From Pedosphaera sp. (GTDB taxonomy: Bacteria > Verrucomicrobiota > Verrucomicrobiia > Limisphaerales > UBA1100), in contig SIAW01000014.1 of the NCBI GenBank assembly GCA_009695465.1, positions 1-38,505 on the forward strand: a stretch of 38,505 nucleotides of DNA, read 5' to 3'. Below are positions 1 through 38,505 of this stretch, piece after piece. The position numbers and the translations under genes are program-made. Each line of letters begins with the position of its first letter. The stretch's first letter is position 1. The notes beneath the pieces were generated by a model, which was not told the origin of the DNA, did not search any database, and saw only the letters and a list, made by a program, of their open reading frames with translations.

Positions 1-1559
1 TGCAGCGCGAAAAGCGGCTGCGTGTGCGGTCCGCACAGGATGAGATGCTTGCCGTTGCGATACAGGCGCGCGTGCAGCGCCTCCAGCGCGGTCAACCCGG
101 TCGCGTCCATGACCAGCGCCTCACGCAGTTGCAGCACGAGCACCTCCGGTTCGCGCTGCGCGCTTTCCAAAGCCATCTCCAACTTGTCCGCTGCGCCAAA
201 AAAGAACGCGCCAAAGATGCGGAACACCACGACGCCTTCCGGAGCGGGTGCGCCGCCTTTCTCGGCGTAGTCGGCGCCTTCACCGGTGATCTGCGTTGTC
301 GCGGCGATGCGGCGGATGAAGAGTGCGCCCGCCAACAGCAAGCCCACGATCACCGCCCACGTCAGATCCACTACCACGGTAAAACCAAATGCCGTGAGGA
401 ACACCGCCATGTCGCTGCGCGGCCAGCGGCGCAGATGCGAAAAGAGCCGCCACTCGCCCATGTTGTACGCCACCACCAACAGCACCGCGCTGAGCGCGGC
501 CATGGGGATGTGCTTGGCCAGCGGCGCGGCGATGAGCAGGATGGCCAGCAACGTCAGCGCGTGGATGATTCCGGCGACGGGCGTGCGCGCACCGGTGCGG
601 ACATTGGTGGCCGTGCGCACGATGGCGCCCGTGGCGGCGATGCCGCCAAAGAGTGGGGTGACAATGTTCGCGATGCCCTGCGCCATCAACTCCTGATTGG
701 AATCGTGGCGGTCATCAATCATCCCGTCGGCCACCACGGCGCAGAGCAGCGATTCGATGGCCGCCAGCAGCGCGATGGTCAGCGCCGGATGCAGGAGTTC
801 CTTCAACTGCGACCAGTCCACGCGAGGCAGCGAGAACGCGGGCAGGCTCGATGGAATTCCGCCGAACATGCTGCCGATGGTTTTAAGCCCCCAACCTTGC
901 GATTGGTTGAGGCACATCGTGGCGGCCGTGGCCAGAATGAGCACGGCGATGGAGCCGGGCAACCAACGCGCCAGCTTTTTAGGCCAGCACGCGATGAGAA
1001 GAATGCTGGCCAGCGCCAACATCACCGTGGGCAGATGCGCTTGCGGGAGGTGATAAAGCGTGGTGGCGAGTTTGGGGATGAACTCCGCCGGGGCGCCCAT
1101 GATTTCGAGCCCGAGAAAATCTTTGAGCTGCGTGCCAAAGATCGTCACCGCGATGCCGCAGGTGAAACCCATCGTGAGCGGGTAGGGGATGAACTTGATG
1201 ATGCCGCCCAATCGCGCCATGCCCATGAGCACGAGCAACGCGCCCGCCATCATGGTGCAGATGGCCAGGTTGGCCGCGCCGTATTTTTGTCCGATGCCCG
1301 CGAGGATGACGATGAACGCGGCGGTCGGACCACCAATCAAAACGCGGGAGCCGCCCAAAGCGGAGATGATGAACCCGGCGATGATCGCCGTGAAAATGCC
1401 CTACTCGGGTTTGACACCGGTGGCGATTCCAAACGCCATCGCCAGCGGCAATGCCACCACACCCACCGTCAATCCGGCAACCAAGTCGTGCCGGAAGGTC
1501 TCCGCGTTGTAACTGGCAAGGCTCTCGAAAAGCTTCGGTCTGAAAATCAATTTCTCCAT
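1..1559 (-). pseudogene. SulP-family anion (sulfate/bicarbonate) transporter with STAS domain, interrupted by in-frame TAG; runs off left edge
   Basis: Reading the minus strand from the ATG at 1559 gives a SulP transporter start (MEKLIFRPKLFESL...) and a first membrane segment around VVALPLAMAFGIATGV. Codon 53 (1401-1403) is TAG, where the family normally has the Q of a PEQG motif. After it the same frame stays open to the window edge and reads as intact SulP: GIFTAIIAGFIISALGGS, a TAAFIVILAG helix, further hydrophobic helices, then a cytoplasmic STAS domain (LQLREALVMDATGLTALEAL). I checked frame at about 1172, 686 and 197 and found no frameshift, so one C-to-T change (CAG to TAG) explains the break. 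The track lists no ORF because of this stop and the open end. SulP proteins import sulfate, bicarbonate or other anions, usually with H+ or Na+. It is a recent pseudogene, a sequencing error, or a gene read through at the amber codon. Confidence 0.85.
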
Positions 1560-1610
1560 GGTGCCAGCAGTCCCTCGGCGGGAACGGCCTCCTCAATCCC
1601 CAGCCGAAGT

Positions 1611-3365
1611 TTATCGGCGGGCGCGCTTCTTTTGTAATTCGTTTCGCAGTTGCGCCAACGGCAGCGTGTTGATCACGTCCGCTTTGGTGAGCCAGCCTTT
1701 GCGCGCGACGCCCGTGCCCAGCCGCAGAAAGCCGGCGTGCTCCTGCCGGTGCGCGTCGCAGTTGATGGCGCAGCGCACGCCCTTCGCCTTCGCGTATTGC
1801 CAGAGCCGCCAGTCCATGTCGAAACGGTACGGATTGGAATTCAGTTCAATCCAAGTGCCCGTCTCCGCGCAGGCATCGATCACGGCGTGCTGGTTCACGG
1901 GGTACGGCTTGCGCTCGAGCAGCAATCGGCCGGTGAGATGGCCGAGCATGTGGACAAACGGATTTTCCGCCGCGCGAATCAGCCGCCGGGTGTTGTCCGC
2001 CTCATCACTGCCGGCGACGTGCAGACTGGCCACGACGACATCGAGTTCGCCCAGCAGGTCGTCATCAAAGTCCAGCCGCTCTTTGAGAACATCCACCTCC
2101 GTGCCGGTGAGCAGGCGCAAGTCGTTGCCGTCATCAGCAAGTTTCCCATTCACCGCAGCGACGGCTTTGATTTGCTGACGCAGCCGATCGGGCGCCAGAC
2201 CGTTCGCCTGAAAACTCGCGCGGGAGTGATCCGTGATCGCCCAGTAGGCGCAGCCCAAATCATCCATGTGCGCGGCGATCTCATCGAGCGTGCTGTTGCC
2301 ATCCGACCAATTGGAATGATTGTGCAGCGAGCCTTTGAGATCGGTCCACTCAATCAACCGTTCGGGCAACGCGTTCTTTTCAGCGGCAGCAAACTCGCCG
2401 TGATCCTCGCGCAGTTCGGGCGCGATGTACGGCAGTTCCAACGCCGCAAAAATCTCATCCTCCGTCTGGCAGCGGACGAGCAACGCCGGATCGCGCGTCT
2501 CCTCGTTCGAGCGGAACAGCCCGTACTCATTCAAGCGCAGGCCGCGCGAAATGGCCCGCTGGCGCATCACGATGTTGTGCTCTTTGCTGCCGGTGAAGTA
2601 AGCCAGCGCATACGGAAATTCCGAGTCCGCCACCACCCGCAAGTCCGCTTGCAAGCCGCCCGCGAGAATGACGCTGGCCTTCGTCTCGCCTTGGGCGCTG
2701 ATGGAAAGAATGCCCGGCTGCGTGACAAAATATTCGATGACGGCGGCGGGATGTTTTGACGAGACGAGAAAATCCACGTCACCGATGATTTCTTTCCAGC
2801 GGCGCAGACTGCCCGCAGTGCTGCAACGAATGACATCGGGATGTTGCCGCAGCGCATCGAGAATCGGCTCGGCAGCAATCAGCGCGGTGGAAAGATAATG
2901 CTTACTGGCATAGGTGCGCTTGAAGGCGATGCCCTCCAGAATTTTCGCTTGCGTCTTCTCGCCGAATCCGTCCAGCGCAGCGACTCTGCCCGCGTTGCAA
3001 TCCGCCTCCAATTTTTCCACCGAATCAATCGCCAGTTCGTCGTGGAGCTTCTTCACCTTCTTCGGGCCAAGCCCGGGAATCTGCAACATCTCCAGCAAGC
3101 CCGGCGGCGTCGCCGCTTTCAGCTCGTCGTAGTACGGCAGCTTGCCGGTGGTGACGAGCGTGGTGATCTTTTCCTGCAACGCCTCGCCGATGCCTTTGAT
3201 TTCGCCGAGACGTTCCTCCGCCACGATCGTCGCCAGCGACTCGGTCAACCCTTCGAGCGTGCGCGCGGCATTGCTGTAGGCGCGCGTCTTGAAAGGATTT
3301 TCACCCTTCAACTCCAGCAGCGTGCCGATCTCAGCGAGGATGTCGGCGACTTGTCCCTTGTCCAT
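1611..3365 (-). CDS. polX: DNA polymerase/3'-5' exonuclease PolX
   Basis: Bacterial family X DNA polymerase, 584 aa, the usual length for the Pol beta core plus PHP form. It fills short gaps in base-excision repair, and the PHP domain supplies a metal-dependent 3'-5' exonuclease. Seen in order: an N-terminal helix-hairpin-helix 8-kDa-like region (GEIKGIG about 54-60; IPGLGPKKVKKL about 96-107); the nucleotidyltransferase motif GSLRRW at 185-190 with metal-binding DVD at 196-198 and a third acidic residue in DLRVV near 241; then the PHP domain from about 344 with HNH (348-350), SDG, ITDHS, GHLTGR and a late CDAHR. I chose the ATG at 3365 (MDKGQVADIL) because the 57 residues upstream in the track ORF are basic and unlike the family. 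The gene is divergent from thiD and co-oriented with the SulP gene, about 50 bases beyond its stop. Confidence 0.95.
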   Translation of the reverse strand: MDKGQVADILAEIGTLLELKGENPFKTRAYSNAARTLEGLTESLATIVAEERLGEIKGIGEALQEKITTLVTTGKLPYYDELKAATPPGLLEMLQIPGLGPKKVKKLHDELAIDSVEKLEADCNAGRVAALDGFGEKTQAKILEGIAFKRTYASKHYLSTALIAAEPILDALRQHPDVIRCSTAGSLRRWKEIIGDVDFLVSSKHPAAVIEYFVTQPGILSISAQGETKASVILAGGLQADLRVVADSEFPYALAYFTGSKEHNIVMRQRAISRGLRLNEYGLFRSNEETRDPALLVRCQTEDEIFAALELPYIAPELREDHGEFAAAEKNALPERLIEWTDLKGSLHNHSNWSDGNSTLDEIAAHMDDLGCAYWAITDHSRASFQANGLAPDRLRQQIKAVAAVNGKLADDGNDLRLLTGTEVDVLKERLDFDDDLLGELDVVVASLHVAGSDEADNTRRLIRAAENPFVHMLGHLTGRLLLERKPYPVNQHAVIDACAETGTWIELNSNPYRFDMDWRLWQYAKAKGVRCAINCDAHRQEHAGFLRLGTGVARKGWLTKADVINTLPLAQLRNELQKKRARR

Positions 3366-3390
3366 CCACCGAATATGCGGCCGCGCTTTT

Positions 3391-3409
3391 GAAAGTTCAA
3401 AGTTCAAAG
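3391..3409. repeat. Short tandem repeat of AAAGTTC (about 2.5 copies)
   Basis: The divergent polX-thiD spacer holds GAAAGTTCAAAGTTCAAAG, a heptamer AAAGTTC repeated about two and a half times. It lies between the two start codons (3365 minus, 3437 plus). It could be a slippage-prone simple repeat or a small operator; nothing in the sequence decides between these. Confidence 0.5.
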
Positions 3410-3436
3410 TGGAACGCCGTCCGCGTACGATGCGGC

Positions 3437-4192
3437 GTGGCCAAGCGGCAGAACATTCCCACAGTGCTGACAATCGCCGGCTCAGATTCCAGCGGCGGTG
3501 CCGGTGTGCAGGCGGACTTGCAGACCTTCGCTGCACTGCGTGTGCATGGCGCGAGTGTCATCACTGCCATCACTGCGCAGAGTCCGGAACGAGTCGTGGC
3601 CGTGGAGGCGGTGCGCTCGGAAATGATCGCGCATCAACTGGAGGCTGTGTTTGCCGGCTGCACAGTGCGCGCCGCAAAGACAGGCATGCTGCTGGCAGAA
3701 CGGACGGTGGAGCTCGTGGCTGAATTCTGGCAGCAAGCAAACAGGCCGCCGCTGATTGTGGATCCCGTCATTGCCTCAACCAGTGGCACGACGCTGTTGC
3801 GCGCGGGCGCGCTGCGCGTGTTGCAACGTCGATTGCTGCCGCTGGCGACATTGGTGACACCCAACGTGCCCGAGGCAGAACGCCTCTCCAAGTTGCGCAT
3901 TCATTCGCGTGCCACGATGCGACATGCCGCCCGTGCACTGCATGAGAAATATGGATGCGCTGTGCTGCTCAAAGGCGGTCACGCTGCGCGTGCTCGGAAT
4001 TGCGTGGATGTGTTTTGGGATGGGCGCGATGAAGTTTTGCTGGAAGCACCGCGCCTTGCCGGTGGTCCGTGGCGGGGCACCGGCTGCCGACTTTCCGCAG
4101 CGATTGCAGCCGGGCTGGCGCAGGGACTGAATCTGAATGCAGCCATCGCGCAGGCCAAGGCGCATGTGCTGGACTACATTCGCGGGCACTGA
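3437..4192 (+). CDS. thiD: Hydroxymethylpyrimidine/phosphomethylpyrimidine kinase
   Basis: ThiD phosphorylates HMP and then HMP-P to HMP-PP, the pyrimidine half of thiamine diphosphate, in the cytoplasm. The 251-aa protein starts with the family signature TIAGSDSSGGAGVQADL (residues about 12-28), followed by the substrate-side AITAQSP segment, the DPVIAS motif, LVTPNVPEAERL, a VLLKGGHA strand and the anion-hole motif GTGC at 214-217 followed by LSAAIAAGLA. The track ORF begins at a TTG (3389) with a stretch unlike the family; I prefer the GTG at 3437, which puts the conserved core at the usual distance. No Shine-Dalgarno sequence is obvious and no TPP riboswitch fits in the 71-base spacer to polX. 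No other thi gene is in view. A lipid kinase gene follows after 50 bases on the same strand. Confidence 0.93.
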   Translation: MAKRQNIPTVLTIAGSDSSGGAGVQADLQTFAALRVHGASVITAITAQSPERVVAVEAVRSEMIAHQLEAVFAGCTVRAAKTGMLLAERTVELVAEFWQQANRPPLIVDPVIASTSGTTLLRAGALRVLQRRLLPLATLVTPNVPEAERLSKLRIHSRATMRHAARALHEKYGCAVLLKGGHAARARNCVDVFWDGRDEVLLEAPRLAGGPWRGTGCRLSAAIAAGLAQGLNLNAAIAQAKAHVLDYIRGH

Positions 4193-4242
4193 CGCGGCAG
4201 CTTCTGCTGGACTCAGCCGCGCTTTGTATTCCAAATGGCGCC

Positions 4243-5133
4243 GTGCCGATCGCGGTCATTTTCAATCCCACAGCGCAAGGCAACCGCGCGCGCCGATGGT
4301 TGACGCACTTGGAGGCACTGCGCGGGCAGTGCAAACTTTTCCCGACCACGCGCCCCGGCGAAGCGATCGGGCTGGCGCAGGCGGCGGTCGAGGAAGGTTT
4401 TGACACCGTCGTCGCCGCGGGCGGCGATGGCACGGTGAACGAAGTTGCCAACGGATTGGCCGCGGCAAAAGATGGACTGGCGCGTGCGCGGTTGGGGGTG
4501 CTGCCGTGGGGTTCGGTGAACGTATTTGGCAAGGAGCTGAATCTACCCACGCGTTTCGATGAGGCGTGGGCGATGCTGCGCGCGGGACGCGAACGATTGA
4601 TTGATTTGGGTTGGATTGAATTTCAGAAATCGGCGCGCGCGCAGCGCCGGTGCTTTGTGCAGTTGGCGGGCGCGGGATTGGATGCGTGCGCGGTGGAGTT
4701 GGTGCAGTGGAATCTCAAGCAGCGCTTTGGCGATTTGGCCTACGTGTGGGCGGGTTGGCAGGCGTTGGGTCGTGCCTTGCCGCAAATCACAGTCCGCGCC
4801 AACGGGACGGAGCTGCACGGGCAATTGGTGTTGGTGGGCAACGGACGATTTTATGGCGGGCGTCACGCCATCTTTCCGGACGCGCGGTTGGACGATGGTT
4901 TGATTGACGTGGTGGTGATTGAAGAGGTGCGCCGTTGGCGCTGTCTGCAATATGGATGGGCGGTACTGCGCGATCGTGTTTCGCGGATGGCGGGCGCACA
5001 TTATTTGCAGACTGCGGCGGTGGAATTGGTTTCTGCAGAGCGTGCGCCGCTGGAGTTGGAAGGCGATGCGGTGGGGGAATTGCCTGCCACGATCTCAGTG
5101 GCGCGGTCGGCGTTGCGGGTCGTGGTGCCGTGA
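4243..5133 (+). CDS. Diacylglycerol kinase-type lipid kinase (YegS/BmrU/DagK family)
   Basis: The 296-aa protein has the diacylglycerol/sphingosine kinase catalytic fold. It opens with the nucleotide loop IFNPTAQGNRAR, followed by the hallmark VVAAGGDGTVNEVANGLA and the third glycine strand LPWGSVNVFGKELNLP. That last strand is a variant of the usual LPxGTxNDFAR. The C-terminal beta-sandwich contains GNGRFYGG and LDDGLIDVVVI. Family members phosphorylate diacylglycerol or related lipids with ATP at the inner membrane face; the true substrate here is unknown. The start is taken as GTG at 4243 because the preceding residues in the track ORF overlap thiD out of frame and look non-native. It probably shares a transcript with thiD; the next promoter I can see is at 5161. 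Confidence 0.88.
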   Translation: MPIAVIFNPTAQGNRARRWLTHLEALRGQCKLFPTTRPGEAIGLAQAAVEEGFDTVVAAGGDGTVNEVANGLAAAKDGLARARLGVLPWGSVNVFGKELNLPTRFDEAWAMLRAGRERLIDLGWIEFQKSARAQRRCFVQLAGAGLDACAVELVQWNLKQRFGDLAYVWAGWQALGRALPQITVRANGTELHGQLVLVGNGRFYGGRHAIFPDARLDDGLIDVVVIEEVRRWRCLQYGWAVLRDRVSRMAGAHYLQTAAVELVSAERAPLELEGDAVGELPATISVARSALRVVVP

Positions 5134-5160
5134 GCGGCACTTTTGCTGCAAAAAGAGGTC

Positions 5161-5189
5161 TTGATTTCCAGACTGACGCTGCCTACATT
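5161..5189 (+). promoter_or_regulatory. Candidate sigma70 promoter for rpsP-khpA-trmD-rplS
   Basis: TTGATT (5161-5166) and TACATT (5184-5189) are separated by exactly 17 bases. Each box matches 4 of 6 consensus positions. It sits about 80 bases before the rpsP ATG in the only sizeable gap upstream of the operon. Prediction by eye; no transcript data. Confidence 0.5.
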
Positions 5190-5267
5190 CACGCTCCTTT
5201 TTGTTTGGCGAGGGGTTATTGCGGCAGTTGCCGGCGCCTTCGTCACAGGTGGGTTTACGGATTTATC

Positions 5268-5555
5268 ATGGCAGTAAAGATAAGAATGAAGCGGATCGGC
5301 ATGACCAACACGCCGGTGTTCCGTATTGTGGTGGCCGACGGACGCAAAAAACGCGACGGTCGCGCCATCGAGGAGTTGGGCACGTACTGGCCGCTGCGCA
5401 AGGACGAGGTCAATTACAAGATTGATCTGGCCCGTGCCGAGCATTGGATCAAGTGCGGCGCGCAACCCAGCGACACGGTGGGCAGTTTTATCCGCAAGGC
5501 GCGTCGCGCTGCTGCGGTTGCTGCGGCCGCTGCTCCCGCTGCGGCGCAGGCTTAA
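5268..5555 (+). CDS. rpsP: 30S ribosomal protein S16 (bS16)
   Basis: Ribosomal protein bS16, 95 aa, an assembly protein of the small-subunit body. The N-terminus MAVKIRMKRIGM and the following FRIVVADGRKKRDGRAIEELGTYWP are typical, with the usual D-rich loop and the second conserved block AEHWIKCGAQPSDTVGSFIRKA. The ATG at 5268 starts the conserved sequence exactly; the longer track ORF upstream is not coding. The last 15 residues are almost pure alanine (AAAVAAAAAPAAAQA), a low-complexity tail beyond the folded domain. It is first in the rpsP-khpA-trmD-rplS set and has only a weak Shine-Dalgarno sequence. Confidence 0.97.
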   Translation: MAVKIRMKRIGMTNTPVFRIVVADGRKKRDGRAIEELGTYWPLRKDEVNYKIDLARAEHWIKCGAQPSDTVGSFIRKARRAAAVAAAAAPAAAQA

Positions 5556-5580
5556 AGTCGGCTGTCCGGCTGTTTTGGCC

Positions 5581-5823
5581 ATGCAGGAATTTGTTGAATT
5601 TGTCGTCAAGGGGTTGGTGGACAATCCCGAGGCAGTCCAAGTCACCCCCGTTGAACGCGGCGGCATGACGTTGTACGAAGTGCGAGTGGCTCCTGCGGAT
5701 GCCGGCAAGATCATCGGCCGGCGAGGCATGACGATCAATGCCATCCGCGCGCTCCTGCAGGCGGGCAGTGCCAAGAAAGGGCTGCGTTGCCAAATGGATT
5801 TGGTGGAAGATGGGGCGCGCTAA
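5581..5823 (+). CDS. khpA: KH-domain RNA-binding protein KhpA
   Basis: A single-domain KH protein of 80 aa (the YlqC/KhpA family), normally about 75-85 aa. It begins MQEFVEFVVKGLVDNPEAV, the standard start, and has the RNA-binding GxxG loop as IIGRRG (G46-G49) in AGKIIGRRGMTINAIR. KhpA proteins bind RNA broadly, often with KhpB/EloR, and affect cell division and small RNAs in firmicutes. Here it lies 25 bases after rpsP and about 40 bases before trmD, the position next to rpsP seen in many bacteria. The 16S processing factor gene rimM, which often follows it, is missing. Confidence 0.92.
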   Translation: MQEFVEFVVKGLVDNPEAVQVTPVERGGMTLYEVRVAPADAGKIIGRRGMTINAIRALLQAGSAKKGLRCQMDLVEDGAR

Positions 5824-5863
5824 GAAGTGGGCGCGTGTGTGCCGCTCATGACGCGGATGCACG

Positions 5864-6577
5864 ATGAGAGTGGACGTGCTCACCTTGTTTCCGGCGATGT
5901 TCGTCGGGCCGCTCGATGAGAGCATCATTCGCCGCGCGCGAGACAGCGGGCGGTTGCAGTTAGCCGTCCATGATTTGCGGAACTGGGCGCACGATCGTCA
6001 CCGCACGGTGGACGATGAACCTTACGGCGGCGGGCCGGGAATGGTGCTCAAGTGCGAGCCGATTTTTGAGGCCGTTGAGGCCTTGTCCAGCGCGGCGACG
6101 CGCGTGGTGATGTTGACGCCGGCAGGGCGGCCATTCGCGCAGGCGGTGGCGCGCGAGATGGCGCAGTGCGAGCATCTCTTGCTGCTGTGTGGCAGCTACG
6201 AAGGATTTGATGAGCGTATCCGGCAGACGCTGGTGCACGAGGAATTGTCGATCGGCGACTACGTGCTGACCAACGGTGCGTTGCCGGCGATGGTGTTGAT
6301 TGATGCGGTGACGCGGTTGTTGCCCGGTGTGCTGGGCGACGACGCTAGTGCGGTGGACGAATCCTTCAGCCACGGGCTGCTGGAATATCCGCAGTACACA
6401 CGGCCGCCGGAGTTTCGCGGCATGAGCGTGCCGCCGGTGTTGCTCTCGGGCAATCATGCGGTGATCGCCCAGTGGCGGCAGGCGCAGGCTGAGATACGCA
6501 CGCGACAGCAGCGGCCAGATTTGGTGGAGAACAAACGGTCGGCGGAAACGCCAGCCAACAGAACGAACGAATTATGA
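5864..6577 (+). CDS. trmD: tRNA (guanosine(37)-N1)-methyltransferase
   Basis: TrmD makes m1G37 in tRNAs reading CNN/GGG-type codons, using S-adenosylmethionine, and so prevents +1 frameshifting. The 237-aa protein has the SPOUT trefoil-knot landmarks: [13 protein letters not shown] at the N-terminus, [17 protein letters not shown], the SAM-pocket [35 protein letters not shown], and the C-terminal domain with [18 protein letters not shown] and [12 protein letters not shown]. Length is normal. Its TGA overlaps the rplS ATG by four bases (ATGA), which implies translational coupling. Confidence 0.97.
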
Positions 6578-6960
6578 ACCAGGCATTGCTTGATAAAATT
6601 GAGGCGACCTACAGCCGCAAGACCCCGCTGAAATTCAACGTGGGTGATACGGTGAAAGTGCACACGCGCGTGAAGGAAGGCGAGAAAGAGCGCACCCAGG
6701 TGTTCAACGGCATTGTCATCGGCCGCCGTGGACATGGCGTGAATGCCAACTTCACCGTGCGCCGCGTCAGCTACGGCCAAGGTGTGGAACGTGTTTTCCC
6801 CTGCAACAGTCCGTTTGTGGAAAAGGTCGAGGTGGAGCGCCACGGCAAAGTGAAACGCGCCAAGCTCAACTACCTGCGCCATCGCTTGGGCAAAGAGGCC
6901 GTCACCGTGCGCGAGAAAAAAGCCAAGCCGGTGGCCAAGCCAGCGGCGAAGTCGGCCTAG
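6574..6960 (+). CDS. rplS: 50S ribosomal protein L19 (bL19)
   Basis: bL19, 128 aa, lies at the interface of the two ribosomal subunits. Recognised by [51 protein letters not shown] and the C-terminal [14 protein letters not shown]. The family core ends near residue 112; the rest is a Lys/Ala/Pro tail ([14 protein letters not shown]). It starts inside the trmD stop (4-base overlap) and is last in the operon, followed at once by an intrinsic terminator. Confidence 0.97.
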
Positions 6961-6976
6961 CACAAAACAGCTTTCG

Positions 6977-7018
6977 ACCGGGGCGATCTGCGCGAGCAGG
7001 CCGCCCCGGTTTCTTTTT
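6977..7018 (+). terminator. Rho-independent terminator after rplS
   Basis: Perfect 9-bp stem ACCGGGGCG / CGCCCCGGT, with an inner CTGC-GCGA-GCAG hairpin, followed by TTCTTTTT. It begins 17 bases after the rplS stop and closes the rpsP operon. Confidence 0.85.
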
Positions 7019-7074
7019 GTGGGCGGGAATATGTTTTGATTTCAAAACCGGCCCGCCCTTGCCACAACCGTTGC

Positions 7075-7725
7075 GTGGCGCTGGAGGTGGATCGTTTTAT
7101 CTGCGAACGCGAATTGCTCGCGCGCGGCATCGGCCCGTTGGCGGGCGTGGATGAAGCGGGGCGCGGGCCACTCGCTGGGCCAGTCGTGGCGGCAGCGGTT
7201 ATGTTTCCAGTCGAATGGATTGGCGCAGGACTGCCCTCCGATCTCGCAAGGCTCAACGACTCCAAACAACTCAGCGCACGGGTGCGTGAGGAGTTGTTTC
7301 AAATTCTCACCACGCGCATGGAGATTTCCTGCGCGGTCGCCGTGGTGGAGGTGGAGGTGATTGACCGCATCAACATTCTGCGCGCCACTCATGCGGCGAT
7401 GGAGCAGGCGCTCGTGCAGTTGCGCTCTGCGCCGGCGCATGTCTTGGTGGATGGACTTCGCGTCTCCACGCTTACATTTCCGCAGACGGCCTTGGTGAAG
7501 GGCGACGCGCGCAGTTATACCATCGCCGCCGCGAGTGTGCTGGCCAAGGTCACGCGCGACCGGCTGATGCTGGAGCACCACGCGTGCTGGCCGCAATATG
7601 GTTTTGCCGCTCACAAAGGTTACGGCACCGCAGCGCATGTGGCGGCGATGGAACGGTACGGCCCCTGTCCCATCCATCGCCGCAGCTTTGCCCCCTTGCG
7701 GAACATGCAGACGACTTTATTGTGA
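7075..7725 (+). CDS. rnhB: Ribonuclease HII
   Basis: RNase HII removes ribonucleotides and RNA primers from RNA/DNA hybrids, cutting 5' of single embedded ribonucleotides. The 216-aa product shows GVDEAGRGPLAGPVVAAAV with the first two catalytic acids D26 and E27, then NDSKQLSARVREELF, a third acid D126 in VLVDGL, and the fourth, D162, in AKVTRDRLM, after the conserved VKGDARSYTIAAASVLAKV. The HKGYGTAAH element near the C-terminus also fits. GTG at 7075 is chosen because it gives a normal N-terminus; the track TTG at 7036 lies just after the rplS terminator. It follows rplS and precedes yraN, a common bacterial order. Confidence 0.94.
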   Translation: MALEVDRFICERELLARGIGPLAGVDEAGRGPLAGPVVAAAVMFPVEWIGAGLPSDLARLNDSKQLSARVREELFQILTTRMEISCAVAVVEVEVIDRINILRATHAAMEQALVQLRSAPAHVLVDGLRVSTLTFPQTALVKGDARSYTIAAASVLAKVTRDRLMLEHHACWPQYGFAAHKGYGTAAHVAAMERYGPCPIHRRSFAPLRNMQTTLL

Positions 7726-7729
7726 GTGC

Positions 7730-8158
7730 GTGGTATGGGGTGAATGGATTCGATGTCTGTGGGGAACGCAGCAAGCACCGCATCTGCGCGCGGGCAGGGT
7801 GGGGGAACGGGCGGCCAAACGGCATCTGAAGAGGCGCGGATTAAAATTCCTCGCGGCCAACGCCTGCATGCGTCGTGGCGAGATTGATCTGGTGTTTCGC
7901 GATGGCGACTGTCTGGTTTTTGTGGAAGTGAAAACCCGCGCGGCTGGTGGCCCAGTGCGGCCATTGGCGGCGGTGGACGCCGACAAGCGTCTGCGACTGG
8001 CGCACGCTGCGCTGGATTATCTACGCGAACTTCGCAATCCCGCCGTGACGTTCCGTTTTGATATTGTGGAAGTGCTCTTGGTGAACGACGCCGTGCAGGA
8101 GATCTGTCATTGGCCCAACGCATTTGTGCTTCCGGCGCGGCTGCGGTACCGTTCTTGA
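7730..8158 (+). CDS. YraN/UPF0102 family endonuclease-like protein
   Basis: A 142-aa member of the UPF0102 (YraN) family with the Holliday-junction-resolvase/restriction-endonuclease-like fold. The catalytic pattern is visible: GERAAKRHLKRRG, RRGEIDLVFRDGDCLVFVEVKTR with E51, D53, E67 and K69, then the ADKRLRLAHAALDYL helix and RFDIVEV strand. The cellular role is unknown; it is often found beside rnhB. The GTG at 7730 lies four bases after the rnhB stop, so the two are probably translated together. The family core begins near residue 22, so the first ~20 residues may be an extension or a sign that a later start is used. Confidence 0.85.
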   Translation: MVWGEWIRCLWGTQQAPHLRAGRVGERAAKRHLKRRGLKFLAANACMRRGEIDLVFRDGDCLVFVEVKTRAAGGPVRPLAAVDADKRLRLAHAALDYLRELRNPAVTFRFDIVEVLLVNDAVQEICHWPNAFVLPARLRYRS

Positions 8159-8178
8159 ACGGCGCGGGCATCGCATGC

Positions 8179-8207
8179 TTGACGCTCCGGCTGTTGACCG
8201 TTAGCGT
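8179..8207 (+). promoter_or_regulatory. Candidate promoter for tRNA-Asn
   Basis: TTGACG (8179-8184) and a weak -10-like TAGCGT (8202-8207) are 17 bases apart, ending about 15 bases before the mature tRNA 5' end. The -35 is good (5/6) and the -10 poor (3/6). Confidence 0.35.
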
Positions 8208-8222
8208 CGCCGGTCTCTGGTT

Positions 8223-8297
8223 TCCAGAGTAGCTCAATGGTAGAGCACGCGACTGTTAATCGTGTGGTTGCAGGTTCGAGCCCTGCCTCTGGAGCCA
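8223..8297 (+). tRNA. tRNA-Asn (anticodon GTT), CCA encoded
   Basis: Full cloverleaf: acceptor arm TCCAGAG / CTCTGGA, D-arm AGCTCAATGGTAGAGC, anticodon stem CGCGA / TCGTG with loop CTGTTAA (anticodon GTT at 8255-8257), T-arm GCAGGTTCGAGCCCTGC, discriminator G at 8294 and a genomically encoded CCA at 8295-8297. It stands alone between yraN and the pyrophosphatase gene. Confidence 0.96.
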
Positions 8298-8341
8298 TTT
8301 TCATTTGCTTCATCGTTTCGATGCACGCTTTGAGTAATGGC

Positions 8342-8390
8342 TTGACAGCATCGAGATTGGCATGCCTTCTATCCGCTCCCGCGTGCGGGA
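8342..8390 (+). promoter_or_regulatory. Candidate hppA upstream region: TTGACA box and 6-bp inverted repeat
   Basis: A perfect TTGACA occurs at 8342-8347, but the best downstream -10-like hexamer (TTCTAT at 8367) is weak with a 19-base spacer. Just after it lies a perfect inverted repeat TCCCGC-GT-GCGGGA (8377-8390), then TGCTATAAA. The repeat is either an operator or a small leader hairpin about 30 bases before the GTG start. Confidence 0.3.
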
Positions 8391-8421
8391 TGTCTGCTAT
8401 AAACCCTCCAAATTCCAACTG

Positions 8422-11013
8422 GTGAAAATTACATTGCGCCTACTCGTTCTCATTTTCTCGCTCGGACTTTTCTTGAGTCCGGCAATAACCGTCGCGGCTG
8501 AGAAAGCCGGTGCCAATGCCACTGCGACGAGCACACCTCACGGCGGCGAGGCGAACCTCATCCTGCCGTCGCTCGACAACACCACCAAGGTGGGCATGGT
8601 CGAGGTCACCACCAAGGACGGCAGGAAGCTGCAGGCCAAAGGTGCGGTGCCCTGGGGCGATACCAAGCCGGTGCTGTTTCTGGGGATGACCGGCAAGGCG
8701 TTTCTCATGTGGGGTTTGCTTATCTGCGCGCTGGGTTTTGTTTTCGGCCTGAAGGTTTTCAATGAGGTCAAAAACCTGCCGGTGCATCATTCGATGCGCG
8801 AGATTTCCGAACTGATCTACGAGACCTGCAAAACTTATCTCATCACGCAGTCAAAATTTCTGGGTGTGCTGTGGCTGCTCATCGCCGCCATCATCATCGC
8901 CTACTTCGGATTCCTGACGCCCGACGGCGCTGGCGGCCATGGGCTGGGCGCGTACAAGGTGTTTATGATTCTGGCCTGCTCCGTGGTGGGCATTCTCGGC
9001 AGCGTCGGCGTGGCGTGGTTCGGCATCCGCATCAATACCTTCGCCAATAGCCGCACGGCATTCGCTGCCATCAAGGGCAAAGGCTTCCCCTGCTACGCCA
9101 TCCCGCTGATGTCGGGCATGTCCATCGGCACGCTGCTCATCTCCGTCGAGCTGATCATCATGCTCGCCATCCTGCTTTTCCTTCCCGTGGATCTGGCCGG
9201 CCCGTGCTTCATCGGTTTTGCCATCGGCGAATCGCTGGGTGCGGCGGTGCTGCGTATTGCCGGCGGCATCTTCACCAAGATCGCTGACATTGGTTCCGAC
9301 CTAATGAAGATTGTTTTCAAGGTCAAAGAAGACGACGCGCGCAATCCCGGTGTGATCGCTGATTGCACCGGTGACAACGCTGGCGACTCCGTCGGGCCGA
9401 CCGCTGATGGCTTCGAGACCTACGGCGTGACGGGCGTGGCGCTGATCACTTTCATCATGCTGGCCGTCAGCGATCCGACGATTCAAGTGCAGTTGCTCGT
9501 CTGGATTTTCGCGATGCGCGTGGCGATGGTGCTGACCTCCGTCGGCAGTTACTTCATCAACGATTGGTTCGTCGCCAAGCCGAAGTTCGGCAACGCGGTG
9601 AAGTTCAACTACGAATACCCGCTGACGAGCTTGGTTGTCATCACGTCCATCGTGTCCATCGCCGTCACCTTCGCGCTTTCGCACCTCCTCATCCCCTCGG
9701 TTGGCGGGCACGCTGGCGCAGGCGATTTGTGGTGGCAACTTTCGCTGATCATCTCCTGCGGCACGGCCGCGGGCGCGATCATCCCCGAAGTGGTGAAGGT
9801 GTTTACCTCCACCCATTCGCGGCACGTGCGTGAAGTGGTCAATTCATCCAAAGAAGGCGGCGCTTCGCTCAACATTCTTTCTGGACTCACTGCCGGAAAC
9901 TTCAGCGCCTACTGGCTGGGCATCATGCTGGTCGGACTGATGGGCATCGCCTATTGGGTGTCGGGCATGGGCCTTAATGCAGCGCTGGGCGGCGGTGAGA
10001 TTGGCGCGACGATGGCCGCAGTCTTTGCCTTCGGCTTGGTGGCCTTCGGCTTCCTCGGCATGGGCCCTGTGACGATCGCGGTGGATTCCTATGGCCCGGT
10101 GACCGACAACGCCCAATCGATTTACGAATTGTCGCAGATCGAGCAGATCCCCAACATCAAACAGGAGATCAAGAAGGACTTTGGTTTTGACACCAACTTT
10201 GAGATCGGCAAAGAGCTGCTCGAAGAGAACGACGGTGCGGGCAACACCTTCAAGGCCACAGCCAAGCCGGTGTTGATCGGCACAGCCGTCGTCGGCGCGA
10301 CCACGATGATCTTCTCCATCATCATGGAATTGACCAATGGCCTCAGCAACAAGGAGGCGGTCTCCAAGCTCGGCCTGACTTACGCCCCGTTCCTGCTGGG
10401 CCTCATCACGGGTGGCGCGGTGATTTACTGGTTCACCGGTGCCTCGATTCAGGCGGTGGTGGCTGGCGCTTACAAGGCCGTCGAGTTCATCAAGAAGAAC
10501 ATGAAGCTTGAAGGCGCGACGAAGGCATCCATCGAGGACAGCAAGAAGGTCGTCGAGATCTGCACCATCTACGCGCAAAAAGGCATGTGGAATATTTTCC
10601 TGGCGATGTTTTTCAGTACGCTGGCCTTTGCCTGCGCCGAGCCGTTTTTCTTCATCGGCTACCTGATTGGTCTGGCGCTGTTCGGCCTTTATCAGGCGGT
10701 GTTTATGGCCAACGCCGGTGGCGCGTGGGACAACGCCAAGAAGATTGTGGAAACCGAATTGCGCGCCAAGAACACGCCGCTGCACGAAGCGAGCATTGTG
10801 GGCGACACCGTCGGCGATCCCTTCAAAGACACCAGCTCGGTGGCCATGAATCCGGTGATCAAGTTCGCCACGCTGTTCGGGCTGCTGGCCGTATCGCTGG
10901 CAGTCGGACTGGAAAAGGAGACGTCCACCACCTTGGCTGTGATTTTCTTCCTCATCAGCACGGTCTTCGTGTGGCGCAGTTTCTACTCGATGCGCATCTC
11001 CAGCTCCAACTAG
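8422..11013 (+). CDS. hppA: Membrane-bound proton-translocating pyrophosphatase
   Basis: Hydrolyses pyrophosphate to phosphate and pumps H+ out of the cytoplasm. The 863-aa protein (canonical bacterial forms are about 660-750) has many hydrophobic helices and the active-site loops EDDARNPGVIADCTGDNAGDSVG and ADGFETYGVTG, a second acidic cluster VAVDSYGPVTDNAQ, and the late DTVGDPFKDTSSVAMNP. The motif GNTFKA puts Lys at 611, the position where K+-independent enzymes carry Lys and K+-dependent ones Ala. The start is the GTG at 8422 (KITLRLLVLIFSLGLFL), giving a signal-like helix and then about 60 polar residues before the first core helix. The track start at 8362 adds only basic, unlikely residues. 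Sequence around the active site departs from the usual ADNVGDNVGD, suggesting the divergent H+-PPase branch. The gene is monocistronic and ends 20 bases from the convergent SDR gene. Confidence 0.94.
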   Translation: MKITLRLLVLIFSLGLFLSPAITVAAEKAGANATATSTPHGGEANLILPSLDNTTKVGMVEVTTKDGRKLQAKGAVPWGDTKPVLFLGMTGKAFLMWGLLICALGFVFGLKVFNEVKNLPVHHSMREISELIYETCKTYLITQSKFLGVLWLLIAAIIIAYFGFLTPDGAGGHGLGAYKVFMILACSVVGILGSVGVAWFGIRINTFANSRTAFAAIKGKGFPCYAIPLMSGMSIGTLLISVELIIMLAILLFLPVDLAGPCFIGFAIGESLGAAVLRIAGGIFTKIADIGSDLMKIVFKVKEDDARNPGVIADCTGDNAGDSVGPTADGFETYGVTGVALITFIMLAVSDPTIQVQLLVWIFAMRVAMVLTSVGSYFINDWFVAKPKFGNAVKFNYEYPLTSLVVITSIVSIAVTFALSHLLIPSVGGHAGAGDLWWQLSLIISCGTAAGAIIPEVVKVFTSTHSRHVREVVNSSKEGGASLNILSGLTAGNFSAYWLGIMLVGLMGIAYWVSGMGLNAALGGGEIGATMAAVFAFGLVAFGFLGMGPVTIAVDSYGPVTDNAQSIYELSQIEQIPNIKQEIKKDFGFDTNFEIGKELLEENDGAGNTFKATAKPVLIGTAVVGATTMIFSIIMELTNGLSNKEAVSKLGLTYAPFLLGLITGGAVIYWFTGASIQAVVAGAYKAVEFIKKNMKLEGATKASIEDSKKVVEICTIYAQKGMWNIFLAMFFSTLAFACAEPFFFIGYLIGLALFGLYQAVFMANAGGAWDNAKKIVETELRAKNTPLHEASIVGDTVGDPFKDTSSVAMNPVIKFATLFGLLAVSLAVGLEKETSTTLAVIFFLISTVFVWRSFYSMRISSSN

Positions 11014-11033
11014 CCGCTGCGTCAGGATTTAAC

Positions 11034-11834
11034 TTAACTCCACTTGGCGTGGTCGTGCGTGGCGGCGCGGTCCAGATGCGTGTAGCCACCGTCCACAAAG
11101 ATGATCTGGCCGGTGGTGTGCCCGGAGCGCGGCGAGGACAGAAAGACAATCATGGCCGCCAACTCCTCGGGCGTGGTCATGCGACGGCCCAGTGGCACGA
11201 GATTCTCGATGGCTTTGCGCGCGGCAGCGGGATTGGGCAGCGAATCAAACCACGTCTGATACTGCGGCGTGATGCACTCGGCCGGCAGCACGGCATTGAC
11301 GCGCACGCCATCCATCGCCAACGCCAGCGCCCATTCGCGGGTGAGCGCATTGAGCGCGCCCTTCGCCGCCGCGTAGCCGGAGGTGCTGCCTTGTCCGGTG
11401 ACAGACACCTTGGAGCCGACATTCACCACCGCGCCTTTGTTGCGGCAAAGTTCCTCTCGGCACAGATGCGTGAGGGTGTACACGTGCGAAAGATTTTCCT
11501 GCAACGACGCCATGAACCGCTCCGGCGATTGGCGCAAGTCCACCCCATCATTGCGGCCAGCATTGTTGACCAGTACATCCACGCGGCCAAACGCCTTGAG
11601 CGTCGCCTCCACGGTGCGGTGGCAGTCGGCTTCTTTGCAGAGATCCGCCTCGACAAAAATGGCGCGGCCACCGGCGGATTGAATTTCCTGCGCGAGCGCG
11701 TTGCCTTCCGCCGGACTGCGCCCGGCGATGACCACACTGGCGTTCTCAGCAGCGAAGGCGCGGACTGCAGCAGCCCCAATCCCTTTAGCGCCACCGGTGA
11801 CGATGGCGGTCTTTCCCGCAAGTTGCAGATCCAT
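11034..11834 (-). CDS. SDR-family oxidoreductase, resembling L-fucose dehydrogenase
   Basis: Classical short-chain dehydrogenase of 266 aa. It has the Rossmann motif TGGAKGIG (13-20), NNAG (90-93), catalytic S141, Y154 and K158 (YAAAKGA), and a closing GQIIFVDGGYTHLD. The segments GRNDGVDL, VSVTGQGSTSGYAA and LPAECITPQY look to me like SDRs annotated as L-fucose dehydrogenases, which oxidise L-fucose or D-arabinose to the lactone with NAD(P)+; this substrate is an inference. The ATG at 11834 is used because the 66 upstream residues in the track ORF overlap the aldehyde dehydrogenase gene out of frame. It lies two bases after that gene's stop, so the two form one operon. Confidence 0.88.
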   Translation of the reverse strand: MDLQLAGKTAIVTGGAKGIGAAAVRAFAAENASVVIAGRSPAEGNALAQEIQSAGGRAIFVEADLCKEADCHRTVEATLKAFGRVDVLVNNAGRNDGVDLRQSPERFMASLQENLSHVYTLTHLCREELCRNKGAVVNVGSKVSVTGQGSTSGYAAAKGALNALTREWALALAMDGVRVNAVLPAECITPQYQTWFDSLPNPAAARKAIENLVPLGRRMTTPEELAAMIVFLSSPRSGHTTGQIIFVDGGYTHLDRAATHDHAKWS

Positions 11835-11836
11835 GG

Positions 11837-13363
11837 CTACAGCCCGATGCAGACAGCCTTGGTTTGCGTGTACTGCTCGACGACCTCGTGGCCCATCTCG
11901 CGGCCCCAGCCCGATTGCTTGTAGCCGCCGAAGGGCAGGGCGGAGTCGAAGATATTGTAGCAGTTCACCCACACGGTGCCTGCGCGCAACTGTGCGGCGA
12001 GGTGATGCGCCTTGGCGATGTCCCCCGTCCACACGCCAGCGGCCAGTCCGTAGGGCGTGTCATTGGAGCGAGCAAGGATTTCTTCCGTGCTCTCGAAGGA
12101 ATCGGCCACCACCACCGGGCCGAAAATCTCATCCTTCACCACGCTCATGTCGGCGCGAGCCTCAGTGAAAACGGTCGGCGCGACGAAGTAACCACGCTGT
12201 CCCACTCGCTGGCCGCCAGTGACGACGCACGCGCCTTCGCGCCGCCCGGCCTCCATGAAACCAGTGACGCGATTGAGTTGCTCCTCCGAGACCAGCGGGC
12301 CCATCTGCGTGTCAGCGGCGAGACCGGGGCCGAGCTTGATAGCCTTGGCTGCGTCGGCGATGCCATTCACGACCTCCTTGTAAATGTCCTTCTCCACAAA
12401 CAGTCGCGAGCCGGCGCAGCAGCACTGGCCGTGATTGAAGAAGATCGCGCTGGCGGCACCGGCAATGGCCTGCGCGAGGTCCGGCGTGTCCTTGAAAATG
12501 ATATTGGGCGACTTGCCGCCCAGTTCGAGAGTGACCTTCTTCAAGTTGCCCGCCGCCGCTTTCACGATGAGTTTGCCCACCTCGGTCGAGCCGGTGAACG
12601 CCACTTTATCCACGCCATCATGCGCGGCAAGCGCAGCACCGGCGGTCTCGCCAAAACCTGTGATGATGTTCACCACGCCATCGGGCAGGCCCGCCTCCTG
12701 CAGAATCTCGCCCAGTCGCAGCGCCGTGAGCGGGGTTTGCTCCGCAGGTTTCAACACCGCGCAATTACCGGCGGCGAGCAGCGGACCCAGCTTCCACGCG
12801 GCCATCAGCAGCGGAAAATTCCACGGGATGATCTGCCCCACCACGCCCAGCGGTTCGCGCAGCGTGAACGCGTGGAACCGCGCGCCCGGCGCGTACGGCA
12901 CCGAGATGGGGATGGTGTGCCCCTGGATCTTCGTTGCCCAGCCGGCCATGTAATGGAAGAGATCCGCCGCCAGCGGCACGTCGGCGCCATTGGCCACGGC
13001 CATCGGCTTGCCGTTGTCCAACGACTCCAATTCCGCCAACTCGTCGCGATGTTGCAGGATGAGATCACCGATGCGCCAGATCAGCCGGCCGCGATCGCTG
13101 GGCGTCATCGTGCGCCACGGATGCTTGGGATTATCGAACACCTTGCGCGCGGCCTTCACAGCGCGGTCAATGTCCTCCGCATCACCTTCAGCGACCATGT
13201 CGATGATCGCGCCTGTGGCAGGATTATACACCGGGAATGCCTTGCCGGACGCGGCCTCCACCCAACGCCCACCGATGAGCAGGCGCTTGGGGCGTGCCAG
13301 AAACGCCTCCGCGCGCGCGCTGGGTTTCATGTCCGGAATCTCAAATGAACTTGCAGTGACCAT
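11837..13363 (-). CDS. NAD(P)-dependent aldehyde dehydrogenase
   Basis: A 508-aa ALDH superfamily enzyme that oxidises an aldehyde to the acid. Seen: IIPWNFPLLMAAWK with N182, the NAD-binding K205 (VLKPAEQTP), the FTGSTEVG loop, general base E280 in LELGGKSPN and catalytic C315 in GQCCCAGSR, then DEIFGPVV and PFGGYKQSGWGRE. The triple-Cys active site matches the ALDH1/2 and betaine- or phenylacetaldehyde-type branch; substrate is unknown. The start has a good AGGAAG sequence five bases upstream. It is first in an operon with the SDR gene, consistent with stepwise oxidation of a sugar or alcohol to a carboxylate. Confidence 0.94.
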   Translation of the reverse strand: MVTASSFEIPDMKPSARAEAFLARPKRLLIGGRWVEAASGKAFPVYNPATGAIIDMVAEGDAEDIDRAVKAARKVFDNPKHPWRTMTPSDRGRLIWRIGDLILQHRDELAELESLDNGKPMAVANGADVPLAADLFHYMAGWATKIQGHTIPISVPYAPGARFHAFTLREPLGVVGQIIPWNFPLLMAAWKLGPLLAAGNCAVLKPAEQTPLTALRLGEILQEAGLPDGVVNIITGFGETAGAALAAHDGVDKVAFTGSTEVGKLIVKAAAGNLKKVTLELGGKSPNIIFKDTPDLAQAIAGAASAIFFNHGQCCCAGSRLFVEKDIYKEVVNGIADAAKAIKLGPGLAADTQMGPLVSEEQLNRVTGFMEAGRREGACVVTGGQRVGQRGYFVAPTVFTEARADMSVVKDEIFGPVVVADSFESTEEILARSNDTPYGLAAGVWTGDIAKAHHLAAQLRAGTVWVNCYNIFDSALPFGGYKQSGWGREMGHEVVEQYTQTKAVCIGL

Positions 13364-13396
13364 GACGCTTCCTTTGTTGGGGTGATTGACAGCGCG

Positions 13397-13424
13397 ACCA
13401 TATCTTCGCAGCGGGTTGATGCAA
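13397..13424 (-). promoter_or_regulatory. Candidate promoter for the ALDH-SDR operon
   Basis: On the minus strand TTGCAT (13424-13419) and TATGGT (13402-13397) are 16 bases apart, about 35 bases before the ALDH ATG. Each box is a partial match. Confidence 0.33.
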
Positions 13425-13465
13425 TCTCCGAGTGCGTGAATAACATTCCCTTGCCGCGCCGACGA

Positions 13466-13507
13466 CGAGGGTTAGCCTCGCTCGCTTTAAGGAGGGGCAG
13501 TCGCCCC
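13466..13507 (+). other. Two small hairpins in the leader before the A2M gene
   Basis: CGAGG-GTTAG-CCTCG (13466-13480) and GGGGC-AGTC-GCCCC (13494-13507) are perfect 5-bp stems in the 164-base gap between the divergent ALDH and A2M genes. The second directly precedes the A2M ribosome binding site, and its left arm overlaps another Shine-Dalgarno-like AAGGAGG. Could be leader structure or chance in GC-rich DNA. Confidence 0.3.
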
Positions 13508-13513
13508 GCATTG

Positions 13514-13520
13514 AAGGAGG
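13514..13520 (+). promoter_or_regulatory. Strong Shine-Dalgarno sequence fixing the A2M start
   Basis: AAGGAGG seven bases before the ATG at 13528. It supports that ATG over the TTG at 13522 used by the ORF track. Confidence 0.75.
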
Positions 13521-13527
13521 ATTGGTT

Positions 13528-16500
13528 ATGGCGAGGCTTCAGAAAATTCTATCCGGCCACATGCCTGCAGTGTTGGCTGTTGCTGTGGCAATGCTGGCGC
13601 TGGGCGTGAAATTGGGCGGGCGCCCCAATGCTGCGCCGACTGCAGCCGCAGCGCAGTCCATTGCATCCGTTAAAATCACACCGACCGGCGGTCTGCTCAA
13701 ACCATCCACCACGTTCAACGTCCAGTTTCCCGCGCCGATGGTGGACAGCGATTACGTTGGACTGCCCGCGACGACTGCGCCCGTGGTTTTCAATCCGCCC
13801 CTGAAAGGAAAGTTCATCTGGCTCAGTCAATCCAGTGGCGTCTTCACGCCCGAGGAAGCCTTCCCGCTCGGCGCAAAGTACACCGTGTCGCTCCGCGATG
13901 GACTGACCAATCGCGATGGGGTGCTGTTGCCCGCGGGAGTGCTGGCGACTTATGCCGCGCCGGTATTTCAAGCCACACTGACCGGGGAAACTGCTGGAGC
14001 GCTGGAAAGGAATTTGCAGCCCAACCTGACTTTGCGTTTCAACGCGCCCGTGGATGCCAACACCACCGCGCAGCATCTGACGTTTCGCAGCGACAAAGGA
14101 CTGCGCATCCCCGCCGAGGTTCAGTCCGCGCATCACCACCACATGAATCGCGACGAAGATAATGAGGACGGAGAAGCGCCCGCTCCCGCCCATGTTATCT
14201 TGGTGCGCCCGCAGCAGCCGTTGACGCCGGGCAAATGGTCGCTCCTCGTCGCGAAAGGATTGCCTGCAGTCGGCGGGGCATTTCAGACACAATCTGAATC
14301 CGCGCTGGAACTGGGCGTGGTGGAGCCGCTGGCCGTGACCAGCATCATTGCGCAAAACTACTTGCACGTGGGGCGGTCGATTGAGATCCACCTCTCCCGT
14401 CCGCTGCCGCAATCCGCGAATGCGACGGCACTGCGGCGGTTCATCGTTTTGAAATCCCAACAAGCGGATGTCGCCATTCCTGAATGGGAACTGACAGCCG
14501 TAGGCGGCGCCCTTCGTTTGCACGGCAAGCTGCCGTTGGGCCAATACACGGTAACGGTGAGCGCAGGGCTGCCGCTCGTTGCGGGCTTCACGCTGGGCAA
14601 GACTCGCAGCGAGACCGTGCAGATTGACGCGCTGGAGTCGCGCACGTTTTTGGAGGCGCACAGCGATTCGCAGTCCAGCGGCGGTCGGCGCACGTTGCGG
14701 TTGCTTTCGCTGAACAATCGCGAGCTGCGCGTGCGCGTCAAACAGATCGACCCCACCTATCTGGCCAGTCTGCGCGAAGGCTACGACGACGCTTATTTCA
14801 CCAAGCAGAATTGGCAGAACGATGTGATGCTCGTGCGTCCGGGCCAAGCGTTGGCCTACGATGTGGTGCCCGGCAAAACGGTGTACGAATGGCGCACGGC
14901 CTTTGCCGATGGCGACGGGTTGCCGCTCAAGACGCGCGGCGCTGTGGATGTGCCCGCTGAGGTGGAGCTGCATTGGGACACGGTGCTCAACCGCCGCGCG
15001 CACGGCCTTCTGTTTGTGGAGGTGGCGGGCATTGGCCGCGTGCGCGGCGCCCAATCGGTCAACCAAGCCGTCGTGCAATTGACCGACATCGGGGTGGTGT
15101 GGAAACGGGCTGCAGACGAGATCACCGCGCACGTGTTTTCTCTGCGCAACGGCAAGCCGCTGTCCAACGCCGCGCTGCGATTGGTGGGCAAAGAGAACAG
15201 CGTGCTGGCGCAGGCGGAAACGGATGCGACGGGCATCGCCCAAATTGCGCTGCGCGCAGACGCGCGCTGGCTGCGGGTGGATCACGGCGGCGATGTGCAT
15301 CTGTTGCCCGCGCAGGATTGGGTCGGCGAAGTCCCCATGTGGCGCTTCCGGATTCATCACGGCACCGAGCCGGCCGAGGGCGGGCGTCTGTTTGCGTTCA
15401 CCGATCGCCCCGTATATCGCCCCGGCGAGACGCTGCATCTCAAAGGCATCTTCCGCCAATTCAGCAGCGCGGCGATGCACTTGCCCGTGGGGATGGAGGC
15501 GCGGGTGATTTGCTTCGATGCGCGGGGACACGAATTCCGACGGCAAACATTGCCGATGTCCGCACTGGGTTCTGTGGATGCGGACCTCCTCATTCCCGAA
15601 GGCGCACTGGGTGGATGGCGCGCCTCACTGGGCATCCATCACAAGGGCGATAAACCCGAGGCGGAACCGATTGCCGAGCGGACGCTGAATTTTCAAGTGC
15701 AGGAATATCAACCCAGTACTTACAAAATCACGATGCCGGATCGGGTGGAATTGCGCGCTGGCCAGTCGCTGGAGTTGCCGTTGGCGGTGCAGTATTACTT
15801 CGGCAAACCGCTGCAGCGCGCGCCGGTCAAGTGGATGATTGAAGGGGCCGCCACGGGATTTGCGCCGGCGGACTACGAGGCGTTTCATTTTTTGGATTTC
15901 ACCGGCAGGGATAACGAGGACGCAGACAGCCCGGGTGAATATCAATTGCAAGGCAACGGCGAGCTGGACGAGACAGGCCGCCTGCTCATCGCCCCGCAAC
16001 TGCCCGCCAACCGCGACTGGCCCAAGCCCGTCGAAGGCCGATTGACCGCGCGCGTGACGGACATCAACCAGCAGACGCTCACCGCGCGGTCGGCCGTTCT
16101 CCAGCACAGTTCAGAATTTTATTTGGGCATCCGCTCCTCGGAACGATTGCAGCATCAAAACCAGCCCATCGCGTTGCATGTGGTGGCGGTGGGCACGGAC
16201 GGAAAACCGTGGCCGCAAGCTGTCACAGCGCAGGCGACACTTTCGCGGGTGGTGTGGCACAGCGTCCGCATTAAAGGCGCGGGCAACACCGTCACATACA
16301 AGAACGAGCGGCAACTGGAGAAGCTCGCCGAACAATCCATCGCGACCACCGCGCACGACGCCGAGCCTGTCGCAAGCCAACTCGTGCCGCGCAGCGCAGG
16401 CGAGTATGTTCTCCACGTCCGCGCGGAGGACAAGAACGGCAGGCCCGTTCGCAGCGCGGTGGAGTTTGCGGTTAGCGGCCCCGAGCCGTTGTCGTGGAAT

Positions 16501-19191
16501 TACCACAACGATGCCGTCATCGAGCTGGTGCCTGACAAGAAGGTTTATCGCGCGGGGGACCGCGCCAGACTGCTGGTGAAAGCGCCCTTCGGTGGCCGCG
16601 CTTGGGTGACCATCGAGCGCGAAAAAGTGCTGCGCTCATTTCAAGTTGAGCTGCAAGGCAACGCCCCGGCCATCGAGGTGCCACTCTCCGATGACGACGC
16701 GCCCAATGTGTTCGTCTCGGTTTGCCTGCTGCGCGGCGCGGAGCAGAGCAAACGCAAAATCCCAGCGGCGGAATATCGGCTGGGCTACTGCAAACTCACG
16801 GTGGAAAAACCACAGACGCGCCTGCAAGTGCAGGTGGTGCTGCCGCAAAGCGATTATCGTCCGGAACAGGAAGTGAAAGTGGAGACGCGCGTCGCGGACT
16901 TCGAGGGCAAGCCCGTGCCGAGTGCGGAGGTCGTGTTGTACGCGGTGGACGAAGGCGTGCTTGATTTGATGGGCTACGACCGTCCCGATCCGCGCGCCTT
17001 TTTCCACGCGCCGCGTTCTCTCGCCGTCCGCACGCACACGAGTTTTCCATACATGCTGGCGGAAGATCCCGCGCGCAGCGCCTTCGGCAACAAAGGCCAT
17101 CTCATCGGCGGCGGCGGGGACGAGGCAGGAAGGCTGCGCGAGAATTTTGCGGCCTGCGCATTCTGGCACGCGCGATTGTCCACCGATGCCGCTGGGCGTG
17201 TCAGCGCAACTTTTAAGGCGCCCGATGGTCTGACGCGTTACCGCGTCTTTGCTGTCGCACACACGGCCGCGCATCAATTCGGTGCGGGCGAGTCTGCTTT
17301 CCGGATCAACAAGCCGCTGCTCATCGAGGCGGCGTGGCCACGTTTTGCGCGCGAGGGAGATCGCATCGAGGCACGCGCCATCATCCATAACATGACCGAC
17401 CGCGCCCGGCAGGTGCGCGTGCAAATGACACACGACGACAAACTGCGCGTGGTGGGCGCCGCTGCGCAGCAAGTCATCACCGTGCCGGCGAAGGGCACGC
17501 AGGCCGTCGTGTGGCCAGTTGAGTTTCTCGCGACAGGCACGACAGAGACCCTCTGGAAGGCCATCTGCACTGAAGATGCCACGTTGACCGACGCGCTAAA
17601 AACAAAGCTGCCCGTTCATCCCGCCACGCCGTTGCTTCGTGAAATTATTTTGTCCCGCACGACAGCCAAAGAAGCGGATCTCCTCAAAGGCATCGACCCA
17701 CAACTGGCCGAGGGCAGCGGCACCATCACCGTCACGCTCTCCAACACGCGGCTGAGCGAACTGGCCGAGGCAAGCGATTATCTGCTGCGTTACCCCTACG
17801 GCTGCGTGGAGCAGACGACCTCCGCGATGCTGCCGTGGCTGGTCTTGCAGCGGCATCATGACGTGTTCCCCACGCAACGATTCACGCTGGCCGCCGCCGA
17901 CAGTGCGATCACCAAAGGCATCGCGCGCCTCGTGGGCATGCAGACGCCCGACGGCGGCTTGGCGTACTGGCCCGACGGCAATCGTGCTGAGTTATGGGGC
18001 AGCGCGTATGGCGGCATGGGCTTGGCGCTGGCAAAGCAGAGTGGTCATCACGTGCCCGGCGAAGTATTGGACAAGCTCTCAGAATATTTGGCCGCGCAGT
18101 TGCGCAAACCCGCCAACACTCGCGGCGATGATGGCAACTACGGACTCAATGAGCGCTGTCTGGCGTTGTACACCTTGGCGCTTTTGGATGGGGCGGAGGC
18201 GGCGTTTCACGAGCAACTCTTCATGCAACGCCGCAACTTGTCCGCAGCAGATCGCGCGCTGTTGGCAATGGCCATCCTCAAATCCGATGGGTCGCGCGAC
18301 ATGGCGCGGCAATTATTGGAAGAGGACGCACCGGCGTTGAATCGCGGCTGGTTTGTCTGCGCTGGCCAATCTGCCGCGCTGCAATTGCTGGCGTGGAGCC
18401 ATTGCCAGCCAGAGTCGCCGCGCGTGGATGCCGCCGTCACCGAACTGCTCCTCGCGCGCCACGGGGGGCATTGGCAAAGCACGCAGGGCAATGCGTGGGC
18501 ACTGCTGGCGTTGGCGGAATACGCTCAACGCGTGGAGGGTCAACTGCAGCCGGTCAGCGGGACACTGATAACGCCGGACAAAAAAGCGCCATTCAGTCTG
18601 GATGAAAAACAGCGCGCATTTGTTTTCACCAGCGAACAACGAGCGGGCGCAGCAGCGGCGAACCTCAAGGTGCTCAATCCTGATGGTCGGCGACTTTACA
18701 TCACCACCAAACTGGAAATGCGATCGAAGGTGCGCCTGATGCCGCGACAGGACAACGGCTTTGCGGTGACGCGCTCGTACACCAAGGTCAACGAAGATGG
18801 CACGCTCGCGCCGGGCGCAGATTGGAAAGTGGGCGATCTTGTCTGCGTCACACTGAACGTGGGCAGCGCGCAGCCGGCGCATTTTGTGGTGGTGGACGAT
18901 GCACTGCCGGCAGCGCTGGAAACCGTGCATCCGGAATTCAAGACGCAGCAAGTGGGCGCAGACCGACTGCGCACATCGGACTGGCGCGCGGATCATCGCG
19001 AGTTGCGCACCGATCGTGCGCTGTTCTTCTTCGACCATTTTGCGCCGGGTGACCGCACCATCCGCTATCTTGCCCGCGTGCGCTGCGCCGGCCAGACCAT
19101 TGCGCCGGCGACAAAAGTGGAGGCGATGTACCAGCCGCAGCGCCACGGACTGGCCGGCAGTGTTGAGTTAAAAAGCCAGCCACTTAACTGA
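13528..19191 (+). CDS. Bacterial alpha-2-macroglobulin family protein with intact thioester motif
   Basis: An exported 1887-aa protein of the bacterial A2M family. These proteins trap attacking proteases in the periplasm: a cut in the bait region exposes a thioester that links covalently to the protease. Residues about 12-30 form a signal or membrane anchor (MPAVLAVAVAMLALGVKL); no lipobox Cys is visible, unlike many lipoprotein homologues. The N-terminal half is a series of macroglobulin beta-domains (FAFTDRPVYRPGETLHLKGIFR near residue 630). VVLYAVDEGVLDLMGYDRPDP near 1135 precedes a variable, Gly-rich putative bait region (about 1150-1200). RENFAACAFW and DGLTRYRVFAVA follow. The thioester motif YGCVEQ has C1426, E1428 and Q1429, followed by an alpha-alpha toroid with LVGMQTPDGGLAYWP. 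An unusual HHHH plus acidic stretch sits at about 202-217. The TGA overlaps the pbpC ATG by one base, the classic A2M-PBP1C pairing. Confidence 0.94.
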   Translation: MARLQKILSGHMPAVLAVAVAMLALGVKLGGRPNAAPTAAAAQSIASVKITPTGGLLKPSTTFNVQFPAPMVDSDYVGLPATTAPVVFNPPLKGKFIWLSQSSGVFTPEEAFPLGAKYTVSLRDGLTNRDGVLLPAGVLATYAAPVFQATLTGETAGALERNLQPNLTLRFNAPVDANTTAQHLTFRSDKGLRIPAEVQSAHHHHMNRDEDNEDGEAPAPAHVILVRPQQPLTPGKWSLLVAKGLPAVGGAFQTQSESALELGVVEPLAVTSIIAQNYLHVGRSIEIHLSRPLPQSANATALRRFIVLKSQQADVAIPEWELTAVGGALRLHGKLPLGQYTVTVSAGLPLVAGFTLGKTRSETVQIDALESRTFLEAHSDSQSSGGRRTLRLLSLNNRELRVRVKQIDPTYLASLREGYDDAYFTKQNWQNDVMLVRPGQALAYDVVPGKTVYEWRTAFADGDGLPLKTRGAVDVPAEVELHWDTVLNRRAHGLLFVEVAGIGRVRGAQSVNQAVVQLTDIGVVWKRAADEITAHVFSLRNGKPLSNAALRLVGKENSVLAQAETDATGIAQIALRADARWLRVDHGGDVHLLPAQDWVGEVPMWRFRIHHGTEPAEGGRLFAFTDRPVYRPGETLHLKGIFRQFSSAAMHLPVGMEARVICFDARGHEFRRQTLPMSALGSVDADLLIPEGALGGWRASLGIHHKGDKPEAEPIAERTLNFQVQEYQPSTYKITMPDRVELRAGQSLELPLAVQYYFGKPLQRAPVKWMIEGAATGFAPADYEAFHFLDFTGRDNEDADSPGEYQLQGNGELDETGRLLIAPQLPANRDWPKPVEGRLTARVTDINQQTLTARSAVLQHSSEFYLGIRSSERLQHQNQPIALHVVAVGTDGKPWPQAVTAQATLSRVVWHSVRIKGAGNTVTYKNERQLEKLAEQSIATTAHDAEPVASQLVPRSAGEYVLHVRAEDKNGRPVRSAVEFAVSGPEPLSWNYHNDAVIELVPDKKVYRAGDRARLLVKAPFGGRAWVTIEREKVLRSFQVELQGNAPAIEVPLSDDDAPNVFVSVCLLRGAEQSKRKIPAAEYRLGYCKLTVEKPQTRLQVQVVLPQSDYRPEQEVKVETRVADFEGKPVPSAEVVLYAVDEGVLDLMGYDRPDPRAFFHAPRSLAVRTHTSFPYMLAEDPARSAFGNKGHLIGGGGDEAGRLRENFAACAFWHARLSTDAAGRVSATFKAPDGLTRYRVFAVAHTAAHQFGAGESAFRINKPLLIEAAWPRFAREGDRIEARAIIHNMTDRARQVRVQMTHDDKLRVVGAAAQQVITVPAKGTQAVVWPVEFLATGTTETLWKAICTEDATLTDALKTKLPVHPATPLLREIILSRTTAKEADLLKGIDPQLAEGSGTITVTLSNTRLSELAEASDYLLRYPYGCVEQTTSAMLPWLVLQRHHDVFPTQRFTLAAADSAITKGIARLVGMQTPDGGLAYWPDGNRAELWGSAYGGMGLALAKQSGHHVPGEVLDKLSEYLAAQLRKPANTRGDDGNYGLNERCLALYTLALLDGAEAAFHEQLFMQRRNLSAADRALLAMAILKSDGSRDMARQLLEEDAPALNRGWFVCAGQSAALQLLAWSHCQPESPRVDAAVTELLLARHGGHWQSTQGNAWALLALAEYAQRVEGQLQPVSGTLITPDKKAPFSLDEKQRAFVFTSEQRAGAAAANLKVLNPDGRRLYITTKLEMRSKVRLMPRQDNGFAVTRSYTKVNEDGTLAPGADWKVGDLVCVTLNVGSAQPAHFVVVDDALPAALETVHPEFKTQQVGADRLRTSDWRADHRELRTDRALFFFDHFAPGDRTIRYLARVRCAGQTIAPATKVEAMYQPQRHGLAGSVELKSQPLN

Positions 19192-21452
19192 TGCGAAGCT
19201 GGCTGCTGACATGTTGGATGCGCTGGCGCGGTCGGTGCGCGAAGTGGGGCGCGCGCGCGGCCGTTGTGATTGCAGGCGCGTGGCTTTGCCTGCGCATCGC
19301 CATTTGGATCACGCCACTGCCACCGGCACTGATGGCGGAGCCGCAGACCAGCACGCAATATCTGGATCGCGACGGCAAGCCACTGCGGATGACGCTGGGT
19401 GCCGAGGATGCGTATCGTCGCTCGTTGTCCATCGTGGATTGCCCCGATGTTTTTGTGCAGGCCACGCTGGCTGCAGAGGACAAACGGTTTTGGGAACATG
19501 CAGGCGTGGACTGGCTGGCCACGGCGCGCGCCTTCAAGGACATGCTGCGCGCGGGCCGCGTGGTCTCCGGTGCGTCCACCATCACCCAGCAACTCATCAA
19601 GAACGCACAGCCGCGGCCGCGCAATGTTTCCGCGAAATTCAAGGAAGCGTTGCAGGCGATGAAACTGGAGACGCGCTGGAATAAGCGCCGCATCTTGGAG
19701 GCGTACTTGGCGCGGATTGATTATGGCAACGGCTGTCGCGGTGCGCACGTGGCTGCTGCATTCTATTTTGACAAGAGGCTGCACGATCTTTCACCGGCAG
19801 AGGCGGCACTGCTGGCGGCGTTGCCCAACGCGCCCGCGCGGTTGAATCCGCGCAAGCATCTGCAACGCGCGCAGCAACGGCAGCGCCTCATCCTTGCACG
19901 CATGCACGCCAACGGTGATTTGCGTGAAGATGCGCTGTGCCGCGCGCTGGCCGAGCCGGTGCGGCTCAATCGTGTGGGCCGTGCGTTTCGCGCGCCGCAT
20001 TTTGTGGACATCGTCGGGCAGCAACGTCCGCAGGCAACCGGCACGGTGAACACCACCGTGCGGCTGGAGCTCAACCAATTTGCACAGGAGACGTTGCGCG
20101 CGCAGCTTGCGCGATTGAAGGACAGGCAGGTCTCCAACGGTGCGGTGGTGGTGCTGGATGTGGCGAGTGGCGATGTGCTGGCACTGGTGGGGTCGCAGGA
20201 TTATTTCGAGGTAGACACCGGGCAAGTCAACGGCGCGTGGGCGCGACGTTCCGCGGGATCGACCTTTAAGCCGTTCACTTATCTCATGGCGCTGGAAAAT
20301 GGGGTGACGGCGGCAAGCATCCTGCCCGATGTGCCGTGCGAAATGCCGACGGCGACCGGCGTGTTCCGCCCGCACAATTACAACCATCGCTGCCACGGCC
20401 CGGTGTCGTTGCGCGCGGCCTTGGCCAACTCACTCAACATCCCTGCCGTGCACGCGCTTGAAGCGGCCGGTGGCGTGGCTGCGCTGCAAGATCGCCTGCG
20501 GCGTTGCGGGCTGAGCACGCTGGAAGAGTCCGCATCGCATTACGGTTTGGGCCTGACCCTTGGTAACGCAGAGACGCGCCTGCTAGAATTGGCCAATGCG
20601 TATGCGTGTCTGGCGCGCCTCGGTGTATGGCGTCCCTATCGCTTGCTCGCTAGTGATGCTGCGCCGGCGGTGCAACTTTTTGAATCGCGCGCAGCGTGGC
20701 TGGTCGCCGACATCTTGAGTGATGGCGATGCGCGCGCGCAGTCGTTTGGCGTGGACTCGGCACTCGCGTTTGATTTTCCCGTGGCCTGCAAGACGGGCAC
20801 GAGCACGGACTTCCGCGACAACTGGGCCTTCGCCTACACGCCGGAATTTGTGGTGGGCGTTTGGGTGGGCAATTTTGACGGCACGCCGATGCGCGATGTC
20901 TCCGGCGTGACGGGTGCTGCGCCCGTGATGCACGCCCTCATGGAGCGACTGCATCGCCTGCACGGCACCAGTTGGTACACGCAGCCTGCGGGCGTCGTGA
21001 CCGCGAACGTCAATCCGCTCACCGGCAAACGCGATGATGCGGGACGCGCCGAATGGTTTTTGGCAAATGCGCAACCGCCCGCCGCTGCGCCTGATGATCA
21101 CGACGCACAAGGACGTCTGCGGTTAGATTTGGCATACGCGCAATGGCTGGCCAGCAGCGACAACTGGCTGGGCGACCGAGCTGTGTTGCGGGAAGAACAG
21201 GACGATCGTCCCCGGCTGGTCACGCCGCTGCCGGGCATGGTGTTTTATATTGATCCGGATTTACCTGCAGACAGTCAGGAGATCCCGCTTCGGTTGAGCA
21301 GCAATCAGCCGGTGCGTTGGACATCGCCAACGTTGCGATGCACACAACGCGGCGTGCATGCGGTGGTTCGCCTTGCGCCCGGCACGCATCGTCTGCGGGC
21401 TGACATCGGTGGCCAGTCGGTGGAGACGTGGATCACGGTGGAGGCGTTGTAG
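19191..21452 (+). CDS. pbpC: Penicillin-binding protein 1C (bifunctional glycosyltransferase/transpeptidase)
   Basis: A class A PBP of 753 aa that polymerises and may cross-link peptidoglycan in the periplasm. It has an N-terminal membrane anchor (AAVVIAGAWLCLRIAIWI), then the GT51 domain with LAAEDKRFWEHAGVD and GASTITQQLIKN. The transpeptidase domain carries S357-T-F-K360 (GSTFKPF), the SLN of ANSLNIPAV, and K534-T-G (KTGTSTDFRDNW). Ending in a beta-rich BiPBP_C domain (about 660-753) identifies PBP1C. All catalytic residues are present. It begins in the stop codon of the A2M gene (TGATG), so the two are translationally coupled. This is thought to pair protease trapping with wall repair after damage. 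Confidence 0.95.
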   Translation: MRSWLLTCWMRWRGRCAKWGARAAVVIAGAWLCLRIAIWITPLPPALMAEPQTSTQYLDRDGKPLRMTLGAEDAYRRSLSIVDCPDVFVQATLAAEDKRFWEHAGVDWLATARAFKDMLRAGRVVSGASTITQQLIKNAQPRPRNVSAKFKEALQAMKLETRWNKRRILEAYLARIDYGNGCRGAHVAAAFYFDKRLHDLSPAEAALLAALPNAPARLNPRKHLQRAQQRQRLILARMHANGDLREDALCRALAEPVRLNRVGRAFRAPHFVDIVGQQRPQATGTVNTTVRLELNQFAQETLRAQLARLKDRQVSNGAVVVLDVASGDVLALVGSQDYFEVDTGQVNGAWARRSAGSTFKPFTYLMALENGVTAASILPDVPCEMPTATGVFRPHNYNHRCHGPVSLRAALANSLNIPAVHALEAAGGVAALQDRLRRCGLSTLEESASHYGLGLTLGNAETRLLELANAYACLARLGVWRPYRLLASDAAPAVQLFESRAAWLVADILSDGDARAQSFGVDSALAFDFPVACKTGTSTDFRDNWAFAYTPEFVVGVWVGNFDGTPMRDVSGVTGAAPVMHALMERLHRLHGTSWYTQPAGVVTANVNPLTGKRDDAGRAEWFLANAQPPAAAPDDHDAQGRLRLDLAYAQWLASSDNWLGDRAVLREEQDDRPRLVTPLPGMVFYIDPDLPADSQEIPLRLSSNQPVRWTSPTLRCTQRGVHAVVRLAPGTHRLRADIGGQSVETWITVEAL

Positions 21453-21496
21453 GAATTGGGATTGTCCGCCGCCGCCCGCCGCGCATATCTTCGCGC

Positions 21497-23047
21497 ATGG
21501 TTTCAACGAACGAGTCTCCGATTCTTCAACTGCGCGAAGGCGATCATGTCGCCGTGGCCAAACGCACGATCAAGGCTGGGACGCGATTGGAATGCCACGG
21601 CCGCGCGCTGACGGCGGCCGTGACGATTCCTGCGGGGCACAAGATCGCCATCAGCAACGTGGAGGCAGACGCACCGGTGCTCAAGTACGGGCAGGTGATC
21701 GGCTTCGCGCAAATTCCGATTGCCTGCGGCGACCATGTGCACTCGCACAATCTGGTGATGCGCAACTACGAACGGCAGCACGCCTTTTGCGCAGACTATC
21801 GGCCGGCGGTGTTGCACCCGGAAGCGGCGCGGCGAACGTTTCAAGGATACGCCCGGCCCGGCGGCCGCGCGGGCACGCGCAATTACGTGGCGATCATTTC
21901 CAACGTCAACTGCTCGGCCTCTGTGGCGCGATACGTGACGGAGCGATTTCGCGGGCCGGACTTTCATCGCGACTTTCCCAATGTGGACGGCGTCATCGCG
22001 TTCAAGACGCAGGGCGGTTGCGGAGTGGATCCGGGCGGGCCGATGCGCATCATCCGCCGCACGCTGGGCAACATGGCGCGGCATCCCAACATCGCCGCGT
22101 ATGTGATGATCGGACTGGGCTGCGAGGATAATCAGATCCGTGGCATCCGCGAGGATCACGCGCTGGACACGTTGAAGCCCGGCGAGATTGCGCCCGCCTA
22201 CATGACCATCCAAGGCACCGGCGGCACGCGAAAGACGATCGACGCGGCGGCGGCTGCGGTGCTCAAAGTATTGCCGCAGGCCAACGATGCACGGCGCAGC
22301 GAACAGGCGCTTGCCAAATTACTCTTGGCCGAAAACTGCGGTGGCTCCGACGGCAACAGTGGCATCACCGCCAATCCTGCCTTGGGCGTGGCGTCGGACG
22401 AGTTGGTGCGACACGGCGGCACTTCGGTGCTGGCGGAGACGACGGAGATTTACGGTGCGGAACATCTGTTGACGCGCCGCGCCGCGCGCCCGGAGGTGGC
22501 GGAGAAATTGATGCGGCAGATCCATTGGTGGGAGGATTACGCGCGCCGCCACGACAGTTCCATCGACAACAATCCTTCGGTTGGCAACAAGGAAGGCGGG
22601 CTCACGACGATCTATGAGAAGAGCTTGGGCGCGGTGTCAAAAGGCGGGCAGTCGCCGTTGATGGCGGTGTACGATTACGCCGAGGCCATCACCGAACAGG
22701 GATTTTGTTTCATGGACACACCGGGCTACGATCCCGTGAGCATGACGGGGCTGGTGGCGGGCGGTTGCAACGTGGGGGTGTTTACCACCGGCCGCGGCAG
22801 TGTGTACGGCTGCAAGCCTTCGCCCTGCCTGAAGATCGCCACCAACACGACGCTCTTTCAATGGATGGAGGAGGACATGGACATCAACGCCGGCACCATT
22901 CTCGACGGCACGGAAACGGTGGAGCAGGTGGGCCGGAAGATATTTGAGAAGATCATCGCAGTCGCGAGCGGCGAGAAGACCAAGAGCGAGCTGCTGGGCA
23001 TCGGCGACGAGGAGTTCCAGCCTTGGTTTCCCGGGCCGCAGTATTGA
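21497..23047 (+). CDS. uxaA: UxaA-family altronate/galactarate dehydratase
   Basis: The 516-aa protein has both parts of the altronate dehydratase family: an N-terminal SAF domain (about 10-95, GDHVAVAKRTIKAG ... GDHVHSHNL) and the large catalytic region. Landmarks are the NCSASVARYV, QGGCGVDPGG, MIGLGCEDNQI, LLAENCGGSDGNSGITANPALG and GCNVGVFTTGRGSVYG motifs. The conserved Cys residues probably bind metal. UxaA converts D-altronate to 2-keto-3-deoxygluconate; GarD uses galactarate, and the sequence alone does not settle which acid is used here. The start is the ATG at 21497; the 23 upstream residues in the track ORF are Arg/Pro-rich and unlike the family. It lies 44 bases after pbpC, possibly by read-through, and is the only uronate-pathway gene in view. 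Confidence 0.88.
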   Translation: MVSTNESPILQLREGDHVAVAKRTIKAGTRLECHGRALTAAVTIPAGHKIAISNVEADAPVLKYGQVIGFAQIPIACGDHVHSHNLVMRNYERQHAFCADYRPAVLHPEAARRTFQGYARPGGRAGTRNYVAIISNVNCSASVARYVTERFRGPDFHRDFPNVDGVIAFKTQGGCGVDPGGPMRIIRRTLGNMARHPNIAAYVMIGLGCEDNQIRGIREDHALDTLKPGEIAPAYMTIQGTGGTRKTIDAAAAAVLKVLPQANDARRSEQALAKLLLAENCGGSDGNSGITANPALGVASDELVRHGGTSVLAETTEIYGAEHLLTRRAARPEVAEKLMRQIHWWEDYARRHDSSIDNNPSVGNKEGGLTTIYEKSLGAVSKGGQSPLMAVYDYAEAITEQGFCFMDTPGYDPVSMTGLVAGGCNVGVFTTGRGSVYGCKPSPCLKIATNTTLFQWMEEDMDINAGTILDGTETVEQVGRKIFEKIIAVASGEKTKSELLGIGDEEFQPWFPGPQY

Positions 23048-23049
23048 GG

Positions 23050-23850
23050 TCACATCACGCGGCGCGGCACCGCAGGCACGTGCAGGGTGTAGCGTCCGCG
23101 AACTTTCTTCAGACGCACGTGATGGCCAAAGGCCGTGCTCAGCGTCGCGCTTTTCAGCGTTGCTGACACTGGGCCGCATGCGGTGGCGAGTCCGCCACGC
23201 AGCAGCAGGGCGTGGGTGAAGGCGGGCATGATTTCCTCCACATGATGGGTGACTAACACCAGCGCAGGCGTGCCGCGCGAGCTGCCCAAGTGCTGGAGGA
23301 ATTGCAGGAAATGTTCACGCGCGCAGGGATCCAGTCCGGCGCAGGGTTCATCGAGAATCAGCAATTGCGGGCGCGCCATCAGTGCGCGGCCGATGAGCAC
23401 GCGCTGGCGTTCGCCTTGTGAAAGATGCGCCCACGGTCGCGCGGCCAAGTGCGCACATTCCAAGCGTCGCAAAATGCCCAGCGCGGTGCGGCGCATCGCG
23501 GGACCGGGACGATGCCAGAGATTGATGGACGCGGTCTTGCCGCTGGCCACGGTTTCCACTGCGGGTTCGTCATCGGCCATCAACTTGTGAAGCGCACTGC
23601 TGACCAATCCAATCTTACGGCGCAACTGCGGCCAGTGAGCGCGCCCGTAGGTGCGACCCAGCAGTTGGATCTCGCCTGCGGTGGGGGTGAGGTAGCCGGT
23701 GAGCGCGGCCAGCAGCGAAGTCTTGCCGGAGCCGTTGGGGCCGAGCACCGCCCAATGTTGTCCGCGCTCCACCAACCAATCCAGCCCGCGCAGGATGCGA
23801 ATGCCGCCGCGTTGCACGCGCAGGTTTTGGATGTGCAGAATGTGGGGCAC
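23050..23850 (-). CDS. ABC transporter ATP-binding protein, stand-alone
   Basis: Single nucleotide-binding domain, 266 aa. Walker A GPNGSGKTSL (37-46), the Q-loop region, signature LSQGERQRVLIGRAL, Walker B LLILDEPCAGLD and H-loop VTHHVEEI are all intact, so it should hydrolyse ATP. A ModF-like style is suggested by the short loops and the VTHHVEEIMP ending, but the substrate cannot be read. No permease or binding protein is adjacent: it is convergent with the uxaA gene (2-base gap) and divergent from the DUF1080 gene. I start it at the GTG at 23850 (PHILHIQNLRVQRGG) because the 30 upstream residues are not family-like. Confidence 0.87.
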   Translation of the reverse strand: MPHILHIQNLRVQRGGIRILRGLDWLVERGQHWAVLGPNGSGKTSLLAALTGYLTPTAGEIQLLGRTYGRAHWPQLRRKIGLVSSALHKLMADDEPAVETVASGKTASINLWHRPGPAMRRTALGILRRLECAHLAARPWAHLSQGERQRVLIGRALMARPQLLILDEPCAGLDPCAREHFLQFLQHLGSSRGTPALVLVTHHVEEIMPAFTHALLLRGGLATACGPVSATLKSATLSTAFGHHVRLKKVRGRYTLHVPAVPRRVM

Positions 23851-23938
23851 GCGGTGCTTGTAGCGGTTGAGGGCGGCGGTGCAAAGCGAAAGTTTGCATT
23901 GCCACGGCGTGGTCGCCTTTCTAGGCTTTGCCTCTCGC

Positions 23939-24730
23939 ATGATTATGAAAACACAACTCCAAGCATTGTTGGGCGCGGTCTTGTTGACGGCGCTGATGGC
24001 GGTGGCCGCTGATGAAAAGAAGCAGCCGAAGGTGGGTTACACCGACACCCCATTGATCCCCGGCCAGAAATGGCGCGTGCACGACGCAGACCGGCCGCAG
24101 CCGAAGGTGGCCAAGCCCGAAGCCTCGCCGACGCTGGGCGCGAAACCGCCGAAAGATGCGGTGGTGCTGTTCGATGGAACCGATCTGGCGCAGTGGGCCG
24201 GCGGCAAATGGAAGGTCGAGAATGGCTACATGGAAATCAACAAGACCGGCGGCGTGTCCACGAAGGAGCCGCTGGGTTCGATGCAACTGCATCTGGAGTT
24301 CGCCTCGCCCAAAGAGGTGAAGGGCGACAGCCAAGGCCGCGGCAACAGCGGTGTCATCATCATGGGCAAGTACGAGGTGCAGGTGTTGGACTCATACGAG
24401 AATGTGACGTACGCCGATGGCCAGTGCGCTTCGCTCTACGGGCAGTATCCGCCGGATGTGAACGTGTCGCTGCCGCCGGGCGAGTGGCAGACGTACGACA
24501 TCGAGTTCCACGCGCCGCAATTCAGCGGGGACAAGCTGGAGAAGCCCGCCCGCATCACGGTCAAGCACAACGGCGTGGTGGTGCACAACGACCGTGAGAT
24601 TCTGGGCGCGGTTTCCCATCGTGGATTGCCCAAGTACGCGCCGCACGCGGCCAAGCTGCCGTTGCAATTGCAGGATCACGGCAACCCGGTTCGCTATCGC
24701 AACATTTGGGCGGTGCCGCTGGCGAACTAA
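23939..24730 (+). CDS. Secreted DUF1080 (3-keto-disaccharide hydrolase-like) protein
   Basis: 263 aa with a signal peptide (MKTQLQALLGAVLLTALMAVAA). The rest is one DUF1080 domain (Pfam PF06439), a concanavalin-like beta-sandwich: VVLFDGTDLAQWAGGKWKV at the start, a central GNSGVIIMGKYEVQVLDSYE and a final DHGNPVRYRNIWAVPL. The family is abundant in Verrucomicrobia, Planctomycetes and Bacteroidetes; some members hydrolyse 3-keto-glycosides, and others are fused to cytochromes or found near dehydrogenases. Whether this one is catalytic is unknown. ATGs at 23939 and 23945 are both possible. The gene is divergent from the ABC ATPase gene and ends in a hairpin terminator. Confidence 0.9.
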   Translation: MIMKTQLQALLGAVLLTALMAVAADEKKQPKVGYTDTPLIPGQKWRVHDADRPQPKVAKPEASPTLGAKPPKDAVVLFDGTDLAQWAGGKWKVENGYMEINKTGGVSTKEPLGSMQLHLEFASPKEVKGDSQGRGNSGVIIMGKYEVQVLDSYENVTYADGQCASLYGQYPPDVNVSLPPGEWQTYDIEFHAPQFSGDKLEKPARITVKHNGVVVHNDREILGAVSHRGLPKYAPHAAKLPLQLQDHGNPVRYRNIWAVPLAN

Positions 24731-24746
24731 AGAGCGATTTTGAAAC

Positions 24747-24773
24747 GGGCGGCGCGAGTGCGCCGCCCTTTTT
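24747..24773 (+). terminator. Intrinsic terminator between convergent DUF1080 and PPC-protein genes
   Basis: Perfect 9-bp stem GGGCGGCGC-GAGT-GCGCCGCCC followed by TTTTT, 16 bases after the DUF1080 stop. The T-run touches the stop codon of the minus-strand gene, so a termination role for that strand is possible but has a poorer T-tract (GTTTC). Confidence 0.88.
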
Positions 24774-27126
24774 ATTGGCGCCGGATTTTCAGCAGCACCG
24801 GCAGCGCGGTTTGCTTGCCGGCGGGATCTACCACGTTGCTGGTGCCGCCGAGCACTGCGAAGCAGATGCGATCCATCTCCTGCACCCACGGCGCGCAGTG
24901 CAGAAAGACTTCGCGGCGATCTTGATCCTCGGCGATCTCCACGCCGTTGAGGCCGATGCTGTCCACAATCACGCCATGCGGCAGGTTGGCCACGCTGATG
25001 TCTTGCAGACCCTTGTCGGTGACACGCTGCAACGCCAGCCAGATGGATGCCGTCTTGCCCGGCACGAGGGTGATCTCCAGCGGCTTGAACATTTGCAATT
25101 GCGGCGTGCCAGCACCAAAACGATTGGTGGCATTGGAGGCGACCACGGCCATGCGCGCCTTCAAACTCGCTTCACTTTCCAATCCCAAAAAAAGAGGGGA
25201 CTTGCCGCTGACATTTACTGTGCCCAGTCCGTTGATGGTGCGGCGAACTTCCGTTCCACCCACCATGGCCGTGGCGGTGAAGTTGCCAGCCAGCACGATG
25301 GGTTTGTCCAATAGCATATCGTTGGCGGCAAAGATGACGCCGTGCGCCTCCGTGTGGCCGGCCTCGATGAGCAGCGGCTGAGTGATGTGCAATCCGGAGG
25401 GCAGGGCGGGCAACTCCACGCGGATGGGACCGTCAAAACCATCCAACCGCTCGGCTTTGACGGTGAATCCTTTTCCAGTGCCGGGCGCGATGACAGGATT
25501 TTCGCCGGTGAGTGTCACCTTGAAATCCGGCTGCACCGCGCGGATTAACAGGCGATAGCTGTACAATGCACCGTGGCGATTGCGGTTGTCGGTGACGCGC
25601 ACGACGTAGTGGCCGTCGCGTGGCGCGGTGAAGAACAGGCGCGAGTCGGTGCCCCATTGGCGCAGGCCATCGTCGTCGTTCGTGTAATTGAGGGCAAAGA
25701 CCGGCAGGCCGTTGTCGGGCAACGCAGCGCCGGGCGCGAAGGGCTGCACGATGTAGCAGGGCGAACTGTCGGCGTGCGCAGCGGCGGAGGTGTCAAAGAA
25801 ACAGCGCCGTGCGCCGGTCGTGCTGCTGTAGAAACGAAAGCCGCTGTCCGGGCCTTCGGGGGCGCGGAAGAGTTTCACGACCTCGCCCTCCATGTAGAGA
25901 TATTCGTTGAGCGACATCTCCTCCCAATGATCCACGCGAGCATCGAGCTGGGTGGAATTGATCGGGCGAAAGTTGAGGGCGGAGTTGCGGACGGCCTGCA
26001 GCTTGGCCCGCGGCACCGGCTGGCCGTTCTCGAAGAGCACATCCAGCCGCGTGTCCACCGGCGAACCGCGCCGCGCAGCAATCGTCTCCATCACCAAAGT
26101 CGTCCCTGCCTTGGCGGCGAACCGGAAATGATCCGCATCATTGGCGCGAGTGCTGCCCCAGATGCGCGCGCTCACCGCAGCGGGAATCGCCAGCGTCTGC
26201 GACTGCGCGGGCTGATCGTTGGGTTCCTGCTCCAGTGCGTCCGGTTCGGCGGTCACGATGGCTTTGAGTTCGCTGCGGACACGCAAGCGCGCCGGATCCA
26301 GCGGCACACTGAATTCACCGGGAGCCGTCGCTTTCACTTCAACCTCCTGCGTCTGCAGATTGTGACCGGCCAGTTGAATCTTCGTCTGGCGATTGAGCGC
26401 GATGGCGGGCGGATAAAACCCGGTGACAAACGGCAGCGCACCGGCGGTGAGGCGATAATAGTGCTCGCTCGATCCGCTGCGTTGCAGATCAGTGATCTGG
26501 ATAAAATGCCGGCCCGCCGCGGTGAAAAGATGCGCCAGAAACGGTTCGCCTTGTTCGCGGCTGCTGGCCAGCACGCGGCCTTGTGAGTCGAGCAATGCGA
26601 GGAGCAGTTCGCTGGCTTTGGAGCCAATCGATTTGGCCTGCAGATGAAAGACGATTGTCTGTCCCGCCTGCGCATCGAAGGCGATGCGGTCCGTATCACC
26701 CGGCGTATCCAGCGCGCCCCAGTACGCAGCGGGCAACACGATTGCCGCAGGCGGATGCGTGCGCAGTTTGGGTTCGATCACCTGCGCGATGTCATCAATG
26801 TGCAGTTTCACCTGCGCACTTTCACCGGCGCTATTCTTGAGCCAAACCTCGTGCGTGCTGCGCCCCAATTCTGCAGGCACGGTGATGAGCGCGCGCCACG
26901 GCGCGGTCGCGTTGGCTGGAGGCGCGATCAACTTGCCGGTGATGCGCTTGTCTGAAAATTCAACGGTCAAACCACCGGCGTTGGTGCCCGCCAGTGCGAA
27001 TTCCGAAGTCGTGCCACGCTGGATGCCGCGGGGTTCAATGGACTGCAAGACCGGACGCTGTTCCGCAGCGGACAACACGCTCAAGCAGCAACAGAGGATT
27101 AAAAAGGCACCGCGCATCGTGCTCAT
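24772..27126 (-). CDS. Large exported protein with PPC-type and IPT-like beta domains
   Basis: 784 aa, last gene of the minus-strand operon. A signal peptide (MRGAFLILCCCLSVLSAAE) is followed by IPT/TIG-like beta domains (QSIEPRGIQRGTTSEFALAGTNAGG; a second near GFYPPAIALNRQTKIQLAGHNL). Segments typical of bacterial pre-peptidase C-terminal (PPC) domains follow: TPGDTDRIAFDAQAGQTIVF, TRANDADHFRFAAKAGTTLV and FFTAPRDGHYVVRVTDN. No protease or other catalytic motif is visible. Such proteins are common next to DUF1501/DUF1549 genes in PVC bacteria and presumably bind a partner or glycan outside the cytoplasm; function is unknown. I chose the ATG at 27126, which overlaps the upstream stop by four bases (ATGA); the track start adds a non-secretory, Arg-rich leader. 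Confidence 0.8.
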   Translation of the reverse strand: MSTMRGAFLILCCCLSVLSAAEQRPVLQSIEPRGIQRGTTSEFALAGTNAGGLTVEFSDKRITGKLIAPPANATAPWRALITVPAELGRSTHEVWLKNSAGESAQVKLHIDDIAQVIEPKLRTHPPAAIVLPAAYWGALDTPGDTDRIAFDAQAGQTIVFHLQAKSIGSKASELLLALLDSQGRVLASSREQGEPFLAHLFTAAGRHFIQITDLQRSGSSEHYYRLTAGALPFVTGFYPPAIALNRQTKIQLAGHNLQTQEVEVKATAPGEFSVPLDPARLRVRSELKAIVTAEPDALEQEPNDQPAQSQTLAIPAAVSARIWGSTRANDADHFRFAAKAGTTLVMETIAARRGSPVDTRLDVLFENGQPVPRAKLQAVRNSALNFRPINSTQLDARVDHWEEMSLNEYLYMEGEVVKLFRAPEGPDSGFRFYSSTTGARRCFFDTSAAAHADSSPCYIVQPFAPGAALPDNGLPVFALNYTNDDDGLRQWGTDSRLFFTAPRDGHYVVRVTDNRNRHGALYSYRLLIRAVQPDFKVTLTGENPVIAPGTGKGFTVKAERLDGFDGPIRVELPALPSGLHITQPLLIEAGHTEAHGVIFAANDMLLDKPIVLAGNFTATAMVGGTEVRRTINGLGTVNVSGKSPLFLGLESEASLKARMAVVASNATNRFGAGTPQLQMFKPLEITLVPGKTASIWLALQRVTDKGLQDISVANLPHGVIVDSIGLNGVEIAEDQDRREVFLHCAPWVQEMDRICFAVLGGTSNVVDPAGKQTALPVLLKIRRQ

Positions 27127-28424
27127 GGTTTCCAAGGGTAACTTTGCAGCGAGCCGTCCTGCCTGCCCACATAAAGCTGCGCGTCGGCAAAGACGATGGC
27201 GGTCGGCCAGTCGGGTTGGCGCCCGAACGATTTGGCGAGCCGCAGATCCGACGCCTGCCACAGCTTGAGCGTCTTGTCCTCCGCTGCGCTGGCCAGATGC
27301 GTGCCATCGGGTGAGAAGGCCAGTTTCAGAATCGCGCCTTCATGCGCGAACTGCGAATGCAGAAGGGCGTTGGTGCCTTCCACCGCCGTGGCGCTGACGG
27401 TCCACATGCGGATGCGATTGTCGCCACCCGCCGCGACGAGGCGCGCGCCATCGGGCGTGAACGCAACGGCGTGCTGCGCTTTGAGCGGTTGCGAGAAAGT
27501 GTCCAGCCGCGCGCCCGTGGCCACCGACCACAGTTTGATGGTGGCATCCGCACTGGCGCTGGCCAGCACCTTGCCATCGGCGCGGAACGACAAGCCAAAA
27601 ATAGCGCCGCTGTGCCCGGACAATTCGCGCACCGGCGCGCCGTCCTTCGTGTTCCAGAGAATGATTTTCTGATCGTAGCTGCCGGTGGCCAGCAAACTCC
27701 CGTCGGTGGTGATGGCCATTGCATAGATGGCATCGCGATGTCCGCGAAGGATGCGCACTGGGCGCGCTTCTTTCACATTCCAGAATCGCAGCTCGCCGGG
27801 AAATCCATTGTCACCGCCGGCGGCGTACAGGCCATCGCGTGCGAAGAGGAGGGCGTTCACGTTGCCGCGATGGCCGGTGAAGGGCGCAGGCACGCGTGGC
27901 TGGCGTTCGCCTGCACTGGCCGCATTGGCCCACGCCAGCGCGCCGTGTTGGCCCAGCGCCAGCAATTTGCTGTCGGGGTCATGGGCCAGTGCGTGGATGG
28001 CGCGCGGTGGTGCGACGCGCGGCTTGATGTCCGGGAAACGGATTTCAGCCGTCGTCGCGACGGCGGGCCGCTTGGCACCGGCGTCAATCCACGCTTTCAC
28101 CAACGTGATTTGCGCGAGGGGCAGGTGGTCGCGTTTGCCCGGCGGCATGAACTGGTTCTTGCCGGTCTTGCCCGAGCGGCCTTCCAGGAACTTGATCAAC
28201 AGGCTGTCGCCGCTTTTGCCCGCAGCCAGCACCGCGCCGCTTTGGCCGCCTTTCATCAAGGTGTCAAAATTCTCCAACACCAGCTTGCCTTCGGGATCCT
28301 CCGAGCTGTGACAGTCCATGCAGTGCGCCTGGAAAATCTTTTGCACGTCGGCGTAATCCGGCGCGGCGGCTTGCAGGGCGGTGTGCGAGCCGAGAGAGAA
28401 AACGATGGCAAGCACCGCGCGCAT
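27123..28424 (-). CDS. Exported planctomycete-type cytochrome c-WD40 repeat protein
   Basis: 433 aa. A signal peptide (MRAVLAIVFSLGSHTALQAAA) precedes a small cytochrome c domain of the PVC type, with heme motif C35-MD-C38-H39 and a likely axial Met in NQFMPPGKRDHLPL (M93). The rest is a WD40 beta-propeller of about seven blades (GHRDAIYAMAITTDGSLLATGSYDQKIILW and similar). The arrangement places electron transfer and a protein-interaction propeller in one periplasmic molecule. Its function is not established. The stop overlaps the next gene's start by four bases, and the DUF1549 gene ends two bases before its start, so the operon is tightly coupled. Confidence 0.9.
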   Translation of the reverse strand: MRAVLAIVFSLGSHTALQAAAPDYADVQKIFQAHCMDCHSSEDPEGKLVLENFDTLMKGGQSGAVLAAGKSGDSLLIKFLEGRSGKTGKNQFMPPGKRDHLPLAQITLVKAWIDAGAKRPAVATTAEIRFPDIKPRVAPPRAIHALAHDPDSKLLALGQHGALAWANAASAGERQPRVPAPFTGHRGNVNALLFARDGLYAAGGDNGFPGELRFWNVKEARPVRILRGHRDAIYAMAITTDGSLLATGSYDQKIILWNTKDGAPVRELSGHSGAIFGLSFRADGKVLASASADATIKLWSVATGARLDTFSQPLKAQHAVAFTPDGARLVAAGGDNRIRMWTVSATAVEGTNALLHSQFAHEGAILKLAFSPDGTHLASAAEDKTLKLWQASDLRLAKSFGRQPDWPTAIVFADAQLYVGRQDGSLQSYPWKP

Positions 28425-28426
28425 GT

Positions 28427-30583
28427 TCAGTGGTTGAACAGGAATTCTTTGCTGGTGAGCAGCGCGAAGAGCAGGTCTTCTGCGGCTTCGCGGGGATCGC
28501 GGGCGTCGAGGCTTTGCGCGGCTGCGGTCAGTTCCGCAGCGGTGGGGGGGCGGGAAAGTGCCGACAGATAAAGTTCCTCCACCAATCGGGCGGTGGGCAA
28601 TTTTTTCGCGAGCAGACGGCTCAGGTTGGAATCCTTCGCGGCGAGTTTGTCGTTGAGCGTTTTGCCGTTGGCCATGTGCAGCATCTGCCCGACGCTGGGA
28701 TCATCCACGCGCTCGCAGGTGCAAGTGGTTTCGCGCTTAGGCCGGCCGAAGGAGCTGAGGAAATAGGATTCCACATTGGCATCGGGCAACTGCACCGCGC
28801 GCCAGGTTTTGGGATAGTCTTTGAACTCGGTGGGCACACCGGTGACCTGCGAGAGGGTGTCGAGCATGACCTCCGCCATCAGACGGCGCGGATAGTAGCG
28901 CGAGTAAAACCGGCGGTCGGCCACATTTTGCGGCGTGGCGATGCTGCTGCGTTGGTAGGTCTCCGATTGCAAAATGGCCCGCATCAACTCGCGCAGGTCG
29001 TAGTGATTCTTGGTGAGATGTGCAGCAACAGCGGCCAGCAGCTTTTCGTTGCTGGCAGGATTGGTGCGGCGCATGTCATCCACCGATTCCACGAGGCCCT
29101 CCGCAAAAAAGTTGGCCCACACGCGATTGGCAACGGCGCGGGCGAACCACGGATTATCCGGATGCGTTAACCAATCGGCGAAGGGCTGACGGCGATCAAG
29201 TGCAGCGGCGGGATCCAGCGCGGGCGCATCCAACGGGCGCGGCGGCTGCGGACGTCCGGTGAGCGGCTGCGGGATTTCACCCTGCGTTTCCAGAAACACA
29301 ATCTCGTGGCCTTCACCGCCGGCGTCCTTGCGGCGCACGCGCGCGAAAAGGCTGGCCATGCCGTAGTAATCGTTGTTCGTCCACTGTTCCATCGGATGGT
29401 TGTGGCATTGCGCGCAGTTGATGGACATGGCGAGGAATGAGGCCACGGTGTTCTCCGCCACTTTCTTGGGATCATCGTGCAGCACAAAAAAGTTGGCGCT
29501 GCCGTTGTCGAGCGTGCTGCCTTGCGCGGTGATCATCTGGCGCGCCAACACATCCCAGCGCGTGTTGGAGGCGACGTGATTGCGCAGCCATCCGTAGAAG
29601 GACCACATGGCAGGCTTCTTCAGGCGCGCGGTGGAGACCAGAAAAAGATCGGACCATTTGTACGTCCAGTAATCCACGAACTCCGGCCGGGCAAAGAGCG
29701 ACTCGATAAGCTGGTCGCGTTTGTCGGGCGCAGCGCTGGCGGTGAAGGCGCGCGTTTCATCGGCGGTGGGCAGCACGCCCACGGTGTCCAAGAATGCGCG
29801 GCGGATGAACTCCGCGTCCGTGCAACGCGCTGAAGGCGGCAGGTTCAGCTCGCGCAGTTTGCCCAGCACGAGGTCATCAATAAAATTGCGGCGCGGGGCG
29901 CGGGTGTAAATCTCCGGGGCGACGGTGTTGGGGTAGGGGACGGTGATGGTGGCGATGGCCAGCCGGCTCATGTACCACGCCGCGAGTGCGCCACCGCCGT
30001 GATTGACCACAGTGATCTGCCCCGTGTCACCCGCCTGTGCCACGGTTTCATCGGCCGAGGTGTACTTGGTCCAGCGCGTCACATCTTCGCTGCGACCGTC
30101 GCTGAAATGGGCGGTGACTTTGAACTGGTGCGCGTCGCCGTTCTTTAAGGTGACGGCGGGCGGCTGGATTTCAATGCGCTGGATGCGCGCGTCCTTTTCA
30201 CTGGGGCCGGGCGCGCCATTGGCGATCCAGTCGGCAAGGATGCGGAACTCACGCGAGTCCACCTCGAATCGCTTGCCGCCTTTGTGAGGCAGCAGCGCGG
30301 TGGGTTTGAGCAACATCAAGCTGCGCCCCGGTTCAGCGAGATTCACGCGGCGTGCTGCGGCTTGGCGTGTCAGCGCGAGATAATCGGTCTCGTCATCGAA
30401 GCCGCGCAGTGAAAGTTTGAAACCATTCTTGCCCGCAGCTGCGCCGTGGCAAGCGCCGGAGTTGCAACCGTACTTGGTGAGGATGGGCTGCACGTCATTG
30501 CGAAAACTCGGCGCAGCAGCGGGCGCGGCGAGAAGTCCACCGATGCCGAGCATCATCGCCAGTAAACTGAAGGAGCGTTTCAT
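28427..30583 (-). CDS. DUF1549/DUF1553 domain protein with heme-like motifs
   Basis: 718 aa. A signal peptide (MKRSFSLLAMMLGIGGLLAAPAAA) precedes an N-terminal cytochrome-like region with C40-NSGA-C45-H46 (a CX4CH spacing), then an Ig/Big_2-like segment (about 135-215). DUF1549 spans about 235-440 and contains C390-AQ-C393-H394 in SINCAQCHNHPMEQW. DUF1553 follows to the end (WFARAVANRVWANFF ... ETYQRSS ... RRLMAEVMLD). This architecture is typical of Planctomycetes and Verrucomicrobia and almost always occurs with a DUF1501 gene. Function is unknown; a role in extracellular redox or glycan chemistry is speculation. The track start at 30586 is a GTG directly before this ATG; either could be used. 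Confidence 0.9.
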   Translation of the reverse strand: MKRSFSLLAMMLGIGGLLAAPAAAPSFRNDVQPILTKYGCNSGACHGAAAGKNGFKLSLRGFDDETDYLALTRQAAARRVNLAEPGRSLMLLKPTALLPHKGGKRFEVDSREFRILADWIANGAPGPSEKDARIQRIEIQPPAVTLKNGDAHQFKVTAHFSDGRSEDVTRWTKYTSADETVAQAGDTGQITVVNHGGGALAAWYMSRLAIATITVPYPNTVAPEIYTRAPRRNFIDDLVLGKLRELNLPPSARCTDAEFIRRAFLDTVGVLPTADETRAFTASAAPDKRDQLIESLFARPEFVDYWTYKWSDLFLVSTARLKKPAMWSFYGWLRNHVASNTRWDVLARQMITAQGSTLDNGSANFFVLHDDPKKVAENTVASFLAMSINCAQCHNHPMEQWTNNDYYGMASLFARVRRKDAGGEGHEIVFLETQGEIPQPLTGRPQPPRPLDAPALDPAAALDRRQPFADWLTHPDNPWFARAVANRVWANFFAEGLVESVDDMRRTNPASNEKLLAAVAAHLTKNHYDLRELMRAILQSETYQRSSIATPQNVADRRFYSRYYPRRLMAEVMLDTLSQVTGVPTEFKDYPKTWRAVQLPDANVESYFLSSFGRPKRETTCTCERVDDPSVGQMLHMANGKTLNDKLAAKDSNLSRLLAKKLPTARLVEELYLSALSRPPTAAELTAAAQSLDARDPREAAEDLLFALLTSKEFLFNH

Positions 30584-30602
30584 CACGGCAAGAGCGGACG
30601 GT

Positions 30603-31982
30603 TCAGGCGAAGAGTTCCTTCACCGGCTGCGTGCCGAAATCAACGATGGGGAACGGGCGGCCGGCCGGTCCGGGTAGCTCGGTTTCCAGATCCAACCCGA
30701 GGCTGTGATAGATCGTCGCGGCAATCTCGGAAGGCTTCACGGGACGCTCGGCGGGGTAGCCGCCAATCTCGTCGCTCTTGCCGATGACGCGTCCGCCTTG
30801 AACACCGCCGCCGGCAAAATAGACCGTCCAGCAATGCGGCCAATGATCGCGCCCGCCAGCGGGATTGACCTTCGGCGTGCGCCCAAACTCGGCGAGGTTG
30901 CAGACCATCGTGCGCTCCAGCAATCCGCGCTGGTGCAAGTCCTCGATCAACGCGCTGTAGCCTTGATCGTACATCGGCGCGACGATGTCTTTCATGCCGG
31001 TGATGGAGGTGAACGGTTTGGAGCCGTGGATGTCCCACGTGATCTCGTTGAAGACGGTGATAAACGTGTTGATGGTGACAAACCGCACGCCCGCCTCCAC
31101 GAGGCGCCGCGCCAAGAGACAGCACTGGCCAAAGCGCGACATGCCGTAGCGTTCGCGCACGGCCAGCGGTTCTTTGGTGAGATCAAACGCATCGCGCGCG
31201 CGTTGGCTGGTCATCAGGCGATAGGCGACGGAAAAACTTTCGTCCATCAACTTGGCGCTCTCGGTCGTCTCGAAATACTTCGTCGAGTCGTCCACGATCT
31301 GGCGTAGATTTTTGCGGCGCTCCAATCGCGCCTCGCCGATTTCTTTTGGCGGCAGCAAATCGGGAACGCGGAAGTCCGCCTTGGAGGGATCGGCGTTGAG
31401 GACGAACGGATCGCGGCTCTTGCCCAGAAACCCTGCGTCCTGTCCGTGCGGCATGTTGCCACCGGTCGGCCCCATCGGTTCGGGCAGGATGATGTGCGCG
31501 GGCAATTCGTTGCGGCGACCGCGCAGGAATTCCGCGGCGCTGCCCACGTGCGGGGTGTTGATGCCGCCAGAGAAGAGGCGGCCGGTCTGCATCATCTGAT
31601 GGCCGGTATCGTGCACGGCGGCGGCGGTGTGATAACAACTGCGCACGAGCGAAAACTTGTCCGCCACCGCGGCGTGCTTCGGGAAAATCTCGCTGATCTC
31701 GAAGGCGTCGCTCTTGGTGCGGATGGGCTTGAACGGTCCGCGAATCTCGCGGGGCGCATCGGGTTTCATGTCCCACGTGTCCATCTGGCTGGGAGCGCCC
31801 AGATTAAAGATCATGATCGCATTGCGATCGTCCTTGGTGGGATCCACCCGCTTTGCAGCTTTGGCAGCGGCGAAGGCGGGCAGCGATAAGCCCAGTGCGC
31901 CGAGCGCGCCGACTTCCAGAAAATCGCGACGTCGAATGCCGTCGCAGGTGAGAATGGAGCCGGAGCCGGAGATTTTCAGCAT
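30603..31982 (-). CDS. DUF1501 protein with Tat signal
   Basis: 459 aa. The N-terminus has a twin-arginine signal, RRRDFL at 17-22 followed by a hydrophobic stretch to AFAAA, so it is probably exported folded, perhaps with a metal cofactor. The body is a DUF1501 domain, related to the alkaline phosphatase/sulfatase superfamily: IMIFNLGAPSQMDTWDMKP at the start, HDTGHQMMQTGRLFSGG, MVCNLAEFGRTPKVNPAGGRDHWPHCW and GGVQGGRVIGKSDEIGGYP. Activity in the family has not been shown to my knowledge. The ATG at 31982 (MLKISGSGS) is preferred over the track start 48 bases upstream. It is first in the four-gene minus-strand operon, 19 bases ahead of the DUF1549 gene. Confidence 0.92.
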   Translation of the reverse strand: MLKISGSGSILTCDGIRRRDFLEVGALGALGLSLPAFAAAKAAKRVDPTKDDRNAIMIFNLGAPSQMDTWDMKPDAPREIRGPFKPIRTKSDAFEISEIFPKHAAVADKFSLVRSCYHTAAAVHDTGHQMMQTGRLFSGGINTPHVGSAAEFLRGRRNELPAHIILPEPMGPTGGNMPHGQDAGFLGKSRDPFVLNADPSKADFRVPDLLPPKEIGEARLERRKNLRQIVDDSTKYFETTESAKLMDESFSVAYRLMTSQRARDAFDLTKEPLAVRERYGMSRFGQCCLLARRLVEAGVRFVTINTFITVFNEITWDIHGSKPFTSITGMKDIVAPMYDQGYSALIEDLHQRGLLERTMVCNLAEFGRTPKVNPAGGRDHWPHCWTVYFAGGGVQGGRVIGKSDEIGGYPAERPVKPSEIAATIYHSLGLDLETELPGPAGRPFPIVDFGTQPVKELFA

Positions 31983-32091
31983 AAGCAGCCTTGCGTGCGA
32001 AGAGGCTAACAGGGGGGGCGGGGAATACAATCATCGTGTCGCGGTTTGACTTGCGAGGCCTGCGAGATGTAGCTTGAGGCGAGGAAGGATA

Positions 32092-33816
32092 ATGGCAGCC
32101 AAAGACGATTACCTGGTCGAGACCCTGTGCGACATGGGCGTGGTGCATGAAGACCAGGTGGACACCGCGCGCACCACGGCGGACATGGCCGGCGTGGGCG
32201 TGGTGGACACGTTGATCAAGCAGAAGGCCATCAACAGCGAACACCTCATTCGCGCTCGCGCCATGCACTTTGGCATGGAGGTGGTGGACCTGCAGGATGT
32301 GGTGCCCACCGACGAACTGGTGCAGGCCATGCCGCGCCACATCGCGCGGCGTTACAATGTCCTCCCGCTGCAGATTGACGGCAACTCGCTGACGGTCGCC
32401 ACCAGCGACCCCAGTGACCTGGAGATGATGGATGGCGTGCAGCGCATGTTGCCCGAGCACGAGATTTTCTATCAGGTCGCCAGTGATCAGCAGATCTTAG
32501 CGGCGCTGGATAAATTTTACGGCGGCACCGGCCAGGCGGTGGAGCGGGTCGTGCAGGAACTCTCGCAGACGCAGGTGGACATTGATGCGGCTGCAGGTGG
32601 GAAAACAAAAAAGCAAACCGAGGCGGAGATTGATGCCGGTGATGATTCACCGCTGATCCGGCTCGTCGCCAAGATCATCGCCGAGGGTTACAAGCTGGGC
32701 TGCTCGGACGTTCACATCGAGCCTTTCGAGCGCACCTTGCGCATCCGCTATCGCATTGACGGTTCGCTGCGCGCGGTGGCCAGCCCGCCGTTGCGGCTGC
32801 ATCCGCCCATCATCAGCCGCATCAAGATCATGTCTTCGATGTCCATCTCCGAGAAGCGCGTGCCGCAAGACGGGCGCATGCAGCAGCTCATCGGAGACAA
32901 GGTGATCGACTTCCGTGTCAGTTGTCTGCCCACGCAATATGGCGAGAGCATCGTCATGCGTATTCTGGACAAAGGCGGATTGAGTTTGGGATTGGATCAG
33001 CTGGGTTTCATGCGCGACGACCAGGAGACGTTCGAGCGTTGCGCGCAGATGCCTGACGGCATCCTGCTGGTCACCGGCCCCACAGGCTCGGGCAAAACCA
33101 CCACGCTCTATTCCTGTCTGAACCTGCTGAACACACCGCAGAAAAAAATCATCACCGTCGAGGATCCTGTCGAGTACATGCTCGACGGCATCAACCAAGT
33201 GCAGGTGAACGAGCTGGCCGGCATGACCTTCTCCGCCGCGCTGCGCTCGATGCTGCGTCAGGCGCCCAACATCATCATGCTTGGGGAAATTCGTGATGCA
33301 GAGACGGGCACCATCGCCGTCAACGCGTCGCTCACCGGCCACTTCGTCTTCTCCACACTGCACACCAACGACGCGCCCGGTGCCATCACGCGTATGATTG
33401 ATCTGGGCATCAAGCCCTTCCTCGTTTCCTCGGCCACACGCTGCGTGATGGGCCAGCGGTTGGTGCGCAAAATCTGCAGCAAGTGCGGGGGCAAGGGCGA
33501 ACTGACCGAGGAAGAATTGACGGCCTTGGAGATCACGCCGGAGATGGCGGCCAGCGCCAATTTCCGCAAGGGTGCCGGGTGCAAAGTTTGCGGGGGTTCC
33601 GGTCTCAAAGGGCGAATGGGAATTTTCGAGGTGTACCCGCTCAACGATACCGATCGCCGCATGATCATTGATGGCGCGCCCACGGCGGACTTGCGCGCGC
33701 ACGCCATCAAGTGCGGCATGAAATCCTTGCGGATGGACGGCGTGCGAAAGGTGCTTGCGGGCACCACGATCGCCCAGGAAGTCATCTCCAACACTACATC
33801 GGACCAAAAGGAATAG
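32092..33816 (+). CDS. pilB: PilB/GspE-type secretion ATPase (first copy)
   Basis: The 574-aa motor ATPase drives pilin polymerisation for type IV pili or type II secretion from the cytoplasmic face. It contains an MshEN/GspE N-terminal domain (about 1-150), then the ATPase: Walker A GPTGSGKTTTLYS with K335, the Asp box TVEDPVEYM, Walker B GEIRDAETGTIA and the His box LTGHFVFSTLHTNDA. A zinc-type tetracysteine follows (CSKCGGKG ... CKVCGGSG). The usual RQDPD before Walker B reads RQAPN here (A391, N393). The start is the ATG at 32092 with AGGAAG just upstream. It leads an operon with pilT (7-base gap), a second ATPase and pilC. Confidence 0.93.
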   Translation: MAAKDDYLVETLCDMGVVHEDQVDTARTTADMAGVGVVDTLIKQKAINSEHLIRARAMHFGMEVVDLQDVVPTDELVQAMPRHIARRYNVLPLQIDGNSLTVATSDPSDLEMMDGVQRMLPEHEIFYQVASDQQILAALDKFYGGTGQAVERVVQELSQTQVDIDAAAGGKTKKQTEAEIDAGDDSPLIRLVAKIIAEGYKLGCSDVHIEPFERTLRIRYRIDGSLRAVASPPLRLHPPIISRIKIMSSMSISEKRVPQDGRMQQLIGDKVIDFRVSCLPTQYGESIVMRILDKGGLSLGLDQLGFMRDDQETFERCAQMPDGILLVTGPTGSGKTTTLYSCLNLLNTPQKKIITVEDPVEYMLDGINQVQVNELAGMTFSAALRSMLRQAPNIIMLGEIRDAETGTIAVNASLTGHFVFSTLHTNDAPGAITRMIDLGIKPFLVSSATRCVMGQRLVRKICSKCGGKGELTEEELTALEITPEMAASANFRKGAGCKVCGGSGLKGRMGIFEVYPLNDTDRRMIIDGAPTADLRAHAIKCGMKSLRMDGVRKVLAGTTIAQEVISNTTSDQKE

Positions 33817-33823
33817 GAACGTC

Positions 33824-34966
33824 ATGCCAGAAAGAGAGGCCGTTTACAAAATGCCCGACCTGCTCACCCTGATGGTGGACACGGGCAGCGCTGACTTGCA
33901 TGTGCGCGTGGGCATTCCGCCGGCGTACCGGCACAAGGGACTGCTCAAGCGCGTGTCGGGACCGCCCTGCGAGCCGGAGGATGTGGAGTCGTTGGTGAAG
34001 AGTATCGCGTCGGACGATCACATCCAGCAGTTGCGCACCAAGGGCGGTGCGGACTTCGGGTTTGCCTTCGGCACCAAGGCGCGCTTCCGCGTCAGCGCGT
34101 TCAAAGAGCGTGGCAACATGGCGCTCGTGCTGCGGCAGATTCCCAATGACCTGTTGACGATCTCGCAGATCGGGCTGGATCCGCAACTGGTGCACAAGCT
34201 CCTGTCCATGTCGCGTGGGATGATTCTGGTGACTGGCCCCACCGGCTCGGGCAAGTCCACCACGCTGGCTTCGCTGGTCAACATCATCAACGAGGAGAGC
34301 GACGAGGCGCACATCATCACCATCGAAGATCCCATCGAGTTTTATCACCCGCACAAGAAGGCCATCACCACGCAGCGCGAAGTGCACGTGGACGTGCCCA
34401 GCTTCGGCGAGGCGCTGCGCCGCGCGTTGCGGCAGGATCCCGAAGTGATCCTCGTGGGTGAGTTGCGCGACTTGGAAACGATTGAGATGGCGGTGTCGGC
34501 AGCCGAGACGGGCCACTTGGTGTTTGGCACCTTGCACACGACGGGCGCAGCCAAGACGGTGGATCGTATTGTCAACGCGTTTCCCATGCAGCAGCAGGAG
34601 ACCATCCGCATCCAGCTCTCCACGGTGTTGCAGGCGGTGATCTCGCAGATCCTGCTCAGGCGCGCCGACGGCAAAGGGCGCGTGGCCATCCACGACATCA
34701 TGATCAACACGCCGTCCATCGCAGCGCTCATCCGCGACAACAAGACCTTCCGCATTCCCTCGGACATGCAGACGGGCGCCAAGTACGGGATGATCACGAT
34801 GGATGACAACATGTATCAGAAGTTCACCAAGGGCATCGTGTCGCGCGAGGATTGCATCAACAAAGCGCAGGACTACCTAGGCATGCTGCAAAAGCTCAAG
34901 GAGTACGACGAGGTGCAGTCGCTGGAAGGCGAGGAGGATGCTGCGCCGCCGGCCAAGCAGCATTGA
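33824..34966 (+). CDS. pilT: Type IV pilus retraction ATPase PilT
   Basis: PilT, 380 aa, depolymerises pili to power twitching motility and DNA uptake. Seen: PAS-like N-terminal domain (LLTLMVDTGSADLHVRVGIPP), Walker A GPTGSGKSTTLASL with K144, ITIEDPIEFYHPHKKA, Walker B VGELRDLETIEMAVSAAETGHLVFGTLHT, and an AIRNLIRE-like C-terminal segment (PSIAALIRDNKTFRI). There is no tetracysteine, as expected for PilT. The start is the ATG at 33824; the 23 residues the track adds are out of the pilB reading frame and Arg-rich. It lies between two PilB-type ATPases, three bases ahead of the second. Confidence 0.95.
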   Translation: MPEREAVYKMPDLLTLMVDTGSADLHVRVGIPPAYRHKGLLKRVSGPPCEPEDVESLVKSIASDDHIQQLRTKGGADFGFAFGTKARFRVSAFKERGNMALVLRQIPNDLLTISQIGLDPQLVHKLLSMSRGMILVTGPTGSGKSTTLASLVNIINEESDEAHIITIEDPIEFYHPHKKAITTQREVHVDVPSFGEALRRALRQDPEVILVGELRDLETIEMAVSAAETGHLVFGTLHTTGAAKTVDRIVNAFPMQQQETIRIQLSTVLQAVISQILLRRADGKGRVAIHDIMINTPSIAALIRDNKTFRIPSDMQTGAKYGMITMDDNMYQKFTKGIVSREDCINKAQDYLGMLQKLKEYDEVQSLEGEEDAAPPAKQH

Positions 34967-34969
34967 TCC

Positions 34970-36655
34970 ATGTCTGAATTACTGACAGACCCGTTGCTGC
35001 TGCTGATCCACGAGCGTGGGTTGGCCGACGTGACTGATTTGGAGAAGGTGCAGGGCGACCACAACCTCAACGGCGTGCCCGTCTCCAAGCTGTTGCAGGA
35101 TCAGGGCATCTTGGGCGTGGGCGATCAGTTGCAGTTGCTCGCCGATTATCTTGGCACCGACGTCATTGATTTGACAGAGGTGGAGTTCAGTCCGGAACTG
35201 CTGGCCACGATTCCGCTGGAGACTGCGCACCACTACCAATGCCTGCCGGTCGGTGTGGATGGAGACATGCTCCATCTGGTGTTGGCCGATCCGATGAACC
35301 CGACGCACATCGACGAGCTGACCTATCTACTGCACAAGGAGATCATCATCCGCATCGCTGATCCGGTGCAGATTCTCAAGCAACTCCTGATTCACTACTC
35401 CAAGGAACTTTCCATGGAGGATTTGGTGAAGGAGTTGGGTGGCGCCGGGGAGACGGTCAAGGAAGTCGATGCCGCCGGCACCGCGATTGAGGAGGTAGGC
35501 GATGCCACGCCCATCATACGCTTTGTCAACTTGGTGATGTATCAAGCGCTCAAAGAGAAGGCGGCGGACATCCACTTTGAGCCGTTCGAGTCGGACTATC
35601 AGATCCGGATGAAGGTGGACGGCTCGATGAAATTACTCACGCCGCCCCCGCGTGAATTGGCGTCGGCCATCGCCTCGCGCATCAAGATCATGGCCAACCT
35701 GAACATCGCCGAGCGCCGCGCGCCACAGGACGGACGCATCTCGACGGTCATCGCCGGCAAGCAGTTGGACTTGCGCGTGTCCACGTTGCCCACGCAGTTT
35801 GGCGAGTCGGTGGTGTTGCGTATCTTGGACCGCACCTCGTCGCTGCTCTCACTGGATGTTCTGAATATCCCGCCCAAAGTGCGCGCCTCCATCGAGCACA
35901 GTATTGAGCAGCCCAACGGCATCTTCCTCGTGACTGGGCCCACTGGCTCCGGCAAGACCACCACGCTTTATGCCTGCCTGAAAATGCTCAACACCGAGGA
36001 CACCAAAATCCTCACCGCAGAAGATCCGGTGGAGTATCCCATCGACGGCATCGTGCAGGTGCAGATCAGTGAATCGATGGGGATGACGTTCGCCAAGGCG
36101 CTCAAATCTTTTCTGCGTCAAGATCCGGACATCATCCTCGTGGGTGAGATGCGCGATCTGGAGACGGCCAAGATCGGCATCGAAGCCTCGCTGACCGGCC
36201 ACTTGGTCGTGAGCACGCTGCACACCAACAGCGCGGCCGAGGCCATCACGCGACTGGGCGACATGGGCGTGGAAGCCTTCCTCATCGCCTCCTCGGTCAA
36301 CGGTGTGTTGGCGCAACGCTTGGTCAAAACCATCTGTCAGAAATGCAAGACCGGCATGGACATGACGCCCGATCAGATTCGCATGCTGGATCTGCGGCCC
36401 GAGGAAGTGGTGGGACAGATTTCATTCGGCACTGGATGCGATCGTTGCAACCAGACCGGCTACAAAGGACGCCGCGGCATCTACGAGATGTTGGTGATGA
36501 GTGACGAGGTTCGCGAACTCATCAGCCAACGCGCGCCCGGAATCGTGCTGCGCGACAAGGCCATGGAGCACGGAATGCAGACCTTGCGCATGGATGGCCT
36601 GAACCTTATGTTCAATGGCGTGACGACCTTCGAGGAAGTCATGAAATATACCTGA
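34970..36655 (+). CDS. PilB/GspE-type secretion ATPase (second copy)
   Basis: 561 aa, a paralogue of the first pilB product with the same layout: N-terminal MshEN/GspE domain, Walker A GPTGSGKTTTLYA with K329, Asp box TAEDPVEYPIDG, the canonical RQDPDIILVGEMRDLETAKIG, His box LTGHLVVSTLHTNSA and a tetracysteine (CQKCKTG ... CDRCNQTG). Unlike copy one, its pre-Walker-B motif is the usual RQDPD. Whether it serves the same pilus, a type II secretion system or a competence machine cannot be told. It starts three bases after pilT and is followed within five bases by pilC. Confidence 0.92.
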   Translation: MSELLTDPLLLLIHERGLADVTDLEKVQGDHNLNGVPVSKLLQDQGILGVGDQLQLLADYLGTDVIDLTEVEFSPELLATIPLETAHHYQCLPVGVDGDMLHLVLADPMNPTHIDELTYLLHKEIIIRIADPVQILKQLLIHYSKELSMEDLVKELGGAGETVKEVDAAGTAIEEVGDATPIIRFVNLVMYQALKEKAADIHFEPFESDYQIRMKVDGSMKLLTPPPRELASAIASRIKIMANLNIAERRAPQDGRISTVIAGKQLDLRVSTLPTQFGESVVLRILDRTSSLLSLDVLNIPPKVRASIEHSIEQPNGIFLVTGPTGSGKTTTLYACLKMLNTEDTKILTAEDPVEYPIDGIVQVQISESMGMTFAKALKSFLRQDPDIILVGEMRDLETAKIGIEASLTGHLVVSTLHTNSAAEAITRLGDMGVEAFLIASSVNGVLAQRLVKTICQKCKTGMDMTPDQIRMLDLRPEEVVGQISFGTGCDRCNQTGYKGRRGIYEMLVMSDEVRELISQRAPGIVLRDKAMEHGMQTLRMDGLNLMFNGVTTFEEVMKYT

Positions 36656-36660
36656 CCGCT

Positions 36661-37932
36661 ATGCCGCTGTTTAACTACGTCGCCCTCGACAAGACGGGCA
36701 AGGAGAAGCAGGGCACCTTGGAGGTGGACAGCCAAAAGGAGGCCATCAACCGCATCAAGGAGATGGGGTTTCACCCCACGAGCGTCACCGAGGCCAAACC
36801 CGAAGGCGCCGCCAAAGGTGGCAAGAAAGGTGCGCCCGGAAAGAAGGGTGCCAAAAAGGAACCGTTTTCCTTCGCGATGGGTTCGGTGGGCACGAAGGAT
36901 CTCTGCACCTTCACGCGCCAATTGGCCACGCTGGTGGACGCAGGCTTGCCCCTGTTGCGCGGCATGCAGGTGCTTTCCAAACAGCAGAAGAATCCCGTCC
37001 TTAAAAAGGTCATCAAGGACATCTCCACCACAGTCGAAGGCGGCGCGACGTTTTCCGAGGCACTGGCTAAGCAGCCCAAGACGTTTGACAAGTTGTACGT
37101 GAACATGGTCAAGGCCGGCGAGCTGGGCGGCGTGCTCGAAGTCACGCTCAACCGTCTGGCCGAGTTCATGGAGAAGGCCGAGAAGATCAAGGGCAAGGTC
37201 AAGGCGGCGATGTTTTATCCGGTGGCGGTGATGGTGGTGGCGTGCGTCATCGTGTACGTGCTGATGGTGTACGTCATTCCCAAGTTCAAGATGATCTTCA
37301 GCGACATGTTGGGCAAGGGCGAGTCGCTGCCGGAATTCACGCAGATGGTCATGGCCATCAGCGATACCATTGCCAACAACGCTGGGGCCGTGGTGGGCGG
37401 TGTCGTCGCCTTTTACGTCGCCTTCAAAATGATCGTCGCGAAAACCAAGTGGGGCCGTTGGGGTTGGGACAAGTTCCTGTTGATCCTGCCCGTGCTGGGG
37501 CCGGTGATTTCCAAAGTAGCCATCTCGCGCTTCACACGCACACTGGGCACGTTGATCTCCTCTGGTGTACCCATCTTGCAGGCGCTTAACATCACCAAAG
37601 AGACCTGCGGCAACGTGATCATCAGCCGCGCCATTGATGGCGTTTACAACGCCGTGAAAGAAGGCGAGACCATCGTCAAGCCGCTGGAAGCCTGCGGGGT
37701 CTTTCCGCCCATGGTCATCAGCATGGTGGACGTGGGTGAGCAGACCGGTGCGCTGCCAGAAATGCTCATCCGCATCGCCGGCACGTACGACGAAGAAGTG
37801 GACAACGCCGTCAGCGCGCTTACCTCGCTCATCGAACCGATCATGATCGTCTTCCTGGCCGTCGTCGTGGGCAGCATCGTCATCGCCATGTTCATGCCGC
37901 TCATCAAGCTGATGGACAAGTTGGGATCGTAG
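36661..37932 (+). CDS. pilC: Type IV pilus/type II secretion inner-membrane platform protein PilC/GspF
   Basis: 423 aa. Begins PLFNYVALDKTGKEKQGTLEVDS, the PilC/GspF N-terminus, then two cytoplasmic T2SSF domains (TRQLATLVDAGLPLLRGMQVL; SRFTRTLGTLISSGVPILQAL) and three membrane helices (near residues 180-205, 235-260 and 390-415). GELGGVLE and VGEQTGALPEMLI are the paired conserved motifs. A Gly/Lys-rich linker (KGGKKGAPGKKGAKKE, about 52-67) separates the N-terminal strand from the first domain. PilC anchors the motor ATPases to the pilus base. It ends the four-gene operon; I see no pilin, secretin or prepilin peptidase gene. Confidence 0.94.
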   Translation: MPLFNYVALDKTGKEKQGTLEVDSQKEAINRIKEMGFHPTSVTEAKPEGAAKGGKKGAPGKKGAKKEPFSFAMGSVGTKDLCTFTRQLATLVDAGLPLLRGMQVLSKQQKNPVLKKVIKDISTTVEGGATFSEALAKQPKTFDKLYVNMVKAGELGGVLEVTLNRLAEFMEKAEKIKGKVKAAMFYPVAVMVVACVIVYVLMVYVIPKFKMIFSDMLGKGESLPEFTQMVMAISDTIANNAGAVVGGVVAFYVAFKMIVAKTKWGRWGWDKFLLILPVLGPVISKVAISRFTRTLGTLISSGVPILQALNITKETCGNVIISRAIDGVYNAVKEGETIVKPLEACGVFPPMVISMVDVGEQTGALPEMLIRIAGTYDEEVDNAVSALTSLIEPIMIVFLAVVVGSIVIAMFMPLIKLMDKLGS

Positions 37933-38002
37933 GGTTATCCCGAAAAACCCGCAGTCCGCCCTTGATGCTGGCCAATGTCAGCAACTTTCACGACTTAGCC
38001 CC

Positions 38003-38030
38003 TTGCATTTTCCACATCGAGGAGTAAATA
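38003..38030 (+). promoter_or_regulatory. Candidate promoter for the toxin-antitoxin pair
   Basis: TTGCAT (38003-38008) and TAAATA (38025-38030) with a 16-base spacer, in an AT-richer gap about 45 bases before the BrnT-like ATG. Both boxes are imperfect. Confidence 0.3.
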
Positions 38031-38074
38031 CAAAGTAGTTACAGTGGATGGCCAATTGATGTACGTGACGCAAC

Positions 38075-38365
38075 ATGGAGTTTGACTGGGAAAGCCATCA
38101 TGCCCAGCCGGAAAACTCTTTGAAACAAAGAGATGTGGAAGAATCGTTTGAAGATCCATTCGCCGTTCGGCTCCTGCCGGACGCCCAACGATTTTCCATG
38201 CAGGCGCGCTACTTCAACTTGGGCCGCACTGCGGCTGGAGTTGGGATTTTTTCCGTGTACCGCACCAATGGTAAGCAGTTCCAAGTTATCTTTGCCCGGA
38301 CTTTTGAGGCTGAAGAAAAATTTGTCTATGAACGCCAGCAATCCAAGCTGCTGAACCAAGGTTGA
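38075..38365 (+). CDS. brnT: BrnT-like toxin of a type II toxin-antitoxin pair
   Basis: 96 aa. It resembles BrnT ribonuclease toxins (RelE-fold): start MEFDWESHHAQPEN (family MEFEWD...N), an EESFEDPFAVRL segment (family FEEA..VF.DPLA), RYFNLGRTAAGVGIFSVY, and QVIFARTFEAEEKFVYERQ in place of the family RIISARKAT..ER..Y. Known BrnT proteins degrade RNA and are neutralised by BrnA, which also represses the operon. Some family positions are altered here (KHG is KQR, and the RIISAR motif is QVIFAR), so activity is unproven. The gene is less GC-rich than its neighbours, which suits a mobile module. It is followed two bases later by a second ORF, as expected for a toxin-first BrnTA operon. Confidence 0.7.
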   Translation: MEFDWESHHAQPENSLKQRDVEESFEDPFAVRLLPDAQRFSMQARYFNLGRTAAGVGIFSVYRTNGKQFQVIFARTFEAEEKFVYERQQSKLLNQG

Positions 38366-38367
38366 CG

Positions 38368-38505
38368 ATGGACATCATCACAGATTGGGAGCAGGTGCCG
38401 CAGTTCGCCGATGACACGGCGGAAGCCGACTACTGGCGTTGCGCCCGGCCGGATGTGCGCTTGATGGAAGCGTCGGTGGCCGCCGGCAGCGAAGGCAGCG
38501 AATCA
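38368..38505 (+). CDS. Probable BrnA/CopG-type antitoxin, N-terminal part, cut by right edge
   Basis: The 46 codons in view read MDIITDWEQVPQFADD... with TAEADYW; this looks like the N-terminal signature of CopG/BrnA-type antitoxins (P.F.s..eEa.yW). The DNA-binding ribbon-helix-helix would lie beyond the window. Its start is two bases after the BrnT-like stop, so the two genes are co-translated. Identification rests on this short motif and the neighbour. Confidence 0.6.
   Translation, partial: MDIITDWEQVPQFADDTAEADYWRCARPDVRLMEASVAAGSEGSES

Follow-up and report, generated by a model that had tools for sequence, protein, structure and literature searches.

This study provided evidence that four consecutive genes in the window (the whole stretch of DNA that was analysed, 38,505 nucleotides) constitute one unit, because their order, the fusion of genes 3 and 4, and their co-occurrence recur across two phyla, with linkage far above chance. 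On balance, we lean towards the view that the four gene products form a single exported complex of the cell envelope that carries heme and represents a conserved subtype of the PVC "DUF1501 module". The features of the locus are listed below; the start of the DUF1080 gene at 23939 is that of the gene call, and the longest ORF starts at 23867.

31982-30603, minus strand: gene 1, exported DUF1501 protein, Tat-type (Pfam PF07394, E 7e-104)
30583-28427, minus strand: gene 2, exported protein with a CX4CH cytochrome-like domain, Big_2, PSCyt2 (DUF1549, with CxxCH) and PSD1 (DUF1553)
28424-27123, minus strand: gene 3, exported PSCyt1-type cytochrome c (CMDCH, Met93) fused to a WD40 propeller
27126-24772, minus strand: gene 4, exported multi-beta-domain protein of about 784 amino acids with weak PPC matches
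24747-24768, strand not applicable: GC-rich hairpin and T tract, terminator-like, between gene 4 and the DUF1080 gene
23939-24730, plus strand: convergent 3-keto-disaccharide hydrolase gene (PF06439/DUF1080), judged to lie outside the cassette

Conservation, fusion and co-occurrence of the four genes

The host genome (2.57 Mb in 130 contigs, 90.6% complete) has its relatives in the Verrucomicrobiota. The co-directional arrangement given in the preliminary description proved to be real: across the cassette (31982-24772) the gaps from gene 1 to gene 4 are 19, 2 and -4 bases, the last being an ATGA overlap between genes 3 and 4. No strong terminator-like site was found at the gene junctions; a weak match of 6 pairs lies at 28418-28402, within the start of gene 3, and a 9-pair GC hairpin with a T tract stands downstream of gene 4, before the convergent DUF1080 gene. 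The shared export claimed earlier was also borne out, as judged by eye, by an RRxFL Tat-type motif at the N-terminus of the DUF1501 protein and Sec-type signal sequences at the N-termini of the other three.

A profile of gene 4 run against one-per-species genomes gave 215 relatives, and the best 80 of these 215 loci were read. Within this best 80, each of the 75 intact loci had genes 3 and 4 either side by side or fused, the fused form accounting for 59 (46 in Verrucomicrobiota and 13 in Planctomycetota). Among the 44 loci of the same 80 with at least 5 kb upstream, gene 2 was present in 33, and genes 1 and 2 occurred in the same order and strand in 30; the DUF1501/PSCyt2 pair was not nearby in 11 loci. 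The gene-order survey of PVC bacteria that had been proposed as a check therefore recovered the same cassette order in both Verrucomicrobiota and Planctomycetota. Since genes 3 and 4 are fused in members of each phylum, a physical unit is indicated, which supports one half of the earlier claim of a complex that moves electrons.

Lack of a correlated distribution of the four families had been named as grounds for refuting the system; the co-occurrence over 58 order-level genomes was instead nearly perfect. Orthologues of gene 4, the DUF1501 subtype and the gene-2 subtype were present in 31, 28 and 28 of these genomes, respectively, all three in 25 and none in 26 (p 8e-10 to 2e-13). The gene-2 subtype was defined by score, with full-length members at 1050 bits or more, two partial ones at 912 and 818, and the next paralogues at 767 or less. 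With one genome per family, the association persisted (p 6e-9 to 3e-11), the counts for gene 4 against gene 2 being 20/0/0/18 (p = 3e-11). In genomes G022, G043, G025, G021 and G044, the pair of genes 1 and 2 and the fused genes 3-4 lie on separate contigs and both are kept. The pairwise distance matrices of the four proteins correlated at r 0.92-0.97 over 34 loci, a value that shared phylogeny alone raises. Gene 4 sequences from Planctomycetota form one cluster, with one unlabelled record inside it. In a phylum-wide sampling, in which the top three candidates per genome were scored, the cassette was found in at least 6 of 289 genomes, and it is single-copy in the surveyed carriers.

That four unrelated exported proteins became neighbours by chance is hardly credible. 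These families are abundant in the host genome, so some adjacency is expected, but the kept order, the fusion, the co-occurrence and the co-retention when split contradict such an ordinary clustering.

The DUF1501 protein and its heme-motif partners

Gene 1 encodes a member of the DUF1501 family (348 bits against a Pfam cut-off of 27), with orthologues 72-91% identical and 240 of 459 residues at least 97% conserved in 35 sequences. Its AF2 model (pLDDT 81.7) matched sulfatases and LtaS in Foldseek at an E of about 1e-6 with low TM scores of 0.3-0.42, and the hhalign comparison with the host's own sulfatases was weak yet collinear (E 7e-4); a PDB sequence search with DUF1501 gave no match. Model and sequence comparison thus assign DUF1501 a predicted alkaline-phosphatase-superfamily fold, in common with sulfatases and LtaS-type enzymes. 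The label "phosphatase/sulfatase-like" used previously holds for the fold and fails for the catalytic residues. In the alignment, the sulfatase nucleophile motif C/S-x-P/A-S/T-R and the metal-binding Asp/Asn residues are absent from gene 1; the strand-1 DD of sulfatases reads LG, and DNG reads EFG. Whereas sulfatases carry an FGly-Cys, DUF1501, which is without the strand-1 Asp pair and the Asp-Asn pair, has the invariant His124 there, nine residues ahead of the T in its TG(R/K) motif, the spacing of the sulfatase nucleophile Cys. Sulfatase or phosphatase activity was therefore rejected, since the fold fits but the catalytic residues are gone. His124, Asp317, His319, Arg368 and His380 do not vary among 48 cassette and paralogue sequences and hardly vary in DUF1800-linked DUF1501s, and DUF1501 may hold a single D-H-H metal site with His124 close by.

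Gene 2 scored above the Pfam cut-offs for PSD1 (1e-43, 149.6 bits) and PSCyt2 (4e-40, 138.6 bits), confirming it as a DUF1549/1553 protein with heme motifs, of which there are two, CX4CH and CxxCH. The CX4CH, His100, CxxCH (as CxxCHxHP) and CxC of gene 2 occur without exception in all 44 sequences compared, among them paralogues from the host genome. By hand alignment, His100 appears to fall at the position of the Met ligand (MPP) of the gene 3 PSCyt1, and therefore a bis-His heme at CX4CH is suggested; CxxCHxHP and CxC may bind a metal in a structural role or form a disulfide. Searches of the PDB with gene 2, by sequence and by Foldseek of its model (pLDDT 87.8), matched the Big_2 domain only, and no solved relative of the PSCyt2/PSD1 core was detected.

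DUF1501-DUF1800 operon pairs have been reported (PMC5122149), and gene 2 was compared with DUF1800. Against the Pfam model, gene 2 reached 22.9 bits (E 6e-5), below the cut-off of 26.1 for DUF1800 membership. In hhalign, a PSCyt2/PSD1 profile built from 93 family members matched DUF1800 across 477 columns (E 7e-7); none of the controls, which were the unrelated DUF1501 and gene 4 families and DUF1800 in reversed or shuffled form, did better than E 0.035. With cassette-type sequences only, the match was weak (prob 21), and it took the wider family to make it clear. Gene 3 also scores against DUF1800 (1e-6), most simply through the shared cytochrome domain. DUF1501 adjoins DUF1800 in 30 of 30 DUF1800 loci examined. 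Like the cassette, the DUF1501-DUF1800 pair has a Tat-type DUF1501 with the same invariant His/Asp set and a partner remotely homologous to PSCyt2/PSD1; unlike gene 2, the DUF1800 partners examined have no CxxCH. By sequence, gene 2 thus appears to be a heme-bearing protein distantly related to DUF1800, with which DUF1501 is usually paired elsewhere. The simplest reading of genes 1 and 2 may be a DUF1501-DUF1800 pair in heme-bearing form, because of the remote homology, the lack of CxxCH in DUF1800 and the DUF1501 neighbour in every such locus.

In gene 3, Pfam identified WD40 (1e-43) and, in the isolated N-terminus, PSCyt1 (1.7e-9, 38.6 bits against a cut-off of 22), in line with the proposed cytochrome c fused to a WD40 propeller. 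The PSCyt1 domain sits on gene 3, not on gene 2, and its CxxCH and axial ligand Met93 are found in 74 of 75 sequences. Gene 4 is indeed a large beta-domain protein, with full-length orthologues 39-64% identical, but its PPC label is weak, 1.2 bits under the cut-off; its family profile matches a collagenase domain (E 3e-4).

These features also bear on a purely structural complex that would act as a scaffold or an assembly factor of the envelope, with hemes or Cys/His sites in a structural role and without turnover of a substrate. The WD40, Big_2 and PPC domains serve in binding, DUF1501 no longer has an intact sulfatase active site, the DUF1800 relatives have no CxxCH, and the DUF1501 module is tied to intracellular membranes in Kamneva 2012, as cited in PMC4452313. 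However, the invariant heme motifs with axial-ligand positions and the invariant His/Asp/Arg of DUF1501 look functional, and 62 DUF1501 places in a 2.6-Mb genome fit substrate diversity better. We regard this explanation as rather improbable.

Neighbouring genes and a possible link to saccharides

The preliminary description had proposed joint action on glycans with the DUF1080 protein, which could not be upheld. Among order-level relatives and the 80 loci, the DUF1080 gene lies beside the cassette only in the window's own family; it faces the cassette in convergent orientation in the window and in two relatives at family level, and a strong terminator stands in between. On these grounds, it was rejected as part of the cassette. 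No CAZyme or transporter family was found to recur at the cassette, as a polysaccharide utilisation locus would have it.

A broader link to sugars is unlikely but deserves consideration, namely that the core oxidises a periplasmic sugar or polyol, the hemes accept the electrons and the product feeds a 3-keto-glycoside pathway with Gfo/Idh/MocA and DUF1080 enzymes. Some PSCyt proteins carry CBM domains and have sulfatases nearby (PMC5615132), DUF1501-DUF1800 pairs accompany bacterial chitin synthases (PMC5122149), and the convergent DUF1080 genes would suit such a pathway. In 13 loci, most of them from Verrucomicrobiaceae, a Tat-type Gfo/Idh/MocA-like protein, assigned by sequence reading, is encoded beside gene 4 or in its vicinity. 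However, this association is largely one of a single clade, and Gfo/Idh/MocA genes are numerous in such genomes; the restriction of DUF1080 to one family, behind a terminator, and the lack of a recurring CAZyme family also speak against saccharide oxidation.

Proposed mechanism and relation to published modules

For the heme-carrying envelope complex that we favour, we infer complex formation, heme attachment, electron flow and any reaction as follows. The core would consist of DUF1501 and the PSCyt2/PSD1 protein, the putative heme-bearing relative of DUF1800. DUF1501 would be a repurposed alkaline-phosphatase-superfamily protein that has lost the sulfatase/phosphatase residues and gained a new invariant His/Asp set, acting as an enzyme or a binding subunit. 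Gene 2, with its two candidate c-type hemes (one at CxxCH and a probably bis-His one at CX4CH), may carry electrons between the core reaction and the PSCyt1 heme of gene 3, which would connect to the respiratory chain, while the WD40 propeller and gene 4 may form a docking or anchoring arm. Electron transfer, the other half of the earlier claim, is plausible because each cassette has three heme motifs and the host genome encodes cytochrome c assembly proteins. As the DUF1800 relatives are without CxxCH, the core function may do without heme. More speculatively, and to be held with considerable doubt, the DUF1501 and DUF1800-like pair could be a very widespread exported two-protein enzyme with a new chemistry for the alkaline-phosphatase fold (His at the nucleophile position), which PVC bacteria connected to a propeller scaffold bearing a chain of hemes (CX4CH bis-His, CxxCH, PSCyt1), giving a new type of periplasmic oxidoreductase.

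The PSCyt/PSD genes were reportedly described in 2004, by Studholme, as those of "Planctomycete-specific cytochrome c". He 2017 (PMC5615132) stated that these genes adjoin families of unknown genes and that nothing is known of their function, PSCyt2 genes usually lying beside one such family. DUF1501 has been found beside WD40 genes in Planctomycetes (PMC5587647). As cited in PMC4452313 and PMC4960237, Kamneva 2012 described DUF1501 clusters as a conserved PVC genetic module, with an exported DUF1501 in a conserved Planctomycetes/Verrucomicrobia cluster, as here. The cassette is thus of a kind already described, contrary to the undescribed system suggested earlier, since both the module (2012, as relayed in those papers) and the neighbours of PSCyt2 (2017) were already published; the statement that no function is assigned to the gene set was correct. 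The PSCyt1, PSCyt2 and PSD1 domains and the partners Big_2 and WD40 are common to the genes of PMC5615132 and the cassette. Distinctive of the cassette are the placement of PSCyt1 on a WD40 protein of its own, the CX4CH domain at the N-terminus of gene 2, and gene 4 as a constant fourth member. The literature searched, in which Kamneva 2012 was represented by papers citing it, mentioned neither the link to DUF1800 nor the altered sulfatase site, the CX4CH/His100 pattern or the fused genes 3 and 4; this is not proof that they are unpublished.

DUF1501 and PSCyt families fill PVC genomes and have been without a function for two decades. One definable unit with a natural fusion lends itself to study, also in strains available in culture such as Brevifollis gellanilyticus, and through the link of PSCyt2/PSD1 to DUF1800, a result on the cassette would also bear on the DUF1501-DUF1800 pairs of other phyla.

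An NCBIfam search gave no match, and an anti-phage system was considered and rejected, PADLOC yielding a WD40-repeat match only. The host genome holds 62 DUF1501 places and 38 PSCyt2 places. Its cassettes vary, and therefore that of the window is one conserved subtype of an expanded family: in some of the others, the DUF1501, gene-4-like, PSCyt2 and cytochrome-WD40 genes come in a different order, and in one, PSCyt2 is fused with cytochrome-WD40.

DUF1501 pairs in the own genome

The whole genome from which the window derives (2.57 Mb) contained 62 DUF1501 places and 38 PSCyt2 places. A true DUF1800 gene adjoined a divergent DUF1501 gene on contig C6 (G000:C6:15209-17654), and therefore both kinds of DUF1501 pair, with DUF1800 and with the PSCyt2/PSD1 protein, coexist in this genome. 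Several DUF1501 genes were also arrayed in tandem on another of its contigs, C18.

Big_2 domain of the PSCyt2/PSD1 protein

29936-30181 (-), Big_2 domain of gene 2

This domain matched a solved 'Teneurin-like protein' (9ifo) with an E value of 8e-27, a match far closer than those to other Big_2 domains.

Neighboring genes

32074-37932, type IV pilus/type II secretion ATPase cluster, divergent from and adjoining the cassette
13591-21452, alpha-2-macroglobulin-like protein (1866 aa), directly followed by a PBP1C-type transglycosylase/transpeptidase

The first gene of the ATPase cluster was assigned by Pfam (T2SSE/MshEN), and the others by sequence reading; genes similar to pilus/secretion ATPases likewise flanked the cassette in relatives' loci L081 and L101. 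Downstream of gene 4, a Tat-type Gfo/Idh/MocA-like oxidoreductase gene was recurrent, mainly in Verrucomicrobiaceae (loci L132, L134, L139-L142, L147, L148, L152, L156, L162, L163, and L170). Elsewhere in the window, the alpha-2-macroglobulin-like and PBP1C-type genes form a pair that is familiar in bacteria.
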